Shown here: positions 1-64,000 of the stretch, one piece after another
How the letters are laid out: each line of letters begins with the position of its first letter
Position numbering within the stretch: the stretch's first letter is position 1
DNA from: Hanstruepera ponticola
Lineage (GTDB): Bacteria; Bacteroidota; Bacteroidia; Flavobacteriales; Flavobacteriaceae
Assembly: GCF_012931685.1 (NCBI RefSeq)
Contig: NZ_JABANC010000001.1
Span: 248,001 to 312,000 of the forward strand
Reading direction: 5' to 3'
DNA: 64,000 bases
Translations under genes and position numbers: made by a program
Notes under the pieces: model-generated
What the model was told of the DNA's origin: nothing
Seen by the model: the letters and a program-made list of their open reading frames with translations, nothing else
Database searches by the model: none

Positions 1-882
1 GTTAAAGTAATCTTCTGCCGATTCTAACTCACCTTTAGCTCCATAAGTTTGAGCTATTTTAGAATTTAAATCTGTTATTTTTGGTTTTATTGAATGGATT
101 TTGGCAATTGAAAGACCTTCCTTATAATTGCTTAAAGCCTTTGTGAAATTTTTTATACTAAAGTGAGTATCACCTAAACCTTCATACAAAACTATTTGTT
201 GCCAGTTAGACAAATCCTGTATATTGATTGCATTATAAACCTCTATACTTTCCTGATAATTCTTGTTATGCCAATAGGCCCTTCCCAATTTCAGCCTTAC
301 TTCATTGGCATTGACACTTTGTAAACTAATTTGGTAATTGGTAACAGCCAAATCATATTGTTTCCATTGCAGATATATATCACCTAGTACTTCATATACC
401 TCGGCATTATTCCTTACTGATTTACTTTGAGCTAAAGCATCGGTTACAAACTGAATGCTTTTTTCAAAATCCGATTTTATATACAAAGATGCTGAATCAA
501 TCAGCGAATTAAATGCGGCTTCTTTCCGACGGGAATTGATAGGTTTGTTTGCACTATTTGGATTAGCCTGAACCTCAATTTTTATACGTTCCTGATTCTC
601 GATGGTGTAATAAACCGTTTCAAAGTCTTTGTGCTTCACAACAAGTTCATCACCTTTTTTTACCTGAATTCTAAAATCACCTGCTAGATTGGTCGTCGTA
701 TATGCGCCACCGTTCACTTCTATATTCACGTTTGGTATAGGCTCCAATAGTTCGCTATCATAAACAGAACCTCTAACGGTAAACATAGAGTTATCATCAG
801 ATTTTTCAAATTGTTTTTCTTGTGCGCTAACCCAATTTGAAAATACCAATACAAATAATATGATGTTAAAAAATGATTTCAT
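1..882 (-). CDS. TPR protein with N-terminal carboxypeptidase-like regulatory domain (C-terminus outside window)
   Basis: The 294 codons present run without a stop off the left edge. The start ATG is at 880-882. The first 21 residues (MKSFFNIILF, then VSAQ) look like a signal peptide. Residues about 32-105 resemble a CarboxypepD_reg-like fold (FTVRGSVYDSELLEPIPNV, TTTNLAGDFRI). After a short linker come repeated helical hairpins of TPR type (for example VYEVLGDIYLQWKQYDLAVTNY and VRLKLGRAYWHNKNYQESI). In Flavobacteriia this N-terminal layout is common in exported TPR proteins that end in a transmembrane helix and a histidine kinase or DNA-binding output domain. The output domain is not visible here, so a sensory role is only an inference. 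No clear promoter consensus was seen upstream. Confidence 0.75.
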   Translation of the reverse strand, partial: MKSFFNIILFVLVFSNWVSAQEKQFEKSDDNSMFTVRGSVYDSELLEPIPNVNIEVNGGAYTTTNLAGDFRIQVKKGDELVVKHKDFETVYYTIENQERIKIEVQANPNSANKPINSRRKEAAFNSLIDSASLYIKSDFEKSIQFVTDALAQSKSVRNNAEVYEVLGDIYLQWKQYDLAVTNYQISLQSVNANEVRLKLGRAYWHNKNYQESIEVYNAINIQDLSNWQQIVLYEGLGDTHFSIKNFTKALSNYKEGLSIAKIHSIKPKITDLNSKIAQTYGAKGELESAEDYFN

Positions 883-1059
883 TTTTTCGAATTACATTAT
901 ATAAACATACATACTTTAAATGGTATAACGAAATCACATATTGCCTTTCATAGGCTATTTTTTAAAGAAAAAGCTATGTTCACTCATTCAGAAGTGACAG
1001 TTGCTAATTGATTGATGCTGTAGGCTCATTTTTAGTTTATAAAAATGAATTTTGAACAT

Positions 1060-1084
1060 AAAAAAACCTTTCCGTCTGGAAAGG
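1060..1084 (-). terminator. Rho-independent terminator of the PorP/SprF-type gene
   Basis: The inverted repeat CCTTTCC (1067-1073) / GGAAAGG (1078-1084) has a 4-base loop. On the minus strand it is followed by a run of seven T (1060-1066). It lies 25 bases after the stop codon of the gene at 1109-2110. Confidence 0.8.
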
Positions 1085-1108
1085 CTATTTATTAATTCTA
1101 TACTTATG

Positions 1109-2110
1109 TTAATTAACTGCAGGACAGTTACAGTGGTAACGTTCTTTTCTACAGTTAAAGTTAAATCCTAAAGTAATTTGATGAAAGCCACCATTATTAA
1201 AAACAATAGAGTTGGCTTGATAGGCATAAGTGTATGCAAACATGAATTGGTCAAAATTAATACCTACTAAAGGAGAAATTAATTGCAATTTCTGACTACT
1301 TACACTGCCATTGTCAAAATATTCAGCACCATCAAAACTTCTTCTGTAAGAAAGTCCAGCCCAAAGTTTTCCAAAATCCATTTCTTTATAAACTTTAGCA
1401 TTAATGTCTATTGAAGACTCTTTGGTTGCGTCTCTATATTGGTACATTATTGATGGTTCGTAGCTCCACTCACTTCCAAATTTTCCAAATACATAACCAG
1501 CTGAAAGCATATAGCGTCTCAAATTACTGGTGATTTCCAGATCATTGTTTATACCTTCATTCTTAAGTATATTTTTAACCGTTGCATGTGCATAGAAGTT
1601 GTATAAGTGATATGAAAAACCGAAGTCAATATTAAAGTTTGTAGAACTCTGCTCAATACCTGAAATTAATCTATCTGGTAATTCGTTCAAGAACTCTGTT
1701 TCATCTAATTTATATTGAATAGCACCAACACTTAAACCAAACGATAACATGTTTAAGTCTATTTCATTTCTAGAAAATAGGATATGATGTGCATAAGTAA
1801 TGTATCCACCTGTTTGGGAATGATAACCATTCTTATCAGTATAAAACATTGCTCCAATACCTGAATTCGATTCCCCTATTCTTCCATTGGCACTTATAGT
1901 CAACAACTTTGGTGCATTCTCGTGTCCAAACCATTGTTGACGACCAGTCATTCTGATTTTAGCACAATTTGCTGCTCCTGCCATTGATGGGTGAATTAGG
2001 TAATAATTATCGGTTAGATAATCTGTATATATTGGAAGCCCTTCTTGTGCGTTTACAAATTGTGTAAAAAAGGCAACAATTGCTATTAAATAAAACCTTT
2101 TAATTCTCAT
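1109..2110 (-). CDS. PorP/SprF family outer membrane protein
   Basis: This is a beta-barrel protein of the family named after Porphyromonas PorP and Flavobacterium SprF. Members are outer-membrane partners of type IX secretion, often dedicated to one large surface protein. The hallmarks are visible: a signal peptide (MRIKRFYLIAIVAFF, then VNAQ); directly after it the family motif around LPIYTDYLTDNYYLIHPSMAGAA; then the RQQWFGHENAP motif; and alternating beta strands to the C-terminus. The reading frame is open up to an ATG at 2137, but the ATG at 2110 places the signal peptide at the N-terminus, so I chose it (333 residues). No giant adhesin partner lies beside it in this window, which differs from classical sprF-sprB pairs. 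It has its own promoter (2200-2227) and terminator. Confidence 0.85.
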   Translation of the reverse strand: MRIKRFYLIAIVAFFTQFVNAQEGLPIYTDYLTDNYYLIHPSMAGAANCAKIRMTGRQQWFGHENAPKLLTISANGRIGESNSGIGAMFYTDKNGYHSQTGGYITYAHHILFSRNEIDLNMLSFGLSVGAIQYKLDETEFLNELPDRLISGIEQSSTNFNIDFGFSYHLYNFYAHATVKNILKNEGINNDLEITSNLRRYMLSAGYVFGKFGSEWSYEPSIMYQYRDATKESSIDINAKVYKEMDFGKLWAGLSYRRSFDGAEYFDNGSVSSQKLQLISPLVGINFDQFMFAYTYAYQANSIVFNNGGFHQITLGFNFNCRKERYHCNCPAVN

Positions 2111-2199
2111 AGTATTTCTTTCAAGGTAGATTGGCATAAGATTATGGCATTTCCCTTATATAAACTCAATTTTTTAATTTAAATTATAAATTAAGGTAC

Positions 2200-2227
2200 C
2201 AAATATATAAAATTACTTTTTATCCAA
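2200..2227 (-). promoter_or_regulatory. Bacteroidetes-type promoter of the PorP/SprF-type gene
   Basis: On the minus strand this reads TTG (2225-2227), 17 bases, TATATTTG (2200-2207). This matches the Bacteroidetes TTG/TAnnTTTG consensus. The expected transcript start is near 2193, giving a leader of about 80 bases to the ATG at 2110. Confidence 0.7.
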
Positions 2228-2332
2228 AGCATTAGAATAGTTAAAGCCTTTTAATATTCTGAAATTACAAAACGAGCTTTCATTAAAAAGTAACAAAACT
2301 CAAATATATGGATATCTCAAGTTATCTTTTAG

Positions 2333-2340
2333 TATTTTTG
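2333..2340 (+). promoter_or_regulatory. Putative -7 element for the Nfu gene
   Basis: TATTTTTG matches TAnnTTTG and lies 17 bases before the ATG. No TTG is seen at the expected -33 distance, so this is a half match only. Confidence 0.45.
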
Positions 2341-2356
2341 CAAAAAACAAAATAGC

Positions 2357-3259
2357 ATGAACACATTTAAGGTTTCCATTAAAGAAACTTCAAACGATAC
2401 TATCATTAAATTTGAGCTTAATAAGTTCATTACTAATCATCAAAGCTTTGAGTATAACAACATTGATGAGGCTCAGAAATCACCATTGGTACAACAGCTT
2501 TTTTACTTACCTTTTGTAAAGAAAGTATATGTGACTAGCCACTTTATAGCCATTGAACGCTATAATATTGTTGAATGGAAAGATGTACAGGAAGAAGTTG
2601 CTACCCAAATTGAGGACTACCTTAATTCTGGTGGTGTGGTTGTAGATGACTCCAACACTAGTAAAAAAGTTCCTATTACGGTATATGCTGAAAGCACCCC
2701 TAATCCTGCTGTGCTAAAGTTTGTAGCTAATAAAAAATTAGTTACTGCCACCTATGAATTCACCTCAATTGAAGAGGCTAAACATTCTCCTTTAGCAACA
2801 GAATTATTCCATTTCCCTTTTGTGAAAAGTATTTTTATTGAGGATAATTACGTTTCGGTTACAAAATATGATATCGCTGAATGGGAAACAGTTACTATGG
2901 AAGTGCGCGAGTTTATTAAAAGCTTTATTGAAAACGGAAAAACAGTGATTGACGAAAATGCGCCTGTAGCATTGCAGAATACGCCTGAACAATTAGACCA
3001 ATCATTTGAAGCACTTGATGATACTTCTAAAGAAATAGTCAACATTATTGAAGAATATATTAAGCCTGCTGTAGCCAGTGATGGTGGAAATATAAAATTT
3101 GAATCTTATAGCCCTGATAAAAAGCTTGTAAAAGTTATATTGCAAGGAGCTTGTAGTGGTTGTCCTTCATCTACTTTTACTTTAAAAAATGGCATTGAAA
3201 ATATGCTTAAAGAAATGCTAAACGGCAAAGTAGAAACTGTTGAAGCAATTAATGGATAA
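2357..3259 (+). CDS. NifU/Nfu family Fe-S cluster carrier with two Nfu-N domains
   Basis: A scaffold or carrier that holds a [4Fe-4S] cluster and passes it to apo-enzymes in the cytoplasm. The C-terminal NifU domain (about residues 222-300) contains the cluster-binding C-x2-C at Cys266 and Cys269 (GACSGCPSS). In front of it lie two tandem Nfu N-terminal domains. The second (about 107-195) has the usual ESTPNPAVLKF signature; the first (about 1-90) is a weaker repeat (FNTF-like start, then KVYVTSHFIAIERY against KSIFIEDNYVSVTKY). At 300 residues the protein is longer than single-Nfu-N homologues because of this duplication. It is followed on the same strand by the dodecin gene after 63 bases. 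Confidence 0.9.
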   Translation: MNTFKVSIKETSNDTIIKFELNKFITNHQSFEYNNIDEAQKSPLVQQLFYLPFVKKVYVTSHFIAIERYNIVEWKDVQEEVATQIEDYLNSGGVVVDDSNTSKKVPITVYAESTPNPAVLKFVANKKLVTATYEFTSIEEAKHSPLATELFHFPFVKSIFIEDNYVSVTKYDIAEWETVTMEVREFIKSFIENGKTVIDENAPVALQNTPEQLDQSFEALDDTSKEIVNIIEEYIKPAVASDGGNIKFESYSPDKKLVKVILQGACSGCPSSTFTLKNGIENMLKEMLNGKVETVEAING

Positions 3260-3322
3260 GTAGTAATTCTCAATATTTTTTTATATATTATAGCTATTGT
3301 TTAATTATAAAAAAATAAGAAT

Positions 3323-3523
3323 ATGGCAGTATTGAAAGTTATTGAAATTTTATCAAATTCAGATAAAAGTTGGGAAGATGCCACCAGAAAGGCTGTTAAA
3401 GAAGCATCGCAAACTATAAATAACATAAAATCAGTTTACGTTAAAGAGCAAAGTGCCATTGTTGATGGTGACAACGTAACTGAATTCAGGGTTAATCTGA
3501 AAATTACTTTTGAGGTTAAATAA
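3323..3523 (+). CDS. Dodecin family flavin-binding protein
   Basis: A small protein of 66 residues matching dodecin in length and sequence. Dodecins form a hollow dodecamer that binds flavins and are thought to buffer or store them. The typical features are VLKVIEILSNSDKSWEDAT at the start, an amphipathic helix (AVKEASQTINNIKSVYV), and a closing strand pair ending in EFRVNLKITFEV. A strong terminator follows at 3538-3561. The gene may be read together with the Nfu gene upstream or have its own promoter; I see no clear TAnnTTTG in the 63-base gap. Confidence 0.9.
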   Translation: MAVLKVIEILSNSDKSWEDATRKAVKEASQTINNIKSVYVKEQSAIVDGDNVTEFRVNLKITFEVK

Positions 3524-3537
3524 TTTTTAAAAATAGA

Positions 3538-3561
3538 GCACTCAAGTTGAGTGCTTTTTTT
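3538..3561 (+). terminator. Rho-independent terminator after dodecin
   Basis: GCACTC / GAGTGC with a short loop (3538-3554), followed by seven T (3555-3561). It ends 5 bases before the next ATG at 3567, so the DUF1304 gene either has a promoter inside the hairpin region or depends on read-through. Confidence 0.85.
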
Positions 3562-3566
3562 GTTCA

Positions 3567-3938
3567 ATGGATGTTATAATCAATATACTAGTTGGCTTTG
3601 TAGCATTAGAACATTTCTATTTCATGTATCTGGAAATGTTTTTATGGTCTAAACCAAAAGGCATTAAAGCATTTGGCTTAAAGTCAAAAATCTTTGCAGA
3701 AGAGACTAAAGTTCTAGCAGCTAATCAAGGTTTATATAATGGATTTTTAGCTGCAGGGTTATTATATTCATTACTCATAGAAAACAATAACATGATGGCA
3801 TTCCTTCTGGTTTGCATCATTATTGCTGGCATATACGGAGCCTATTCAACTCAAAAGCGAAAACTTTTTTATATTCAATCACTTCCAGCAATTATTACTT
3901 TGGTCTTAATTTATTTAAAATCACAAAATTATCTTTAA
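3567..3938 (+). CDS. DUF1304 family membrane protein
   Basis: A 123-residue integral membrane protein with about four hydrophobic segments (roughly 3-25, 53-70, 76-93, 103-120). It matches DUF1304 by its N-terminal layout: ALEHFYFMYLEMFLW, the K/F-rich loop that follows, and the NQGLYNGFLAAGL segment. The biochemical function of the family is not known. It begins almost directly after the terminator of the dodecin gene. The next gene, mscS-like, starts 51 bases downstream and has its own -7 element. Confidence 0.8.
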   Translation: MDVIINILVGFVALEHFYFMYLEMFLWSKPKGIKAFGLKSKIFAEETKVLAANQGLYNGFLAAGLLYSLLIENNNMMAFLLVCIIIAGIYGAYSTQKRKLFYIQSLPAIITLVLIYLKSQNYL

Positions 3939-3954
3939 AGTATTTTCTCTTTAT

Positions 3955-3962
3955 TAAATTTG
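3955..3962 (+). promoter_or_regulatory. Putative -7 element for the MscS-type channel gene
   Basis: TAAATTTG matches TAnnTTTG, 27 bases before the ATG at 3990. No good -33 TTG was found at the expected distance. Confidence 0.45.
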
Positions 3963-3989
3963 TATCGCTATTAATTTAAACAAACAAAC

Positions 3990-4811
3990 ATGGAAAACTT
4001 CAATTTAGAAAAATGGACTGAAACTGGTATGGAATTCATTACCGTTTATGGTTTAAAAATCATTGGTGCCATAGTCATATGGATTATTGGTTCTTGGATT
4101 ATCAAAAAAATAATTGGTGCGTCAAGAAAAATAATGACTAAAAGCAATTATGATGAGAGTCTTCAAAAGTTCTTACTCAACTTATTAACTTGGGGCCTGA
4201 AAATTTTACTGGTTATAACGCTTTTAGGTACACTAGGCGTGCCTACCACATCATTCGCGGCTGTTATTGCTGCTGCAGGTTTAGCCGTGGGTCTAGCACT
4301 ACAGGGTTCATTGGGTAATTTTGCTGGTGGTGTGCTTCTTATGATTTTCAAACCAATAAAAATTGGTGATTTAATTGAAGCTCAAGGTGAAATTGGTGTT
4401 GTAAAAGAAATTGAAATTTTCACTACAAAACTCACGGGCTTATCAAACAAAGAAATCATAATTCCCAATGGTGCGCTCTCAAATGGAAATATTGTAAACT
4501 ATACAACTGAAGGTACTCGTCGTGTAGATTTGGTCTTTGGAGTTGGTTATGATTCAGATATAAAGAAAACCAAAGAAGTGTTGATGAATGTTCTTACATC
4601 TCATCCAAAAGTACTTCAAGATCCAGCGCCAGCTGTAACTGTTATGGAACTAGCCGATAGCTCTATAAATTTTGCGACTAGGCCTTGGTGTAAAACGGAA
4701 GATTATTGGACCGTTTATTTTGACGTTACAGAACAAACCAAAGAAGCTCTTGATGCCGCAGGTATTGAAATACCTTATCCACATCAAGTTGAAATACATA
4801 AAGGAGAATAA
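3990..4811 (+). CDS. Small-conductance mechanosensitive channel, MscS family
   Basis: An inner-membrane channel that opens when membrane tension rises and releases solutes on osmotic downshock. The 273-residue length fits the minimal MscS architecture of three transmembrane helices (about 18-40, 66-86, 92-115) and a cytoplasmic vestibule. The pore helix carries the Gly/Ala-packed MscS signature (AAAGLAVGLALQGSLGNFAGG), followed by FKPIKIGDLIE and the beta domain with IPNGALSNGNIVNY. The gene ends at 4811, and the stop codon of the convergent tsaB gene starts at 4812. With no gap between them, the mscS transcript must end inside tsaB; a terminator-shaped hairpin is found there at 4870-4895. 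Confidence 0.92.
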   Translation: MENFNLEKWTETGMEFITVYGLKIIGAIVIWIIGSWIIKKIIGASRKIMTKSNYDESLQKFLLNLLTWGLKILLVITLLGTLGVPTTSFAAVIAAAGLAVGLALQGSLGNFAGGVLLMIFKPIKIGDLIEAQGEIGVVKEIEIFTTKLTGLSNKEIIIPNGALSNGNIVNYTTEGTRRVDLVFGVGYDSDIKKTKEVLMNVLTSHPKVLQDPAPAVTVMELADSSINFATRPWCKTEDYWTVYFDVTEQTKEALDAAGIEIPYPHQVEIHKGE

Positions 4812-5486
4812 TTATTTTGATTTTGGCTTTAAAGCCACAAAATCTTTTAAATAATATGGTTCAAAATAGGCGACATCCTCGATGTCGCTTTTTTTATACT
4901 TATGGTAAGCCAATGCTCCCATTTCGTTGGCAGAAGGCAGTTTGTTTTCAATAAAAACAGCATTACTATGTGAAAGTATCGTTTTAGTTTTTGCAACAGC
5001 ATTACCTATAAAATGTACTAACCCATTTTGTAGAAAAATCTCATAGGAATTTTCTATTAATATTTCTGCTTCAATATCCCTTACAGAATTATGCTTGACA
5101 TCAAACACTTCAGCATATACTTCCATACGTCTAGCATCTAACATGGAAACTATAAATCCCTCTGAAGCCTCAACTTGATGAGCCAAAGATTCTAGTGTAG
5201 ATACACTAATTAAGGGAATTCCAAGAGCATAACAGAGTCCTTTGGCAGCTGAAACACCTATGCGTAAACCTGTGTAAGAACCAGGCCCTTTACTAACGGC
5301 AATTGCATTGAGTTGCGATTTTTTAATAGCATTCTCAAGCAATAATTCTTCTATAAAAACATGCAATCGTTCGGCATGAGAATAGCCTTTGTTATAATCC
5401 TCTTTTAAAGCAAAAGTCTCTCCATCTTTTGAAAGAGAGACCGAACAATTGGTTGTTGCTGTTTCTATGCTTAATATTATTGACAC
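4812..5486 (-). CDS. tsaB: tRNA threonylcarbamoyladenosine (t6A37) biosynthesis protein TsaB
   Basis: TsaB pairs with the TsaD kinase-like enzyme and is needed for t6A at position 37 of ANN-decoding tRNAs. It is a member of the ASKHA fold that lacks catalytic residues of its own. Typical features are ILSIETATTNCSVSL at the N-terminus, then AIAVSKGPGSYTGLRIGVSAAKGLCYAL, and SMLDARRMEVYAEVF in the middle. The 224-residue length is normal. The start is GTG at 5484-5486; no ATG precedes the conserved N-terminus in frame. It follows the TolC-like gene by only 4 bases and is probably the last gene of the export operon. Its 3' end carries, antisense, the likely terminator of mscS. Confidence 0.92.
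   Translation of the reverse strand: MSIILSIETATTNCSVSLSKDGETFALKEDYNKGYSHAERLHVFIEELLLENAIKKSQLNAIAVSKGPGSYTGLRIGVSAAKGLCYALGIPLISVSTLESLAHQVEASEGFIVSMLDARRMEVYAEVFDVKHNSVRDIEAEILIENSYEIFLQNGLVHFIGNAVAKTKTILSHSNAVFIENKLPSANEMGALAYHKYKKSDIEDVAYFEPYYLKDFVALKPKSK
4870..4895 (+). terminator. Terminator of mscS embedded antisense within the tsaB coding region
   Basis: GCGACATC (4870-4877) / GATGTCGC (4881-4888) with a 3-base loop is followed by seven T (4889-4895) on the plus strand. It begins 58 bases after the MscS stop codon. The same bases encode part of TsaB (around KKSDIEDVA) on the other strand. Confidence 0.75.
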
Positions 5487-5490
5487 CTAA

Positions 5491-6882
5491 TTAATCTGTT
5501 AAAGGTTTTCCAAGATAGAAATCTAATACTTTAGTTGTAAAAACAAAATTATATTTAGCGTTAATAAGGTTGGCTTCTGCATTTACTAACCTATTTCTAA
5601 CCTGTTCAAATTCAAAAGAGTTCATAACTCCCAAATTATAACTTTCTTGAGCATTTTTAAATGATTCACTTTGAGCATCTAATGACACCTGCGAAGCTTC
5701 AAATTGTTTAAATGCAGCTTTCGCATCAGCATATGCCTGCTCAATAGTTGATTGTAAATCTTGTTTGGCTTGATCTAATGAAAATTCTATTCTTTTTTTA
5801 TTAATTTTAGCTCTACTTACATTAGCTTTAGTTTGCAACCTATTAAAAATAGGGACATCTAATCTAAATCCTAAATTATAACCCAAATTATTCTCTAACT
5901 GGACCCAAAAACCATTTGGAATTATTTCAAAATCAGTAGGATTTGATGGATCAGGAAATACGACTCTTAAATCTTCCTGTCCTTGAAAATGCTGGTAAGA
6001 TGTTCCAAGCCCTGCACCAAAACTCAAATTAGGGTAGTACGCACTTTTTGCAATGTCAATTGCTAATTCCGAATTTTCAATATCTAGTTCAGCTTTACGA
6101 ATCTCTGGTCTATTTTGAACAGCATAATCATAAATCTCAGTTGAACTCTTACGCTCCACTAACACTTCAGGGAGTCCCAATTCAATTCCTTCAACATCAA
6201 ATCCTTCATATGGTATCTGCAACAATTGAGTTAAGCCTAATAATGCTAAATCTAAACTGTTCTCAACATTAGTTAATCGCTCTTTATCACTAGCCAATTG
6301 AGCCTCAACTTCATAGAGATCAGCTCTAGGTCTTACGCCTGAATCTACCAATTCAGATAATTGTTGAACTTGCTTTTCAGATATAAGAATTTGCTCTTCT
6401 GCAACTTTCAAGTTCTCTTTATTAAGCAATATGTTTAAATAAGAGTTTACAACGTTAACTGATATATTATCCTTTAAAATATCTAATTGCAACTGACTTG
6501 ACTCAATACCAAGTTGAGCCTGTTTATAGATACTAGTATTTCTAAAGCCATTAAATAACGTCACGCCTGTATTCAACCCAAAGCTATTCCCTCTAGAATC
6601 TCTCGAAACTCTGTTTCCATCTTGACCAATAAATGATCCAAAATTCCAATTTTGAGATGCATTAGCATTTAAATTAGGCAAAAAATTACCTTTCGCAGTT
6701 ATTAAATCCTGGTCTGCAGTTTCAGTATCAAGCTCTGTCTGTTTGATACTAATGTTATTCTCTAGTGCATAATTTATACACTCCTCCAAAGTCCATACTC
6801 TTTTTTCTTGCGCTATACTTACTATTGAAAATAAGCAAGCAAATATGAATATAACACTTACTTTTTTATTAATCATCTTCAT
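5491..6882 (-). CDS. TolC family outer membrane efflux protein
   Basis: The outer-membrane channel of a tripartite exporter. It shows the family pattern: a signal peptide (MINKKVSVIFIFACL, then SIAQ), EKRVWTLEECINYALENN directly after it, two long internally repeated coiled-coil halves, and the recurring NLGV-type turns. The frame is open to an ATG at 6921, but that start would run deep into the adaptor gene. ATGs at 6882 and 6876 both give a proper signal peptide, and I use 6882 (463 residues). The adaptor gene overlaps it by a few bases, consistent with translational coupling. Together with the adaptor, two permeases and the ATPase upstream it makes a complete MacAB-TolC-like set. Confidence 0.9.
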   Translation of the reverse strand: MKMINKKVSVIFIFACLFSIVSIAQEKRVWTLEECINYALENNISIKQTELDTETADQDLITAKGNFLPNLNANASQNWNFGSFIGQDGNRVSRDSRGNSFGLNTGVTLFNGFRNTSIYKQAQLGIESSQLQLDILKDNISVNVVNSYLNILLNKENLKVAEEQILISEKQVQQLSELVDSGVRPRADLYEVEAQLASDKERLTNVENSLDLALLGLTQLLQIPYEGFDVEGIELGLPEVLVERKSSTEIYDYAVQNRPEIRKAELDIENSELAIDIAKSAYYPNLSFGAGLGTSYQHFQGQEDLRVVFPDPSNPTDFEIIPNGFWVQLENNLGYNLGFRLDVPIFNRLQTKANVSRAKINKKRIEFSLDQAKQDLQSTIEQAYADAKAAFKQFEASQVSLDAQSESFKNAQESYNLGVMNSFEFEQVRNRLVNAEANLINAKYNFVFTTKVLDFYLGKPLTD

Positions 6883-7978
6883 TATCTTTTGATGCTTTAT
6901 TCCAAACTTTAATTTTATCACCTTCGCTAATGCCTTCCTTTATTTCCACGTTTATTCCATCAGAAATTCCGAGTTCTACATATTTTTCTTCATAAGAACC
7001 ATCTTCTTTCTGAACTTCTACATATGGCTTTTCAGAAATTCTATTGAATTGTAATAAGGATTCTTTAACGACTAAAATACTGTCCTTGCTTTCCAATTCA
7101 ATTTCGGCATTTGCACTGTAACCTGCTCTAATTTTAGTTGATTGCTCAACTTGCACATCAGCCTTGATAGTAAATTGAACCGCTCCGTTTTCTTCAATAC
7201 CTTTAGGAGCTACAAATGTTAATGTAGCCGGAAACTCCTTTTGGTTTATAGCTCCCAGTACTACAATAATTTCCTTACCTTCTTCTATTTTACCAACTTC
7301 GGCCTCATCAACTTTTCCTTCAAAAATCATTTTACTCATATCTGCAACAGAGGCGATAGTTGTACCCTCATTAAAGTTGTTACTCTCAATAACTTGATCA
7401 CCTTCTCTAACTGGAATTTCTAAAATAGTTCCCGAAATTTGAGCTACAATATTCGTATTAGCAGCACTTCCACCTGACAATGAACCTTGTTTTATAATCT
7501 GAAAATCGTTTTGTGCTTGTCTTAATGATTCATTGGCTTGATTTAAAGACAACTCACTGTTTTCAAAATCTTGTTTTGATATGACTCCTTTTTCAAATAG
7601 TGCTTTGTTTCTATCATAAAGTGTTTTTGCATTATCATAGGACAATTTAGCGGTATTAATACGGCTGCGTGCACTTACTAAATTCTGCTCATTAGGAACC
7701 ACACGAATTTTAGCTATAAGGTCTCCTTTTTTTACGATATCACCTTCTTCAACCATGATTTCGTCAACAATTCCAGAAATTTGAGGTTTTAATTCAATTT
7801 CTTCTTCTGGATTTAATTTACCAGTAGCGACTACCTTGGTATTTATAGACGTATAGAATGGTTCTTCTACTTTGAACTCTTCAATTTCTTTAGAGTTTGA
7901 GTCTTTGAAATATTTAATTACCCATACAAATAGTAATAACAATACTATTCCAACAATGATTTTTAAAGTTTTATTCAT
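6869..7978 (-). CDS. Efflux periplasmic adaptor (MacA/HlyD-type membrane fusion protein)
   Basis: The periplasmic bridge between the ABC permease and the TolC channel. An N-terminal membrane anchor (about residues 5-22) is followed by a barrel-sandwich hybrid half (VVATGKLNPEEEIELKPQISGIV and VEEGDIVKKGDLIAKI), a coiled-coil hairpin (about 100-165), the second lipoyl-like half (ISGTILEIPVREGDQV), a beta-barrel domain and a membrane-proximal domain near the C-terminus. The length of 369 residues is normal for MacA-type adaptors. The end of the gene overlaps the start of the TolC gene. The substrate cannot be told from sequence; MacAB homologues move lipopeptides, siderophores, heme precursors or proteins. 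Confidence 0.9.
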   Translation of the reverse strand: MNKTLKIIVGIVLLLLFVWVIKYFKDSNSKEIEEFKVEEPFYTSINTKVVATGKLNPEEEIELKPQISGIVDEIMVEEGDIVKKGDLIAKIRVVPNEQNLVSARSRINTAKLSYDNAKTLYDRNKALFEKGVISKQDFENSELSLNQANESLRQAQNDFQIIKQGSLSGGSAANTNIVAQISGTILEIPVREGDQVIESNNFNEGTTIASVADMSKMIFEGKVDEAEVGKIEEGKEIIVVLGAINQKEFPATLTFVAPKGIEENGAVQFTIKADVQVEQSTKIRAGYSANAEIELESKDSILVVKESLLQFNRISEKPYVEVQKEDGSYEEKYVELGISDGINVEIKEGISEGDKIKVWNKASKDNEDD

Positions 7979-7997
7979 TTTATTATGATTGATTGTT

Positions 7998-9242
7998 TTA
8001 TTCTTCTCTTAATGCTTCTATAGGTTTTATACTGGTTGCTTTAAAAGCTGGTATTAAACCAATTAATGTTCCTAATATGACTAATATGATTACTGCAATA
8101 AACACAACGGCAATAGATACCGATGCATTTACTATAGTTGCGTCATCCCCTTGACCAAAAGCTGAATCCAATGCAATTAAGATCCAACCGCCACTAATTA
8201 TTCCAAAAAATCCCGCTATTAATGTTAAGGTTACGGCTTCAACAACTATTTGACGCTTTATTTCAAAAGGGGTTGCTCCCAATGCTCGCCTAACTCCTAT
8301 TTCTTTTGTCCGCTCTTTTACCGTGATTAATAAAATATTTCCAATAGCAAAGACACCTGCAATAAGTGTTGCTATTCCAACAAACCATGTTAAAAACTGC
8401 ATGCCAGTTAAAAAGCCTGTCATTTTTGCAAATTCACTTCCTAAATTAAAGCTACCAAACGCACGTTTATCTTGTGGATGTATTCTATTAAGGTTTTTAA
8501 GCATAAGCTTTGCATCTTCCTCAATTTGCTTAATATCGTATTCTGGCTTTCCAGTTATCATCATCCAGCCAATGCGATCGCCTTGATTATAAATTTGCTG
8601 AAATGTAGTAAATGGAATATGGATTTCAGTTCGTGGTCCCATATTCATGTTTGAGTCTTCAAACATCCCAACCACCATAAAATTCATGCCATTTATTTGA
8701 ATGAATTCACCAATAGCTTCTTCATCTTTTTCGAATACTTGTTTATAAATACTTTCAGAAATTACGGCAACTTTGCGGTTTGTATCAATATCATTTTGAT
8801 TAATAAAACGGCCATGCTGCAACTTCACTTTTTGAACCTTATCTAATAGCGGATAATCTCCATTGATTCCAAATGTGCCCGACAATTCTCTTCTTACTAC
8901 TAATGCTTGATTTTGATTTCGCGGTATTACAAACTCAATTCCTTGAATATTTTCTTCAATTTTTTTGGCATCGGTAAGAGATAATCTCACTTGCTTACCT
9001 TCTTGAAAACCCTTGAATGGTTTACTCGTACTTTGACCCCAAATAAACACACTATTTGTTGCAAAACTTCCAAATAGTCTATTAAATGAATTTTCCAAAC
9101 CACGTGCTGAACCTAATAATGCGATTAACAACAATATTCCCCACCAGACACCAACCATAGTTAATATGGAACGTAATTTGTTCTTGCTAAGACTGTCTGA
9201 TACTTCTTGCCAAGTATCTCTTTCAAATAAAAATTTAAACAT
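7998..9242 (-). CDS. ABC transporter permease, MacB/FtsX type (second copy)
   Basis: An inner-membrane permease with the MacB topology: one N-terminal transmembrane helix (about 23-43), a large periplasmic MacB_PCD domain (about 45-270) and three C-terminal helices forming the FtsX domain. Conserved FtsX-domain features are clear in KERTKEIGVRRALGATPFEIKRQIVVEA and the closing IGLIPAFKATSIKPIEALR. At 414 residues it has no fused ATPase, so it needs the separate ATP-binding protein encoded at 10466-11167. One base separates it from the other permease gene. Two related but diverged permeases suggest a heterodimeric transporter. Substrate unknown. Confidence 0.9.
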   Translation of the reverse strand: MFKFLFERDTWQEVSDSLSKNKLRSILTMVGVWWGILLLIALLGSARGLENSFNRLFGSFATNSVFIWGQSTSKPFKGFQEGKQVRLSLTDAKKIEENIQGIEFVIPRNQNQALVVRRELSGTFGINGDYPLLDKVQKVKLQHGRFINQNDIDTNRKVAVISESIYKQVFEKDEEAIGEFIQINGMNFMVVGMFEDSNMNMGPRTEIHIPFTTFQQIYNQGDRIGWMMITGKPEYDIKQIEEDAKLMLKNLNRIHPQDKRAFGSFNLGSEFAKMTGFLTGMQFLTWFVGIATLIAGVFAIGNILLITVKERTKEIGVRRALGATPFEIKRQIVVEAVTLTLIAGFFGIISGGWILIALDSAFGQGDDATIVNASVSIAVVFIAVIILVILGTLIGLIPAFKATSIKPIEALREE

Positions 9243-9243
9243 A

Positions 9244-10473
9244 TTAATCGTCTCTTAATGCAACTATTGGTTTTATACGTGATGCTTTTTTAGCTGGTAA
9301 ATATCCAGCTATTCCTCCTGCTAAAACTAGGGTAATCGTTGCTCCAATAATTAATGTTGTACTTACGCCAGGATCCTTAATGAAGTAAGTTTCCAACATA
9401 GGTTCTGCCAATTTTAATACACCAACACCCATAAGCAACCCAACATACCCAGCTATTGCCGTAATTAAAATAGATTCAATTAATATAATGGATACTATGG
9501 ATCTTGGTGAAGCTCCTAATGCCTTTCGAATTCCGAGTTCTTTAGTTCTATCTTTTACGATGAATATCATAATATTACTGATTCCAACAATTCCTGCTAT
9601 TAACGTTCCAAATCCAATAACTAAAATGATAATTCCTAAAGCAAATGTCATTTGACCAACAGCTTTAGTTCCTTCAGCCATGTTTCGAACTCTAATGGCT
9701 CGTTGATCATTATCTGCTACATCAAATCGTTCCTTTAGTTTTTTATTAATTAAATTCCCAAATGCAAGTGCTTGATCAAAATCCATTTCAGGATTATAGG
9801 TTAAGTTTATTTGATCAATATAATCGTTGTTTCCATAAATACGTTGAGCCGTTGAAACTGGCATATAAATGAGCCTTTCTTCATTATCACCACCATCATC
9901 AGTAAAAATGCCTACAATTTTAAACTGAATACCATTCATGTTTAAATATTTACCCAATGCAGTTGTTTTTAGAAATAAATCTTCTTCAACCAAACGACCA
10001 ATTACCACTACTTTAGTTTCATTATCGATATCCAACTGGTTGATATATCGACCTTCTTTCATCATGGTTTTCTCTAAATATTGATGGTCTGGATGAACAG
10101 CTCGTACTGAATAATTATCTTTTTCGTTTCTAAATGAAGCGGTAACGTTTCTATATATACGTGATGTAATGTACTGAACATCATCACCAAAATCTTCCTT
10201 TAAATATTCATAATCTTCATTCTTAAACTGAATACGTCTTCCTGCCTGTAATCCTTTATGTGCTTTGGTAGTATTACCAGAATTAATAAATATGGAATTA
10301 TTAGCATCATCAACAAAAGCTTCAGCAAATGTGTTTTGCAATCCGTTAGCCAAACCAAATAAGATAGCAAATAATAAAATAGCAAAAGCAACCGTAAAGC
10401 CAGATAATAAACTACGGGTCCTGTTTTTATTAATACTTTGAAATATTTCGCGCCAAAGGTCTATATCAAACAT
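9244..10473 (-). CDS. ABC transporter permease, MacB/FtsX type (first copy)
   Basis: This is the paralogue of the next permease and has the same layout: N-terminal helix (about 22-45), periplasmic MacB_PCD domain, three C-terminal helices. It contains KDRTKELGIRKALGASPRSI and ends in AGYLPAKKASRIKPIVALR, the hallmark of FtsX-domain permeases. Its ATG overlaps the last 8 bases of the ATPase gene, so the two are probably translationally coupled. The two permeases differ clearly in their periplasmic domains, which fits a division of labour in one heterodimer, although two alternative homodimers remain possible. Confidence 0.9.
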   Translation of the reverse strand: MFDIDLWREIFQSINKNRTRSLLSGFTVAFAILLFAILFGLANGLQNTFAEAFVDDANNSIFINSGNTTKAHKGLQAGRRIQFKNEDYEYLKEDFGDDVQYITSRIYRNVTASFRNEKDNYSVRAVHPDHQYLEKTMMKEGRYINQLDIDNETKVVVIGRLVEEDLFLKTTALGKYLNMNGIQFKIVGIFTDDGGDNEERLIYMPVSTAQRIYGNNDYIDQINLTYNPEMDFDQALAFGNLINKKLKERFDVADNDQRAIRVRNMAEGTKAVGQMTFALGIIILVIGFGTLIAGIVGISNIMIFIVKDRTKELGIRKALGASPRSIVSIILIESILITAIAGYVGLLMGVGVLKLAEPMLETYFIKDPGVSTTLIIGATITLVLAGGIAGYLPAKKASRIKPIVALRDD

Positions 10474-11167
10474 ACTGCTCTGCTCTTACTTGATCTACTT
10501 TTACATCTTCCATAATGACACCATCTTTTAAACGTACAATACGTTTACACATATTAGCTATATCTTCTTCATGAGTTACAATTAAAAGTGTCTTACCTTC
10601 ATCATTTAATTGCTGAAGAAAGGCCATAATATCATATGAAGTTTTAGTATCTAAAGCACCTGTAGGCTCATCAGCTAACAGTAATTTTGGGTTAGCAGCT
10701 AATGCTCTTGCAATGGCTACACGTTGTTTTTGACCACCGGATAATTCACTTGGATGGTGCTCTGCCCAATCACGAAGTCCTACCTTTTCTAAATGAAACA
10801 AAGACTTTTCTTGACGTTCTTTACGCTTTAAACCCTGGTAATACAGCGGTAAAGCCACATTTTCTTGAGCTGTTTTAAAATTGATAAGGTTAAAAGATTG
10901 GAAAATAAATCCTAAAAATTTATTCCTATAAATAGCTGCTTTCTTTTCGGTAAGGTTTTTAATTGGAACACCATCTAATATATACTCACCTTCATCAGCT
11001 TCGTCAAGCATACCTATGATATTTAACAAAGTAGATTTTCCAGATCCCGACGAACCCATAATGGCTACCATTTCGCCTTCTTTTACTGAAAGGTCTATTC
11101 CTTTTAAAACGTGCAAACTTCTATCGCCTATTGGATAAGACTTGTGTAGTTTATTGATGGTTAGCAT
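10466..11167 (-). CDS. ABC transporter ATP-binding protein (MacB/LolD type)
   Basis: The ATPase that drives the two permeases that follow. All nucleotide-binding motifs are intact: Walker A (GSSGSGKST, residues about 38-46), Q-loop (FIFQSFNLI), signature (LSGGQKQRVAIARAL), Walker B with catalytic Glu (LLLADEPTGALD) and H-loop (LIVTHEE). The ADEPTGALD form and the 233-residue length place it in the MacB/LolD/FtsE group that powers mechanotransmission rather than substrate passage. It is the first gene of the export operon, with a leader of about 60 bases from a -7 element at 11231-11238. Confidence 0.92.
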   Translation of the reverse strand: MLTINKLHKSYPIGDRSLHVLKGIDLSVKEGEMVAIMGSSGSGKSTLLNIIGMLDEADEGEYILDGVPIKNLTEKKAAIYRNKFLGFIFQSFNLINFKTAQENVALPLYYQGLKRKERQEKSLFHLEKVGLRDWAEHHPSELSGGQKQRVAIARALAANPKLLLADEPTGALDTKTSYDIMAFLQQLNDEGKTLLIVTHEEDIANMCKRIVRLKDGVIMEDVKVDQVRAEQYV

Positions 11168-11230
11168 AATTTACTTTTGTTTTTTTCTTGTAATTAATAG
11201 TTAGACTACTTAACCCTGAAAATGTTACAA

Positions 11231-11238
11231 CAAAAGTA
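11231..11238 (-). promoter_or_regulatory. Putative -7 element of the export operon
   Basis: TACTTTTG on the minus strand matches TAnnTTTG and lies in the 79-base gap between the 75-residue peptide gene and the ATPase gene. No convincing -33 TTG. Confidence 0.4.
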
Positions 11239-11246
11239 AATATTAA

Positions 11247-11474
11247 TTAAGCCTTGCTTTTTTTTGCCTTGTTAAACTTTTTATAAATTAGGAAACCTAT
11301 AGCTCCTACCAGGATGTATGGTATGGCCATAAGATATATAATACCATCATTAATTCCCTTGGCAGTTTCTTGACCTTCCTCACTTTCTAAAACTGCACGA
11401 CACATAGCACATTGTGCTTCTACTGGAAGACTAGCCAAAACTAGTAAAAATAATATGATAAGTTGTTTTTTCAC
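11247..11474 (-). CDS. Small membrane-anchored protein with a CxxC motif in the oxidase assembly unit
   Basis: A 75-residue protein with GTG start (11472-11474), chosen because it follows the DUF420 stop directly and gives a clean signal peptide ending VEAQ. The mature N-terminus begins with a C-x2-C pair (Cys22, Cys25 in QCAMCRAVLE). A single transmembrane helix (about 47-65) and a Lys-rich tail KKFNKAKKSKA follow, so the CxxC would face the periplasm. I do not recognise a named family. The position after SCO and DUF420 genes suggests a part in copper or heme delivery to cytochrome oxidase, but this rests on context only. Confidence 0.75.
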   Translation of the reverse strand: MKKQLIILFLLVLASLPVEAQCAMCRAVLESEEGQETAKGINDGIIYLMAIPYILVGAIGFLIYKKFNKAKKSKA

Positions 11475-11475
11475 T

Positions 11476-12000
11476 TTAGTAGTAGGGTGAAATCATTATA
11501 TAAACCACAACGCCTGAAATAGCTACAAACAACCACAAAGGAAATGTTATTCTAGCAATTTTTTTATGTCGTTCAAAATCATTAGTAATAGCTCTAACAT
11601 AAGTAATTAAAACAAAAGGAATAATTATGATTGACATTAAAATGTGTGTAATTAATATGGCAAAATATAAATACTTCATAGCGCCTTCTCCACCATATTT
11701 TGTTGAATCACTGGTCATGTGATATAAGACATACATCACCAAAAAACATACAGAAAGAATAATAGCAAACTTCATTAAACGTTCATGAAGAAGGCGTTTC
11801 CCATTTGTTATTGCTAAAAACCCTAGCACTAAAACCAAAGCTGTTATAGCGTTTATTGTTGCATAAATTGGCGGTAAAAAAACTGGTAATTCTATATCCA
11901 ACTTAACACCAAACAATGCCGCCACTACCAATGGTATTACTATGGATAAGATTACAATCCATTTATTATATTTTTTTGTATTTATTGTTGTGTTTGCCAT
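11476..12000 (-). CDS. DUF420 family membrane protein (oxidase-associated)
   Basis: A 174-residue protein with about five transmembrane helices. It matches DUF420, a family found next to cytochrome oxidase and SCO genes and including the Staphylococcus oxidase assembly factor CtaM. Conserved His residues sit in membrane segments (LLHERLMKFA, LYHMTSD, ITHILMS and FERHKKIAR), which is compatible with heme or copper handling. Its ATG overlaps the SCO stop codon in a TAATG arrangement, so translation is probably coupled. The role in assembly is known only for distant relatives. Confidence 0.85.
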   Translation of the reverse strand: MANTTINTKKYNKWIVILSIVIPLVVAALFGVKLDIELPVFLPPIYATINAITALVLVLGFLAITNGKRLLHERLMKFAIILSVCFLVMYVLYHMTSDSTKYGGEGAMKYLYFAILITHILMSIIIIPFVLITYVRAITNDFERHKKIARITFPLWLFVAISGVVVYIMISPYY

Positions 12001-12746
12001 TACTCTTTTAACAATTTTGCAATATCTTCTTTTAACATACTTATTTCTTCTTTCATGCCCTCATCATCAACTTTTTCAGCCTCACTAATAATACCTGAAT
12101 AGAAAATTTTCGGGTTTCCAAAATCGTCTTTTCTGGATCGTATGTAGCCTTCTTTATCAATTAACGCAAAGTTCCCTGAATGTTCAAAACCAGCTTCAAC
12201 GCTATCATCTTTTCCTACGTAAATATTGAAACCAACATTGGCTAACTCATAAATCTTATCTTCTTCACCTGTCATTAAGTTCCAATTTGGATTTGTAATT
12301 CCATATTTAATGGCATAGGCTTTTAAAACCTCTGGCGTATCAATTTCTGGAGTAATCGTGAATGAAGCGACACCAAAATTATCAAACTGGGTAAATTCAT
12401 TTTGAATTTCAACCAAATTTCTATTCATCCTAGGGCATATTGTTGGACAAGTTGTAAAGAAAAATTCCACAACATATACTTTACCCAAATAATCTTGATT
12501 TGATATGGTATCTCCATCTTGATTCACAAAATTGAATTCGGGTACTTTTTTTGGTGAACCGTTAATTTCTAAATAAGCTAAATCACTTTTTGTAGCTCTT
12601 TCTTCTTCAGTTTTAATATTTAACCTATCATTTTCAACAGTGTTATTATACTTTAATCTATCAATAATTTTTGGAACAAAAATTATCCCAAAAACCAAGA
12701 TGATAAATCCAACACCTACATAGGAATAGTTTGCTTTTTTACTCAT
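12000..12746 (-). CDS. SCO1/SenC family copper chaperone
   Basis: A thioredoxin-fold protein that delivers copper to the CuA centre of cytochrome oxidase subunit II. An N-terminal membrane anchor (about 8-26) is followed by the SCO domain with the copper-binding C-x3-C (Cys100 and Cys104, TTCPTICPRMN) and the third ligand His189 (FEHSGNFALID). The long spacer between helix and domain and the C-terminal helical tail (after about 215) make it 248 residues, slightly long for the family. It overlaps both neighbours by a few bases, placing it firmly in one transcript with the 235-residue protein upstream and DUF420 downstream. Confidence 0.93.
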   Translation of the reverse strand: MSKKANYSYVGVGFIILVFGIIFVPKIIDRLKYNNTVENDRLNIKTEEERATKSDLAYLEINGSPKKVPEFNFVNQDGDTISNQDYLGKVYVVEFFFTTCPTICPRMNRNLVEIQNEFTQFDNFGVASFTITPEIDTPEVLKAYAIKYGITNPNWNLMTGEEDKIYELANVGFNIYVGKDDSVEAGFEHSGNFALIDKEGYIRSRKDDFGNPKIFYSGIISEAEKVDDEGMKEEISMLKEDIAKLLKE

Positions 12747-13446
12747 CAGTATTGTTTAAATCATTGGCTCTTCTAGATGTTGAATCGAAATTTCCTTTTC
12801 TTTTTTGACGGTATTCCGTAAAAAGAACTCTCAAATCTTCAGCACTCATCTTGTTTTTTATGACAGCAACCTCAATACAGTCATAAGAATTCAAGCCATA
12901 AATTTCTTTCTTTTTTGCTTTCTCATTGTCAGATCTATCATCCAATCGTCCTCGTTGGTTTAAGTCGGTATCTATAATATACACATGGTCTGACGATAGG
13001 TTTTTATCTAATTCTTCACTAGATTTTAAACCTTTAAAAGTACTTAATATCTCATACTCATTGGCAGTAACAAAATGCCAAAAGCGTAAATCTTCATAGG
13101 TTGCTATCTCTCTGTACAGTTTTTCAGCCTCTTCTTTGGCGTCTTCAGTAACCAAAACAACTATTTGAAACTTTTTAAAGCCTTTAAATTTGTCATAAAC
13201 CAATTCTTTTAAATTAGAACCAGCAATAACTTTGTCCAAGGGTTTATTACCAAAAAATGCCAATACGGTAATATGATCTTCTAAACCTATATTGTCTTCA
13301 TTTACAGGAAGCTCAACAACCCCTTCTTTAACGATGTCAAGTGTATTATAATTTTCTTTTGAAAGCGATAGAATTAAAACAAACATGACGGGGAGAAAGA
13401 ATAAAATTCCCAAAATCACATTTCGTTTTATTAGCTTTTTTTCCAT
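12739..13446 (-). CDS. Membrane-anchored protein with a probable thioredoxin-like fold, oxidase assembly unit
   Basis: A 235-residue protein with one N-terminal transmembrane helix (about 9-28) after a KKLIKR stretch, then a soluble periplasmic domain. The pattern ITVLAFFGNK, then FQIVVLVTEDAKEEAEKLY, then HVYIIDTDLNQRGRLDDR resembles the strand-helix order of SCO/thioredoxin proteins, but the C-x3-C is absent; the only Cys I see is in NSYDCIEVA. The last 8 bases overlap the SCO gene. It may be a redox-inactive partner of SCO, but I do not recognise a named family and the fold is an inference. The ATG lies only 4 bases from a -7 element, so the transcript may be leaderless. Confidence 0.75.
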   Translation of the reverse strand: MEKKLIKRNVILGILFFLPVMFVLILSLSKENYNTLDIVKEGVVELPVNEDNIGLEDHITVLAFFGNKPLDKVIAGSNLKELVYDKFKGFKKFQIVVLVTEDAKEEAEKLYREIATYEDLRFWHFVTANEYEILSTFKGLKSSEELDKNLSSDHVYIIDTDLNQRGRLDDRSDNEKAKKKEIYGLNSYDCIEVAVIKNKMSAEDLRVLFTEYRQKRKGNFDSTSRRANDLNNTDE

Positions 13447-13450
13447 AGTG

Positions 13451-13458
13451 CAAAAATA
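13451..13458 (-). promoter_or_regulatory. -7 element directly before the oxidase assembly unit
   Basis: TATTTTTG on the minus strand (TAnnTTTG). It overlaps the T-run of the preceding terminator, and the ATG follows after 4 bases. No -33 TTG is evident. Confidence 0.5.
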
Positions 13459-13485
13459 AAAAAAGGCGGTTTAAAAACCGCCTTT
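13455..13485 (-). terminator. Terminator after cytochrome oxidase subunit IV
   Basis: AAAGGCGGTTT (13462-13472) / AAACCGCCTTT (13475-13485) followed on the minus strand by a run of T (13455-13461). It lies 22 bases after the subunit IV stop codon and separates the oxidase subunit operon from the assembly unit. Confidence 0.85.
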
Positions 13486-13507
13486 ATATATTTATATTTC
13501 ATTGTTA

Positions 13508-13888
13508 TTAGAAATCTCTTTTTACAAATCCTGAAGAATAAACACCTTCAATATAACCACCTTCTTGCAATAAGATAAAAATCAAATAACAGATTAAGAA
13601 AACCGCAGTCCATACCACCATACGTCTTAATGCTTTAGTTTCGTCGCGCATGTGCATGAAATCCCAAGTGATGTAGTAAGCTTTAACAATAGTAAGGATT
13701 ATAAATATCCAGTTTAATAATTTCATACCTAAAACTTTGGCCATTAAAGCTTCTGGTTTATAGATACCTAATACAACTTCAACAGCTGTAACAATTGTTA
13801 ATAGAATCAATACTCCCCAAATTTTTTGGGTATTAGACTTAAATTTTATTAACCCTCTTAAAATTTCTAATTTGTGTGCGTGTGCCAT
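13508..13888 (-). CDS. Cytochrome c oxidase subunit IV-like protein
   Basis: A small subunit of the heme-copper oxidase, 126 residues with three transmembrane helices (about 23-42, 53-72, 88-107). It fits the prokaryotic COX4/CyoD type, with a short His-containing N-terminus (MAHAHKLEI) and the conserved ITWDFMHMRDETKALR segment between helices 2 and 3. It lies 19 bases after a subunit III gene on the same strand and closes that operon with a terminator. The large subunits coxA and coxB are not here but in the alternative complex III operon at 45-48 kb. Confidence 0.88.
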   Translation of the reverse strand: MAHAHKLEILRGLIKFKSNTQKIWGVLILLTIVTAVEVVLGIYKPEALMAKVLGMKLLNWIFIILTIVKAYYITWDFMHMRDETKALRRMVVWTAVFLICYLIFILLQEGGYIEGVYSSGFVKRDF

Positions 13889-13909
13889 TTTAATTTTTTT
13901 TATCTGAAA

Positions 13910-14890
13910 TTAAACTAGGTAGAAGAATGTAAATACAAATACCCAAACTAAATCTACAAAGTGCCAATACAGACCAACTTTTTCAACCATTTCGTAACTT
14001 CTACGTTTTTCATACGTGCCTAATATCACATTGAAAAAGATAATAATATTAATTACAACTCCAGAAAATACGTGAAAACCGTGAAACCCAGTAATGAAGA
14101 AAAAGAAATCAGCAAACAATGGAGAACCATACTCGTTAACTTTAAGATTAGCACCTTCAACAACAGCTATACCGTTTTCTTTTACTTGTTTTAGAGATTC
14201 AGCTCTTGAAAGTACAGTTTTCTCACCGTGCTCATTAATCATTTGAGTTCTGACTAATACATTTTCATGAGATTCCAAACCATGCATCACTTCATCCATA
14301 GTATACGTTGGTAAAGTTCCCTCATCAACAAACCACAAACCATTCTTACGTTCGTGAGCCGTTCTATCTCTATGTCCAGCAACCACAAAATCACCTAAAG
14401 CGACACGTTTGCCTTCAGTATCTACAAATTGTAGAATGTTACCACCTTTTGTTTGGATAGCACCATAATCACCTTTAATAAAAGTAGCCCATTCCCAAGC
14501 TTGAGAACCAACGAATATTAAACCACCAATTATAGTTAAGAACATATACCAAGTTACTTTGGTCTTTTGCATTTTATGACCTGCATCTACAGCCAATACC
14601 ATAGTTACCGATGACATAATAAGAACAAAGGTCATAAAAGCCACATATATCATTGGCAATTCCTGACCATGTAAGAAAGGTACGTGAGTAAAAACCTCAT
14701 CGGCTATAGGCCATGATTCGATAAATTTAAATCTTGAAAACCCGTAGGCTGCTAAAAACCCTGAAAACGTCAAGGCATCCGATACGATAAAAAACCACAT
14801 CATCATTTTACCGTAACTTGCTTTTAGAGGCTGATTTCCGCCTCCCCAAGTTTTACCTTCTGTTCCAGTATTTACAACTGTAGTACTCAT
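13910..14890 (-). CDS. Cytochrome c oxidase subunit III with a large soluble insertion
   Basis: A membrane subunit of the aa3-type oxidase. Helices at about 28-50, 78-101 and 112-133 are followed by a hydrophilic stretch of about 120 residues (138-257), then helices at about 260-290 and 305-325. The ends show subunit III features: WFFIVSDALTFSGFLAAY, ITGFHGFHVFSG, and the closing WHFVDLVWVFVFTFFY. At 326 residues it is longer than the usual 190-270 because of the insertion, which I do not recognise as a known domain. It is the second subunit III gene here, 137 bases after the shorter one, with a possible promoter in the gap. Confidence 0.88.
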   Translation of the reverse strand: MSTTVVNTGTEGKTWGGGNQPLKASYGKMMMWFFIVSDALTFSGFLAAYGFSRFKFIESWPIADEVFTHVPFLHGQELPMIYVAFMTFVLIMSSVTMVLAVDAGHKMQKTKVTWYMFLTIIGGLIFVGSQAWEWATFIKGDYGAIQTKGGNILQFVDTEGKRVALGDFVVAGHRDRTAHERKNGLWFVDEGTLPTYTMDEVMHGLESHENVLVRTQMINEHGEKTVLSRAESLKQVKENGIAVVEGANLKVNEYGSPLFADFFFFITGFHGFHVFSGVVINIIIFFNVILGTYEKRRSYEMVEKVGLYWHFVDLVWVFVFTFFYLV

Positions 14891-14918
14891 ATTTAAGGTT
14901 TAGTTTATAAAAGTTGCA

Positions 14919-14926
14919 CAAAAATA
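14919..14926 (-). promoter_or_regulatory. Putative -7 element before the long subunit III gene
   Basis: TATTTTTG on the minus strand (TAnnTTTG), 28 bases before the ATG at 14890. It lies in a 137-base gap between the two subunit III genes, suggesting internal initiation; no -33 TTG seen. Confidence 0.4.
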
Positions 14927-15027
14927 ATCATTTTATTTTTCTAAAGAAACATCCTGCTATAAATTATACTGACTCTAAACAAATATCAGCTAGGATGACA
15001 CTTCAGACCATTAAAATGAACTATAAT

Positions 15028-15609
15028 CTATTTGAAAAAATATAAAAAGAAAAAGAGATATACCCATAGTAAATCCACAAAGTGCCAAAAGGTTGCTGCC
15101 AGTTCAAAACCAAGCATATTTGTAGCATCATACTTTTGTTTAAAATGATTATAAATTACCACCATCAAGCAAATTAAACCAACAACTACATGCAAAATAT
15201 GCATAATGGCTATTAAATACACATAAGACATAGTAACGTTACTTGTAGGACCAGTAAAATTATAACCTAAATTTATAATTTCTTGAAAGCCTCTAAACTG
15301 ATTGTAAATAAAAAACAACCCCAAAATAAAGGTTGCAACCAACCATATGGATGTAGTTTGATGTTGACCACTTTGTAAACTGCGCTTTGCCAACAATAAG
15401 GTTAAACTACTAATAACAATAACAATGGTACTTATTACAAAGGCATCAGGTATTTTAAAATCTGTTAACCAATCGGGTCTAGAACTACTCACCACAAAAG
15501 CACTGGTCCAGCCAGCAAACGACATAATTAGGGAAATGATACCAAACCAGAGCATCATTTTTTTAGCCCTGTTATTTTTTTCTTCTTGAGTTCCTTGGGT
15601 TAAATCCAT
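15028..15609 (-). CDS. Heme-copper oxidase subunit III (short form)
   Basis: A 193-residue five-helix subunit III. It has the N-terminal RAKKMMLWFGIISLIMSFAG, helices at about 20-38, 57-75, 89-108, 126-150 and 168-190, and the closing ATFWHFVDLLWVYLFFFLY that defines the family. It is of the minimal length seen in Bacteroidetes. It lies 2 bases after cyoE, so the two are co-transcribed. Two subunit III genes in a row, one short and one with an insertion, may form a single heteromeric complex or serve alternative oxidases; only one coxA is visible here. Confidence 0.9.
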   Translation of the reverse strand: MDLTQGTQEEKNNRAKKMMLWFGIISLIMSFAGWTSAFVVSSSRPDWLTDFKIPDAFVISTIVIVISSLTLLLAKRSLQSGQHQTTSIWLVATFILGLFFIYNQFRGFQEIINLGYNFTGPTSNVTMSYVYLIAIMHILHVVVGLICLMVVIYNHFKQKYDATNMLGFELAATFWHFVDLLWVYLFFFLYFFK

Positions 15610-15611
15610 GG

Positions 15612-16505
15612 TTATCTTATAAATTTATCTAGTACGTAAACTATTTGTAAAAGTGTAATATATGATACGCTAGCTAACATGAGTTGTTTAGCCGCTTTTT
15701 CTGTCATTTTTTTATAAAGCTGTATGGCATAATAAACCATTCCCATTCCTAAAACAGCCACAATAATGGCTGATATTGGTGTTAAATACAGACGCCCTGT
15801 AAACCCAAATGCTGGAATTAAAGACACCAACAACGTCCAAATAGAGTACATTAATGTTTGAAGAGCTGTTGCTTTATCTTGTTTTCCTGTAGGCAGCATA
15901 AAAAACCCACCTTTTTTATAGTCTTCATACAAAAACCAGCCAATCGCCCAAAAATGTGGGAATTGCCAAAAAAACTGAATAGCAAATAAGGTTCCTGGCT
16001 CAATACCAAAATCATCGGTAGCTGCAACCCAGCCCAACATAAAAGGTATGGCACCTGGTATTGCTCCAACAAAAACAGACAACGGTGTTTTTGTCTTTAA
16101 AGGGGTATAAACACAGGTATATAAAAATATAGAAATAGCCCCAAACATGGCTGTTTGCGGATTAATAATGTATAAAATAACAATACCCAGTATGGTAAAA
16201 ATTGTAGCGATGGTAAAAGCCACATTTACTGACATTCGTCCTGCAGCCACTGGCCTATTTTTGGTGCGATCCATTAAGGCATCTAAATCTCTTTCTATAA
16301 TTTGGTTGAACGCATTGGAAGCGCCTACCATAAAATAACCACCAAATGCCAGTAAAATTAGTGTTTGAAAATTGACAACCTCTGCTCCTAACAAATAACC
16401 AGCCAAAGACGAAAACACCACACTTAATGCCAAGCGCATTTTGGTAATTTCTTTAAAATCTGAAATTATTGATGGTTTAACTGTTGACGTTATTGGCTTA
16501 CTCAA
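15612..16505 (-). CDS. cyoE: Protoheme IX farnesyltransferase (heme O synthase)
   Basis: A polytopic UbiA-type prenyltransferase that attaches farnesyl to protoheme to give heme O, the precursor of heme A used by the aa3 oxidase. The first Asp-rich motif is intact (NAFNQIIERDLDALMDRTKNR) with RPVAAGRM after it, and the second loop motif follows later (DYKKGGFFMLPT). The protein has 297 residues and about nine helices. The start is TTG at 16503-16505: an in-frame stop lies upstream and no ATG exists before Met23, which would remove the conserved N-terminus. It is the first gene of the oxidase operon, with a good promoter 36 bases upstream. Confidence 0.93.
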   Translation of the reverse strand: MSKPITSTVKPSIISDFKEITKMRLALSVVFSSLAGYLLGAEVVNFQTLILLAFGGYFMVGASNAFNQIIERDLDALMDRTKNRPVAAGRMSVNVAFTIATIFTILGIVILYIINPQTAMFGAISIFLYTCVYTPLKTKTPLSVFVGAIPGAIPFMLGWVAATDDFGIEPGTLFAIQFFWQFPHFWAIGWFLYEDYKKGGFFMLPTGKQDKATALQTLMYSIWTLLVSLIPAFGFTGRLYLTPISAIIVAVLGMGMVYYAIQLYKKMTEKAAKQLMLASVSYITLLQIVYVLDKFIR

Positions 16506-16541
16506 AGTAAAGGATTGCTTTTTCGCTTATTTATTGCGGTG

Positions 16542-16571
16542 CAAAGATACTTTGAAAAGTTAAATTAGCAA
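16542..16571 (-). promoter_or_regulatory. Promoter of the cyoE-coxIII-coxIII-coxIV operon
   Basis: On the minus strand this reads TTG (16569-16571), 19 bases, TATCTTTG (16542-16549), a full match to the Bacteroidetes consensus. Confidence 0.75.
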
Positions 16572-16635
16572 TTAAATAGCGTTAAAAACATCCCTGACAA
16601 ATTAGTTCTAACTACTAGAATACAATAAAAGAATA

Positions 16636-18741
16636 TTACAAATCAAAATACCAGTTAAACAAGTCGGTTCTTATCCCTAAATTAAACCAAACCGTGTTAC
16701 TCTTTATAGCTGTATTGGTAACGGTATTGGGATTAAAGTCTCTAAACGTTACATCAGCAAATATTTTAAGATTGGTTGCTGGATTAATTAAATAACCTAC
16801 TTGCAAATTGGTAAAAAACGTTGTTGTTTTATTGCCTTGACCTAACTCAATACCGTTGTCACTTGGTCTATCGTTATAATTGCGATATATATCACCACCG
16901 TAACTAAAATTGTCATCAACCGTATTGAAATCCAGACCACGTTCCCCAACTATCATTTTGGCATTGGCAAACCAACGCTTGTAATGATAACGACCAATAA
17001 GTACAAACTCGCTAAAATTTGCTCCCCATAAATGCGCCATGGATTGGTTGTTGTGTCCATAATTCAATACAATTGTATTATGTGAATAGGTATATGGTCT
17101 GACGCGGTTGTATTCAGCTTGCAACATTAAGTTTTTAACCTTAAACGCATTAAAATATTTCAGACCTAATTGATAACCATACTTATTTTTCCAACTTTTA
17201 TTACCTCCTGTCATATCATCCAATGAAAATTCATCTAAAATGAATTGCCCATAACTGTAAATATTATTGGTAAATTTATATTTAGCTGATAATCCCATCA
17301 CCGCATTTCCTGCATCCTGTCCGGTTTGGAACTCAATAGCGCGATAAAATATAATAGGATTTAAATAACTCACATCAAAACCACGATTATCAGATTTAGC
17401 CCAAATAACCGATTCAAACATACCAATGTTCAAACGTTTGGTAGCATTCCAACTCAAAAAATGGGTAGCCATGTACTTGCTTAAATAAGCACCTTCTGGA
17501 TCAGTTGCTTCTGGTCTAGAATCTTTTAACCACATCCAAGTACTGGTGTATTTTATTTTCCAAAATTTAGTATTCAGTTTTAAAAATGGGTATGGACTTG
17601 CGACATCACTTGTAAATAAGGAGCGATACCCGTCACCAATAAAGTTTTTACTTTGCCCAAATTGTACATTAAAAAATTTGATAGGAGAATAGGACAAATA
17701 AGCTTCAGCTACAGGATAATCATAGGCATCTTTTTTAAATTCTTTAGCTATACCACGACCAGGAATAATGGCAATTTCATCAGCTGCCCTAATGGATTCA
17801 GCATATTGATTGAAATATTGTGGAAAACGACCTTGACTTTCAAATACTGAAGTATAAAACGTTAGCTTTTTACCCAAGCCACCTTGAAACATGATACCAC
17901 GTGTATTATTAAAGGTGCTATTAAATTCTGCTTCGGTATCTTTCCCTACTTCAAAATCAAAAATAGGATCAACTGTAAACCAATAATCTTTTCCTTGAAC
18001 TCTAACAAAGCGTTCATTCCATAATTTTCTGCCAGCAAATGATGATTTTTCTTTGGCTAATTTTTCTTGTTCGGCTTCAAAGTCATAATAGTTCGCTACG
18101 TCTTCATACATGTAGGGTTTTGATCCTGTATGACTATTAGTACCTACTAAATTGATATTCCTATCAAACTGCGCATAATAACTGTGGGTAAATGGGATAT
18201 TTAATGTACTTGAAAACTCTCTATTTGAAAAGGGTTGCAGTCCTTTGTTTACACTATCATATTCCGATTTAGCAGCATTCTCGAGCTCCGCCAATTCTTC
18301 ATCTTCGGATAAATCTTTTGTAGTCACAGATTGATCAACTAACGGAATTCTAATACCCATTGAATATTGCTTGAATGTGGCATTACCATTGTAAGTTGCT
18401 GGCTGTATTTTTGGAAAATCTTCAAACACACGTCTCGCTTCATCTTTCAACTCACTATACATGGCGTCAACATATATCACACGAAATTCTCCTTTGGCAT
18501 CAACTTCAAATAGGATAACAACTTCGCCGTTATAATTATCTTCAGTTACCTTATCTGGGACTTTAAATTCATTGAAGATTTTAGTGTAGACCTGTTTATC
18601 AAAACATGCTTGAAGTGAATCGACTGAGGTGCTTTCACATTCAGGAAAAACAGGTGGTTTTTCAAAAAATAAATCGTCTTGAGAATACAGATTATATTGT
18701 ATGGCACAAAGCACTATTACCAGAAATGGTTTCCAATTCAT
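16636..18741 (-). CDS. RemB-like gliding motility/surface protein with N-terminal TonB-type domain
   Basis: A 701-residue exported protein. After a signal peptide (residues 1-20, ending LYSQ) comes a TonB C-terminal-like module (about 25-135) with Cys35 and Cys46 (VFPECE, then LQACF), GEVVILFEVDAKGEF and FPKIQPA. The remainder, from about 180, is rich in Tyr/Trp/Asn and alternating strands, ending in aromatic residues as outer-membrane barrels do. Length, layout and genomic position near sprA fit RemB, a mobile cell-surface protein needed for gliding in Flavobacterium johnsoniae. I am reasonably but not fully sure, since I cannot align it. An outer-membrane capsule-assembly (Wzi-like) barrel is an alternative description of the same C-terminal part. 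Confidence 0.65.
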   Translation of the reverse strand: MNWKPFLVIVLCAIQYNLYSQDDLFFEKPPVFPECESTSVDSLQACFDKQVYTKIFNEFKVPDKVTEDNYNGEVVILFEVDAKGEFRVIYVDAMYSELKDEARRVFEDFPKIQPATYNGNATFKQYSMGIRIPLVDQSVTTKDLSEDEELAELENAAKSEYDSVNKGLQPFSNREFSSTLNIPFTHSYYAQFDRNINLVGTNSHTGSKPYMYEDVANYYDFEAEQEKLAKEKSSFAGRKLWNERFVRVQGKDYWFTVDPIFDFEVGKDTEAEFNSTFNNTRGIMFQGGLGKKLTFYTSVFESQGRFPQYFNQYAESIRAADEIAIIPGRGIAKEFKKDAYDYPVAEAYLSYSPIKFFNVQFGQSKNFIGDGYRSLFTSDVASPYPFLKLNTKFWKIKYTSTWMWLKDSRPEATDPEGAYLSKYMATHFLSWNATKRLNIGMFESVIWAKSDNRGFDVSYLNPIIFYRAIEFQTGQDAGNAVMGLSAKYKFTNNIYSYGQFILDEFSLDDMTGGNKSWKNKYGYQLGLKYFNAFKVKNLMLQAEYNRVRPYTYSHNTIVLNYGHNNQSMAHLWGANFSEFVLIGRYHYKRWFANAKMIVGERGLDFNTVDDNFSYGGDIYRNYNDRPSDNGIELGQGNKTTTFFTNLQVGYLINPATNLKIFADVTFRDFNPNTVTNTAIKSNTVWFNLGIRTDLFNWYFDL

Positions 18742-18792
18742 TGATACAATTTTTATGAAAGGAGAAAGATACTATTTTTTTAATAATGTCAT

Positions 18793-18829
18793 AAAAAATA
18801 CCGCTATCAAAACTTATTAATAGCGGTAT
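18793..18829 (-). terminator. Terminator of the downstream tonB-type gene
   Basis: ATACCGCTAT (18798-18807) / ATAGCGGTAT (18820-18829), followed on the minus strand by T6. It lies between the TonB gene at 18847 and the RemB-like gene. Confidence 0.8.
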
Positions 18830-18846
18830 GTTACAAAAAACTGTGT

Positions 18847-19641
18847 CTAATTTTGAATAGTAAATGAAATTGGTAAGGTATATAAAACATCAACTGTTTT
18901 ATTACCATGTTGACCAGGTGTCATTCTCGGTAATTTATTGACTACTCTATTGGCTTCTTCTCCCAGCTTATTGTGAGTTGCTTGGGTTTGTAAAATCTCT
19001 ACATGGCCTTGTTTATTGATTTTAAAATTAACATAAATTTTCTGTTTTCCTTTTAACCCCAATCTTGGACCTAAATCTGTATCAAATTTCTTTTGAATAA
19101 ACTTTGATAGTTTATTGGACATACATTCACGTCTCTCTTGATTGGATGTTGCTTTTTCACAGCCAGGAAAAATAGGTGCTTTTTCAACCAAAACAATATT
19201 CATTGGTTCATCTGGCTTCTTTAAAACTTCAATTTTCTCCGACGTAATCGTTTTGTCAGTAGTAGGCAACTCCTCCTTAAAAATATCATCAGCTGTTTCT
19301 TTAACATCATCATTATTATCAGCTACTTCAATTTGATTAGAAAATTTAGTTGGTGTTTTAGGCGTTTTGATAATTTCTTTCACAGGCTCTTTGTAGATTT
19401 CATATTTATCCATAGAGAATTCTGATGGGACATCATCAACAAACGCCATGTCTGAAACTTTAGTTTCCGTTTTTAGGAATTTCATTTCTAAAAGGCCGTA
19501 AGCAAAAAGCAAACACAGAATTAAGCCAATTTGAAAGTAGAGCGTTGAGTTTTTTTGTAAATTTACCTCGTGCTTTTGCGATTTTCTCACGGTTTTCTCA
19601 TTTTGCCGAATGAGTTCGTGGTTTTTCTTTGAAAAATTCAT
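18847..19641 (-). CDS. Energy transducer TonB-type protein (1)
   Basis: A 264-residue protein with one transmembrane helix (about 34-53) after a basic cytoplasmic tail. A periplasmic linker rich in Lys/Glu/Pro/Thr (about 60-150) and a TonB C-terminal domain (about 158-264) follow. The domain contains IFPGCEK with Cys161, a second Cys173 (RREC), then YVNFKINKQGHVEI and VNKLPRMTPGQHGNKTVDVLYTLPISF. TonB proteins carry energy from the ExbBD motor to outer-membrane receptors. No exbB/exbD genes are in this window. The linker lacks the poly-proline stretch of the next gene. It has its own terminator, and another terminator separates it from the second TonB gene. Confidence 0.88.
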   Translation of the reverse strand: MNFSKKNHELIRQNEKTVRKSQKHEVNLQKNSTLYFQIGLILCLLFAYGLLEMKFLKTETKVSDMAFVDDVPSEFSMDKYEIYKEPVKEIIKTPKTPTKFSNQIEVADNNDDVKETADDIFKEELPTTDKTITSEKIEVLKKPDEPMNIVLVEKAPIFPGCEKATSNQERRECMSNKLSKFIQKKFDTDLGPRLGLKGKQKIYVNFKINKQGHVEILQTQATHNKLGEEANRVVNKLPRMTPGQHGNKTVDVLYTLPISFTIQN

Positions 19642-19693
19642 AATACTATAGTTTAAATTGTTAATATTATGATAAAATCACAATAAGCATACC

Positions 19694-19730
19694 AAAAAAG
19701 AAATCCCGTTACAAAATATGTAACGGGATT
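19694..19730 (-). terminator. Terminator of the second tonB-type gene
   Basis: AATCCCGTTAC (19702-19712) / GTAACGGGATT (19720-19730), followed on the minus strand by TTCTTTTTT. It lies 27 bases after the stop codon at 19758. Confidence 0.85.
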
Positions 19731-19757
19731 TTAATTTATTTTAAGAACTACTTAAAT

Positions 19758-20477
19758 TTAATCTTGTACTTGGAACTTAATTGGTAAATAATATGGCACT
19801 CTTACAGCCTTACCACGTTGTTTACCAGGTTTCATTTTTGGTAGTAAACCTATCACGCGTCTAGCTTCTTTTTCCAAACTTGGATGCGGTGCTCTAACTT
19901 GTACATCAACAATATCACCTGTTTTATCTATCTTAAAGAAAACACGTATTTGCTGTATACCTGATAAGCCTAACTCTTGAGCTAACTCTGTATTGAATTT
20001 CTTTCTGATGAAATCATTCATCTTTTTATTCATACAGGCTTTTTTTGCATCATTATTACCACTTTCACAACCTGGAAATACAGGAACATTTTCAATGACT
20101 GCAAAAGGTACCTCAACATCTTCTTCAACTTCTTCAACTTCAACTTCTTCAACTTCGACAATTTCTTCTTCTTGACTAGTCTCTGTTGATTCAATAACCG
20201 TTTCCTCAACTTCTTCTTCATCTTCAACTACCTCAATAACTTCAGGAGCAGCTGGTGGTGGAGGAGGTGGTGGTGGCGTAGTAATCTGTTCAGTAATTGG
20301 AACTTCTTCATCAAGTTCTTCATCTAAATTCAATTGTCCAATATCAATATCTGATTTGTCATATGTTTTGTAGTTTATTGCATAATTAGTTAAAAACAAC
20401 ATTAATGCTAAACCAATAGCAAAAAACAGCGAACTGTTTCTACCAACATTTGATTCTGGATTTTTTTTAGGCTCCAT
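19758..20477 (-). CDS. Energy transducer TonB-type protein (2), poly-Pro and Glu/Val-rich linker
   Basis: A 239-residue protein with a transmembrane helix (about 17-33), an acidic linker with eight prolines in a row (about 67-76), a long Glu/Val stretch (about 80-122), and a TonB C-terminal domain (about 134-239). The domain has VFPGCES with Cys137, Cys148 (KKAC), VFFKIDKTGDIVDVQVR and LLPKMKPGKQRGKAVRVPYYLPI. The N-terminal NSSLFFAIGLALML matches the NSTLYFQIGLILCL of the neighbouring TonB gene, so the two are likely an old tandem duplication. It is probably transcribed with gcvH and VanZ upstream (gap to VanZ 58 bases). The Glu/Val stretch is encoded by a tandem DNA repeat. Confidence 0.9.
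   Translation of the reverse strand: MEPKKNPESNVGRNSSLFFAIGLALMLFLTNYAINYKTYDKSDIDIGQLNLDEELDEEVPITEQITTPPPPPPPPAAPEVIEVVEDEEEVEETVIESTETSQEEEIVEVEEVEVEEVEEDVEVPFAVIENVPVFPGCESGNNDAKKACMNKKMNDFIRKKFNTELAQELGLSGIQQIRVFFKIDKTGDIVDVQVRAPHPSLEKEARRVIGLLPKMKPGKQRGKAVRVPYYLPIKFQVQD
20112..20157. repeat. Imperfect tandem repeat (units built on AACTTCTTC) inside the tonB-type gene
   Basis: Five or so copies of a 6-9 base CTTCAA/TTCTTC unit run head to tail and encode the Glu-Val-Glu-Glu stretch of the TonB linker on the minus strand. The unit length is a multiple of 3, so slippage would change linker length without breaking the frame. Confidence 0.65.
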
Positions 20478-20535
20478 AATTTTAATTTATTACTGTTTGC
20501 TAAAATAACCAATTTAATGGCAAATAAGCAAACGA

Positions 20536-20919
20536 TTAATATTTTTTAACGTCAGTTTTTTTGACGAAGACTATTATCATACTCATAAACAATACACCTA
20601 GTATATTTGCTAGCATATCAGCCTCATCATAAAACCGTGAGATGGTCAGTACTTTTTGTAGTACCTCAACAATTGTACCAAATACTGCACAAGAGATGCC
20701 TACAAGCAGTAACGTTTTGATTTTTGAGAACTCAAATTGGTGCTTTATAGCATAATACCACAATAGAGTAAGTAAACCATATGCTGTAAAATGAAAGATT
20801 TTATCTCCATAAGAAGGCACAATAGAGTCTAAACCTCCAAAATCTACTGTTATTAAGCTAACAATTAGTAATGATACGGTATAGAAAACAGCAATTTGTA
20901 CGCTTCTTTTTTTAAGCAC
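20536..20919 (-). CDS. VanZ-like family membrane protein
   Basis: A 127-residue protein with four transmembrane helices (about 9-27, 42-60, 68-87, 103-121). It fits VanZ-like proteins: [20 protein letters not shown] with the conserved His/Tyr in helix 2, FGTIVEVLQ at the end of helix 3, and [15 protein letters not shown] leading into helix 4. The family is named after the teicoplanin-resistance accessory VanZ, but the function of these short members is not established. The first 8 bases overlap the end of gcvH, which argues for one transcript. The pairing gcvH-VanZ is common in Flavobacteriia. Confidence 0.88.
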
Positions 20920-21292
20920 CTACTAGCTCTTTGTATTCATCAGAAGACATAAGACCGTCCACTTGAGATACATCCGAACATTTAACCTTTATCATCCAAC
21001 CATTGCCGTAAGGATCAGTATTTACTGTTTCAGGCTCATCTTCTAAAGCCTCATTAAACTCAATAATCTCACCAGCAACAGGTAGAAATAAATCAGATAC
21101 TGTTTTGACAGCTTCAACGGTTCCAAAAACCTCATCAGCTTCCAAAGTTTCATCAACTGTTTCAACTTCAACGTAAACAATATCTCCTAATTCACTTTGT
21201 GCAAAATCAGTAATGCCAACCGTAGCTACATCACCTTCCAACTTTACCCATTCATGATCTTTAGTATACTTTAATTCGGATGGTATATTCAT
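20912..21292 (-). CDS. gcvH: Glycine cleavage system H protein
   Basis: The lipoylated shuttle protein that carries the aminomethyl group from the P protein to the T protein in glycine breakdown. The 126-residue length is standard. Conserved blocks are [24 protein letters not shown] near the N-terminus and the lipoyl site at Lys63 in [15 protein letters not shown], followed by [18 protein letters not shown]. The other glycine cleavage genes are not in the window, as is usual for this family. A full promoter consensus precedes it at 21310-21339, so gcvH is the first gene of a short operon with VanZ and probably tonB. Confidence 0.95.
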
Positions 21293-21309
21293 GGTAATTT
21301 AATTTTTTA

Positions 21310-21339
21310 CAAATGTATTTATTCAGATTTTAAAATCAA
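21310..21339 (-). promoter_or_regulatory. Promoter of gcvH-VanZ
   Basis: Minus strand TTG (21337-21339), 19 bases, TACATTTG (21310-21317): full match to the Bacteroidetes consensus, 17 bases before the ATG. Confidence 0.75.
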
Positions 21340-21350
21340 ACAATTAGTTT

Positions 21351-24300
21351 TTAATTACCAAAATTATATCTCAATGTAATTCCAGAACGGATTGTAGTTT
21401 GTGGAAAGGCCGTTGAAATGGCATATTCTGAAAATGCATAGTCAAAATAGAAAATACCTGTTAGGTTTTTACTGAATGCATAATCAGCTGAAAATTTGGC
21501 TGACCAAATAGTTTGTCCAGAGGTTATTTGATTATTGTCTAAATCAAGATATCTAATTATGGTTTTATTATCACGGACAGACACATCTGCTTTCATGTTT
21601 AAATCACTTACAATTATTCGTTTAGGCCCAGCAAGTTTAGATCTAATTCTAACATCCTTAATTCTATATCCCAATCCCACTATATATTCATTTCCTTGAA
21701 TTTCAGTCATCAAATTATTATCAAAACTTAAGGATAATAATCGGTCTTTTTTCATTTCTGCTAAAATTTTAATGGAGTTTTTCATCTCCATATCAATACG
21801 GAATAGCGGTGTAAACATCTCCGATAAATTGATATTACTGTATATGGTTTCATTTTTAAAATTACCACTTTGATCAACTTCGGTTGGGTTATCAGGATCA
21901 TAATCCAAATTTGAACGGAATTGATTAATGGTATAATTTGAACGGTATCCATGAATTATTGAAAAACGCTTAAACCTATCTTTAAACCATTTTAAATTCA
22001 TAAGCCCTGTGTACTTGATATCCCAGTTAGGAATAGGTACATCTCTAAAAGCACTTAATGAGACTTTTCCAGCATCTTGACCCGAATAAGCTGATAAGAA
22101 TGAGGGTAGTAATACTGCTTGACTGTTTTTACCAAATCCAACAGGGTATCCTTCTGCATCTACAGGGAATGAGGTAGTTCCGTAAAATTGTTCTGCCAAC
22201 CTATTGGCCACCTGGATTCTATTATTTCTAAAATCATTAAAGGTTTGTGATTCCCTCTCATCACTTGCGCTAAAAGCAGTCTTAATTAAAAGTGTTGATA
22301 TGTTGAAATTTCCGAAGGAGTTAGGTGTTAATGATTCATACTCCAATTCATCACCTAAATCATTCACACGATAATTTTCAGTATAATTTTCAGCATAAAT
22401 TCTGTTCCCAACTAAATCTATTTTAAGGTCATTAAATGGCTCAACACTAGCTGTGTAATCAAATTGACGTGTTTTGTTTACGCGATACTGATCATTAAAA
22501 TCTGGATAAAGCGTTAGCCATCCTCTTCTAGCTGCCATTTCTCTTACATCATTTTGACTACCAAAAGTGAATCCAGCAGTTGGCTTTAAGGTCCCAATAA
22601 AACCAGGCGTTTGTAAATATCCTGGAATGTATGTACCGTTGGTTTCGGCATAGTTAAAAGTCATTCTTTTAACGCTCGTTAAAATACCAATTCCTGTATT
22701 CAATAATTTAGTGCCACCACTATTGGAAACTTTTTTAGGTGGTTTTTTAGAATCATCACCATCTTTTGATGGTGGTGATGCCGTTTTACTATCTCTACTT
22801 ATTGGTCTTGAAGTACCACTCCTCCTCACAGGCTTTTTCTTTAAACCTATATAGTTGTAGAATTTATTCATATTAAGCGTGGTGTTCAACGTATGCTGAT
22901 TAGCATTTGAAATAGTATTACCTAAATCATACGTCTGACCATCTACTTCCAAATCACCAAATAGGTCTGATCCCTTCTGCCATTGAAACTCTCCACTATA
23001 TGAGTAAGTTGCATCAATAAATGCAAAGGTTGGTATTTTATTAATAGGGATCTCATAATTAACGCCTAATTGTTGGTATTGCGTATTAGGGTCTCCAAAA
23101 TCAAAGAATCCATCCCAAACATCTAATTCTGGATCTTGTTCTCCATTTAGGATATCATTTTTAAAGTAATTTCTAACAATATTCACATTGGATGCTGTAA
23201 AATTCAAACTCAACGAATTAGTTAAGTTGTAATTAATAGTATAACCAAAATCAAAGGTATAGTTTCTTCTGTATAACTCTTCAAGACCAATGTTACCACC
23301 CGTTAAATCGACTTCCCTAAATTTTTGTTTATTAAACTGCCTGTTGATATTTGTATTTACAACAAAACTTGCTGGAAGTGGATTAAAATTAAAATCTTTT
23401 AATAGTTTCCAATACTTTCCTGTGAACAGAGAATCATTTTTCTTGAATGGCTCAATAACCAATGGATTGAAATTATAGGCATAATTTACACCTGTTCTTA
23501 CATTTTTATCAACTGAACTCTCTATTTCAAAGTCTCTATGTTCAACTTTATTGTATGAATAATTGAATGTGAAATTTTCAACATCATAGAATCGTGGCGT
23601 AGCTTCACCGGTCCTGATTTTACGAACACCAATAAAGTTTATACTCTTACGTTTGGTATAATTCTCGTTGACATTTAAAATAGAATCATTGTTACTATTG
23701 TTGTCCAATTGGGTTTGTAATTCAATGTCCCTATAAAATTCATCATACTTTGGTGTGATTTTTTCTTCACTAACTCCATAATTAAAAGGAATTTCAACTC
23801 CCCATTTTTCAGGAAGTAATTGTCCAATGTTCACATTGGTAACAACATCATATTGCACAACATCTTCAATACTTCTTTCTAAAGGTCCTTGTTCTATGGT
23901 TCCAAAGCCAGAAGTGCTTTGCCTACCAGTAGCACTTACGCTAGCAAAATCAGCTATATTAGAGTCCATACTCAATATTGCAGCCCAACCACCTTTGCTT
24001 TCCATATCAGATAAACGTAACTCATTAAACCAAAGCACACCACATTTATCTATATCAGATCGGTTTTTTACCCCTACCATCAATGTTCTTATATCTCCAA
24101 AATTTGGATTTCCTACAATTGCCACACGATGGTAAAAATCACCACTACCTAGTCCTGTTGGCAACGGATCGTACTCTAAAACCTCACCTGTTACTTCCTC
24201 ACTTATTACATCGTAAAAAGTTGGATCTGGGCTACTAATATTTCCGGAAGCTATTGATTTTGCCTTAATCTCTTGAAGAACTTTTAACGGTAAATTTATT

Positions 24301-27300
24301 TGATTTTCTTCAGGCCATAAGGCTTCGCGAGACAATCCTCTAGACACTTTTAAAGGTACTTCAATCTGATAATAGTTTTGAGTCAAATCATTACCCATCC
24401 TAATAAAACCAACTAAATCATCATCATCTAAACCTGGAACATTACCTGGTTCAGCATGCATAAACATTCTAATGCGCTTATACTGTCGCATATCCACGTT
24501 GATATTTTTAAAAACAGCCCGACCATCATGTGATTCTAAATCACAAACATCTACCAATAACGATTGCTCATTTTGTCTAATAACAGTGTTATTATTAAAC
24601 AACTCTTCTGGATCAACACCAGGAGGTGATTGGTAACTACCATCATTCTTCAAAGTACTAATCACACCTACAGAAAATTCCGTATTATCTAAAGAAGGGT
24701 CTCCTTCATCCTCGTCCAATGTTTGTGTATAACGTCTCCATTCGCTTCTCACTAAATCTAGTGTACCAAATCTCATAACCGTTTTTTCGGAGAATTCTTT
24801 AAGATACATACGTGCAAAACGAATAGACCTTAAATCTGTTATCCCTCCAATTGCATCAGAAAATTCGGTTACAGGAATTCTAAATTGATACCAAATTGGT
24901 GTAACCGTTTGTCCATTGGGAAGACTTCGTATTTGCGTATTTTTAATATCAACAATGTACGGGTTATCGATGTTTAAGGTAGAAGGTGTTAGTTCAACTT
25001 CATATTCAAAATAACTATCAATCGTGTTCATGGTATTATCACGATTAACGTCTTCTACATCAGGTTGGGCATTGGCTCCACGATCGGTATCAGAAAATGT
25101 GTCTGGTGAATTTCCTTGAACGCCGTTATATCGCTTATAACGATCAAATATGTCACCATCAGCATTTAAAAAATAGGTGTAATTATCATTTGCTGGATCG
25201 TTCAAAGATGAATATGTTGGGAACTTTATACGTTCATCAGCATCATCATAACCATCATAACCTACATCTTGATTCGTACGTTCTTCACCCGTTGTATCAA
25301 ACGCATAAATTAGTGATTGGTTTTGCGGATAAACAGTTCCCCAAGAAGGTGATTCAGGTAGAACACCAATTACGTTACCATCAGCTGGTAGTCCATTTTC
25401 ATATAGCTTACGTCCATCTTTTATAATATCTTCAGATATATTACCTAAATTAAATACTAATTTACCACCAGTGTTACCTGGGTTGTCTTGATAAGGATCT
25501 TGTAACCAGAATTCAATATACTCTACGTTTGCCTGCTCAAAATCTGTTGAAGTTAACTGCCTAGTTATACCTGCCCAGCTATCTTCAGGATTGGTTAAGG
25601 TATTTGTACTGATGTCAACATCTGTAGTTTGGAAATTATAAGGCCCTCTTTCTTCAGGATAAAACGCTAAATCTAAAGTATTTAATATGGTAGTCTGACC
25701 TTGTGCTATGTCTTGTTGCGGAAATAACTCATTGATAAAAACACGACTCGTGAACAAATCTGAAATATCATCATCGGATATGCCATCTGGTGCTCTGTTA
25801 CTATAAAATATTGGATCAATAAAATACCAGTTTAATAATGCTCGGTTAAAACCTTGTTCAATACCATTTTGGTCATCATCATTGTTATTAATTCCTTTTG
25901 GTCTACTGGATAAGAACCAAGATTGCGGAGATTTTAAATCGATATTATTTTGGGTTCCTTCAAAATCATCTACATAGGATGTTGCTTCACCTTGAAAATC
26001 TGTTCCTTTAGGTGAGCCAGGTGCTAGATAAGCAAACTCGCCTCTTAATGACACATTTGAAGGAACATCTGTATCAATGTTTGGTAATTTATTAACCATT
26101 CGTGTCAGGAATGGGACTTCAGTCGAATAATTTCCGTTAAAGCCAAAAATATGGTTGTTAATAGGTTCTTGGGCATAATTGGCTTTTTGCGTAATTGGCC
26201 TCTCATTTAAATGCAACCAGGTACCACCAATAACAAAATTCTCATTGAATTTATGTTCAACATTTACGCCTGTAAAACGTTTTGTCTGTTGACCAAATAC
26301 CGCATTATTCTCTGTTGAAACTTGAATTGGCGTGTTGGAAGCCTTTAATGCTTCATCTAAAATTTGAACTGTTCCTTGCTGATAATTAACTGTGTAGTCA
26401 ATTCCCTCAACCAAGGTACGTCCACCTGCAGTTACAGTAACTGAACCTCTGGGCACATTAAATGCACCTATTGGAATTCCGTCTCCACCTGATGATTTAT
26501 AGCGTCCTTTTAACTTAAATTTATTCTTATCGGCCTCTTCTAAAGCTGCTGTTTTGGTTTCTTTATATAAAATATCATAGACATACTTCGCTTGATTATC
26601 GTTATAGGTAGCCGTATTGTTGTAATCCTCTCCACCTAAAGACAGCGTGTTGAATAAATACTCACCAAAAGGCTCAACCTTTGTGAATACAATTTTTCCA
26701 TTTTGAGGTAAAACGGTTATTCCTGGAACAAAATCAAAAAAACCATCACCATTGGTTTGCGGATCGTTGTTAAAGTTTAATCTATCAAAATTAAAAAGTC
26801 TTAATAGTGTTGTTTCCTGAATTGGTTCACCATTAAATGGTGGAAATGGCGTACCATCTACTGGAGTGATAAAATTTAACGGCGAAGCTTCGTTATAAAA
26901 AATGTTCAATTTAAAATCCTCTTGACTTAATTGGTAAGCTCCAGTGTCATAGATGTTTTTCATCATCAAATCCCAAATTGGTTGCTGAACATTTGTGACT
27001 GGACTTTTCAATAACTTTAAAACCAAACTGTTGTTTGTAACAGTCGTTATACTGCCAGAATTATCAACACCTGTTGGATCAACACCTCCGTTAGCAAATT
27101 CACCAACTTGAAAAACTTGACCACCAACTGTATATTGAAATGCAACAGCTATAACTTCATCATTTAATAATCGCTGATTTAATGAAATATAACCTAACTG
27201 CGTATTTACTGTATATTCCTGTCCTTCAATTAATTTTCTGGCATTCTCCAATTTAGCATAATCAGAGCCTTCATTTACTCTGTTTGATAAACTACCAAAT

Positions 27301-28550
27301 CCTTGTTGTGCGGTGGCAATATCTCTAATCAAATCATTTAACACAGAACCAGACCCGATAGCTGTTGGATCATAATCGTTATTTCCGTTATCAGGAAATG
27401 CATTAGGCCCAGCATTTAAAAACCCTGGTGGTATAGGTTGTAAGTAAATATCATTGTCCACTGGATCTGGGTTTGACTCCCCTAAATCTTGAATTGCTAC
27501 AACATTCCTTACATTTTCTGTTCTGTTTGTTCTATTGGTTACCCAAACCTCAATTCTTGTAATTTGAACATTGGTGTTTATAAAAGGGTAATTGGCTAAT
27601 GCCTCATCATAATTATCTCTAAAGTAGTGTGCCAAAAAGAAGTGACGGTTTTCATCATAATCTCTAGCAAAAAAATCAAATTCTTCTAGTGTTCCTCCAC
27701 CTTGCGCCACAACGGTTCTTCTGTCCGAACGTTGTTCAGAAAAAACACCTGTGATGGTAGTTCTACCAAATTGAAGCTGGGTTTTTACACCAAATAAACT
27801 TTGTGCACCCGTAATCAAGGAGCTATTGAGTGGCATACTCACATTACCTACTTCAATTTTTTGAATAATATCATCTTCTGTTGGTGTATATTCTAACTTT
27901 ATAAGATTTTGAAAATCAAAAGTTGATTCGGTGTCATAGTTGGCTGTTACTTGTAAGCGTGTTCCAACTTTCCCTAATAAACTTAAACTAATACGTTGAT
28001 CAAAATCAAAAGTAAAACTACTTCTATTCCTAGGAGAAAAAGCTGGATTATCCTGTTTGGTGTATAAAATACCCAAATCTATTTCCACAGAACCTTGTGG
28101 TATTATTTCAATAGTATTACTTCCAAATATGGTTTCAAAGAAACCGGAATTGATATAGAATTCTGGCAATAAATTTTTCTGTTCTTCTTCGGATCCTTCT
28201 TTCTTACCGTCGAATGCATCAATTTGCTGCTTATAATAGGATTGAATGTTTTCTTTTATAACAAGATCTTCATACTCTTCTCGTGTAAGGATAATAGGGT
28301 AATTAATATTAAAACTTCCAACCGTTTCTGTGTAGATATATCTATCTGTTATCGGATCATAGGTGTATTTAGATTCAATACTATTGGGATTGGGCATCTG
28401 CATATTTCCCAAATTAAACCCTGTGGCGGTTGAGTCCTGCTCTACAGGCTCTTGTGACCACGCCATCACTGAATACAAAAAAGCGACAGCAATAAAAATA
28501 TAATATTTACTTGATGTGTATAAACTCGAGTTGGTAGTATTCAAAATCAA
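21351..28550 (-). CDS. sprA: SprA, outer-membrane translocon of the type IX secretion system
   Basis: SprA forms the very large single-chain barrel through which type IX cargo crosses the outer membrane. Homologues in Flavobacterium and the Porphyromonas Sov protein are about 2400-2500 residues; this one has 2399. A signal peptide (about 1-33, ending AWSQ) is followed by long beta-rich stretches with many Tyr/Asn/Asp. Recognisable blocks include SRPKGINNN with the nearby FYSNRAPDG, and WFNELRLSDMESKGGWAA. A Lys/Pro/Ser-rich low-complexity segment lies near 1880-1925, and the last residue pattern is RYNFGN. The start is TTG at 28548-28550, directly after the ruvA stop codon; the alternative TTG at 28544 would change two residues. 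No ATG gives a signal peptide. It is co-transcribed with ruvA. Confidence 0.95.
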   Translation of the reverse strand: MILNTTNSSLYTSSKYYIFIAVAFLYSVMAWSQEPVEQDSTATGFNLGNMQMPNPNSIESKYTYDPITDRYIYTETVGSFNINYPIILTREEYEDLVIKENIQSYYKQQIDAFDGKKEGSEEEQKNLLPEFYINSGFFETIFGSNTIEIIPQGSVEIDLGILYTKQDNPAFSPRNRSSFTFDFDQRISLSLLGKVGTRLQVTANYDTESTFDFQNLIKLEYTPTEDDIIQKIEVGNVSMPLNSSLITGAQSLFGVKTQLQFGRTTITGVFSEQRSDRRTVVAQGGGTLEEFDFFARDYDENRHFFLAHYFRDNYDEALANYPFINTNVQITRIEVWVTNRTNRTENVRNVVAIQDLGESNPDPVDNDIYLQPIPPGFLNAGPNAFPDNGNNDYDPTAIGSGSVLNDLIRDIATAQQGFGSLSNRVNEGSDYAKLENARKLIEGQEYTVNTQLGYISLNQRLLNDEVIAVAFQYTVGGQVFQVGEFANGGVDPTGVDNSGSITTVTNNSLVLKLLKSPVTNVQQPIWDLMMKNIYDTGAYQLSQEDFKLNIFYNEASPLNFITPVDGTPFPPFNGEPIQETTLLRLFNFDRLNFNNDPQTNGDGFFDFVPGITVLPQNGKIVFTKVEPFGEYLFNTLSLGGEDYNNTATYNDNQAKYVYDILYKETKTAALEEADKNKFKLKGRYKSSGGDGIPIGAFNVPRGSVTVTAGGRTLVEGIDYTVNYQQGTVQILDEALKASNTPIQVSTENNAVFGQQTKRFTGVNVEHKFNENFVIGGTWLHLNERPITQKANYAQEPINNHIFGFNGNYSTEVPFLTRMVNKLPNIDTDVPSNVSLRGEFAYLAPGSPKGTDFQGEATSYVDDFEGTQNNIDLKSPQSWFLSSRPKGINNNDDDQNGIEQGFNRALLNWYFIDPIFYSNRAPDGISDDDISDLFTSRVFINELFPQQDIAQGQTTILNTLDLAFYPEERGPYNFQTTDVDISTNTLTNPEDSWAGITRQLTSTDFEQANVEYIEFWLQDPYQDNPGNTGGKLVFNLGNISEDIIKDGRKLYENGLPADGNVIGVLPESPSWGTVYPQNQSLIYAFDTTGEERTNQDVGYDGYDDADERIKFPTYSSLNDPANDNYTYFLNADGDIFDRYKRYNGVQGNSPDTFSDTDRGANAQPDVEDVNRDNTMNTIDSYFEYEVELTPSTLNIDNPYIVDIKNTQIRSLPNGQTVTPIWYQFRIPVTEFSDAIGGITDLRSIRFARMYLKEFSEKTVMRFGTLDLVRSEWRRYTQTLDEDEGDPSLDNTEFSVGVISTLKNDGSYQSPPGVDPEELFNNNTVIRQNEQSLLVDVCDLESHDGRAVFKNINVDMRQYKRIRMFMHAEPGNVPGLDDDDLVGFIRMGNDLTQNYYQIEVPLKVSRGLSREALWPEENQINLPLKVLQEIKAKSIASGNISSPDPTFYDVISEEVTGEVLEYDPLPTGLGSGDFYHRVAIVGNPNFGDIRTLMVGVKNRSDIDKCGVLWFNELRLSDMESKGGWAAILSMDSNIADFASVSATGRQSTSGFGTIEQGPLERSIEDVVQYDVVTNVNIGQLLPEKWGVEIPFNYGVSEEKITPKYDEFYRDIELQTQLDNNSNNDSILNVNENYTKRKSINFIGVRKIRTGEATPRFYDVENFTFNYSYNKVEHRDFEIESSVDKNVRTGVNYAYNFNPLVIEPFKKNDSLFTGKYWKLLKDFNFNPLPASFVVNTNINRQFNKQKFREVDLTGGNIGLEELYRRNYTFDFGYTINYNLTNSLSLNFTASNVNIVRNYFKNDILNGEQDPELDVWDGFFDFGDPNTQYQQLGVNYEIPINKIPTFAFIDATYSYSGEFQWQKGSDLFGDLEVDGQTYDLGNTISNANQHTLNTTLNMNKFYNYIGLKKKPVRRSGTSRPISRDSKTASPPSKDGDDSKKPPKKVSNSGGTKLLNTGIGILTSVKRMTFNYAETNGTYIPGYLQTPGFIGTLKPTAGFTFGSQNDVREMAARRGWLTLYPDFNDQYRVNKTRQFDYTASVEPFNDLKIDLVGNRIYAENYTENYRVNDLGDELEYESLTPNSFGNFNISTLLIKTAFSASDERESQTFNDFRNNRIQVANRLAEQFYGTTSFPVDAEGYPVGFGKNSQAVLLPSFLSAYSGQDAGKVSLSAFRDVPIPNWDIKYTGLMNLKWFKDRFKRFSIIHGYRSNYTINQFRSNLDYDPDNPTEVDQSGNFKNETIYSNINLSEMFTPLFRIDMEMKNSIKILAEMKKDRLLSLSFDNNLMTEIQGNEYIVGLGYRIKDVRIRSKLAGPKRIIVSDLNMKADVSVRDNKTIIRYLDLDNNQITSGQTIWSAKFSADYAFSKNLTGIFYFDYAFSEYAISTAFPQTTIRSGITLRYNFGN

Positions 28551-29132
28551 TTATAAATTTTTAAGCGCTTGCTTTATAATAGTTTCAACGTTAGCATTTG
28601 GTTCCTGTGATAGAATTTTGTCTATCACACGTTCAGATTGTTTTTTTGAAAAGCCTAAAACTTCTAAAGCAGATAACGCTTCATCTTTATTTGTATTGCT
28701 TTCTAGGGCAGAATTTTCATCAATATCATAGACTTTCAAAATTTTATCTTTCAAATCCAAAATTACTCGTTGAGCGGTTTTGGCTCCAATTCCTTTTATA
28801 GATTGAATTAATGCTACATCTCCAACGGCTATTCCTTCCCTTATTTGTTTGGGTGTTAATGATGACAGCATCGTACGAGCTGTGCTAGCACCAATACCAC
28901 TAACTGATATTAAAAGCCTGAATATTTCTCTTTCTGAAGTTGTTGTAAAACCAAACAACGTATGAGAATCTTCTTTCACCTGTAAATGCGTGAAAAGTTT
29001 TAAGTTTTCTTGATCTGGAATTTGCGAAAAGGTATGTAATGAGATGTTTAAATTATAGCCAACTCCACCACAGTCAATAACAACGTTCGTTGGTTTTTTC
29101 TCGACAAGTTTACCTTGAATATGTGAAATCAT
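28551..29132 (-). CDS. ruvA: Holliday junction branch migration protein RuvA
   Basis: RuvA binds four-way DNA junctions and directs the RuvB motor to them. Its 193 residues contain the N-terminal OB fold (MISHIQGKLVEKKPTNVVIDCGGVGYNL), two helix-hairpin-helix motifs (SVSGIGASTARTMLSSL and SIKGIGAKTAQRVILDLKDK) and the small C-terminal RuvB-binding domain after a variable linker (EALSALEVLGFSKKQSERVI). It shares a transcript with sprA (no gap). The partner ruvB is 15 kb away in another operon, the split arrangement common in Bacteroidetes. A full promoter consensus lies in the 57-base gap to the malic enzyme gene. Confidence 0.96.
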   Translation of the reverse strand: MISHIQGKLVEKKPTNVVIDCGGVGYNLNISLHTFSQIPDQENLKLFTHLQVKEDSHTLFGFTTTSEREIFRLLISVSGIGASTARTMLSSLTPKQIREGIAVGDVALIQSIKGIGAKTAQRVILDLKDKILKVYDIDENSALESNTNKDEALSALEVLGFSKKQSERVIDKILSQEPNANVETIIKQALKNL

Positions 29133-29154
29133 TAAATAGGAATCTATTAACTCT

Positions 29155-29183
29155 CAAATGTAATAAAATTATTTACAAAACAA
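29155..29183 (-). promoter_or_regulatory. Promoter of ruvA-sprA
   Basis: Minus strand TTG (29181-29183), 18 bases, TACATTTG (29155-29162): full consensus match, 22 bases before the ruvA ATG. Confidence 0.75.
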
Positions 29184-29189
29184 AGTTGT

Positions 29190-31493
29190 TTAATGTCCTA
29201 TTCCTGCTTTTAATTCAAGCTCTTTTTTTTCTTTTTGTTGTGCATCAATTACGGCAATGGCAGTCATATTTACAATTTCATCTACACTGGCATCCAACTG
29301 TAAAATGTGAATAGGTTTTCGCATACCCATCATTATAGGACCAATGGAATCTGCCTTATTTAATTCTTTGAGCAATTTGTAAGTGATATTGGCTGATTCT
29401 AAATTTGGAAAAATAAGTGTATTTACTTTTTTACCTGCTAATTTTGAAAAAGGAAAAATATCCTGTAACATTTCACTATTCAATGCGAAATCTGTTTGTA
29501 ATTCCCCATCAACCAACAGATTTGGATGTCTTTTATGTAAGTAAGTTACAGCCTCACCAACTTTAGTAGCAGTTTGATTTTTAGACGATCCAAAATTAGA
29601 ATATGATATCATCGCCATAACAGGTTCCATACCAAACATTTTTACCACACCTGCAGTCATCTGAGCTATTTTTGTTAGATCGCTTGCAGTTGGATTAATA
29701 TTTATAGAAGTGTCACTCAAAAACATAGGACCACGTTGTGTCATCATCACATTGGTTGTTGCTACACGCGTTGATCCTGGCGCTAGTCCTATTAATTCTA
29801 ACATGGGTTTTACCACAGATGGATAGCTTCTTGAATAACCAGAAATCATAGCATCTGCATCACCTTCATTAACCATCATAGCTGCGAAATAATTACGTTC
29901 ACGCATAATTTTTTCTGCAGAATATAAGGTCACTCCTTTTCGCTTACGTTGTTCCCAATAAACTTTAGCATATTTATTTTTCCTTACTTCTTCTTCGTCA
30001 GATTTAGGATCTATTATTGGCACATCAGCATCAAATTCAATTTCTTCTTTTAGTTTTTCAATGGCGTCGCGTCTTCCAAGTAGAATTGGAAAAGCAATGC
30101 CTTCGTCATAAGCAATTTGTGCAGCCTTTAAAACATCCAACTGATCAGCTTCTGCAAATACTACGCGTTTAGGATTGGTTTTAGCACGGTTGAGTAGTAA
30201 TCGCACTATTTTATTATCAGAACCTGATCGCTCTAGCAATTCATCCTCATATTTTTGCCAATCCGTTATGGGTTGTTGGGCAACACCACTTTCCATAGCA
30301 GCTTTGGCAACCGCTGGTGGAACTTGTGCAATTAAACGTGGGTCAAAAGGTTTAGGAATGATATAATCTCTACCAAATGTCAGACGTGTTTCGCCATAAG
30401 CAATATTCACTTGTTCAGGCACTGGGTCTTTCGCTAACTCTGCCAGCGCCATTACAGCCGCCATCTTCATTTCCTCATTAATTTTAGTGGCACGAACATC
30501 TAACGCACCTCTAAAAATAAAAGGGAAGCCAAGAACATTATTTACTTGGTTAGGATGATCACTTCTCCCAGTAGCCATAATAATATCATCGCGTGTATCT
30601 ATCGCTAAATCATATGCGATTTCTGGATCAGGATTGGACATGGCGAAGACAATTGGGTTTGCAGCCATGGATTTAAGCATGTCTGGCGAAACAATATTTG
30701 AAGTAGATAAACCAATAAACACATCAGCGTCTTTCATGGCCTCATCTAAAGTGTCAATTTTTCTGTGAGTCGCAAACTCTGCTTTTTCTTTTGTTAGATT
30801 CTCTCTATCCTGTCTTATTACTCCTTTACTATCCAACATTACCATGTTTTCGCGAACAGCACCACACGCTTGATACAATCGTGAACATGATATAGCAGCA
30901 GCTCCGGCACCACTTATTACAATTCTTACATCTTCAATCTTTTTATTTGCCAACTCCAGGGCATTTAGTAACGCTGCAGCAGAAATTATTGCTGTACCAT
31001 GTTGGTCATCATGCATAACAGGAATATCCAACTCTTCTTTTAAACGTCGTTCAATTTCGAATGCTTCAGGAGCTTTGATATCCTCAAGGTTTATGCCTCC
31101 AAATGTTGGTGCGATATTTTTAACCGTAGCTATAAATTCTTCAATGTTTTCAGTGTCAACTTCAATATCAAAAACATCAATATCTGCAAATATTTTAAAC
31201 AGCAATCCCTTACCTTCCATAACAGGTTTAGAAGCTTCTGGACCAATATTACCTAATCCTAAAACTGCTGTTCCATTTGAAATTACTGCTACTAAATTTC
31301 CTTTGGTAGTATATTTATAAACGTTGTTTATATCCTTGGCTATTTCTAAACAAGGTTCAGCTACACCTGGTGAATAAGCTAGCGACAAATCTCGCTGACT
31401 CGCATATTTTTTAGTTGGAACTACTTTTATCTTTCCTGGTGTTGGCTTTGCATGATAAACCAAGGCCTCACGTCTTCTACTTTGCTTGCTCAT
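29190..31493 (-). CDS. maeB: NADP-dependent malic enzyme with C-terminal phosphotransacetylase-like domain
   Basis: Converts malate to pyruvate and CO2 with reduction of NADP. The N-terminal catalytic half (about 1-420) has SLAYSPGVAEPCLEI, the metal/substrate region DIPVMHDDQHGTAI, the nucleotide-binding VISGAGAAAISCSRLY and FAMSNPDPEI. The C-terminal half (about 430-767) is a phosphate acetyl/butyryl transferase domain (GEADAMISGY-like, FLSDTSININPTA), thought to regulate the enzyme by acetyl-CoA in MaeB homologues. The frame is open to a TTG at 31502, but the ATG at 31491-31493 starts the conserved MSKQSRRREALVYH and is chosen. Length (767) is normal for the hybrid type. A -7 element lies at 31516-31523. 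Confidence 0.94.
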   Translation of the reverse strand: MSKQSRRREALVYHAKPTPGKIKVVPTKKYASQRDLSLAYSPGVAEPCLEIAKDINNVYKYTTKGNLVAVISNGTAVLGLGNIGPEASKPVMEGKGLLFKIFADIDVFDIEVDTENIEEFIATVKNIAPTFGGINLEDIKAPEAFEIERRLKEELDIPVMHDDQHGTAIISAAALLNALELANKKIEDVRIVISGAGAAAISCSRLYQACGAVRENMVMLDSKGVIRQDRENLTKEKAEFATHRKIDTLDEAMKDADVFIGLSTSNIVSPDMLKSMAANPIVFAMSNPDPEIAYDLAIDTRDDIIMATGRSDHPNQVNNVLGFPFIFRGALDVRATKINEEMKMAAVMALAELAKDPVPEQVNIAYGETRLTFGRDYIIPKPFDPRLIAQVPPAVAKAAMESGVAQQPITDWQKYEDELLERSGSDNKIVRLLLNRAKTNPKRVVFAEADQLDVLKAAQIAYDEGIAFPILLGRRDAIEKLKEEIEFDADVPIIDPKSDEEEVRKNKYAKVYWEQRKRKGVTLYSAEKIMRERNYFAAMMVNEGDADAMISGYSRSYPSVVKPMLELIGLAPGSTRVATTNVMMTQRGPMFLSDTSININPTASDLTKIAQMTAGVVKMFGMEPVMAMISYSNFGSSKNQTATKVGEAVTYLHKRHPNLLVDGELQTDFALNSEMLQDIFPFSKLAGKKVNTLIFPNLESANITYKLLKELNKADSIGPIMMGMRKPIHILQLDASVDEIVNMTAIAVIDAQQKEKKELELKAGIGH

Positions 31494-31515
31494 AAAATTC
31501 AAAGTTTATAAGCCA

Positions 31516-31523
31516 CAAAGGTA
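31516..31523 (-). promoter_or_regulatory. Putative -7 element of the malic enzyme gene
   Basis: TACCTTTG on the minus strand (TAnnTTTG), 22 bases before the ATG at 31493. No -33 TTG at the usual distance. Confidence 0.5.
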
Positions 31524-31613
31524 GTATATTTAACGGTGATAGGATAAAATATAGAGGTTCAAAATTGAATTTTTGAAACCAGAATTTAATATAATTATTT
31601 TTTAAATTTTAAA

Positions 31614-32510
31614 CTATTCTGTTTTGGAACTTATAAATTTTTTTACGGATTCATTTGTAATAGATGGATTTGCTCCTTCACTTTGCGCTACCATTGCTCC
31701 AAGGGCACAGGCATGATCAATTGCTTTTTGAGGGGATTCATTCTTTTTGAGAGAATTAATTAGAGTTGCAAGGAATGAATCTCCTGAACCAACAGTATCA
31801 ACCACGTTTACTTTATAGCCATTATTATAATAGAAGTTATCATTATAATATAGCACTGCTCCCTTTTCTCCAAGTGTCACACATATACTTGGTGTTTGAG
31901 TATGATTTGATAACCTTTTGATACTTTCTTCCATAGAAGTTGAATCTAAACCCAAATAACCAATGATTTCGGCAAGCTCTTCATCATTTAATTTAATAAA
32001 ATCTGCCTTACTCATTAATTCATTCAGTAAATCTTGAGTATAATGTGGTGATCTTAAGTTAATATCAAAAACTTTAAAATTAGCATGTTCCAGAAGCCTT
32101 GTCAAAGTTAATCTAGACATATTACTACGTGCCGCTAGGCTTCCAAAAATAAATATATCTGAATTCGCAACTAAATCTTTACAATCTTTGTTATACTCAA
32201 TGTAATCCCAAGCACTTGGGAACATAATTTCATAAGATGCGGAACCGGTTTCACCTAAACTAACTTTAACAATTCCTGTCCTCCAATCTGAAGCCAATTG
32301 TACATTAGAAAAATCTAGTTCATTTTCTTTGAAAATTTTTAGGAGATTTGCACCTAAAGTATCCTTGCCTACTTTACTTATCATAGACACGTCATTCCCA
32401 AACGATTTTAACCTAATTGCAACATTAAGAGGTGCTCCTCCAACCTTTTTATATGTTGAAAACACATCCCAAAGCACTTCGCCAAAACAGACTACTTTTA
32501 ATTTTTTCAT
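31614..32510 (-). CDS. PfkB family sugar kinase, probable fructokinase
   Basis: Likely phosphorylates fructose released by the neighbouring beta-fructosidase. PfkB/ribokinase hallmarks are present: VCFGEVLWDVF and GGAPLNVAIRLKSFG at the N-terminus, and the catalytic anion-hole signature DTVGSGDSFLATLI near residue 245-258 with the catalytic Asp. The GEVLWDVF form is typical of fructokinase/carbohydrate kinases of Bacteroidetes. The frame extends to an ATG at 32537, but the ATG at 32508-32510 (MKKLKVV) starts 1 base after the upstream stop codon and avoids overlap, so I use it (298 residues). It is the last gene of the sucrose operon. Substrate specificity is inferred from context. Confidence 0.88.
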   Translation of the reverse strand: MKKLKVVCFGEVLWDVFSTYKKVGGAPLNVAIRLKSFGNDVSMISKVGKDTLGANLLKIFKENELDFSNVQLASDWRTGIVKVSLGETGSASYEIMFPSAWDYIEYNKDCKDLVANSDIFIFGSLAARSNMSRLTLTRLLEHANFKVFDINLRSPHYTQDLLNELMSKADFIKLNDEELAEIIGYLGLDSTSMEESIKRLSNHTQTPSICVTLGEKGAVLYYNDNFYYNNGYKVNVVDTVGSGDSFLATLINSLKKNESPQKAIDHACALGAMVAQSEGANPSITNESVKKFISSKTE

Positions 32511-32511
32511 A

Positions 32512-33606
32512 TTAATCAGTCTTTTTAGAAAACTCAACCCTAAAGGGGTCTAAATATATATAGAAAGTCTCTGGAAATGTCAATCTTAAATCTGGTTCTG
32601 CATTTTCAGTATATGGAGCAATACATAATAATCGGTTATTTTTAAAATCCTCTTTTAATACAGTCAAACCAAATAAATTCTCATTTTTTAGAATTTTAGA
32701 ACCCAAAGAAACCCACGGACCCTCAACATTTTGAGATTTATATGCCCTAACTTCTTTTGATACTTCATTGGCAGGTTGACTTTCAAACAATCGGTTGCAG
32801 CTCGAAATTATGAGATAATACAAATCTTTATTTTTATCATATAAAATTTTAGGAACTTCCAATTGTGTAAAATCATCAGCATCTGGAACCAAAATTGGGG
32901 GATGTAATTTTTTTATTTTAAAGACATCATCATTTTCTGCTAGTATTGCTCTAGCTAAAGCTCCTCTTCTCGGATTTGTTTTTGCTCCCCAAAATAGATT
33001 TAACTCACCTTTTTTATCTGAAAATGTAAACGGATCCCTCCATGACATAATAGGCCCATTCTCTTCTCCCAAATCACTCCCCAAATTATCTATTCTATCT
33101 AAATAATATCCTTTATCAACAATTTCATCCCAATCTTTTGATGGAGAAGAAATGGTTTTTATAGTATTTTTTTGTACAGAATGACCATCATTTGATATCG
33201 CTAATGCAATGCTTTGATGATAATTTCTAATAGAATCAATATTTTCAATACCAGTAAAAGTCACAAGTTTTCTTCCATCTGAAAGCGGCATTACACTTCC
33301 GCTCCAAATAGTTTTAAAATTGAGTTTACTTACTTCATCTGTACTTAAAAAACAACCTTCATCCTTCCAAGAGTTGCCATTGTCTTTGGATGAAAAATGT
33401 CTAATATGAAACGGGTTATTGTTCCGTTCATATGGGTCTAACTCTGAACCATCAGATAAAAAACGTGGCACAGCTAAACAATACAAATGAAGAGTTTCAT
33501 TCTCACAATAAGACCATGCATCCCATAAGTATAAATAAGGATGTTTAATTCCATTTATAAACAACGTTCCGTAGGCTTTTGGAATTCTATTCATTGAGAC
33601 TATCAT
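32512..33606 (-). CDS. GH68-type beta-fructosidase without signal peptide
   Basis: A clan GH-J glycosidase of 364 residues that probably splits sucrose or short fructosides. Motifs fit GH68 better than GH32: WDAW with nucleophile Asp29, WSGSV (101-105, as in levansucrase EWSGSA), WRDPF with transition-state Asp191, and the acid/base Glu250 in QLEVPKI. It is much shorter than secreted levansucrases (about 470 residues) and has no signal peptide, so it should work in the cytoplasm on imported sugar. It sits between the transporter gene (21 bases) and the fructokinase gene (1 base), a coherent uptake-and-cleavage path. Hydrolysis rather than fructan synthesis is an inference. A second ATG at 33594 is possible. 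Confidence 0.85.
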   Translation of the reverse strand: MIVSMNRIPKAYGTLFINGIKHPYLYLWDAWSYCENETLHLYCLAVPRFLSDGSELDPYERNNNPFHIRHFSSKDNGNSWKDEGCFLSTDEVSKLNFKTIWSGSVMPLSDGRKLVTFTGIENIDSIRNYHQSIALAISNDGHSVQKNTIKTISSPSKDWDEIVDKGYYLDRIDNLGSDLGEENGPIMSWRDPFTFSDKKGELNLFWGAKTNPRRGALARAILAENDDVFKIKKLHPPILVPDADDFTQLEVPKILYDKNKDLYYLIISSCNRLFESQPANEVSKEVRAYKSQNVEGPWVSLGSKILKNENLFGLTVLKEDFKNNRLLCIAPYTENAEPDLRLTFPETFYIYLDPFRVEFSKKTD

Positions 33607-33627
33607 TTTAATAAAATGAATATTAAA

Positions 33628-35091
33628 TTATTTCTGATTATCAAATTCTAAACTATCATTAGGCTTTCCTTTTAAACGAAGAGCCAATAAACCGGCTATA
33701 ACAAATAAAAACCCTGCACATAAAATTGCATTAATGGCATCGTTCCCGAGTACATTCTTTACTATTGGTCCAAATGTTAAAGTTTGAATACCCATTGGAA
33801 TGACAATCATCATGTTGACTATCCCCATGTAAACCCCCCTTCGTTTTTCAGGAATAACTTTTGACACCATAGCATATGGAATACCCATCATAGCTGCCCA
33901 TCCAATACCTAATAAAATCATTGGTACTAATAAAGCATATTGGTTACTTATATAAGGCATGCTAATCATTGCTATACCAGTCAAAAATAAGCTCCCAACA
34001 TAAACGAGCTTATTGCTAAATCTTAAAGCAATTGGAACCAGTATTAATGCAACTATCATGGTGACAAAATTATAGGTGCCATTCATTAATCCAGTTTGAG
34101 CTAACGCTTGTTCCGATAACAACTGTATGTTTTGAGCAAACTTTGTATCTGCAATGCTAATCTCCGATCCAGTTTTGCAAGCTTCAATTATAGAATCAAA
34201 TCTTTTTGTATCCTCATTGCTAATTCCAAACATACTTGATCTTAACATTGGTGTGATAAATTGCCAATAAATAAATAATGCATACCATTGAAATAAGTAA
34301 ATACCTGCTAATTTCTTCATTAGTTTAGGCATCTCTCCTATAGCCTGGTATATTTCAACAAATGGCTCAATTAATCGATGCAAAAAGGAAGCATTTTTAT
34401 TACGTGCTTTAATATAATTTAACTCTTCCTCTGATGGTGGTATCTCTGGTGTTTTTAAAACCGACCATAAAATAGTTCCTATAGAGGCTATTGCTCCTAA
34501 AAAAAATGAATAATACACCCATTTGGGAATAGCTGTAATTATTTCTGTCTCATTACTGCAAAGTGAAGCACCTTCAATTGCTGGAACACTAAACCAGTCC
34601 TGAAATAAAAACAAAGAAAAATTTGCTAGTGTTATACCTGCACCAACAAATAAACTTTGCATTTGAAAACCATATGTTAACTGTTCATCTGGTAATTTAT
34701 CTCCTACAAATGCCCTGTAAGGTTCCATGGCAGTATTATTGGCTGCATCCAAGACCCAAAGCAATCCAACTGCAAACCATAGTTCAGAACTAAAAGGGAA
34801 CATAAACAAGCATAAACTAGCAACTATAGCTCCGATAAGAAAAAATGGTTTTCTTCTTCCAAAACGTGGTGACCATGTTTTATCAGATATAGCACCAATA
34901 ATTGGTTGTATTAATAAACCTGTAACTGGACCTGCTAAATTAAGCAAAGGCAATTCTTCGTGATGCGCACCTAAAAAGGAAAAAATTGGATTTACAGCTG
35001 TTTGCTGTAAACCAAAACTGAATTGAATGCCAAAAAAACCAACATTCATATTCCATATTTGCCAAAAACTTAATTTAGGTTTCGTAATCAT
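33628..35091 (-). CDS. MFS sugar transporter, SLC45/plant SUT-like, probable sucrose importer
   Basis: A 487-residue inner-membrane carrier with about twelve helices. The loop after helix 2 holds SDKTWSPRFGRRKPFFLIG, the RxGRRxPF signature shared by plant sucrose transporters and animal SLC45 proteins, and an NTAMEPYRAFVGD segment follows. Helix 1 has the NMNVGFFGIQFSFGLQQT pattern of this group. The position between a TonB receptor and a GH68 enzyme supports proton-coupled sucrose or fructoside import. Its ATG overlaps the stop of the glutaredoxin gene (ATGA), so the two are translationally coupled. Maltose transport by relatives means the substrate remains an inference. Confidence 0.87.
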   Translation of the reverse strand: MITKPKLSFWQIWNMNVGFFGIQFSFGLQQTAVNPIFSFLGAHHEELPLLNLAGPVTGLLIQPIIGAISDKTWSPRFGRRKPFFLIGAIVASLCLFMFPFSSELWFAVGLLWVLDAANNTAMEPYRAFVGDKLPDEQLTYGFQMQSLFVGAGITLANFSLFLFQDWFSVPAIEGASLCSNETEIITAIPKWVYYSFFLGAIASIGTILWSVLKTPEIPPSEEELNYIKARNKNASFLHRLIEPFVEIYQAIGEMPKLMKKLAGIYLFQWYALFIYWQFITPMLRSSMFGISNEDTKRFDSIIEACKTGSEISIADTKFAQNIQLLSEQALAQTGLMNGTYNFVTMIVALILVPIALRFSNKLVYVGSLFLTGIAMISMPYISNQYALLVPMILLGIGWAAMMGIPYAMVSKVIPEKRRGVYMGIVNMMIVIPMGIQTLTFGPIVKNVLGNDAINAILCAGFLFVIAGLLALRLKGKPNDSLEFDNQK

Positions 35092-35456
35092 GACTTTTCC
35101 AATAATTTATTTAGAAACTCTTCAAACTTTTCATTATTTATAAATATACTACCTACTTTATCAACTACTGGAAGAGTCAAATTGGAAAGTGAAATATTAG
35201 CGGCTTTTAATTTGGCAATCATTTCCTTTTGTTTAGCAAGATTTAGATCAATATCATAATATTGAAATTCAATATTATTCTTTTTTAAAAATATTTTTGT
35301 TTCTAAACAATAATGGCAGGTATCACTTCCATAAATTATAAGTTTTTCAGAAACTACCAGATTATTTATATCATCTGTTTTAATTCCTTGGCTAAATGCT
35401 GAAAAATTATTCAATAGAGCAAGAATTACAGTAATAAAAAACACATTTTTTTTCAT
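35088..35456 (-). CDS. Exported glutaredoxin-like protein
   Basis: With the ATG at 35454-35456 the product has 122 residues: a signal peptide (MKKNVFFITVILALL, ending SAFSQ) and a glutaredoxin/thioredoxin domain. The redox motif is C-x2-C in SDTCHYCLETKIFL, the cis-proline region is NLTLPVVD, and the closing element is VGSIFINNEKFEEFLNKL. A longer frame open to 35552 would hide the signal peptide behind 32 non-conserved residues, so I reject that start. It lies between the receptor and the transporter genes and overlaps the latter by 4 bases. Why a periplasmic glutaredoxin is bound into a sugar operon is unclear. It might repair disulfides of the receptor or a partner protein. Confidence 0.8.
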   Translation of the reverse strand: MKKNVFFITVILALLNNFSAFSQGIKTDDINNLVVSEKLIIYGSDTCHYCLETKIFLKKNNIEFQYYDIDLNLAKQKEMIAKLKAANISLSNLTLPVVDKVGSIFINNEKFEEFLNKLLEKS

Positions 35457-35578
35457 GAAACTAAATTTAATAAGAAAAGAGCCGGTATTTAATGTGTTAA
35501 CACCAACTCCTTTCACACACTTAAAAAAGGTTATATCAATTTTAAAAACCAACCCATTTTAAATCCTAAAGACTAATT

Positions 35579-38197
35579 CTAAAATCTATATTGTAGTGCT
35601 AATGACATTGATCTACCGGGCAATGGTCTTGCTCTAACATAATTATCCTGACCTTCAGTAATACTACCTTCTTCAACTTCGGTAACACCAATTGAATCAA
35701 AAATATTGTTAGCTGATAGGTTAACAAATAAATCTTTCGTAATTCCTACGTTTACAAATCCATTTACTATCATAAAACCAGGCATTACCAATTCATTTGT
35801 ATCTTGTGCATATGCCTTTGTTTGTCCAATAAAACTTAATCCTACAGCATTCTGTTTAGTTGTACCAAAATTATAAGATGGTATGATATTGTAAATTAAG
35901 TCTGGTTGTCTTCTTGGCGTATTTCCCTTATTGTCCCCAGAGTTTACTTCAGCATCAGTATACGTTATTGCACCTCTTAAATTAAAATTATTAAATCTAT
36001 AATATCCTTCTAGTTCAACACCAATAGATTTATAATCATTCTCAATAATGCTATTTGAAGTAGCTTCAAAACCTCCTTCTTCTCTAGTTTTGGCATAGAA
36101 TGCAGTTGCATAGATTGCACCGTTTGCAAAACCTCGCTTATATCCTAATTCTGCTTGATCTATAAAATCTAATGCATTAATTCTATCTCCATCAAGATAA
36201 TCTAAACCTGAAAACAAAATTCTATCTGCCTTTGCTGATGCACCACTTGAGTATCTACCAAAAACAGATTGGTTATCCTGTATCTTGAAATTTAATCCTA
36301 ACGAGTAAGAAACATAATCATAGTCATAATCAACAGCGGTTGGGTTAGCAGTATCAACAGCCGAAACATCTTGTTCTGGCACAGAAATAAAACCGTCGTT
36401 ATTAATATCGAACTCCGTTTGAACTGTACCAGCAAATGAACCATCAACACGTCCTTTATCATATCTCACACTACCATCAATTGTAAATTTTTCACTAGCT
36501 TCTATTGTTACGTTTGCATATGGTGCAGAAACATTATATTGAGTGTCATAATTTCTTGTACAACAGTTACCCCAAAATGGTACTCCGTAAGCATATAATC
36601 CATTATCACTTAAAGGATTACTAGCTGAATCAAATACATTAATCAATCTAGCATTGTCATCATTTACCTCTTGTAGGTAAGAATTCCATAACCATGACAT
36701 AGAAATATCTTGAATTGCCTTAAAATATCCTAATGTAACATCAACATTACCAAACGATTTAGACAATTTAAAATCATTCATAAAATTGTTAAAATTATTC
36801 AGTTCAACATCAAACATGTGAATTCTAGCCACTAAACTATTATCTGCCACTGATGTTCCATCAGTAAACGATAAAGTTGACCCTGTCCCAAAAGATTCAG
36901 CAATAGTTGATGCCGAAGCAACTTCTGCAGGAAATGGTGAAACAAATGCTCCTTTATTTGATGAATACCTTCCATTATTTCTAACTTTCCAGTTATTTCC
37001 TAAATCAAATGAAGCTTCAAAGCCAACCGAAGTAGAGATTGGATTCATTCCATCGGCAACATTTGATCGTCTCAATTGACCATCACCGCCTAAACCTACA
37101 TTTTGCGTTAAATTAGATGTATGTAAAGATCCAGTTGTTGCATCAAAATTTGGAGCATCTCCCCAATCTGGATCACTATTAGTACCTGTCACCTTCATTG
37201 GCATTGGTAAATAAGCAACAGCTTTATCATTCAAATACTTACCATATACTCTAACATAACCATTCTTGAAATCTTTAGTGAAGTTCAGCTTAAATTGACC
37301 TCCATTATTAGCTGTAAAACCTGTTTCACGTACACCTTCACCAACTCTGTAAAATCCTCCCATATGGAAATACAAATCTTCTCCTATCCTTGATCCATAA
37401 TCAAAATCTGTTCTGAAAGAATTATAATCTAAACCAAAGCTAGTTGCAATTGATCCTCCTTCTACTCTACCTGTTTTACTAATAATATTTATTATTCCTC
37501 CAGGTGCGTTGGATGATAATGTTGAAGCAGATCCACCTCTAATTGCTTCAATACGTGCAACATTAGCATCAAATCTTGTAAAGATATCTGACGTCGCAAA
37601 CGCTATATCTCCATATAATAAAACGGGGAGACCATCTTCTTGCAATTGAACATATTTAGATCCCCCTGAAGAAATGGGCACACCACGAACCGCTATATTA
37701 GCATTACCTTCACCACCTGATGATTCTGATCGAATACCAGGTAATGTTCTAAAAATTTCTGCAGTTGTTCTCGGAGCAGATTCAACAATTGTTTTAGGCT
37801 TCATTGTTGTTATTGAAACACTTGATTCAATTTTTGACCTAGGATTTACAACTCCAGTTATAATAACCTCATCTAATGATTCAGTATCCTCATTCATCAC
37901 AATATCTAGTGTGACATCACTACCAGTGACCTCAACATTACTATCTACACTAGCGTAGCCTAAAAAACTAGCTTGTATAATGTATGTACCATCTTCCACA
38001 TTTTCAATGACAAAATTACCGTCTATGTCTGAAACTGCACCTTGCGTCGTTCCAGAGATAATTACATTTACACCAGGAAGCGTCTCTCCATTAGTATCGC
38101 TTACTGTTCCTGAAATATTAACTTGCCCCATTACAAATGATGTAGTTAATACCAAGATTCCTAAAAATAACTTTTTGAGCTTTGTTAGTTTTTTCAT
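35579..38197 (-). CDS. TonB-dependent receptor, probable sucrose/fructoside uptake
   Basis: An 872-residue outer-membrane receptor. A signal peptide (1-24, ending VMGQ) is followed by a carboxypeptidase-like regulatory domain (about 25-110, VNISGTVSDTNGETLPGVNV), the plug (about 115-235, with VRGVPISSGGSKYVQ and IRGGSASTLSSNAPGGIINI) and a 22-strand barrel ending in MSLALQYRF. There is no SusD-like gene beside it, so it is a stand-alone receptor like SuxA of Xanthomonas rather than a SusCD pair. It is the first gene of the operon; 122 bases separate it from the glutaredoxin gene. Transcription is probably controlled by the LacI-type regulator through the operators at 38285-38317. Confidence 0.9.
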   Translation of the reverse strand: MKKLTKLKKLFLGILVLTTSFVMGQVNISGTVSDTNGETLPGVNVIISGTTQGAVSDIDGNFVIENVEDGTYIIQASFLGYASVDSNVEVTGSDVTLDIVMNEDTESLDEVIITGVVNPRSKIESSVSITTMKPKTIVESAPRTTAEIFRTLPGIRSESSGGEGNANIAVRGVPISSGGSKYVQLQEDGLPVLLYGDIAFATSDIFTRFDANVARIEAIRGGSASTLSSNAPGGIINIISKTGRVEGGSIATSFGLDYNSFRTDFDYGSRIGEDLYFHMGGFYRVGEGVRETGFTANNGGQFKLNFTKDFKNGYVRVYGKYLNDKAVAYLPMPMKVTGTNSDPDWGDAPNFDATTGSLHTSNLTQNVGLGGDGQLRRSNVADGMNPISTSVGFEASFDLGNNWKVRNNGRYSSNKGAFVSPFPAEVASASTIAESFGTGSTLSFTDGTSVADNSLVARIHMFDVELNNFNNFMNDFKLSKSFGNVDVTLGYFKAIQDISMSWLWNSYLQEVNDDNARLINVFDSASNPLSDNGLYAYGVPFWGNCCTRNYDTQYNVSAPYANVTIEASEKFTIDGSVRYDKGRVDGSFAGTVQTEFDINNDGFISVPEQDVSAVDTANPTAVDYDYDYVSYSLGLNFKIQDNQSVFGRYSSGASAKADRILFSGLDYLDGDRINALDFIDQAELGYKRGFANGAIYATAFYAKTREEGGFEATSNSIIENDYKSIGVELEGYYRFNNFNLRGAITYTDAEVNSGDNKGNTPRRQPDLIYNIIPSYNFGTTKQNAVGLSFIGQTKAYAQDTNELVMPGFMIVNGFVNVGITKDLFVNLSANNIFDSIGVTEVEEGSITEGQDNYVRARPLPGRSMSLALQYRF

Positions 38198-38284
38198 TTT
38201 GGTTTTTATTGAATTAGTGATTTTTCATTTATTTACCTACTAAATTATTAGTTAAGAGTATTAAATTATGATAAATTCACAACT

Positions 38285-38317
38285 AAAACGTTTTCGTTTT
38301 TACCGAAAACGTTTTCG
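38285..38317. promoter_or_regulatory. Paired LacI-family operators between the receptor and regulator genes
   Basis: Two CG-centred palindromes: AAAACGTTTT (38285-38294, centre 38289/38290) and CGAAAACGTTTTCG (38304-38317, centre 38310/38311). The 21-bp distance is two helical turns, putting both on one DNA face. The CG centre and flanking A/T runs are typical of LacI/GalR operators. They sit in the 158-base divergent gap, 39-71 bases before the regulator ATG. Confidence 0.75.
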
Positions 38318-38355
38318 ATAAACTTTAATTAATTATATTTACTTTTTATTTAACT

Positions 38356-39381
38356 ATGAAGCCAGCTACCTTAAAAGAAATAGCTACAACTCTGGGTTTA
38401 TCTATTTCAACTGTTTCAAAAGCTCTTAAAGATTATCCTGATGTCAGTAAAAAAACTAAAAAACTAGTAAAAGAGTTAGCTGAAACTTTAAATTATCGAC
38501 CTAATGCTTCTGCAGTCAATTTAAGGACAAAAGAATCCAAAACAATTGGACTTGTTATACCTGAAGTTGTTCATCATTTTTTTTCAAGTGTTATAAAGGG
38601 AATAATTAGTGAAGCAGAAGACAAAGGGTATCTGGTTATTATATTACAATCAAATGAATCATTTGAATTAGAAAAAAAACAAATTGAGTTATTGATTAAC
38701 AAGCAAGTTGATGGAATCTTGATATCATTAGCTAATGGAACATATGATTTCTCACATTTAAAGGCTGTTATGAATCAAGGTATCACCTTAGTAATGTTTG
38801 ACAAAATCGCTAAAATTGTAGACTGTTCAAAAGTAATTATTGATGATCAAATGGCTGCTTTTGATGCGACTCAACACCTCATTGATACTGGATGCAAAAG
38901 AATTGCTCATTTTAGAGGGCCCTTAACACCTCAAAATTCCATCGATAGATTTTTAGGTTATAAAAAAGCTTTACTACACAATCAAATTCCCTATGACCCA
39001 TCGTTAGTTTATATATTGGATGCCATGAGTTTTGAAGAAGGCCAACATTTTACTAAAGAGCTATTAAAGGATCATGATGATATTGATGGAATATTTATAA
39101 ATACTGATTTGGTTGCCATTGGATCAATCACTGAATTAAATAAAAGAAACATAAAAATACCTGAACAAATTTCAATAATTGGATTTAGCAATTGGTTTAT
39201 GTCTTCTGTGATCTCTCCAACGCTTTCAACAGTCAATCAGCCTGGTCACTTAATGGGGAAAAAATCTTTCAAGTTACTTTACAAAGAAATAAAGAAAAGA
39301 AAAGAAGGCAAGAAAATTAAATTCAAAAATGTTGAATTAAAAACTGATATTATCTTAAGGGATTCAACAAAAAAAATATAA
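38356..39381 (+). CDS. LacI/GalR family transcriptional regulator of the sucrose locus
   Basis: A 341-residue repressor or dual regulator. The N-terminal helix-turn-helix (TLKEIATTLGLSISTVSKALKD, residues 4-25) and hinge helix region (TLNYRPNASAVNLRT) are followed by a periplasmic-binding-protein-like sensor domain (TIGLVIPEVVHHFFSSVIKG to the end) with the usual IDGIFINTDLVAIGS and ISIIGFSNW motifs. It is transcribed away from the receptor operon. The divergent layout with two palindromic operators suggests it controls both directions. The inducer is likely sucrose, fructose or a phosphorylated product, which sequence alone cannot decide. It ends 311 bases before the next gene with no clear terminator. 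Confidence 0.92.
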   Translation: MKPATLKEIATTLGLSISTVSKALKDYPDVSKKTKKLVKELAETLNYRPNASAVNLRTKESKTIGLVIPEVVHHFFSSVIKGIISEAEDKGYLVIILQSNESFELEKKQIELLINKQVDGILISLANGTYDFSHLKAVMNQGITLVMFDKIAKIVDCSKVIIDDQMAAFDATQHLIDTGCKRIAHFRGPLTPQNSIDRFLGYKKALLHNQIPYDPSLVYILDAMSFEEGQHFTKELLKDHDDIDGIFINTDLVAIGSITELNKRNIKIPEQISIIGFSNWFMSSVISPTLSTVNQPGHLMGKKSFKLLYKEIKKRKEGKKIKFKNVELKTDIILRDSTKKI

Positions 39382-39423
39382 TCTATTTTTATAAAACCTC
39401 AATTTTACGATGCGACACAGATA

Positions 39424-39547
39424 GTTTAGTTGTATCTAAACGCTTCTCAAAATTAATTCTCATGTATTGCATGTCTCTATTCCGATTATTATTCAACCAT
39501 TTTTATAATCGTGCTGCTTCATATTTTAAAAATTCTACTTTGCTTGC
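39424..39547 (-). pseudogene. Relic of a queG 5' segment
   Basis: This stretch aligns without gaps to 42297-42420 inside the intact queG gene. By my count 101 of 124 bases are identical. In the queG frame the relic reads EFLKYEAARL, stop, KWLNNNRNRDMQYM against [25 protein letters not shown] in the real protein, so the frame is still recognisable but broken by an in-frame TAA. The similarity fades on both sides. It lies on the same strand as queG, 2.7 kb away, across the POTRA/beta-barrel gene. It could be left from a duplication or from recombination with a diverged incoming queG. Confidence 0.85.
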
Positions 39548-39634
39548 TCATAAAAATATTATAATGAAAGCAAAGGCAATAAATAACTAACTTTACTAAA
39601 TGGCCAAAATACTATGACTTGTAATAATAATAGT

Positions 39635-39642
39635 TAAATTTG
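39635..39642 (+). promoter_or_regulatory. Putative -7 element for the POTRA/beta-barrel gene
   Basis: TAAATTTG matches TAnnTTTG, 50 bases before the ATG at 39693. The only nearby TTG (39619-39621) is just 13 bases upstream, too close for the usual spacing. Confidence 0.4.
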
Positions 39643-39692
39643 GTTTTAACAATTAGTTACTTCATTCATATCAAATTACTCACAAGTAATCT

Positions 39693-41561
39693 ATGAGTTT
39701 TATTAGAATTTTTTATGTGGTGGTGTTTTTTATAAGTGGGACACTCATCCATGCTCAAAACAAACCTGAAGAGAAAGATTCTACGAACATCTATAATAAA
39801 ATTGAGGAGTTTTCGGAAAAAGGAAAGGTTACTAAAACGCTACATGGCTTTTTGTTCAGGTCTCAAAAAGAAAATGACAAACCTGTTACAGACCTGCCTA
39901 AACGTCCTAACCAAAAAAAATATAATAATAAGATTATCCGAAATATAAATATCATTACGTTTGACCCGTTTGGTAAAAAACTTTCTGACACAACACAAAC
40001 AGTAGATAACTGGTTAGAACGTACTGGTAATTTCTTACATGTTAAAACAAAGGACTGGACAATTAAAAACTTGCTTTTATTTAAAGAAAATCAAGTATTG
40101 GACTCACTACTCTTGACTGAATCCGAGCGTTTAATCAGAACAAATAATTATGTCCGTGAAGCTTTGATTACTCCTGAATTGGTTTCTAATGATTCAGTAG
40201 ATGTCACCGTAATGGTTTTAGATTCTTGGAGTTTAATACCAAATGCTTCAATTTCCACCTCAAAAAACACCTTGAAATTAAAAGAAAGAAATTTGCTGGG
40301 GTTTGGTCATAATTATAAAATAAATTACACAACTCGGTTTGAAGATGGTGAAAAGGCCTACGACATAGCCTATAATATTCCAAATTTTAAAAACACCTAT
40401 ATTAACACATCAATAAATTATTATCAAGATCTAGATAAAAATTATAGAAAGAGTATAGACATAAACAGACCTTTTTATTCACCATTAACCAAATGGGCTG
40501 GTGGTGTAACTTTTAGCGAACAATATTCCCAAATTTTCCTGCCAAATTCTATGGATAGTTTGTCCATACAAGATTTAAAATTCTATTCACAAGATGTTTG
40601 GTTAGGATATTCCTATAAAATATTTAAAGGATCTAGTGTAAAAGAACGTACAACCAATCTAGTAACTTCTTTAAGATATATTAATACAGACTACAAAGAA
40701 AGGCCAGATATAGCCTATGATAGTATACGCTATTTTTCAAGTGAATCTTTTCCCATTGCTAGTATAGGTCTATCATCTAGACAATATATTCAAGATGAAT
40801 ATCTTCTAAACTATGGTATTATTGAAGATGTGCCAGTAGGAACCATATATTCCCTTACGGGTGGATATGAATATAAAAACAAGAGATATAGAACTTATTT
40901 AGGTGCCCGAGTTTCAATGGGTAATTATACCAAATTGGGATATTTAAGTTTTAATTTAGAATATGGCACATACATAAGAGGAAAAACCAGAGAACAAACC
41001 ACTTATGTTTTAGAAGGCTATTATTTTTCAGATTTGGTCTCTTTGGGAGATAAATGGAAATTAAGGCAGTTTATTAAACCTCAAATCATTATTGGCAGTA
41101 AGCGCTTGGGAACTGTGGCTGATAGAATTTCTTTAAATGAAAACAAATCTTTTCAAGGTTTGTATGCTAGTGCGTATGAACGTAATAATGCTAGTGGTTT
41201 ACCAGATTTTGATTCCTCATTATACGGGACTGAAAAATTTGTTATATCGCTACAAACTCAAGTTTACTCTCCATGGAACCTACTTGGATTTCGGTTGAAC
41301 CCTTATATCAATATTACTTCTGGACTTATTGGTGACGAAAACAATCGTTTTTATGAAAATAAACTTTACAATGCCTTCAGTCTTGGTTTTTTAATTAGAA
41401 ACGATTATTTAGTATTTAATTCCTTTCAAATATCCTTTACATATTATCCAAGTATTCCAAATGAAGGCAGTAACATTTTTAAGACTAATACTTTGGAAAC
41501 AGATGATTTAGGGTTTCCTAATTTTGAATTGGGGAAACCGCGTCCTGTGCTATTTAATTAA
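39693..41561 (+). CDS. Outer-membrane beta-barrel protein with a POTRA-like N-terminal region
   Basis: A 622-residue exported protein with a signal peptide (1-21, ending IHAQ). Residues about 80-175 look like a POTRA-type module: NIITFDPFGKKLSDT, KENQVLDSLLLTESERLIRTNNYVREA, then DSVDVTVMVLDSWSL. This is the strand-helix-helix-strand rhythm seen in BamA/Omp85 relatives. The rest is a beta-barrel rich in Tyr, with LKLKERNLLGFGHNYKINY typical of the first strands after a POTRA domain. I would call it an Omp85-superfamily member, but no named function can be assigned. It faces queG with only one base between the two stop codons. No usable terminator was seen. Confidence 0.72.
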   Translation: MSFIRIFYVVVFFISGTLIHAQNKPEEKDSTNIYNKIEEFSEKGKVTKTLHGFLFRSQKENDKPVTDLPKRPNQKKYNNKIIRNINIITFDPFGKKLSDTTQTVDNWLERTGNFLHVKTKDWTIKNLLLFKENQVLDSLLLTESERLIRTNNYVREALITPELVSNDSVDVTVMVLDSWSLIPNASISTSKNTLKLKERNLLGFGHNYKINYTTRFEDGEKAYDIAYNIPNFKNTYINTSINYYQDLDKNYRKSIDINRPFYSPLTKWAGGVTFSEQYSQIFLPNSMDSLSIQDLKFYSQDVWLGYSYKIFKGSSVKERTTNLVTSLRYINTDYKERPDIAYDSIRYFSSESFPIASIGLSSRQYIQDEYLLNYGIIEDVPVGTIYSLTGGYEYKNKRYRTYLGARVSMGNYTKLGYLSFNLEYGTYIRGKTREQTTYVLEGYYFSDLVSLGDKWKLRQFIKPQIIIGSKRLGTVADRISLNENKSFQGLYASAYERNNASGLPDFDSSLYGTEKFVISLQTQVYSPWNLLGFRLNPYINITSGLIGDENNRFYENKLYNAFSLGFLIRNDYLVFNSFQISFTYYPSIPNEGSNIFKTNTLETDDLGFPNFELGKPRPVLFN

Positions 41562-41562
41562 A

Positions 41563-42495
41563 TCAAATATTGTTTTTAATAAAATTGATGTTTCGTTTCA
41601 ATCCAGAATATTTGGTACGTTTAACTGGTGATTTTTTAAAGACTTTTTTAAAGGTATCCTCTGTAATTTCATCCCAATCTTTTTTGGTCATATCTAAAAG
41701 TTCTGGGTGCGGATTGAATAATGGTTCGCTATGTGATTTTGAAAAGCGGTTCCAAGGACATACATCTTGACACACATCACAACCAAACATCCAATTATCC
41801 ATGTGACCTTTAAAGGCTGTTGGAATATTATCTTTTAATTCAATGGTTAAGTAAGAAATACATTTACTCCCATCTACCACATAGGGTTGTATAATGGCTT
41901 CTGTTGGACAAGCATCAATGCAAGCAGTACAAGTACCACAATGGTCAGTTACAGGCATATCATATTCTAGCTCTAAATCAACAATCAATTCCGCAATAAA
42001 ATAAAAAGACCCTACTTGTTGGGTTAACAAATTACTGTGTTTACCAATCCAACCTAATCCAGATTTTGCTGCCCAAGCTTTGTCTAAAACTGGCGCAGAG
42101 TCTACAAATGCTCTTCCATGAACTTCACCTATTTCGTTTTGAACAAATTGCAACAGTGACTTTAATTTGTCCTTGATGACAAAATGATAATCTGTTCCAT
42201 AAGCGTATTTGGACAACTTATAACTGTTTTCATTTTGTATTTCAGAAGGAAAGTAATTAAGTAATAGAGAAATCACACTTTTTGAACCTTCTACAAGTTT
42301 TGTTGGATCAAGGCGTTTATCAAAATGATTTTCCATGTATTGCATCTCACCATGCCTATTATTATTCAACCATTTTTCTAATCGTGGTGCTTCATCTTCT
42401 AAAAATTCTGCTTTGCTTATGCCACAGGACAAAAAACCGAGACGCTTGGCTTCCGTTTTAATTATATGACTATATGTAGATTTACTTTGATTCAA
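41563..42495 (-). CDS. queG: Epoxyqueuosine reductase QueG
   Basis: Performs the last step of queuosine synthesis on tRNA, reducing epoxyqueuosine with a cobalamin cofactor and two [4Fe-4S] clusters. The N-terminal cobalamin-binding domain holds [25 protein letters not shown]. Two cluster motifs follow: [12 protein letters not shown] plus the partner Cys in SKCISYL, and [11 protein letters not shown]. Its 310 residues equal the short form without the HEAT-repeat tail. The start is TTG (42493-42495), overlapping the P450 stop in TTGA; no ATG occurs before Met54. It ends the ruvB-P450-queG operon. A diverged relic of its 5' part lies at 39424-39547. Confidence 0.95.
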
Positions 42496-43835
42496 CTTTT
42501 TAAAATTTCAAATTTTACAAAAGCATTTTTAGGTTTTAGGGTAATCAACGGATTAATTTCAATATTATCTTTTACAGGTTTAATTGAAAATTTTAACAAT
42601 ATCTCTGAAATGGTCAAAATCATTTCAAACATGGCAAAATTATTACCAATACATTTTCGTGGACCTGAACCAAAAGGAAAATACTGTGACGAATAATTTT
42701 TAGCGTTTTCAGGTGCGAAACGTTCTGGAACGAAACTATCTGGAAATTCCCACAAAGCTTTATGCCTGTGAATTTCATAGATGGAAAACAATAAATTATT
42801 TCCTTTATCAAAATGATATCCATTACATGAATCACTTTCAATATTGACCCTGTCTATAAAATAGGCAGGTGGATACAATCGTAAGGACTCTTCAACTACT
42901 TGCTTTGCTAATTGTGATTGTATGATAGCAGCCATGATATCATTATTGTTGTTTTTTAAAATTGACTGATATTGACTAAGTATATTCTCCTGCCATTCAG
43001 TATGTTGAGCCAATAATTGTATTGTAAAACTCAATGCATTAGCTGTTGTTTCATGTCCTGCAACAAATAGCACCAAAATCTCATCTATTAATTGGTTCAT
43101 GCTCATTTCGGTACCATCTTCATACCGTGCTTCAAGGAGCATATCCAATAAATCATCAAATCTTGTTTGAGATTCTTTTCTTCTGATTATGATGTTTTTT
43201 AGAATATCCCTAGATTCATTTGAACGCTTTAGATGTCTATCAATAATACCAAAGGATTCAAAATACCATTTTAAATATGGTTGCCGAAGCTCTTTTACCA
43301 ACATAAGTTGATTTTCTTCGGTTACATGTTGTAGGGTTTTGATTTCGGAATCTGATGCTGCATTACTAAACAAAGCTCTAACAACCACTTTAAATGCTAA
43401 ATCACTGAAAAGTGGTAGAACATCCGTTTTGACATCAGTTTTAATTTCAACCAAAGATTCAACAATGGTTTGCTTAACAGTTGCCATCAGGCTTTCTAAA
43501 TTAGATTTATGAAAGGCTGGTTGAATTAGTTTGCGTTGCTTACGCCAATAAGTCCCTTCAGAAGTTAGCAAACCATTACCTAAATATTTGGCAAGGTCTT
43601 CGGTTTGAATAGCTGACTTTTTATAGTTCTTCCAGTTTTTTTGTAAAACATATTCAGCTAAGACTGCATCTCTGGAAAAGATAGCATGTTTACCAAAACC
43701 TACATTTAGCTTAAAAATATCACCATAGCGCTCAAAGTTTTTGTGATGAAAAGGTAATGGATTGTTTAATATTTTAATGGCTTGCCTTAAAAAGGTAAAA
43801 GTTGAAACTTCTGGTATCTTTTTAATAGGTGTCAT
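42492..43835 (-). CDS. Cytochrome P450
   Basis: A heme-thiolate monooxygenase of 447 residues, soluble. The I-helix oxygen-activation motif is [10 protein letters not shown], the K-helix ExxR is EESLRLYPP, and the heme-binding loop is [14 protein letters not shown] with the axial Cys395. The sequence style ([17 protein letters not shown], then [13 protein letters not shown]) is that of CYP102/CYP4-like fatty-acid-type enzymes, but the substrate cannot be read from sequence. It overlaps ruvB by one base (TAATG) and queG by four, so it is translated from a transcript with DNA repair and tRNA modification genes. No ferredoxin or reductase partner is nearby. Confidence 0.93.
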
Positions 43836-44857
43836 TAAAACAAGCCTCCTTGTGTAGGTCCTTTTATTTTCCCTAAATGTTTGTAAGCTTGTTCAGTCAC
43901 TTCTCGTCCTCTAGGTGTTCGCATGATAAACCCTTGTTGAATAAGGAACGGCTCATAAACTTCTTCAATGGTTTCGGCACTTTCGCTTACTGCAGTGGCC
44001 AAGGTTGTAATACCTACTGGTCCACCTTTAAACTTATCGATAATGGTTGACAATATTTTATTGTCCATTTCATCCAATCCATGAGCATCTACATGAAGTG
44101 CTTCTAAAGCAAACTTTGAGATTTTAATATCAATATTACCATCACCTTTTATTTGGGCAAAATCACGAACACGACGTAATAATGCGTTTGCAATTCTTGG
44201 TGTACCACGACTACGACCTGCAATTTCAACAGCCGCTTCCATGGTGATTGGAACATTTAAGATGCTTGCACTTCGTTGAACGATTGTAGTTAACAACTCG
44301 GTGTTATAATATTGTAATCTACTTTGAATACCGAAACGTGCTCGCATAGGAGCCGTAAGTAATCCAGAACGTGTTGTGGCTCCAACTAGCGTGAATGGAT
44401 TTAAATTGATTTGTACGGTTCTTGCATTAGGTCCTGACTCAATCATGATATCAATTTTATAGTCTTCCATTGCCGAATACAGATATTCTTCAACTATGGG
44501 ACTCAATCGATGGATCTCATCAATAAAAAGCACATCACGATCTTCGAGGTTGGTTAACAAACCTGCCAAATCACCTGGCTTATCTAAAACAGGGCCTGAA
44601 GTTACTTTGATACCAACGTTCAATTCACTCGCAAGAATATGTGCCAAAGTAGTTTTACCTAATCCAGGAGGACCGTGAAACAAGGTATGATCCAACGCTT
44701 CTTCCCTTCCATTGGCTGCTTGAACAAAAATTTGAAGATTTTCCAACACCTGATCTTGACCAGTGAAGTCATCAAAGGATAAAGGTCTCAATTTTTTTTC
44801 TACATCCAGTTCTTCTGGTGAAAAGTGCTCGTTTGTTGGATCTAGGTTCTCGTTCAT
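43835..44857 (-). CDS. ruvB: Holliday junction branch migration ATPase RuvB
   Basis: The hexameric AAA+ motor that drives branch migration with RuvA. Walker A is GPPGLGKT (residues about 62-69), Walker B is [10 protein letters not shown], sensor and arginine-finger regions are [18 protein letters not shown], and the C-terminal winged helix ends in [17 protein letters not shown]. The ATG at 44855-44857 ([10 protein letters not shown]) is chosen over an upstream TTG at 44866; it gives 340 residues, the normal length. A -7 element ends only 6 bases before this ATG, so the mRNA is probably leaderless or nearly so. First gene of the ruvB-P450-queG operon. Confidence 0.96.
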
Positions 44858-44863
44858 AGAACA

Positions 44864-44871
44864 CAAATATA
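44864..44871 (-). promoter_or_regulatory. -7 element of ruvB
   Basis: TATATTTG on the minus strand (TAnnTTTG), 6 bases before the ATG and directly after the T-rich tail of the coxA terminator. No -33 TTG at the normal distance. Confidence 0.55.
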
Positions 44872-44903
44872 AACAAAAAGCCTTTCTAAATTAGAAAGGC
44901 TTT
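44872..44903 (-). terminator. Terminator of the actABCDEF-coxBA operon
   Basis: AAAGCCTTTCTAA (44877-44889) / TTAGAAAGGCTTT (44891-44903), followed on the minus strand by TTTGTTTA. It begins 22 bases after the coxA stop codon. Confidence 0.85.
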
Positions 44904-44925
44904 GTTTGTATTGTAAACTATTTGA

Positions 44926-46716
44926 TTAGTGATGTAACTCTTCCTCGCCTTCTTTTAAAGGTACGTTTTGAGGAACAAAATCTACATCGTGACCTGGCTT
45001 ATTATAATCATAAGACCAACGGTAAACATGAGGAATTTCACCTTCCCAGTTCCCATGGATATGCTTGATTGGTGCCGTCCACTCTAATGTAGTTGATCTC
45101 CAAGGATTCTGAACTGTTTTCTTACCAAAGAAAATACTACTAAAGAAATTATATAAATACACCAACTGAAATACACCTCCAACTAAAGCAAAGATGGTAA
45201 TAATCACGTTCACATCAGCTAAATCATCAAACAATGGAAAGTTAGAGTTTGTATAATAACGTCTTGGTAAACCGGCCATTCCAATAAAGTGCATAGGGAA
45301 GAAAACGCCATAGGCACAAACAGCTGTTACCCAAAAATGGATATACCCTAGATTCTTATTAAGCATACGTCCAAACATTTTTGGGAACCAATGATATATT
45401 CCTGCAAACATACCGTATAATGCTGATATACCCATTACCAAGTGGAAGTGAGCCACTACAAAATAAGTATCATGTACATTAATATCTAAAGCACTATCAC
45501 CTAAAATAATACCTGTTAGACCTCCTGTAATAAATGTTGAAACAAAACCAATTGAGAATAGCATAGCTGGGTTCATCTGGAGATTACCTTTCCATATGGT
45601 TGTTATCCAGTTAAAAGCTTTTACCGCTGATGGTATAGCAATTAATAAGGTTGTAAATGTAAATACTGAACCAAGGAATGGATTCATACCTGAAATAAAC
45701 ATGTGGTGACCCCAAACGATGGTTGATAAAAATGCAATTGCTAAAATTGACATAATCATCGCACGATATCCAAAAATTGGTTTTCTAGAACTAGAAGCCA
45801 TAATTTCAGAAACTAATCCCATTGCAGGTAGGATTACAATATATACTTCAGGGTGTCCTAAAAACCAGAACAAATGTTCAAATAAAACTGGAGAACCTCC
45901 TTGATAATGTAATACTTCGCCTTGAATAAATATATCAGAAAGGAAAAACGATGTTCCAAAGCTTCTATCCATGATTAATAACAACGCAGCAGATAATAAT
46001 ACTGGAAACGATACCACACCTATAATGGCTGTCACGAAAAATGCCCAGATTGTTAAAGGTAGTCGTGTCATGGACATACCTTTTGTACGTAAGTTTATAA
46101 CCGTAACAATATAGTTTAGCGATCCTAATAATGATGATGCAATGAAAATAGCCATTGACACTAGCCATAGCGTCATACCCATTCCAGATCCACCTTGAGC
46201 CATTGGTAATGCAGAGAGCGGAGGATAAATTGTCCAACCTGCAGCTGCTGGTCCAGCCTCAACGAAAAGCGAGATAACCATAACCACACTAGACAGGAAG
46301 AATAACCAATAAGATACCATGTTCAAGAATCCTGATGCCATATCACGTGCACCAATTTGTAACGGAATTAATAAGTTACTGAACGTTCCACTCAATCCAG
46401 CTGTTAGTACAAAGAATACCATAATGGTACCATGTATTGTTACTAAAGCCAAATAAATATCCGCATCCATAACACCATCTGGTGCCCATTTTCCTAATAA
46501 TGCCTCAAATAATACATTTGGCTCTTCTGGCCATGCAATTTGCATTCGAAACATTAAAGACATTAATACACCTATAACACCCATAATAGTACCTGTAATA
46601 AGATACTGCTTGGCAATCATTTTATGATCCTGACTAAAAATATATTTAGTCACAAATGTTTCTTTATGATGATGTCCGTGATCGTCGTGTGCGTGAGTAT
46701 CTGCGTGTGTTGACAT
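44926..46716 (-). CDS. coxA: Cytochrome c oxidase subunit I
   Basis: The catalytic subunit with heme a, heme a3 and CuB that reduces oxygen and pumps protons. It has 596 residues and about twelve helices. Key sites are visible: the low-spin heme His in TIHGTIMVFFVLTAG, CuB ligands and the Tyr-His pair in WFLGHPEVYIVILPAMG, the K-channel region, and the a3/a ligands in HDTYFVVAHFHLVMG. The N-terminus is unusually His-rich (THADTHAHDDHGHHHKE), in common with other Bacteroidetes members. It is the last gene of the alternative complex III operon, 33 bases after coxB. Subunits III and IV are encoded at 13.5-15.6 kb. Confidence 0.96.
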   Translation of the reverse strand: MSTHADTHAHDDHGHHHKETFVTKYIFSQDHKMIAKQYLITGTIMGVIGVLMSLMFRMQIAWPEEPNVLFEALLGKWAPDGVMDADIYLALVTIHGTIMVFFVLTAGLSGTFSNLLIPLQIGARDMASGFLNMVSYWLFFLSSVVMVISLFVEAGPAAAGWTIYPPLSALPMAQGGSGMGMTLWLVSMAIFIASSLLGSLNYIVTVINLRTKGMSMTRLPLTIWAFFVTAIIGVVSFPVLLSAALLLIMDRSFGTSFFLSDIFIQGEVLHYQGGSPVLFEHLFWFLGHPEVYIVILPAMGLVSEIMASSSRKPIFGYRAMIMSILAIAFLSTIVWGHHMFISGMNPFLGSVFTFTTLLIAIPSAVKAFNWITTIWKGNLQMNPAMLFSIGFVSTFITGGLTGIILGDSALDINVHDTYFVVAHFHLVMGISALYGMFAGIYHWFPKMFGRMLNKNLGYIHFWVTAVCAYGVFFPMHFIGMAGLPRRYYTNSNFPLFDDLADVNVIITIFALVGGVFQLVYLYNFFSSIFFGKKTVQNPWRSTTLEWTAPIKHIHGNWEGEIPHVYRWSYDYNKPGHDVDFVPQNVPLKEGEEELHH

Positions 46717-46749
46717 AATCTTCTATATACTTTTTAAAACCGTTTTTTA

Positions 46750-47817
46750 TTACTTAATTAAAGAATCTTTGAATTCTTTTTGTTCAGCTATCCAAGCGTC
46801 ATATTCTTCTTGAGTCTCAACAATTATTTTCATTTGCATATTGTAATGCGATTTACCACAAATCTTATTACACAATAATAAATAATCAAATTCGTAACGT
46901 TCTAACGCTTCTTCGCCTTTAGCTACTAGCTCTTTACTTTTTTCAGTACGAATACGATTAATGTTTGCAACCTTATCAATCATTTGTTGCGTTTGTCTCA
47001 TTTCGGCTGTAGTTACTGTAGGAGTAAAACCAAATTGAGTGATCATACCTGGTACACAGTTCATTTGAGCTCTAAAGTGAGGCATATACGCTGAATGCAA
47101 AACGTCTTGTGATCGCATTTTAAACAATACTGGTCTGCCAACAGGCAAATGTAACTCTGTTGTGATTACATCATCTTGTGCATTAGGGTCAGATTCATCC
47201 AATCCTAAAATGTTAGCATTATCAAGATTTATAAGACGTACATTAGCCTTACCTAGTGTATTGTCGTTACCTGCATAACGTGCCTTCCAGTTAAATTGTT
47301 GGGCATATAATTCAATAACTAGTGGATCATCATCTTCATTAACATTCATTATGGTATTCCATGTGAATAAACCGTAAATGATTAATCCTGCTAAAACAAT
47401 TACTGGGATAATAGTCCAAATAGCTTCTAAAGTGTTATTGTCTGCAAAATACAAAGCTTTTTTGCCCTCTTCACCTCTATATTTGAAGGCAAAATAATGT
47501 AGTAAGTATTGTGTTATAGTTTGCACAATAAAAATTAGTATCATGGATATAACCATCAGGTTATCTAAACCTGGACCATGTTCAGATGCAGAATTGGACA
47601 TTAATGGTAAATCACCCCATTTAACAAAACAGACAATTGTTATAGCATAAATGAAGATTAAGAAACCTATCATTAAGTAACCATTGATTCTGTTGTCATT
47701 ATCATCTGCTACTTGACTATTTGATGCGCCTACTTGAGCTAAATCAAATATCTTTACCATTTGCCAAATTGCAATAGCGATAAAAAGTACTATTATAATT
47801 GATAAAAAAGCTGTCAT
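46750..47817 (-). CDS. coxB: Cytochrome c oxidase subunit II
   Basis: Accepts electrons from cytochrome c through the binuclear CuA centre. The CuA ligands are in the C-terminal block CNKICGKSHYNMQMKI and the earlier His in SAYMPHFRAQMNCVPGM. Three hydrophobic segments (about 3-22, 47-65 and 80-105) precede a fourth helix (about 135-155) and the periplasmic domain. With 355 residues it is longer than the classical two-helix subunit II because of extra N-terminal helices. There is no fused cytochrome c domain. It lies 26 bases downstream of actF. The SCO chaperone that should load its copper is encoded at 12.0-12.7 kb. Confidence 0.94.
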   Translation of the reverse strand: MTAFLSIIIVLFIAIAIWQMVKIFDLAQVGASNSQVADDNDNRINGYLMIGFLIFIYAITIVCFVKWGDLPLMSNSASEHGPGLDNLMVISMILIFIVQTITQYLLHYFAFKYRGEEGKKALYFADNNTLEAIWTIIPVIVLAGLIIYGLFTWNTIMNVNEDDDPLVIELYAQQFNWKARYAGNDNTLGKANVRLINLDNANILGLDESDPNAQDDVITTELHLPVGRPVLFKMRSQDVLHSAYMPHFRAQMNCVPGMITQFGFTPTVTTAEMRQTQQMIDKVANINRIRTEKSKELVAKGEEALERYEFDYLLLCNKICGKSHYNMQMKIIVETQEEYDAWIAEQKEFKDSLIK

Positions 47818-47843
47818 TGTCTTTTCTCTACTTTAATTTAATA

Positions 47844-49232
47844 TTAATAATGAAAGTGTTCACTTTCTTTAATAAATGGATTTCCTTTAGCCAATAATGG
47901 TGCTTTAGTTAATGCAGTAAACACAACGAACATAAACAAGCCGGCAAACAACATTATTGAACTTAATTCAGGAATACCAATATACCATCTATCACCAACA
48001 GTTGCAGGCATAATCATATTGAATACATCAATGTAGTGACCGCATAAAATAACGATACCAGCCATTACAACAAACCAAGGAATACGCTTATAATCACTGT
48101 TCATAAGCACTAATAATGGGAACACAAAGTTCATAACCACCATACCTAGGAATGGTAGTTTATAATCAGCAAAACGTGTTACAAAATAGGTAACCTCTTC
48201 TGGTATGTTTGAGTACCAAATAAGCATGAATTGTGAGAACCATAAATACGTCCAAAATATACTAATTGCAAACATGAATTTTGCTAAATCATGTAAGTGA
48301 CTGTCATTTACAAATGGTAGCAAGTCTTTAGATTTTAAATACATGGTTATTAACGCTATTACAGTAATACCACTTACAAACATACTTGCAAAAACATACC
48401 ATCCAAACAAGGTGCTAAACCAGTGTGGGTCAACACTCATAATCCAATCCCAAGACATCATAGATTCAGTGTAGATATAGAATACTAAAAATCCAGCTGC
48501 AATTCTAAATGACTTTTTGAAATTTCTGTTGTCATTGATATCAGCATTATCTTGAGCAATAGAAAATTTACGAGCAAAATGTCTGTATAAACTCCATCCT
48601 GCTATAAAGATTAGACCTCTGATTATAAACCATGGTAAATTTAAAAAACTTGATTTACCTTGTATTAACTTGTCATGTTCTACAACTTCTGGATCCATCC
48701 AGATAAAAATATTATAATGACCAATAACTCCAGAAGCTACTGCAATACCCAATACAATTAAAGCACCAGGCAATACATAAGCTGTTATACCTTCCATAAC
48801 TCGAAACAATACAGGTGACCAACCCGCTTGAGAAGCAAATTGAATAGCATAGAAAGCTAGAACACCTAAAGCAATCATAAAGAAAAAGAATGCAGCAACA
48901 TACAATGCAGACCAAGGTCTGTTTGCAATTTGGTGTTGCACATGCTCAACATGTTCCGCATGTTCATCAGCCGCATGATGTTCAACATCTGCTAATGCAT
49001 CATGAGTATTGTCTTGGTGCGTATTATCAGAATGATCTGTATCTCCTGCAACTACATGAGCTTTAGTTTCTGCTTCATGCCCACCACCATGATGTGAAGC
49101 TTCTTCAGCTAGCATGGTTTCAACCTCTTCAAAAGATTTATGAGATGTCATGAAACCATACACAACACCCAACGCTCCAATTAGCATTAGTGCGATAGAA
49201 ACGGTCTTTAATTTTTTTGAGAATGTGTACAT
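47844..49232 (-). CDS. actF: Alternative complex III subunit ActF (quinol:cytochrome c oxidoreductase membrane subunit)
   Basis: A 462-residue integral membrane protein with about ten helices, homologous to the N-terminal part of ActC/NrfD-type subunits. Between the first helix (about 11-29) and the second (about 108-130) lies a hydrophilic segment very rich in His, Ala and Glu (about 45-100), for example HHGGGHEAETKAHV and HHAADEHAEHVEHVQHQ. The helix pairs then follow, with SWDWIMSVDPHWFSTLFGWY, a block typical of ActF. It is co-transcribed between actE (24 bases) and coxB (26 bases). The His-rich stretch could bind metal or interact with heme, but this is a guess. Confidence 0.9.
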   Translation of the reverse strand: MYTFSKKLKTVSIALMLIGALGVVYGFMTSHKSFEEVETMLAEEASHHGGGHEAETKAHVVAGDTDHSDNTHQDNTHDALADVEHHAADEHAEHVEHVQHQIANRPWSALYVAAFFFFMIALGVLAFYAIQFASQAGWSPVLFRVMEGITAYVLPGALIVLGIAVASGVIGHYNIFIWMDPEVVEHDKLIQGKSSFLNLPWFIIRGLIFIAGWSLYRHFARKFSIAQDNADINDNRNFKKSFRIAAGFLVFYIYTESMMSWDWIMSVDPHWFSTLFGWYVFASMFVSGITVIALITMYLKSKDLLPFVNDSHLHDLAKFMFAISIFWTYLWFSQFMLIWYSNIPEEVTYFVTRFADYKLPFLGMVVMNFVFPLLVLMNSDYKRIPWFVVMAGIVILCGHYIDVFNMIMPATVGDRWYIGIPELSSIMLFAGLFMFVVFTALTKAPLLAKGNPFIKESEHFHY

Positions 49233-49256
49233 ATCTATATATAAACTTTATCTATC

Positions 49257-49814
49257 TTATTTTTCTAATTTAGCTTTAAGGTCCAAGACATATGCCGTTA
49301 CTTGCCAACGTTCCTCTTCGTTAAGTTGGTTTGCATAAGAACCCATGGCATTTTTGCCATAATAAATAGTGTGGTAAATACTTCCTGCATTAATGGCTCT
49401 TCCTGCGTCGTCATAACTAGGAATACCTAGTATTTTTTCACGCTTTACTAAATTACCCTGACCGTCACCTTTGTTTCCGTGACAGATACCACAGTAAATA
49501 TCATACAGTTCTTTACCTTTAGCCATATCAACTTGCGTAGAATCTAAAGGATTTGTCAAAGTTTCTTTGGCTAAATTGTACCCTTCAGTAGTATTCTCTA
49601 TTTCAAAAGGCGTATAACCTCTTGGAATTGTTCCTTCAACAGGTAATTGTGCTTCCCATCCACTTCTAAAAGCGCCTGACTCGGCGTAAGTCTCATAAGG
49701 TACAGGTTCATACATGTTAGGCATGAATTGATAGTTAGGTCTTGTATCTTTTTTACAGGATACAACAACTACTAATACTAATGCTATAACTGATATTTTT
49801 ATTAAGCCTTTCAT
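49257..49814 (-). CDS. actE: Alternative complex III subunit ActE, monoheme cytochrome c lipoprotein
   Basis: A monoheme class I cytochrome c of the quinol oxidase complex. The start at 49812-49814 (MKGLIKISVIALVLVVVVSC) gives a lipoprotein signal with the lipobox Cys; longer in-frame starts up to 49838 would overlap actD. One heme site is present (CGICHGNKGDG), with a downstream Met ligand candidate (GKNAMGSYANQL). The product has 185 residues. It would sit in the periplasm, anchored by lipid, and pass electrons to the oxidase. One base separates it from the actD stop codon. Confidence 0.92.
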   Translation of the reverse strand: MKGLIKISVIALVLVVVVSCKKDTRPNYQFMPNMYEPVPYETYAESGAFRSGWEAQLPVEGTIPRGYTPFEIENTTEGYNLAKETLTNPLDSTQVDMAKGKELYDIYCGICHGNKGDGQGNLVKREKILGIPSYDDAGRAINAGSIYHTIYYGKNAMGSYANQLNEEERWQVTAYVLDLKAKLEK

Positions 49815-49815
49815 A

Positions 49816-50352
49816 TTAATGTGCTTCATCTTTATCAACTAAATTAACTTCAACAGCTCCAGTTTCTTTTAATAAAATTGCTAATTCTGCTTCATTACCA
49901 TGAATAGCAATTTCCATCAAGAAGTGGTCATCCGTTGTTCTTGGATCTGGGTTTTCGGCTTTTTTAAATGGCCACATTCTACTTCTTAAATAAAATGTGA
50001 TAACCATTAAATGCGCTGCAAAAAACACCGTTAACTCAAACATAATTGGAACAAAAGCAGGCATGTTCTCTATATAACTAAAACTTGGCTTACCACCGAT
50101 GTTTTGTGGCCAGTCTTCGATCATAATGAAATTCATCATAACAATAGCGACTGTTAAACCAATACATCCATAAATAAATGAAGCAATAGCTATACGTGTT
50201 GGTTCCAAGCCCATAGCTTTGTCTAGTCCGTGAACTGGAAATGGTGTATATATTTCTTCAATGTGATATCTTTCTGACTTAACCTTTTTAACGGCTGACA
50301 TCAATACATCATCATCAGTATAAATAGCGTGAATTACTTTTGAAGCTTCCAT
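49816..50352 (-). CDS. actD: Alternative complex III subunit ActD (DUF3341)
   Basis: A 178-residue subunit with two transmembrane helices (about 54-78 and 98-120) after a cytoplasmic alpha/beta domain. It matches DUF3341: the start VIHAIYTDDDVLMSAVKKVK, the loop YTPFPVHGLDKAMGL, and NIGGKPSFSYIENMPAFVPIMFELT between the helices. A cytoplasmic tail with DDHFLMEIAIHGNE closes the protein. It carries no cofactor motif and is a structural part of the complex. It lies 9 bases after actC and 1 base before actE. Confidence 0.93.
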   Translation of the reverse strand: MEASKVIHAIYTDDDVLMSAVKKVKSERYHIEEIYTPFPVHGLDKAMGLEPTRIAIASFIYGCIGLTVAIVMMNFIMIEDWPQNIGGKPSFSYIENMPAFVPIMFELTVFFAAHLMVITFYLRSRMWPFKKAENPDPRTTDDHFLMEIAIHGNEAELAILLKETGAVEVNLVDKDEAH

Positions 50353-50361
50353 ATGCTACTT

Positions 50362-51813
50362 TTAATTTTTTGATTCTTTATTATTCTCTCCAGATGTTCT
50401 TACATCTGAACCTGTTCCAACTAAACTATCGCCACGCTCTCTTATTTTCTTGTAACGCTCACCTGATGATTTCAAGATAGTTTTTACTTCTGCTTGTGCA
50501 ATTACAGGGAAAGTTCTTGCATATAATAAAAACAATACAAAGAAGAAACCAATAGTTCCTATAAAAATTCCTATATCAACAAATGTTGGTGAGAACATTG
50601 TCCAAGATGATGGTAAATAATCTCTATGTAATGATGTAACGATAATTACAAAACGCTCGAACCACATTCCTATGTTCACCACAATTGAAATAAAGAATGA
50701 GAACATAATACTTGTACGTAATTTTTTAAACCACATAAACTGTGGCGAGAATACGTTGCAAGTCATCATAGCCCAATATGCCCACCAGTAAGGACCTGTT
50801 GCTCTATTTAAGAATGCATATTGCTCATATTCTACGCCAGAATACCATGCAATAAATAACTCTGTAATATAAGCTACACCTACTATAGAACCTGTAATCA
50901 TGATTACAATGTTCATTAATTCAATATGTTGAACCGTAATATAATCTTCAAGGCTACATACTTTTCTCATAATAATAAGTAACGTATTTACCATGGCGAA
51001 TCCAGAGAAAATCGCACCTGCAACAAAGTAAGGTGGGAAAATTGTAGTATGCCAACCTGGTATTACCGAAGTTGCGAAGTCAAACGATACAATGGTGTGT
51101 ACCGAAAGTACTAGTGGTGTTGCTAAACCAGCAAGTACCAATGATACCTCTTCAAAACGTTGCCAATCTTTAGCACGACCAGACCATCCAAAACTTAATA
51201 ATGAATAAATTTTCTTTTGGAAAGGTTTTACAGCTCTATCACGAATCATGGCAAAATCAGGTAATAAACCAGTCCACCAAAACACTAATGATACCGATAA
51301 ATATGTAGAAATCGCAAATACATCCCAAAGTAATGGTGAGTTAAAGTTAACCCAAAGCGATCCAAATTGGTTTGGAATTGGTAATACCCAATACCCTAAC
51401 CATGGACGACCCATGTGAATAATTGGGAATAAACCAGCTTGAACTACCGAGAAAATTGTCATCGCCTCTGCAGAACGGTTAATGGCCATCCTCCACTTTT
51501 GACGGAACAATAACAGTACCGCAGAAATAAGTGTACCTGCGTGACCAATACCAACCCACCAAACGAAGTTAGTAATATCCCAAGCCCAACCTACGGTTTT
51601 ATTTAAACCCCAAGTTCCAATACCTGTTGAAATTGTATAAATAATACAGCCAATTCCCCAAAGGAATGCTACAAGACTTATAGAAAATACAATCCACCAA
51701 GATTTATTTGCTTTACCTTCAACAGGAGCTGCGACATCCACTGATACATCGTGGTATGATTTTTCGCCTGTAACTAAAGGTCTTCTAATAGGTGCTTCGT
51801 AATGAGACGCCAT
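50362..51813 (-). CDS. actC: Alternative complex III subunit ActC (NrfD-type quinol-binding membrane protein)
   Basis: A 483-residue NrfD/PsrC-like subunit with about ten helices. It provides the quinol site on the membrane side and contacts the Fe-S subunit ActB. Family blocks include WGLNKTVGWAWDITNFVWWVGIGHAGTLISA, FPIIHMGRPWLGYWVLPIPN and the later VHTIVSFDFATSVIPGWHTTIFPPYFVAGA. The C-terminal tail (SSGERYKKIRERGDSLVG) is cytoplasmic. It follows actB by 32 bases. The His and Asp residues in helices fit a proton path, known for the family but not provable here. Confidence 0.94.
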   Translation of the reverse strand: MASHYEAPIRRPLVTGEKSYHDVSVDVAAPVEGKANKSWWIVFSISLVAFLWGIGCIIYTISTGIGTWGLNKTVGWAWDITNFVWWVGIGHAGTLISAVLLLFRQKWRMAINRSAEAMTIFSVVQAGLFPIIHMGRPWLGYWVLPIPNQFGSLWVNFNSPLLWDVFAISTYLSVSLVFWWTGLLPDFAMIRDRAVKPFQKKIYSLLSFGWSGRAKDWQRFEEVSLVLAGLATPLVLSVHTIVSFDFATSVIPGWHTTIFPPYFVAGAIFSGFAMVNTLLIIMRKVCSLEDYITVQHIELMNIVIMITGSIVGVAYITELFIAWYSGVEYEQYAFLNRATGPYWWAYWAMMTCNVFSPQFMWFKKLRTSIMFSFFISIVVNIGMWFERFVIIVTSLHRDYLPSSWTMFSPTFVDIGIFIGTIGFFFVLFLLYARTFPVIAQAEVKTILKSSGERYKKIRERGDSLVGTGSDVRTSGENNKESKN

Positions 51814-51845
51814 AATCTATTATAATTGTTTCTTAATTAATTTTT

Positions 51846-54800
51846 TTATGCTTCAGTTGTATTTCTCACTTTAGTATGATACTGAACGTTTGGTTTAGTA
51901 CCTACACTTTCCAACAAGTGATACATACGGTCATCTTCTTTAAGTTTTGCAACTTTACTCTCTTTGTCGTTGATATCTCCAAATACCATGGCACCACTAC
52001 TACAAGCTGCTGAACATGCTGTTTGGAACTCACCATCCTTAATTTCACGTCCATCACGTTTCGCATCAAGAATTGTCTTTTGTGTCATTTGAATACACAT
52101 AGAACATTTTTCCATAACACCACGAGAACGAACTGTCACATCTGGATTTAAAACCATACGTCCTAAATCATCATTCATATGGTAATCAAACTCATCATTT
52201 TGAGCGTACAAGAACCAGTTGAAACGACGTACTTTATACGGACAGTTGTTTGCACAATAACGTGTACCTACACAACGGTTATATGCCATATGATTTTGCC
52301 CTTGACGTCCATGTGATGTTGCCGCAACTGGACAAACCGTTTCACATGGTGCATGATTACAATGTTGACACATTACAGGCTGGAAAGCAACTTGTGGGTT
52401 ATCAGAAGGATTTTCCATTTCTCCTAAAGCAGTAGTCATGGCTAGCCCTTTTGTTTCGTCCTTTTTAGTATTATCACCATCAAAGGTTTCTTCAGATGAA
52501 TAATATCTATCAATACGTAACCAGTGCATATCGCGACTACGACGTACTTCTTCCTTACCAACTACAGGCACATTGTTTTCAGCGTGACATGCAATTACAC
52601 ATGCACCACAACCTGTACAAGCGTTCAAGTCTATAGATAAGTTAAAATGGTGACCAATTGAACGATCAAATTCATCCCATAAATCAACATCTGGAGAAGT
52701 TACTGGAGTTTCTTTGTGATTTAACGAAACCACAGGAATAGCGTTCCAGTGTTCCTTATCCTTTGTATTGAAAATCTCTAGAGTTGTTTCTTTTATAATA
52801 TCACCACGACCCATTAACGTATTATGCAACTGCACACAAGCAAACTCATGCATACCTGCAGCAGGCGAAACACTAACGCTTTGAACGTTATTAAAATCGT
52901 GATATAATGTATAGGCATTAACGCCTGTTTTCATTTCTTCTTTTAAACCTGCCGTACGTCCATATCCAAAAGATAAACCAACAGAACCTTTAGCTTGACC
53001 AGGTTGAATAAGTACAGGCACGTTTTTTAATGTTTTACCATTAACTGTAACATCAGCATAGCTACCATCTAAAGCTCCTGTTGCTACATGAATATTTTCA
53101 AGGCCTATTCTTTCAGCATCAGCTCTAGAAACGGTCAAATAGTTATCCCAAGATACTCTTGAAATTGGATCTGGAAATTCTTGTAACCATGGGTTATTGG
53201 CTTGTTGTCCATCTCCCATCCCAGTTTTAGAATATAACACCAATTCCATATCGCTAGGCGCAGTTGCACCAGCAAGAGAATTAGCAGCACTTCTTACAGA
53301 AACAGCTGAAGAAGCGGTATTTGATTCAGTTGAAACACTCGAATTATTATCTTCTTCTTTGTCCTTTATTCCAACACCTTCGGCTACGTCATCAATAATA
53401 CCTCCGACCCAAGTTTTATCTTTTGTTGTCTCACCTTCTAAAACATCTAAATCGTCATATTCGGCTGTATTACTAACAAAGAAACCATCGTGAAGTGCTT
53501 TATTGAAAGAACCTCCTCTCAAAATATCTTCATTCCAGATTAATTTTATATAATCATGGTAAGATTTACTCGTATTATTAGTCCATTTCATTAAACCTTC
53601 TTGAAATTGTCTGGTATCAAACAATGGACGAATAGCAGGCTGCATTAAACTGTAATGACCTGATTTCATTTCAACATCACCCCAAGATTCTAAATAATGT
53701 GGCGCAGCAGCAATATATTGACATTTTGATGATGTTTCATCAGCTTTCATGGAGAAAGCAATTGATAATTCTGCTTTTTCTAATCCAGCAGCAAATTCAT
53801 CAGCATTAGGCAATGTATATAATGGATTTACTCCACTCATAATAACTGCCCCAACCTTACCTGCATTCATATCAGTTATAAGTTGTGCTACTGCTTTGTC
53901 ATTTCCTTGTCTCGTTTTTATTGAAGCTTCACTATTGAAAGCTGCACTATTTAAGTACTCATTAATTTCCAAAACAACTGCTTGTGCATTGACGTCTTGG
54001 ATACCTGTAACAACAACAGCTTTCTTTCCTGCTTTTTTCAATTCAGATGCTGCCTTACTTACCGCTTGTGCAATATGTTCAGGCAAGTTAACTGAAACTG
54101 ATTCTCCAACAACTTCACTATACAATTTAGCTAACGCCAATTTTTGTTGTGTTGGTGTCATAGGCACACGCTTGTCAGCATTGGCACCTGTTAAAGACAT
54201 ATTAGATTCAAACTGAATATGGCGAGACATTTTACCATGATCTGGCACTCTGTTTTTCGCATAACCCGAATCAAATCCGCCACCTTGCCAATCACCTAAA
54301 AAGTCAGCACCAACAGAAACAATAGTCATGGCCTTTGAAAAATCATAATCAGCTAGACCTCTTTTATTATATCGCTGTTGAAAAGCTTCTAAAGCAGCCG
54401 ACTCGGATATAGCATCATAAATCACATGATTTACATTTCCGTATTCTTCTTTAAAATCAGCTATTAAATTTCTAGTTGATGGGCTTGCATAAGTTTGCGT
54501 TAGCAACACAATTTGTTTACCAGAAGCTTTTAGACTGTTTAATTTTTGAGTTGTTTGAGCATCAAAATCACTCCATGAAATAGGCTCGCCTTCTTTTAAT
54601 GGACCTTGAACTCTTAAACTATCGTACAAACCTAAAACCGAAGCATTTACCCTAGCATTTGCACTACCGTTAGTAGCTGCCATGGTATTATTTTCAATTT
54701 TGATTGGACGACCTTCTCTTGTTTTAACTAAAACACTTGCAAAATCAAATCCGTCAGCTATAGTTGTAGCATAATAGTTGGCAACACCAGGAATAATCTC

Positions 54801-55058
54801 CTCTGGTTGCACTACATACGGAATTGACTTAATAACTGGCCCTTCGCAGGCAGCCAAAGAAGCTGCAGCTGTACTAAAACCAACATATTTTAAGAAATCA
54901 CGACGTGTTGTTTTAGAGCTTTCCAAAGAGTCTTTGTTACCTAAAAACTCATCCGTAGGAATCTCTTGAACAAATTCGTTTTGTTTTAGCGTCTCAACAA
55001 CAGAGCTATTCTCGTTTAGCTCTTCAACACTTTTCCAGTATTTCTTGTTTGATGACAT
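51846..55058 (-). CDS. actB: Alternative complex III subunit ActB (Tat-exported molybdopterin-oxidoreductase-like Fe-S protein)
   Basis: A 1070-residue periplasmic subunit. A Tat signal lies well inside the chain (KTTRRDFLKYVGFSTAAASLAAC, Arg52-Arg53), the variant form seen in Bacteroidetes, with a lipobox-like Cys after it. The N-terminal two-thirds resemble a molybdopterin oxidoreductase but should lack the cofactor, as in characterised ActB. The C-terminal third is ferredoxin-like, with cluster motifs CTGCGACVIACHAENN, CQHCNHAPCETVCPVAA, CVGTRYCANNCPYKVRR and CSMCIQMTQ paired with ACSAACSSGA, enough for three [4Fe-4S] and one [3Fe-4S] cluster. A Ser/Ala/Asn-rich linker lies near 570-605. 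It passes electrons between quinol and the ActA hemes. Confidence 0.95.
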   Translation of the reverse strand: MSSNKKYWKSVEELNENSSVVETLKQNEFVQEIPTDEFLGNKDSLESSKTTRRDFLKYVGFSTAAASLAACEGPVIKSIPYVVQPEEIIPGVANYYATTIADGFDFASVLVKTREGRPIKIENNTMAATNGSANARVNASVLGLYDSLRVQGPLKEGEPISWSDFDAQTTQKLNSLKASGKQIVLLTQTYASPSTRNLIADFKEEYGNVNHVIYDAISESAALEAFQQRYNKRGLADYDFSKAMTIVSVGADFLGDWQGGGFDSGYAKNRVPDHGKMSRHIQFESNMSLTGANADKRVPMTPTQQKLALAKLYSEVVGESVSVNLPEHIAQAVSKAASELKKAGKKAVVVTGIQDVNAQAVVLEINEYLNSAAFNSEASIKTRQGNDKAVAQLITDMNAGKVGAVIMSGVNPLYTLPNADEFAAGLEKAELSIAFSMKADETSSKCQYIAAAPHYLESWGDVEMKSGHYSLMQPAIRPLFDTRQFQEGLMKWTNNTSKSYHDYIKLIWNEDILRGGSFNKALHDGFFVSNTAEYDDLDVLEGETTKDKTWVGGIIDDVAEGVGIKDKEEDNNSSVSTESNTASSAVSVRSAANSLAGATAPSDMELVLYSKTGMGDGQQANNPWLQEFPDPISRVSWDNYLTVSRADAERIGLENIHVATGALDGSYADVTVNGKTLKNVPVLIQPGQAKGSVGLSFGYGRTAGLKEEMKTGVNAYTLYHDFNNVQSVSVSPAAGMHEFACVQLHNTLMGRGDIIKETTLEIFNTKDKEHWNAIPVVSLNHKETPVTSPDVDLWDEFDRSIGHHFNLSIDLNACTGCGACVIACHAENNVPVVGKEEVRRSRDMHWLRIDRYYSSEETFDGDNTKKDETKGLAMTTALGEMENPSDNPQVAFQPVMCQHCNHAPCETVCPVAATSHGRQGQNHMAYNRCVGTRYCANNCPYKVRRFNWFLYAQNDEFDYHMNDDLGRMVLNPDVTVRSRGVMEKCSMCIQMTQKTILDAKRDGREIKDGEFQTACSAACSSGAMVFGDINDKESKVAKLKEDDRMYHLLESVGTKPNVQYHTKVRNTTEA

Positions 55059-55130
55059 ATTTATTACTAGTTATTAGTTGTTAGTTAATGGTTGTTAGAT
55101 TTCCCTTCCACCATAACTACTTTTTCTTTA

Positions 55131-56468
55131 TTAATAATGACACTTACCACATTCCAAACCACCCATTTGAGCAGCTGTCAATTGGTCTACTCCATATTTT
55201 TTAGATAATTCAGCATGAATTTTATCGTAGTATGCGTTGTCTTTTACATTTACATTTGTCTCTCTATGACAGTTGATACACCATCCCATAGTAAGTGGTG
55301 CATGCTGATACATGATTTCCATTTCTTCAACAGGACCATGACAAGTTTGACATTCTATACCAGCAACAGAAACGTGCTGCGAGTGATTGAAATAAGCAAA
55401 ATCAGGTAAATTGTGAATTCTCACCCATTTAACTGGTTGCGTTTCACCTGTATACTTTTGCTCGGCATCATCCCATCCAACAGCTGCATAAAGCTTTTTG
55501 ATTTCACCGTCATAAAATTCTTTACTATACTCTTCTGTAGCCGTTTCAGGTGCTACTTCGTAAATAGATTTATGACAATTCATACAAACATTCAAAGAAG
55601 GAATTCCTGAATGTTTACTTACTCGCGCTGATGAGTGACAATATTTACAATCAATACCATTATCGCCAGCATGAATTTTGTGTGAATAATGGATAGGTTG
55701 AACCGGTTGGTAACCTTGATCAATACCAATCTGCATGAAATAGCCATAGGCAAAATAACCACTTGCTAATAATAGGAAAATGGCTGTTACCAAAACTAAA
55801 AACTGATTTTGAGCAAAAGCCTTCCATATTGGCGTACCTTTTGTTTCAGATACATCAACACCTTTAGCTTCAGCAAAACGGTTAAGTGTTTGTCTAACCA
55901 AAATAAGCGCCATAGCCAACAAAGCAAATAATACCGCTAATGCACCTAGTATTAATTGGTTTGAAATACCACCTTCTTGACTTCCACCACCTTCTTGTCC
56001 TCCTGTTACTTGCGCAACTACTGGTTCTGGAACATCTTCAGCTGTGTAAGCAAGAATATGACTAATATCTTCATCTGTTAATTGCGGCATAGCAGTCATT
56101 GCTGCTCCACCATACTCATCATAGATTTTATTGGCATAAGCATCTCCAGACTTTATAACAGCAGAACTGTTTCTAATCCATGCTGCTAACCATTCTCTAT
56201 CCAATCCTTGCTCCTCTGAAAGTCTTTGCTCTACTTTTCGTAGCGCAGGTCCTGTCATCTTCTTGTCTAATTTATGACAAGCAGCACAGTTTGCATTAAA
56301 TAAAGATTTCCCTTTTGCCGGATCGCCTTCTTGAGCAGAAAGTGAGGTAGAAAACGCTAATAAAATAATTAAACTTAAACGGAGAATGTTCTTGCCTAAT
56401 TTTCGGTGATTCACCTGTTTCATATTATTGGTTGAATTAACTTCTAAACTTTGGTATGATTTTTTCAT
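55131..56468 (-). CDS. actA: Alternative complex III subunit ActA with fused cytochrome c domain, six heme sites
   Basis: A 445-residue multiheme cytochrome. After the signal peptide (ending SLSAQ, about residue 46) comes a class I cytochrome c domain with CAACH (61-65) and an axial Met candidate in MTAMPQL. Two membrane helices (about 168-193 and 213-242) follow, then a cytochrome c3-like domain with five sites: CKYCH, CMNCH, CQTCH, CINCH and CGKCH, the last at the very C-terminus. That makes six CxxCH motifs, one more than the pentaheme ActA core. Starts at 56468 and 56423 are both possible; the first is kept. It leads the operon, with a -7 element 37 bases upstream. Confidence 0.9.
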   Translation of the reverse strand: MKKSYQSLEVNSTNNMKQVNHRKLGKNILRLSLIILLAFSTSLSAQEGDPAKGKSLFNANCAACHKLDKKMTGPALRKVEQRLSEEQGLDREWLAAWIRNSSAVIKSGDAYANKIYDEYGGAAMTAMPQLTDEDISHILAYTAEDVPEPVVAQVTGGQEGGGSQEGGISNQLILGALAVLFALLAMALILVRQTLNRFAEAKGVDVSETKGTPIWKAFAQNQFLVLVTAIFLLLASGYFAYGYFMQIGIDQGYQPVQPIHYSHKIHAGDNGIDCKYCHSSARVSKHSGIPSLNVCMNCHKSIYEVAPETATEEYSKEFYDGEIKKLYAAVGWDDAEQKYTGETQPVKWVRIHNLPDFAYFNHSQHVSVAGIECQTCHGPVEEMEIMYQHAPLTMGWCINCHRETNVNVKDNAYYDKIHAELSKKYGVDQLTAAQMGGLECGKCHY

Positions 56469-56505
56469 TTAATAAAAGAAAAAAATACAATAATAAAATC
56501 TCATG

Positions 56506-56513
56506 CAAAAGTA
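56506..56513 (-). promoter_or_regulatory. -7 element of the actABCDEF-coxBA operon
   Basis: TACTTTTG on the minus strand (TAnnTTTG), 37 bases before the actA ATG at 56468. No -33 TTG at the usual spacing. This is the only promoter-like site in front of the whole respiratory operon. Confidence 0.5.
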
Positions 56514-56611
56514 ACATTTAAAGTCGATTTGAGAAATGTTACAGAAGTGTTAATTGGTAATTTAGAGAAATTCTAAATAATAAAATACCCGAAGTTTTAG
56601 TTATTATCATT

Positions 56612-56619
56612 TACATTTG
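56612..56619 (+). promoter_or_regulatory. Putative -7 element of the SPOR protein gene
   Basis: TACATTTG (TAnnTTTG), 18 bases before the ATG at 56638. It is divergent from the actA element, with no -33 TTG. Confidence 0.45.
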
Positions 56620-56637
56620 CATTAAATACCATTGAAA

Positions 56638-57036
56638 ATGAAATTATTGACAGATATATTCAAAATAACTCTAGTTTTTAGTTTGGCTTTATTGACCACT
56701 AATTCTTTTGCACAACAAGGTGGTGTTACCATCAACCAAGATCAAGATTTAGTTAAATTATTAGCTTTAAAAAAGGACATGAACCTTTACGATAATGATT
56801 CTGACCGCTATAAAATTCAAATATATTCCGGCAACCGTCAAGATGCGGAAAAGGCTAAATCAAAAATCAGATTAAAAATGCCTGAATTACTTGCTACTTT
56901 AGAATTTGAAACACCAAATTACAAAGTTTGGGTTGGAAATTATCGAAGCAGATTGGAGGCGGACAGAAGTTTAGTTAAAGTTCAAAAAGAATTTCAAAAC
57001 GCTTTTGTTTTTAAGCCTAAAAAAGAGAGAGATTAA
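56638..57036 (+). CDS. SPOR domain-containing exported protein
   Basis: A small protein of 132 residues counted from the ATG at 56638 (the frame also opens with a TTG at 56632). A signal peptide (MKLLTDIFKITLVFSLALL, ending SFAQQ) is followed by a single SPOR domain over about 60-125: YKIQIYSGNRQDAEKAKSKI, then YKVWVGNYRSRLEADRSLVKVQKEF. SPOR domains bind denuded glycan strands of peptidoglycan at division sites. With no catalytic domain or membrane anchor it is probably a periplasmic glycan binder. Convergent with infB, sharing a bidirectional terminator. Confidence 0.88.
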   Translation: MKLLTDIFKITLVFSLALLTTNSFAQQGGVTINQDQDLVKLLALKKDMNLYDNDSDRYKIQIYSGNRQDAEKAKSKIRLKMPELLATLEFETPNYKVWVGNYRSRLEADRSLVKVQKEFQNAFVFKPKKERD

Positions 57037-57040
57037 AACA

Positions 57041-57070
57041 AAAAAAGCGACCAATTGGTCGCTTTTTTTT
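57041..57070. terminator. Bidirectional terminator between the SPOR gene and infB
   Basis: The perfect palindrome AGCGACCAATTGGTCGCT is flanked by A6 on the left and T8 on the right. It therefore ends in a T-run in both directions and serves both convergent genes. Confidence 0.9.
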
Positions 57071-57085
57071 ATAATTCTATTAAAC

Positions 57086-59809
57086 TTATTTTAGTTTTTT
57101 CTTAACCTCAACTTCTTGGAATGCTTCAATAATATCACCTTCTTTAATGTCGTTATAATTCTTAATTTGCATACCGCAATCGTAGCCTTTAGACACTTCT
57201 TTAACGTCGTCTTTAAAGCGTTTTAACGAAGCTAATTCTCCAGTGTAAACCACTACACCATCACGAATTAATCTTACACCAGAATTTCTGTATATTTTAC
57301 CACTAGTTACCATACATCCAGCAATACTACCAATTTTAGAAACCTTAAAGATTTCTCTAATTTCAGCAGTACCTGTAATTTCTTCTTTTAACTCTGGAGA
57401 CAACATACCTTCCATAGCGTCTTTAAGATCATTGATTGCATCATAAATAATTGAATACATTCTGATATCAATTTCTTCTTTATCTGCAATCTGACGCGCA
57501 TTACCCATTGGCCTTACATTAAATCCAATAATCACTGCGTCTGAAGCTGAAGCTAATAACACATCACTCTCCGTAATTGGACCAACACCTTTATGAATGA
57601 TATTGACCTGAATTTCTTCAGTTGATAATTTTTGGAACGAATCCGTCAAGGCTTCAACCGAACCATCAACATCACCTTTTAATATGATATTTAATTCTTG
57701 GAAATCGCCTAATGCAATACGACGGCCTATTTCATCTAATGTAATATGGCGCTGCGTTCTAACCGATTGTTCACGTTGCAATTGTGTACGTTTGGTTGCA
57801 ATTTGTTTAGCTTCACGCTCATCTTCAAATACATTAAATTTATCACCTGCTTGAGGTGCTCCATCTAAACCAAGTATTGATACTGGTGTTGATGGTCCAG
57901 CAGCTATTACTTCATTACCACGCTCATCATGCATAGCTTTTACTTTACCGCTGTTTTTACCTGCCAATACATAATCACCAACTTTCAGCGTTCCAGCTTG
58001 AACCAAAATCGTTGAAACATAACCTCTTCCTTTATCTAAAAAGGCTTCAACTACGGTACCTTGAGCTGCTTTATCTGGATTTGCCTGAAGTTCTAATAAC
58101 TCAGCTTCAAGCAATACTTTCTCTAGTAATTCTTTAACACCATCTCCCGTTTTTGCAGAAATATCGTGGGACTGGATTTTTCCACCCCAATCTTCAACCA
58201 AGAGATTCATATTTGCTAAACCTTCTTTAATCTTATCCGGATTTGCTGTAGGTCTATCTATTTTATTTATTGCAAAAACAATTGGGACACTTGCTGCTTG
58301 AGCATGTGAAATTGCTTCTTTAGTTTGCGGCATGATATCATCATCTGCAGCAATAACAATAATTGCTATATCAGTAACTTGAGCACCACGAGCACGCATG
58401 GCCGTAAAAGCTTCGTGACCTGGTGTATCAAGAAATGCTATTTTTTGACCGTTCTCAAGTTCCACACCATAGGCTCCTATGTGCTGTGTGATTCCACCTG
58501 ACTCGCCAGCGATTACATTTTCTTCACGAATGTAATCTAGTAATGAGGTTTTACCATGATCTACGTGACCCATAACTGTAACTATTGGTGCACGAGGTTG
58601 TAAATCTTCTGGTTTATCCTCAACTTCTTCAAATGACTCTTCTATATCAGCCGTTACAAACTCAACTTCATAACCAAATTCTTCAGCTACGATTGTTAAC
58701 GTTTCAGCATCTAATCGCTGATTCATCGTAACCATCATTCCTAATGACATACAAGCTGAAATAATTTCGGTAACAGAAACATTCATCATAGTTGCTACTT
58801 CACTAGCTGTTACAAATTCAGTAACCTTAAGCACCTTACTTTCAGCTGCTTCTGCTTGCAAATCCTTTTCAGTTTGTTCTCTATGCTGTTCACGTTTTTC
58901 ACGACGATACTTTGCTCCTTTACCTTTGCTAGACTTACCTTGAAGTTTTTCTAGTGTTTCACGTACTTGTTTTTGTACTTCTTCTTCACTTGGCTCTTCT
59001 TTAACAACATTACGTCTTCCTTTGCCCTTACCCTTAAAGCGATCATTACCACCACCTCTATTGTTATTATTTCCAGCAGCTCCTGGTGCTCCAGCTTTGC
59101 TTATACGACGACGTTTTTTTCTGGTAGAACTTGAATCTTTTGAGTCAGATTTTTTGTCTTCTTTTTTCTTTTTTGGTTTGTTAAACTGCGTTAGATCAAT
59201 TTTGTCACCAGCAATTTTTGGCCCAGAAAGTTTTTGGTATTGTGTTTCTACCTTTTCTTCTGGTGCATCTTCTGACGCTTCAACTTCTTTAGCTTTTTTA
59301 GGCGTGGCTTCTTTAGGCTTGCTAGCTACTTTTTCCTTTTTAGGCTCAACAGTTTTTGGAGATTCTTTTTCCGGCTTGACCTCCTCAACTTTAGCTTCTT
59401 CAACTTCTTTGGTTTTTGCAGGCTTCTTTTTGTCGGCCTCCAGATCAATCTTACCAACTTGTTTAGGTCCAGAAAGTGTTGATTTTGCTTTAACTACCTC
59501 TTGTTCTTTTTCTTTTTGCGCAGCTTCTCTTTTGGCTTTAGCTTGTTCTTTTTCCTCTAACTCACGCTCACGTTGAATCCTTAAAGCTTCTTTTTCCTTC
59601 TGTTTCGCCTCGCTTACTTCCTGTGACTTTGCTTTTTTGTTAGCATCCGTTTCAAATTCATCTTGCAGAAGGTTGTGTACCTCTTCAGATATTTTTGTAG
59701 TTGGACGCTTCTCTATTTCAATGCCTTTGGAGTCTAAATACTCCACAGCTCGATCTAGAGAGATGTTAAGTTCACGTAATACTTTATTTAATCTAATTGT
59801 TTCAGCCAT
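57086..59809 (-). CDS. infB: Translation initiation factor IF-2
   Basis: A GTPase of 907 residues that places initiator tRNA on the 30S subunit. The N-terminal 1-50 is the IF-2 N domain ([33 protein letters not shown]). A long charged linker (about 55-325, Lys/Glu/Ala-rich with a Gly/Asn/Arg patch near 245-265) follows, then the IF2_N2 domain (about 330-390). The GTPase has G1 GHVDHGKT (414-421), G3 DTPGHEAF and G4 NKID. Domains II-IV end the chain. The linker contains the phrase LSGPK-x2-G-KIDL twice (about 112-123 and 195-206). It is the last gene of rimP-nusA-infB. Confidence 0.96.
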
Positions 59810-59841
59810 AAATCGCCTTTAATATAACCTAAAAAATATAT

Positions 59842-61074
59842 TTAATCTTCAAATTCTTCTTTAAGAATTCTGATGACGTCTAAAATTGTTTCTTCTTCTA
59901 AATCGGTACGCTTTACCAAATCATCTACTTCCTGCTCTAAAATACTTTTAGCCGTATCTAATCCAGCTTTACTGAATTCATCAATAATCCATGCATCAAT
60001 TTCATCAGTGAACTCACGTAATTCAACATCTTCCTCTGCACCTTCTCTAAACACATCTATTTCATAACCTGTTAGCTGACCAGCCAAACGGATATTGTGA
60101 CCACCGCGACCAATAGCTTTGCTCACCTCTTCTGGTTTTAAAATAGCTTCAGCTCGTTTGTTTTCCTCATCTATTTTAATTGACGTAACTCTTGCAGGAC
60201 TTAATGCTCTAGTAATGAACAACTGTAAATTATTGGTGTAATTTATAACGTCAATATTTTCATTTCCAAGCTCACGGACAATACCATGAATTCTTGAACC
60301 TTTCATGCCTACACAAGCACCTACTGGATCTATTCTATCATCATAAGAATCTACAGCAACTTTTGCTTTTTCACCAGGAATTCTCACTACTTTTTTAACA
60401 GTAATCAATCCATCAAATACTTCAGGAATTTCCTGCTCAAACAGCTTCTCTAAAAATTCAGGTGCTGTTCTTGACATGATTATAGCTGGCTTATTGCCTT
60501 TTAGTTCAACGCTTTCAATAATACCACGTACATTATCTCCTTTTCTAAAGAAATCTGATGGAATTTGTTTTTCTTTAGGAAGAATGATTTCATTTCCTTC
60601 ATCATCTAACAATATAACAGCTCTGTGACGTATGTGATGTACTTCTGCCGTATAAATATCACCTACTAAATCTTTAAATTGCTTATAGATATTAGTATTA
60701 TCATGTTCATGGATTTTAGAAATCAAATTCTGTCTTAATGCCAAGATAGAACGACGACCTAAATCAATTAACTTTACTTCTTCTGATACATCTTCACCAA
60801 CCTCAAAATCGGGCTCAATTTTTCTTGCTTCAGATAAAGATATCTCCTGATTAGGTTCTTCTACTTCGCCATCAGCAACAACCACACGGTTTCTCCAAAT
60901 TTCTAAATCACCCTTATCTGGATTGATAATGATGTCAAAATTATCATCATCACCAAATTTCTTTTTTAGTGCATTTCTAAAAACATCTTCTAAAATCGCC
61001 ATCAACGTAACACGATCTATTAATTTATCGTCCTTAAATTCTGAAAAAGACTCAATTAACGCAAGATTTTCCAT
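59842..61074 (-). CDS. nusA: Transcription termination/antitermination factor NusA
   Basis: An RNA polymerase-binding factor of 410 residues that modulates pausing, termination and antitermination. The N-terminal domain (about 1-130, MENLALIESFSEFKDDKLID) is followed by an S1 domain (about 135-200, GDIYTAEVHHIRHRAVILLDDEGNEIILP) and two KH domains (RIDPVGACVGMKGSRIHGIVRELG and EVSKAIGRGGHNIRLAGQLTGYEIDV). A short acidic C-terminal region takes the place of the two AR repeats of E. coli NusA. Co-transcribed with rimP (11 bases) and infB (32 bases). NusA could act on the hairpin in its own leader; see the feature at 61556-61583. Confidence 0.95.
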   Translation of the reverse strand: MENLALIESFSEFKDDKLIDRVTLMAILEDVFRNALKKKFGDDDNFDIIINPDKGDLEIWRNRVVVADGEVEEPNQEISLSEARKIEPDFEVGEDVSEEVKLIDLGRRSILALRQNLISKIHEHDNTNIYKQFKDLVGDIYTAEVHHIRHRAVILLDDEGNEIILPKEKQIPSDFFRKGDNVRGIIESVELKGNKPAIIMSRTAPEFLEKLFEQEIPEVFDGLITVKKVVRIPGEKAKVAVDSYDDRIDPVGACVGMKGSRIHGIVRELGNENIDVINYTNNLQLFITRALSPARVTSIKIDEENKRAEAILKPEEVSKAIGRGGHNIRLAGQLTGYEIDVFREGAEEDVELREFTDEIDAWIIDEFSKAGLDTAKSILEQEVDDLVKRTDLEEETILDVIRILKEEFED

Positions 61075-61085
61075 ATCTCTTTTAA

Positions 61086-61547
61086 TTAAAATTTTATCAT
61101 AACTTTTGCTTCTACTATATCTCCATAGGCTATTTCAGCCTGTTTTTGAACAGTCACTTTACCTTTGCCAACTGGTTTTGGTTCACGCGCCTTCCATTTC
61201 AAGGTAATACCATCATCATTAGCATTCTCTAGTGTACCTTCAACTTTACCATCGTTTGTCAAAACTTCAAGATTTCTACCAATATTTTTGACGTATTGTC
61301 TTTGATTTACTAATGGTGCCGCTGCTCCAGCTGAAGCAACTTCTAAAGAAAAATCCTGTTCTTCTCTATCCAAATTGTGCTCAATAGCTCTACTAACAAA
61401 AACGCAATCATCAACAGTAACACCACGGTCACCATCAATAATTACTTTTATACTATTGTCGTTAGAAATGGTAAAATCAATCAGAAACAAATCTTCCCGT
61501 TCACTTAAGCCATCGACCAATAATTTCTCTACAGTTTCTCTAAACAT
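61086..61547 (-). CDS. rimP: Ribosome maturation factor RimP
   Basis: Assists 30S maturation. With the ATG at 61545-61547 the product is 153 residues, beginning MFRETVEKLLVDGL as in other Bacteroidetes RimP. The frame extends to 61604, but the predicted transcript start is near 61603 and the extra 19 residues would be encoded by the leader hairpin, so the shorter start is preferred. Typical blocks are FLIDFTISNDNSIKVIIDGDRGVTVDDCVFVSRAIEHNLD, SLEVASAGAAAPL, and the C-terminal SH3-like part ending VTVQKQAEIAYGDIVEAKVMIKF. First gene of the rimP-nusA-infB operon. Confidence 0.93.
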   Translation of the reverse strand: MFRETVEKLLVDGLSEREDLFLIDFTISNDNSIKVIIDGDRGVTVDDCVFVSRAIEHNLDREEQDFSLEVASAGAAAPLVNQRQYVKNIGRNLEVLTNDGKVEGTLENANDDGITLKWKAREPKPVGKGKVTVQKQAEIAYGDIVEAKVMIKF

Positions 61548-61555
61548 TTTTTGGT

Positions 61556-61583
61556 ATAAAAAGAGGGGACTTTCCGTCCCCTC
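61556..61583 (-). promoter_or_regulatory. Terminator-like hairpin in the rimP-nusA-infB leader (attenuator candidate)
   Basis: GAGGGGAC (61563-61570) / GTCCCCTC (61576-61583) with a 5-base loop forms a strong GC stem. On the minus strand it is followed by T5 and then ATACC. It lies between the -7 element and the rimP ATG, 9-36 bases before the ATG. The gene on the other side diverges, so it is not that gene's terminator. Confidence 0.6.
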
Positions 61584-61609
61584 ATTTATTCTTTTTTCTT
61601 TCAACGGTG

Positions 61610-61617
61610 CAAATATA
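61610..61617 (-). promoter_or_regulatory. -7 element of rimP-nusA-infB
   Basis: TATATTTG on the minus strand (TAnnTTTG). Expected transcript start near 61603, giving a leader of about 56 bases that contains the GC hairpin. No TTG at -33. Confidence 0.55.
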
Positions 61618-61706
61618 CAATAATTAAATTGAATTGCATAATGATAGGAATATCATTTTTTTTCTTAAATTTAGTGACTACTAAAACAATTCTGAAAATT
61701 TCATTT

Positions 61707-62531
61707 ATGAAAAAAATACTCGTTCCAACTGATTTCTCAAAGCAAGCCGAAAACGCACTACAAGTTGCTGCTCAATTAGCCAAAAAACACGATAGCGAAA
61801 TTTACCTTTTACATATGCTTGAACTACCGCTTCATCAGGTAGATGCTTTAAGCCAACATAGTGAATTACCTGAAGCCATGTTCTTTATGAAACTAGCTCA
61901 TAAAAAGTTTGAGCAAACTATGAGCCAAGACTACCTAAAGGATGTTGTAGTTCATGAGACTGTAGATTTCAATCAAACTTTTACAGGCATAAAAAACACA
62001 TGTATAGAGCATAATATCGACCTCATTATCATGGGCTCGCATGGAGCTAGTGGTTTTAAAGAAATGTTTATAGGTTCAAACACTGAAAAGGTTGTAAGAA
62101 CTGCCGAAGTCCCTGTTTTAGTAATTAAAAATGAACATGAAGAATTCAAGATTGACAATTTTGTTTTTGCATCTGATTTTAAAAATGATAACAAAGAAAC
62201 ATATAAACAAGCAACCGAATTGGCTAAAGCTTTTGATGCCAAAATTCATTTACTTTTTGTAAACACGGCTAACAACTTTATTACCACAGCAACGGCAAAA
62301 GCTCGTATTTTAGATTTTATTGAAGGTTACGATTTTGAAAATTATTCAATTTCTATTTACAATGATGAATCTGTTGAGAAAGGCATCATGAATTTCTCCC
62401 ATATCATTGGTGCAGATTTAATTGGTATTAGTACCCATGGCAGACAAGGCATTGCCCATTTCTTCAATGGTAGTATTAGTGAAGATTTGGTAAATCATGC
62501 GAAACGACCTGTGATAACTTTTAAAATATAA
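61707..62531 (+). CDS. Universal stress protein with two tandem USP domains
   Basis: A cytoplasmic protein of 275 residues made of two UspA folds, about 1-145 and 150-275. The ATG at 61707-61709 starts the conserved MKKILVPTDFSKQAENAL; the frame is open further upstream but those 26 residues are not conserved and are rejected. Domain 1 ends in the ATP-binding pattern IIMGSHGASGFKEMFIGSNTEKVVRTAEVPVLVI. Domain 2 ends in LIGISTHGRQGIAHFFNGSISEDLVNHAKRPVITF. Both have the G-x2-G-x9-G(S/T) spacing linked to ATP binding. Tandem USPs are frequent in Bacteroidetes; the exact stress role is unknown. It diverges from rimP and ends at a bidirectional terminator. Confidence 0.92.
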   Translation: MKKILVPTDFSKQAENALQVAAQLAKKHDSEIYLLHMLELPLHQVDALSQHSELPEAMFFMKLAHKKFEQTMSQDYLKDVVVHETVDFNQTFTGIKNTCIEHNIDLIIMGSHGASGFKEMFIGSNTEKVVRTAEVPVLVIKNEHEEFKIDNFVFASDFKNDNKETYKQATELAKAFDAKIHLLFVNTANNFITTATAKARILDFIEGYDFENYSISIYNDESVEKGIMNFSHIIGADLIGISTHGRQGIAHFFNGSISEDLVNHAKRPVITFKI

Positions 62532-62551
62532 CTATTCCAAACTAATCAAAT

Positions 62552-62585
62552 AAAAAAATCCTAATCAAATGATTAGGATTTTTTA
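62552..62585. terminator. Bidirectional terminator between the universal stress gene and tRNA-Gln
   Basis: ATCCTAATC (62558-62566) / GATTAGGAT (62571-62579) with a 4-base loop, A7 on the left and T6 on the right. It can end transcription in both directions. Confidence 0.85.
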
Positions 62586-62593
62586 CTTACTTG

Positions 62594-62666
62594 TTGGCCT
62601 ACTAGGGCTCGAACCTAGACTCTTCTGGACCAAAACCAGACGTGTTGCCAGTTACACCATAGGCCA
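62594..62666 (-). tRNA. tRNA-Gln (anticodon TTG)
   Basis: On the minus strand a full cloverleaf can be drawn: acceptor stem TGGCCTA / TAGGCCA, anticodon stem TCTGG / CCAGA with loop TTTTGGT giving anticodon TTG, and a T arm around GGTTCGAGC. The discriminator is A. The 3' CCA is not encoded, since the following bases read CAA. Its promoter lies at 62684-62713 and its terminator at 62552-62585, so it is a single-gene unit. Confidence 0.96.
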
Positions 62667-62683
62667 TTGTGCAATTGAGGATG

Positions 62684-62713
62684 CAAATTTAAAACAAAGT
62701 TTTGTTTGCGCAA
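62684..62713 (-). promoter_or_regulatory. Promoter of tRNA-Gln
   Basis: Minus strand TTG (62711-62713), 19 bases, TAAATTTG (62684-62691): full consensus. The -33 part lies inside a perfect 14-base palindrome (62703-62716, TGTTTGC/GCAAACA). Confidence 0.75.
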
Positions 62714-62762
62714 ACATTTTTTAAATAAAATAACCTTTCAAAACTTAACGTTTCCTTAAAAG

Positions 62763-62770
62763 TATTTTTG
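62763..62770 (+). promoter_or_regulatory. Putative -7 element of the DUF2723 gene
   Basis: TATTTTTG (TAnnTTTG), 50 bases before the ATG. A weaker alternative, TAAATTCG with TTG 16 bases upstream, lies at 62787-62794. Confidence 0.4.
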
Positions 62771-62820
62771 ATTTGATATTTATTGTTAAATTCGCCTAAT
62801 CTTTCAAACTTCAATTACAT

Positions 62821-64000
62821 GGCACATATCAGCTTTAGAAAATGGAACACTTTGTTATCTTGGTTTTCATTTTTAGTTGCTTTAATCACTTATAGTCTAA
62901 CGGTAGAACCCACTGTAAGTTTTTGGGATGCTGGCGAATACATTTTAACCTCTTCAAAACTACAAGTTGGGCATCCACCTGGAGCACCTTTGTTCCAAAT
63001 GTTCGGTGCATTTTTCTCAACTTTCACATTTGGCAATAATGAATTAATAGGCTATATGATGAATATGATGAGTGCCGTTTCAAGTGCATTCACGATTTTA
63101 TTTATGTTTTGGACAATTTCATTATTGTTAAGAAAATTAATTGGAAATGAAGACACGCTATCAAAAACTAATAAGATTGCCATTTTAGGGAGTTCTTTAG
63201 TTGGGAGTTTGGCATTTGCTTTTACAGATTCTTTTTGGTTTAATGCTGTTGAAACAGAAGTGTACGCCATGGCAACCTTAATTATGTCTGTTTTATTCTA
63301 TCTGGCATTGCGTTGGGAACGTGAAATGGATACACCACGAGGCAATCGTTGGTTGATATTAATTGCTTTTGTTATAGGTCTTTCATTTGGGGTGCATTTT
63401 ATGGGATTATTAACCATTCCGGCGATTGGGCTTATTTATTATTTTAAAAATTATAAAGAAGTTACTATCAAAGGTTTTATTGTTGCCAATGTAGTTTCAG
63501 TTGCTATTCTTCTTTTTATCTTTAAATTATTAGCACCAAACATATTGAGGTACTTCAGTGCTATGGAAATTTTCTTCGTGAATTCTATTGGCTTACCTTT
63601 TAACTCGGGATCAATAATAGCAGGTATTCTTTTGGTTGCTTTAATTTATTTTGGTTTAAAATACACAAAAGATAAAGGCTATAAACACTTAAACACTGCT
63701 ATTCTTTGCGTAACTTTTGTAGTGGTTGGATTCTCTTCTTGGATGATGTTACCAATTCGCGCCAATGCCAACGTGGTTATTAATGAAAATGACCCTTCGG
63801 ATGCTCGCGAGCTTTTGGCATACTATAACTTGGAACAATATCCTGAAACCCATTTGTTTTATGGTCCACAATTTACAGATCAATATTCTGGTCTTGATGA
63901 AAACGAGCCTTATATAGATGACAAGCCGAATTATGAAAAGGATGAAAAAACAGGTAAATACGTTATTATAAATGACTGGGAAAAAGCCAGACAAAATTAT
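62821..64000 (+). CDS. DUF2723 multi-spanning membrane protein, GT-C-like (C-terminus outside window)
   Basis: 393 codons are open to the right edge. The N-terminus (FRKWNTLLSWFSFLVALITYSLTVEPTVSFWDAGEYILTSSKLQVGHPPGAPLF) is the conserved block of DUF2723, with an acidic WDAGE motif in the first periplasmic loop as in GT-C glycosyltransferases and protein mannosyltransferases. About ten hydrophobic segments follow, then a soluble region beginning near residue 310 (MMLPIRANANVVINENDPSDARELLAYY). Members are usually over 1000 residues, so much of the gene lies outside. A role as a lipid-linked-sugar transferase is plausible for the family but unproven here. Confidence 0.88.

Follow-up and report, generated by a model that had tools for sequence, protein, structure and literature searches.

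In Flavobacterium johnsoniae, sprA and remB are given as Fjoh_1653 and Fjoh_1657, respectively, in a table of PMC4910214. Table 6 of the same article places remB in an 'adhesin-like' group and gives type IX secretion for RemA and RemB, and a passage of PMC6801697 also terms RemB adhesion-like. The locus tags fit the gene order sprA-gcvH-vanZ-x-remB of the bacterial family to which the DNA analyzed here belongs, a likeness in gene order, and the description in PMC4910214 of an adhesin-like and secreted protein is unlike the outer-membrane barrel reading at which we arrive below. A TonB-type domain on RemB goes unmentioned in the parts of PMC5714932, PMC4910214, PMC6801697, and PMC12204202 covered here.

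The C-terminal domain (CTD) of TonB, as in P. aeruginosa TonB with FoxA (6i97) and H. pylori TonB (5lw8), has the same helix, two strands, helix, and last strand as those predicted for an N-terminal domain of RemB. The RemB copy differs in being N-terminal, in sitting on an outer-membrane barrel, and in having an arm that bears a Cys pair. Wzi, the outer-membrane lectin of group 1 capsules, resembles the RemB model in its barrel fold and in the segment immediately preceding the barrel, and is not known to have a TonB-type domain. The TonB-dependent transporters of Bacteroidota with N-terminal carboxypeptidase-regulatory-like extensions also have a domain placed before a barrel, which is of a different, Ig-like fold (PMC12204202); such a transporter receives TonB, whereas RemB carries a TonB-type domain. 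One transporter with this kind of extension (PF13715) is encoded at 35582-38197 of the window, by which we mean the whole 64,000-nt stretch of DNA that was analyzed.

Results

Three adjoining genes encode a TonB-type domain with a Cys pair

Homologous domains of the TonB C-terminal type, each with an invariant pair of Cys residues, are encoded by three adjoining genes on the minus strand (Table 1). The original prediction of an FP-[GE]-C-E motif followed by a second Cys in all three genes holds, with the three open reading frames (ORFs) present at the position given, on the minus strand. The motif reads FPECE in RemB (C35 and C46, spacing 11) and FPGCE in both the middle (C161 and C173, spacing 12) and the upstream (C137 and C148, spacing 11) TonB-like proteins. 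Inspection also agrees with the positions originally assigned to the domain, directly after the signal peptide in RemB and C-terminal behind a hydrophobic segment in the two TonB-like proteins.

Table 1. Features of the locus, in coordinates of the 64,000-nt window
Feature	Position	Strand	Remarks
cyoE-like (UbiA family) gene	15612..16505	-	downstream; bounds the block on its remB side
remB-like gene	16636..18741	-	701 aa; signal peptide, TonB-CTD-type domain, helical linker, Wzi-like barrel (model)
RemB outer-membrane barrel region, residues 179-701	16639..18207	-	about 18 strands (model)
RemB linker, residues 141-178	18208..18321	-	predicted helix 148-167
RemB TonB-CTD-type domain, residues 26-135	18337..18666	-	C35 at 18637-18639, C46 at 18604-18606
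RemB signal peptide, residues 1-21, without lipobox	18679..18741	-	by inspection; model helix 3-17
Middle TonB-like gene	18847..19641	-	264 aa; hydrophobic segment about residues 33-52
C-terminal domain, middle TonB-like protein	18850..19194	-	C161 and C173
Upstream TonB-like gene	19758..20477	-	239 aa; hydrophobic segment about 15-36, then proline-rich acidic spacer
C-terminal domain, upstream TonB-like protein	19761..20102	-	C137 and C148
vanZ-like gene, in conserved block	20536..20919	-	Pfam VanZ 28.5 bits, just below the cut-off of 30.1
gcvH-like gene, in conserved block	20912..21292	-	name by inspection; conservation by BLAST
sprA, type IX secretion translocon gene, head of conserved block	21351..28550	-	Pfam PF14349 SprA_N, E 8.8e-193

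The homology extends well beyond the motif. BLASTP aligns the 701-aa RemB with the 239-aa upstream TonB-like protein at 31% identity over 113 aa (E 9e-14), the two TonB-like proteins are 45% identical over 115 aa, and a profile-profile comparison of the RemB domain with the TonB-type domains by hhalign gives a probability of 99.2% (E 6.4e-20). A profile of 16 TonB-type rows, none of them from RemB, recovers the domain in all eight RemB-bearing genomes given to it. Against Pfam PF03544 (TonB_C; curated cut-off 24.6 bits), the two TonB-like proteins score 38.6 and 27.9 bits, whereas the RemB of the window stays below the cut-off with 16.3 bits for the whole protein and 20.5 bits for the domain alone; at E 0.01, the same family is matched by 69 of 75 RemB domains. 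RemB sequences were aligned in two sets, A1 with 49 and A2 with 75 of the 81 sequences. Sequence searches of the PDB with RemB profiles returned no TonB entry, only chance-looking matches, and TonB entries were found with the TonB-type profile A3. Nothing was matched in a PHROGs search.

Both Cys residues are kept in 75/75 upstream and 68/68 middle TonB-like proteins and in 80 of the 81 RemB ORFs, the lone exception (L055) being a broken ORF whose DNA encodes both of them in another frame. Exactly two Cys residues are present in 55 of the 81 RemB ORFs. Among 72 domains, 69 have both, two have neither (one of these is shortened), and one has a single Cys, in a set collected with a profile of Cys-bearing members and thereby biased toward a paired-Cys outcome. 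The last strand of the RemB domain is also highly conserved (K124 95%, Q125 100%, Y126 98%), and the linker only weakly (mean 0.56).

By inspection, both neighbors have an N-terminal hydrophobic anchor and a spacer, and their C-terminal TonB_C domains score above the cut-off. Ser-x-His-x-Leu-x-Ser, the motor-binding motif of E. coli-type TonB according to PMC12204202, was not seen on inspection of the N-terminal part of either protein, and we therefore call them TonB-like. RemB does not have the layout of a TonB transducer, as neither sequence inspection nor the model places an N-terminal inner-membrane anchor or a periplasm-spanning spacer before the domain.

The RemB domain has a predicted TonB-CTD fold

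AlphaFold2 modeled RemB residues 22-138 from a RemB-only alignment with a pLDDT of 94.3. In a Foldseek search of the PDB with this model, the best 13 rows are TonB CTDs (counting FusB, a stated TonB homologue, among them) and include three structures solved with a receptor, 6i97, 9dc4, and 2gsk; the E-values are modest, falling below 0.001 in the first row only. When structural alignments are ranked by Z, the top 23 rows are TonB or TolA CTDs, with 6i97_D at Z 8.7 and 2.1 Å over 86 residues. Since a Z of 8.7 is middling taken alone, we base the assignment on the fact that all top rows belong to one superfamily, together with the sequence homology. By its predicted structure and this homology, the RemB segment qualifies as a TonB-CTD-type domain and a member of the TonB/TolA C-terminal-domain superfamily. 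The original prediction, which had set a TonB-CTD fold for residues 25-135 against an unlike one, is thus borne out by the former. A chance or convergent Cys motif is ruled out by the BLASTP E-value of 9e-14, the invariant pair, and the common fold.

RemB is modeled as a Wzi-like barrel without a secretion tail

The full-length RemB model is of moderate quality (best pLDDT 67.7; five models from 45.9 to 67.7). Residues 179-694 form a barrel in this model, for which E. coli Wzi (2ynk) is the best match by Z (19.6 over 351 residues), AlgE and OprD-type porins coming first when the rows are ranked by Foldseek E-value. As modeled, RemB looks like a barrel of Wzi-like fold that is integral to the outer membrane; the match to Wzi concerns the fold only, and the geometry between domain and barrel is outside the model's reach. 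The Pfam family of Wzi (PF14052) had no match at E 0.01 in 49 RemB members, nor in the window's own genome, and the RemB barrel matched no Pfam or NCBIfam family.

The 'adhesin-like' and type IX labels in Table 6 of PMC4910214, and the term adhesion-like in a passage of PMC6801697, would make RemB a type IX-secreted cell-surface adhesin with its TonB-type domain outside the cell. However, RemB has neither of the type IX secretion tails TIGR04183 and TIGR04131, and indeed matches no NCBIfam family, although 73 and 16 matches to these tails, respectively, occur in the same genome, all outside the window. Moreover, the C-terminal part of the RemB model is made up of barrel strands. We therefore disfavor a secreted adhesin, above all on the absence of the tail, and consider it very improbable.

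The domain was gained once, near the base of the family

RemB-type barrels are found across the class without an N-terminal TonB-type domain, which none of the 20 outgroup barrels fetched possesses, whereas it is present in 24/24 full-length RemB matches of the window's family. A full RemB match is absent from six of the 30 family genomes listed, and RemB is therefore dispensable. Twenty family loci were fetched because they contain RemB, and sprA and gcvH are upstream in all of them; among 80 named loci, 66 have both TonB-like genes next to remB. In 12 of the 20 fetched family loci, all of one genus, a search for an adjacent tonB gene found none, and the domain is kept in each. Of the six family genomes that lack a full RemB match, five were fetched, and tonB adjoins sprA in all five, so the TonB-like proteins have another task too. 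The order sprA-gcvH-vanZ-tonB also occurs outside the family and extends to cyoE in some genomes.

For a domain tree, 88 domain matches yielded 72 translated rows; six short or very divergent ones were dropped, and 10 RemB rows taken from other loci completed the set. With 114 columns for these 76 rows, the tree leaves 30 forks open, its bootstrap is unsettled, and a long-branch warning was raised for the RemB group together with one outgroup row, so that placements beyond the RemB clade itself are weak. The 18 RemB domains form one clade (support 100/99) whose stem measures 1.55 changes per column and which lies outside the separate clade (92/77) that holds the domains of the present neighbors. 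Given its presence in 24/24 full-length family matches, its occurrence in 0/20 fetched outgroup barrels, and this single clade, the TonB-type domain on RemB is a single old gain near the family base.

The module could instead have moved recently between the neighboring genes, for example by gene conversion. The genes are physically adjacent, and AU tests tolerate grouping RemB with either neighbor (p 0.264 and 0.192). Nevertheless, the RemB clade and its stem stand apart from the neighbors' clade, and within its own genome RemB scores 57 and 44 bits against its neighbors, essentially no higher than the 56 bits against an unlinked TonB-like protein. Recent exchange is rejected on the separate RemB clade and strikes us as hardly credible. 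Of the module transfer between neighbors originally suggested, the recent or present-form version thus fails, and an ancient tonB origin is tolerated by the same AU tests. Descent from a neighboring tonB copy is plausible from the gene order and, if it occurred, is old, near the base of the family.

Discussion

We propose that the RemB domain is a periplasmic docking module that grips a partner by strand addition, a reading to which we give an even chance. A single insertion in the family ancestor would have put the domain between signal peptide and barrel, plausibly by copying of the 3' part of a tonB gene, such genes having been placed nearby by the order sprA-gcvH-vanZ-tonB. The domain would hang on the periplasmic side, directly beneath the outer membrane, a location that is expected from the signal peptide and the barrel, with the fold as predicted. 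Most likely, the two invariant Cys residues are joined by a disulfide, which fixes the N-terminal arm (EKPPVFPxCE) to the first helix. Because it has no membrane anchor and spacer of its own, the domain itself is presumably no energy transducer. Its last strand, with the almost invariant Lys-Gln-Tyr (124-126), may take hold of a strand in a partner located in the periplasm or the outer membrane, by analogy with TonB holding the TonB box, and such docking would connect the surface barrel with a further component of the envelope. The conservation of this strand may, however, be structural rather than related to binding.

Other roles can be envisaged. If the domain paired with the CTDs of the true TonB-like proteins, an inner-membrane motor could pull or move the RemB barrel. 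TonB CTDs are dimeric in some crystal structures, the domains are homologous (E 9e-14; hhalign 99.2%), and both genes usually adjoin remB (66/80), yet we regard such pairing as unlikely: the domain is kept in the 12/20 fetched loci without an adjacent tonB (a single genus, and hence maybe a single loss; a TonB encoded elsewhere could also serve), and tonB persists next to sprA in 5/5 genomes fetched that lack a full RemB match. Similarly doubtful is binding to peptidoglycan, which would tether the outer membrane or fix RemB in place. Peptidoglycan binding has been reported for the TonB CTD of E. coli, but an OmpA-like domain is the usual solution for such tethering, and the dispensability of RemB (6/30 listed genomes without a full match) also argues against it. 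The domain might also be partnerless, merely aiding the folding of the barrel or plugging it from below; related barrels do without it in the other families seen, and its addition may thus be minor and structural. The near-invariant polar K124 and Q125 and the Cys pair nevertheless hint at a specific task, although they too could be structural, and we find a partnerless role quite unlikely. Finally, RemB could be a 'reversed TonB', in which a TonB-type domain that bears force has its anchor at the outer rather than the inner membrane. We think this improbable; if it were true, an inner-membrane motor or the gliding machinery would drag a Wzi-like, glycan-binding barrel through the membrane, and the outer-membrane barrel would itself be the moving grip on the surface.

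As predicted here, RemB is a case of a TonB-type domain borne by an outer-membrane protein, and annotation can miss such cases, as the Pfam score below the cut-off illustrates. RemB has been named as an accessory protein in the gliding of Bacteroidota. Our results suggest that this 'adhesin' is a link between the surface and some component within the cell envelope, and they shift the question from which secreted adhesin RemB is to what its barrel docks onto.

A shared cysteine-bearing domain

The three genes singled out in the original prediction lie on the minus strand, in a block that runs downstream from sprA through gcvH-like and vanZ-like genes, the genes for TonB-like proteins of 239 and 264 residues, and the gene for the remB-like protein of 701 residues (RemB) to a cyoE-like gene (UbiA family) and oxidase-type genes. 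The genome is 3.18 Mb in size, and the nearest named relative of RemB is from Hanstruepera neustonica (95% identity). The reported FPECE/FPGCE motifs are present at their places, with the second Cys 11, 12, and 11 residues later in the three proteins. The claim that all three carry one TonB-type domain holds as well, since RemB matches the 239-residue protein with a BLASTP E-value of 9e-14, the two TonB-like proteins are 45% identical, and profile–profile comparison (99.2%, E 6.4e-20) supports homology, which at the sequence level is clear for all three domains.

The Cys pair is invariant in 80 of 81 RemB ORFs and in all upstream (75/75) and middle (68/68) TonB-like proteins; the sole exception is a broken ORF (locus L055), in which both Cys are readable in another frame. 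In a set of 72 domains of every kind, drawn from 15 genomes and biased towards the pair because it was collected with a profile of Cys-bearing members, 69 have both Cys, two have neither (one of these is cut short), and one has a single Cys. Together, these observations point to a disulfide.

The genome uses the Cys-bearing TonB_C-type domain repeatedly, with eight matches in a profile search. The 158-residue protein adjoining the peptidase fusion listed below has the Cys arm and no Pfam match; the two adjacent TonB_C-type proteins listed score 24.2 and 20.0 bits, slightly and clearly below the Pfam cut-off of 24.6.

Coordinates of features in the window and in fetched loci (L)
Feature	Position	Strand	Remark
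sprA	21351-28550	minus	Pfam PF14349, E 8.8e-193
TonB-like gene after sprA (type IX translocon) and gcvH	18847-21351		same order in L207-L220
Lacinutrix himadriensis remB	L055:6440-6870		interrupted in the assembly by a frame change within the TonB-type domain; assembly error or real decay
Cys-bearing TonB_C domain fused to BlaR1-type M56 peptidase	L003:244-1695		window's own genome (G000), contig C6, about 1098189
Cys-bearing TonB_C-type protein, 377 aa	L006:598-1731		adjacent to next
Cys-bearing TonB_C-type protein, 154 aa	L007:1222-1686		adjacent to previous

Fold of RemB

The fold of the RemB N-terminal domain was predicted from an alignment of RemB rows only (75 of 81), which kept TonB sequences from influencing the result. 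The AlphaFold2 model (mean pLDDT 94.3) is of the TonB C-terminal domain (TonB-CTD) type: the 13 best Foldseek rows against the PDB are TonB C-terminal domains, headed by TonB in complex with FoxA (E 7.7e-4, no other row being below 0.001), and the 23 best VIA-align rows are TonB or TolA domains (6i97_D: Z 8.7, 2.1 Å, 86 residues). The unlike fold that would have spoken against the original prediction was thus not obtained, and the domain's elements recur in the full-length model. When PDB sequences were searched using RemB profiles, no TonB entry came up, which counts against a TonB-type reading. Pfam alone would overlook the domain, because TonB_C scores 16.3 bits on whole RemB and 20.5 bits on the domain alone (cut-off 24.6); RemB is not among the seven TonB_C matches in its own genome.

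Residues 179-694 are modeled, with moderate confidence, as a barrel with some 18 strands (full-length models, pLDDT 45.9 to 67.7, the best at 67.7). Ranked by Z, the top match is E. coli Wzi, a capsule-binding barrel (Z 19.6 over 351 residues; next entry 17.7); ranking by E-value in Foldseek puts AlgE and OprD-type porins first. Neither Pfam nor NCBIfam has a family that matches the RemB barrel; the Pfam model for Wzi has no match in the genome, though it matches in three of 21 genomes searched. The modeled barrel is therefore Wzi-like in fold but, as tested, outside the Wzi Pfam family. Four outgroup barrel relatives scanned likewise matched no Pfam or NCBIfam family.

RemB has no type IX secretion tail; the genome's 73 TIGR04183 and 16 TIGR04131 matches all lie outside the window. 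In Table 6 of PMC4910214, remB appears under adhesin-like and RemA/RemB are named as secreted by the type IX system; the anatomy of RemB argues against the secretion listed there.

Gain of the domain

Class-wide, 361 of 395 genomes matched a whole-RemB profile; at the level of the order, 125 of 196 did. In some cases the match was through the TonB-type domain only. Among 30 family genomes listed from the order search, which scores a few top candidates in each genome, 24 have a full-length match, always including the N-terminal domain, and six match only in TonB-type domains. Outside the family, every barrel match among those listed begins at model position 152 or later in both searches, and none of 20 fetched outgroup barrels (526-564 residues) contains the domain by BLAST. 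The domain was therefore inserted ahead of the barrel, after the signal peptide, close to the family's base; 18 RemB domains form one clade (100/99), as a single gain predicts. Barrel relatives occur class-wide, some genomes having two adjacent copies (e.g., G120 contig 13, G003 contig 18).

The original prediction proposed module transfer between the neighbors. Recent exchange is not supported: RemB domains fall outside the clade of the present TonB-like neighbors, and an unlinked TonB-like protein of the same genome is as close to RemB (56 bits) as the neighbors are (57 and 44 bits). AU tests did not reject trees holding RemB with either neighbor (p 0.264 and 0.192). What survives is an older event in which remB received a copy of the 3' end of a tonB gene; the tree neither demonstrates nor rejects it, and gene order, which puts tonB genes near the landing place, makes it plausible. 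Three genomes of one other family (L209-L211) read sprA-gcvH-(vanZ)-tonB-tonB-x-cyoE-cox3, where x in L209 is an inositol monophosphatase, and three family genomes without remB (L217-L219) read sprA-gcvH-vanZ-tonB-cyoE-cox3, with an additional opposite-strand ORF in L217. The barrel gene adjoins cyoE- or cox3-type genes in three of 20 outgroup loci, several of which end at contig ends; in genome G400 one contig carries sprA, tonB, the barrel gene, and cyoE.

Relation to tonB and possible function

In 80 named loci, some ending at contig ends, remB adjoins both TonB-like genes in 66, the upstream one only in eight, the middle one only in one, and neither in five. A further 20 family loci comprise eight with tonB beside remB and 12 with none; the 12 come from a single genus (g2), two further loci of which have tonB genes, so one or few losses may account for the absence. 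Since all 12 retain the RemB domain, it does not depend on a neighboring tonB, although a TonB encoded elsewhere could serve. A DeoC-type aldolase gene separates vanZ from remB in 11 of these 12 loci. Across 15 family intervals (L160-L165, L167-L169, L171-L176), such an ORF, assigned by Pfam on L160, directly precedes remB in 14, L172 being the exception.

The signal peptide and predicted barrel would place the domain in the periplasm, and RemB, in which anchor and spacer are missing, is probably not an energy transducer. By analogy with TonB and the TonB box, the domain may dock a partner by strand addition. Its last strand is highly conserved (K124 95%, Q125 100%, Y126 98%); such conservation would be in keeping with a binding surface, but the reason for it may equally be structural. 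Alternatively, the domain may pair with TonB CTDs, bind peptidoglycan, or be a purely structural part. Fold and barrel type are each already known, and no mention of their combination was found in the literature searched, including passages of PMC12204202, which treats the evolution of TonB and TolA (the original RemB papers lie outside that scope).

The TonB-like genes themselves track sprA rather than remB. sprA was located in 14 of 15 genomes tried. In all 14 loci then fetched downstream of it, each from a genome without a fused RemB, the gcvH region is followed by a TonB-like gene; nine of these genomes represent six other families in the order, and five are members of the family that lack a full RemB match. 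A literature search found no paper on TonB linked to a secretion translocon, and a TonB tied to the type IX translocon would merit separate study.

What the first reader, a model, noticed from the sequence alone, without database searches (positions are those of the whole stretch)
39424..39547. Decayed second copy of queG beside the sucrose locus
The bases 39424-39547 align without gaps to 42297-42420 within the intact queG (I count 101 of 124 identical). The relic keeps the reading frame but holds an in-frame TAA. It lies exactly between the LacI-type regulator of the sucrose locus and the POTRA/beta-barrel gene. One reading is that the sucrose block arrived with flanking DNA from a donor whose queG was diverged, and the fragment marks the join. 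An old local duplication is the alternative.
Basis: partly seen in the sequence, partly recalled or inferred. Interest (0 to 1): 0.6.

Follow-up and report, generated by a model that had tools for sequence, protein, structure and literature searches.

The report
Fossil junction of two gene-slot versions
The broken second copy of the gene queG is real, and it marks where two versions of the same stretch of a marine bacterium's chromosome were spliced together at a short chance match; it is a well-preserved trace of an ordinary process of genome change, not a sign of DNA from another genus.

Summary
Confirmed and enlarged. Bases 39424-39547 match the local queG at 101/124 (E 5e-30). The relic is longer and composite. 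On the minus strand it runs: a decayed maeB promoter, maeB codons 1-6 (23-bp exact repeat of 31475-31497), queG codons ~30-67, an in-frame loss of 229 codons, then queG's last 13 codons with the stop one base from the LacI stop, exactly as LacI abuts intact queG in a sister species.

The queG-maeB interval is a variable slot across Flavobacteriaceae: empty, sugar locus (LacI against queG), outer-membrane gene, or both. The window carries a queG-POTRA-maeB version and a queG-LacI-sucrose-maeB version end to end, joined at AAGCAAAG[T/C]AGAA, shared by maeB codons 3-7 and queG codons 26-30. Two other genera show displaced queG 3' remnants beside one inserted gene.

Best reading: one illegitimate (microhomology) recombination joined two alleles of the slot; the orphaned queG then decayed. 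Tandem duplication with differential loss is the main rival. A donor from another genus is not supported: by identity the relic is nearest its own queG. Tree placement within the genus, hence which side is the newcomer, is unresolved. Separately, the sucrose block shows horizontal exchange within the genus.

The parts
39424..39547 (-).
39422..39536 (-). Relic queG, codons ~30-67, with in-frame TAA at codon 40 (39503-39505)
   Evidence: alignment; codon-position pattern
39383..39421 (-). Relic queG, last 13 codons with stop TAG (SVSHRKIEVL*K*); follows codon 67 in frame, codons 68-296 (687 bp) missing; stop is 1 nt from the LacI stop, as in sister species G003
39533..39555 (-). Copy of the maeB start (4 bases upstream plus ATGAGCAAGCAAAGTAGAA), exact 23-bp repeat of 31475-31497
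39533..39545 (-). Joint: AAGCAAAGTAGAA, 12/13 identical to queG codons 26-30 (42406-42418, AAGCAAAGCAGAA); maeB of G001/G002 has the same bases as queG here
39552..39592 (-). Probable decayed maeB promoter (CCTTTG...TTATAA); 57 bp of promoter plus start match G004 at 77%, E 1e-4
31475..31497 (-). Intact maeB start and 4 upstream bases, the other copy of the 23-bp repeat
29190..31493 (-). maeB (malic enzyme), flank of the slot
31614..38197 (-). Sucrose block: PfkB-family kinase, GH32-like enzyme, MFS transporter, glutaredoxin-like protein, TonB-dependent receptor
38356..39381 (+). LacI-type regulator; its orthologues abut the queG stop across the family
39693..41561 (+). POTRA/beta-barrel-like gene (no Pfam match); homologues sit between queG and maeB in Gelidibacter salicanalis, G101, G017 and others
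41563..42495 (-). Intact queG
42492..43835 (-). Cytochrome P450 between ruvB and queG

Best explanation
The relic is the scar of one illegitimate recombination between two versions of the chromosome slot between queG and maeB. One version was ruvB-P450-queG-POTRA-maeB; the other was queG-LacI-sucrose genes-maeB. The crossover fell in a 13-base near-identity (AAGCAAAG[T/C]AGAA) shared by maeB codons 3-7 and queG codons 26-30, so the maeB start of the first version was fused to the inside of queG of the second. The other end was presumably resolved by normal homologous recombination in shared core genes (homology-facilitated illegitimate recombination). The result keeps one whole queG and one whole maeB, gains both cargoes, and leaves a headless second queG that decayed by point mutation and a 687-bp in-frame deletion. 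Shown: the composite anatomy, both parental arrangements in relatives, the shared LacI/queG joint, and two parallel cases in other genera. Inferred: a single event, the recombination route, and that the queG-POTRA side was the newcomer (weakly preferred; the mirror case is open).
For: Composite structure maeB promoter + maeB 1-6 :: queG 30-67 + queG 3' end abutting LacI. Both parental arrangements exist separately: queG-LacI-sucrose in G003 with the same 1-nt LacI/queG spacing, and queG-POTRA-maeB in Gelidibacter salicanalis L115, G101 and G017. The slot is empty in G001/G002 and holds a DUF5686 gene in G004. Parallel cases: Winogradskyella sp. L083 (queG, peptidase gene, queG 3' remnant codons 260-308, outer-membrane gene, maeB) and G092/L167 (queG, ATPase gene, queG 3' remnant codons 259-306, LacI, maeB). 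Published analogues: displaced 3' remnants and a homology-facilitated illegitimate recombination model at Vibrio T6SS loci (PMC5361080); hotspots without mobile elements exchanged through flanking core genes (PMC5635113).
Against: The relic is closest by identity to the genome's own queG and its maeB part matches the local maeB exactly, which a tandem duplication also predicts. ML placement is unresolved: the 5' part alone prefers G000 by 0.9 lnL, and adding 36 bases of the 3' end prefers G004 by 0.6. About 2.7 13-mers with at most one mismatch are expected by chance between queG and maeB, so the microhomology is where the joint lies but does not prove the mechanism. No donor strain is identified, and the single-event claim is parsimony.
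Confidence: 0.58

Rival explanations
1. Tandem duplication with differential loss inside one lineage: an ancestor with queG-LacI-sucrose-POTRA-maeB duplicated the segment from queG codon ~30 to maeB codon ~6 at the same microhomology; copy 1 lost LacI-sucrose, copy 2 lost POTRA and most of queG.
For: Relic nearest its own queG by identity and exact local maeB start; G129 has exactly the order queG-LacI-...-POTRA-maeB and G003 has the DUF5686 gene in the POTRA place; explains why POTRA sits on the queG side here.
Against: Needs three large losses that leave neighbouring genes whole; no POTRA remnant found in the kinase-maeB gap; does not account for the parallel remnants in L083 and G092, where only an unrelated gene lies between queG and its remnant; relic 3' end resembles G001-G004 more than the present G000 queG end.
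Confidence: 0.25
2. The sucrose block was the newcomer and brought the 3' part of a donor queG (mirror image of the best explanation, close to the first reader's idea but with a donor inside the genus).
For: Sucrose block G000 vs G003 is less diverged (84-97% DNA; third positions 69-95%) than core genes (80-86%; 56-62%); G001, G002, G004 lack it.
Against: Relic queG is not G003-like (80/111 vs 91/111 for G000; G003 private states never shared); LacI abutting queG is the widespread arrangement, so the LacI side looks resident.
Confidence: 0.12
3. The fragment came from a diverged queG of another genus.
For: None specific; the slot does exchange genes across genera.
Against: Best match among ~108 family queGs is the own queG by 32 bits; most relic differences from it occur in no other queG, as expected of decay.
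Confidence: 0.04
4. Chance similarity or assembly artefact.
For: None.
Against: E 4.6e-30; divergence of 18% with stops excludes a misassembled copy.
Confidence: 0.01

Closest known systems
Displaced effector 3' ends and orphan immunity genes at Vibrio cholerae T6SS clusters (PMC5361080); orphaned Rhs 3' regions cited there
   Same: An incoming segment anchored in a conserved gene displaces the old 3' part of that gene, which stays beside its old neighbour; homology-facilitated illegitimate recombination is proposed.
   Different: Here the anchor is the tRNA-modification gene queG, the remnant is a dead pseudogene, the joint is a maeB::queG fusion, and no toxin-immunity selection is involved.
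[quoted passage not shown]
   Same: A slot between conserved core genes (ruvB-queG and maeB-ruvA) with different gene content in each relative; no integrase among the genes seen in the slot.
   Different: Exchange in those hotspots normally replaces content; here two contents were added together and left a scar.
Tandem duplication-random loss rearrangements, known mainly from mitochondrial genomes
   Same: Would give the same gene order and the same junction fossil.
   Different: No second copies of the cargo genes remain; not established here.

Membership tests
Homology-facilitated illegitimate recombination product | One joint with only microhomology between otherwise unrelated sequences | tested here: met
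   maeB/queG joint with 12/13 identity
Homology-facilitated illegitimate recombination product | Other joint resolved by long homology in a shared gene | tested here: inconclusive
   maeB, queG and ruvB show no clear identity switch
Homology-facilitated illegitimate recombination product | Incoming DNA differs in ancestry from the recipient | tested here: inconclusive
   Relic placement unresolved within the genus; intact queG groups with the genus
Integrase-free recombination hotspot between core genes | Same flanking core genes, variable content across relatives | tested here: met
Integrase-free recombination hotspot between core genes | No integrase or transposase in the slot | tested here: inconclusive
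   No such gene in the slot of G000 (Pfam); G003, G004, L083 and L167 judged only by reading their ORFs
Tandem duplication-random loss | Both copies of the duplicated segment traceable | tested here: inconclusive
   queG and maeB starts are doubled; cargo genes are not; no POTRA remnant in 31544-31613
queG (epoxyqueuosine reductase) pseudogene | Homology to queG with disabled frame | tested here: met

The most novel reading that the evidence does not exclude
queG acts as a recurrent landing anchor in Flavobacteriaceae: incoming segments recombine in queG and join illegitimately downstream, so cargo genes stack up beside it and displaced queG 3' remnants record each addition, without any integrase. 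Three genera (G000, L083, G092) show such remnants.
Probability: 0.35. Interest if true: 0.5.

Novelty: new member of a known kind. Interest (0 to 1): 0.36.

Why it matters
It is a readable trace of how a bacterium can add a gene block next to a housekeeping gene without a mobile element, keeping the old block. If queG remnants recur as suggested, they give ordered markers of gene gain in a slot that carries sugar-use loci in many marine Flavobacteriaceae.

Tried and rejected
Foreign displacement of the intact queG from another genus: rejected, it groups with the genus in DNA trees (support 0.986) with the same topology as maeB. A simple target-site duplication flanking the sucrose block (suggested by the 23-bp repeat): rejected, because the left copy is fused to queG sequence and the block abuts queG in G003. 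Relic placement by ML (one search was faulty because four sequences were truncated; one search is the corrected run, with those four left out): unresolved. POTRA remnant in the kinase-maeB gap: none. Identity switch within intact queG: none seen (that class-specific comparison was thin because a motif filter missed several POTRA loci). maeB 5' stub in the L083 or G092 inserts: no convincing match. Second queG fragment in G280 discounted, it lies at a contig end. No terminator-like site in 39300-39760, so no role for the relic is proposed. Literature: no paper held mentions epoxyqueuosine reductase, Flavobacteria and pseudogenes together.

Full report
39424-39547 aligns without gaps to 42297-42420 with 101 of 124 identities. 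In the whole genome the relic matches only itself and queG (E 4.6e-30). It keeps the frame, with TAA at codon 40. Against queG its differences fall on codon positions 1, 2, 3 as 11, 2, 7, while functional queG pairs over the same stretch differ mostly at position 3. It is a dead copy.

The relic is larger and composite. With longer flanks, a 23-bp exact match appears between 39533-39555 and 31475-31497, the start of maeB. On the minus strand the order is: probable decayed maeB promoter (57 bp of promoter plus start match the sister species G004 at 77%, E 1e-4), ATGAGCAAGCAAAGTAGAA (maeB codons 1-6), queG codons ~30-67, then 39 bases whose translation SVSHRKIEVL*K* matches the queG C-terminus SGLHRNIEFLRD* (G004, 28/39 bases). 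No other of 79,922 39-mers tested reaches that score against any of 108 queG ends. Codons 68-296 are missing in frame. The relic stop lies one base from the LacI stop, the same spacing as LacI/queG in G003.

Neighbourhood in relatives. Four other genomes of the genus are held. G001 and G002: queG next to maeB, nothing between. G003: queG-LacI-sucrose block-DUF5686 gene-maeB, no relic. G004: P450-queG-DUF5686 gene-maeB. In named Flavobacteriaceae the same slot is empty, or holds a LacI-led sugar locus abutting queG, or an outer-membrane gene, or both in the order queG-LacI...-outer-membrane gene-maeB. A POTRA homologue of the window's gene lies between queG and maeB in Gelidibacter salicanalis (L115), G101 and G017, with P450 before queG in all three; in G129 it lies on the maeB side of a LacI sugar locus. 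Among the arrangements seen, the window alone has queG-POTRA-[relic]-LacI-sucrose-maeB: two slot versions end to end.

The joint. maeB codons 3-7 and queG codons 26-30 share AAGCAAAG[T/C]AGAA. The relic has the maeB base at the one differing position, so the switch most simply lies in the last four bases. By chance about 2.7 such 13-mers are expected between queG and maeB, so the microhomology only locates the crossover.

Parallel cases. A fragment scan of the held loci and of genomes with two queG matches found two more clear displaced remnants, both 3' parts beside the usual neighbour of queG: Winogradskyella sp. L083 (peptidase gene inserted; remnant codons 260-308 beside the DUF5686-type gene) and G092/L167 (ATPase gene inserted; remnant codons 259-306 beside LacI). 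These favour insertion beside queG over duplication as the general process. Similar displaced 3' ends are described at Vibrio T6SS loci with the same proposed mechanism (PMC5361080), and core-gene-flanked hotspots without mobile elements are known (PMC5635113).

Origin of the relic. By identity it is nearest its own queG (128 bits, next 96). It shares all five sites where G000 differs from the other four genus members and none of the G003 or G004 private states, though two of the five lie in the maeB-like part. Likelihood placement is unresolved. The intact queG is vertical within the genus. So a donor from another genus is unlikely, but whether the two queGs parted by duplication or by divergence between strains is open.

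The sucrose block. Between G000 and G003 it is 84-97% identical with third-position identity 69-95%, against 80-86% and 56-62% for maeB, ruvB, queG, coxA and ruvA. The receptor-glutaredoxin part is the most similar. The block has been exchanged within the genus, independently of the relic question.

Verdict: a real, well-preserved recombination fossil of a known kind, with a suggestion, not yet established, that queG is a recurrent anchor for gene gain.

Noticed in passing
window 42492-43835; L046 11056-12390: P450 genes in the same place between ruvB and queG in G000 and G004 are only 45% identical while ruvB and maeB proteins are about 97% identical (queG 84%), so the P450 has been replaced or differentially kept.
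   Followed up: partly
window 35088-38197 vs L040 9457-12566: Receptor and glutaredoxin-like genes of the sucrose block are 96-97% identical in DNA between species whose core genes are about 83% identical, a recent exchange inside the block.
   Followed up: partly
L144 (G129) 3637-14034: Related LacI locus in the same slot carries a 578-aa protein that looks like a GH13 sucrose phosphorylase (judged by eye) in place of the GH32-like enzyme, followed by a POTRA homologue before maeB.
   Followed up: no
L083 6430-6576 and L167 1755-1898: Displaced queG 3' remnants in two other genera, each downstream of one inserted gene.
   Followed up: partly
   Followed up: partly
G273 C7:79013-79920: queG split into two overlapping matches, possible frameshift.
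   Followed up: no
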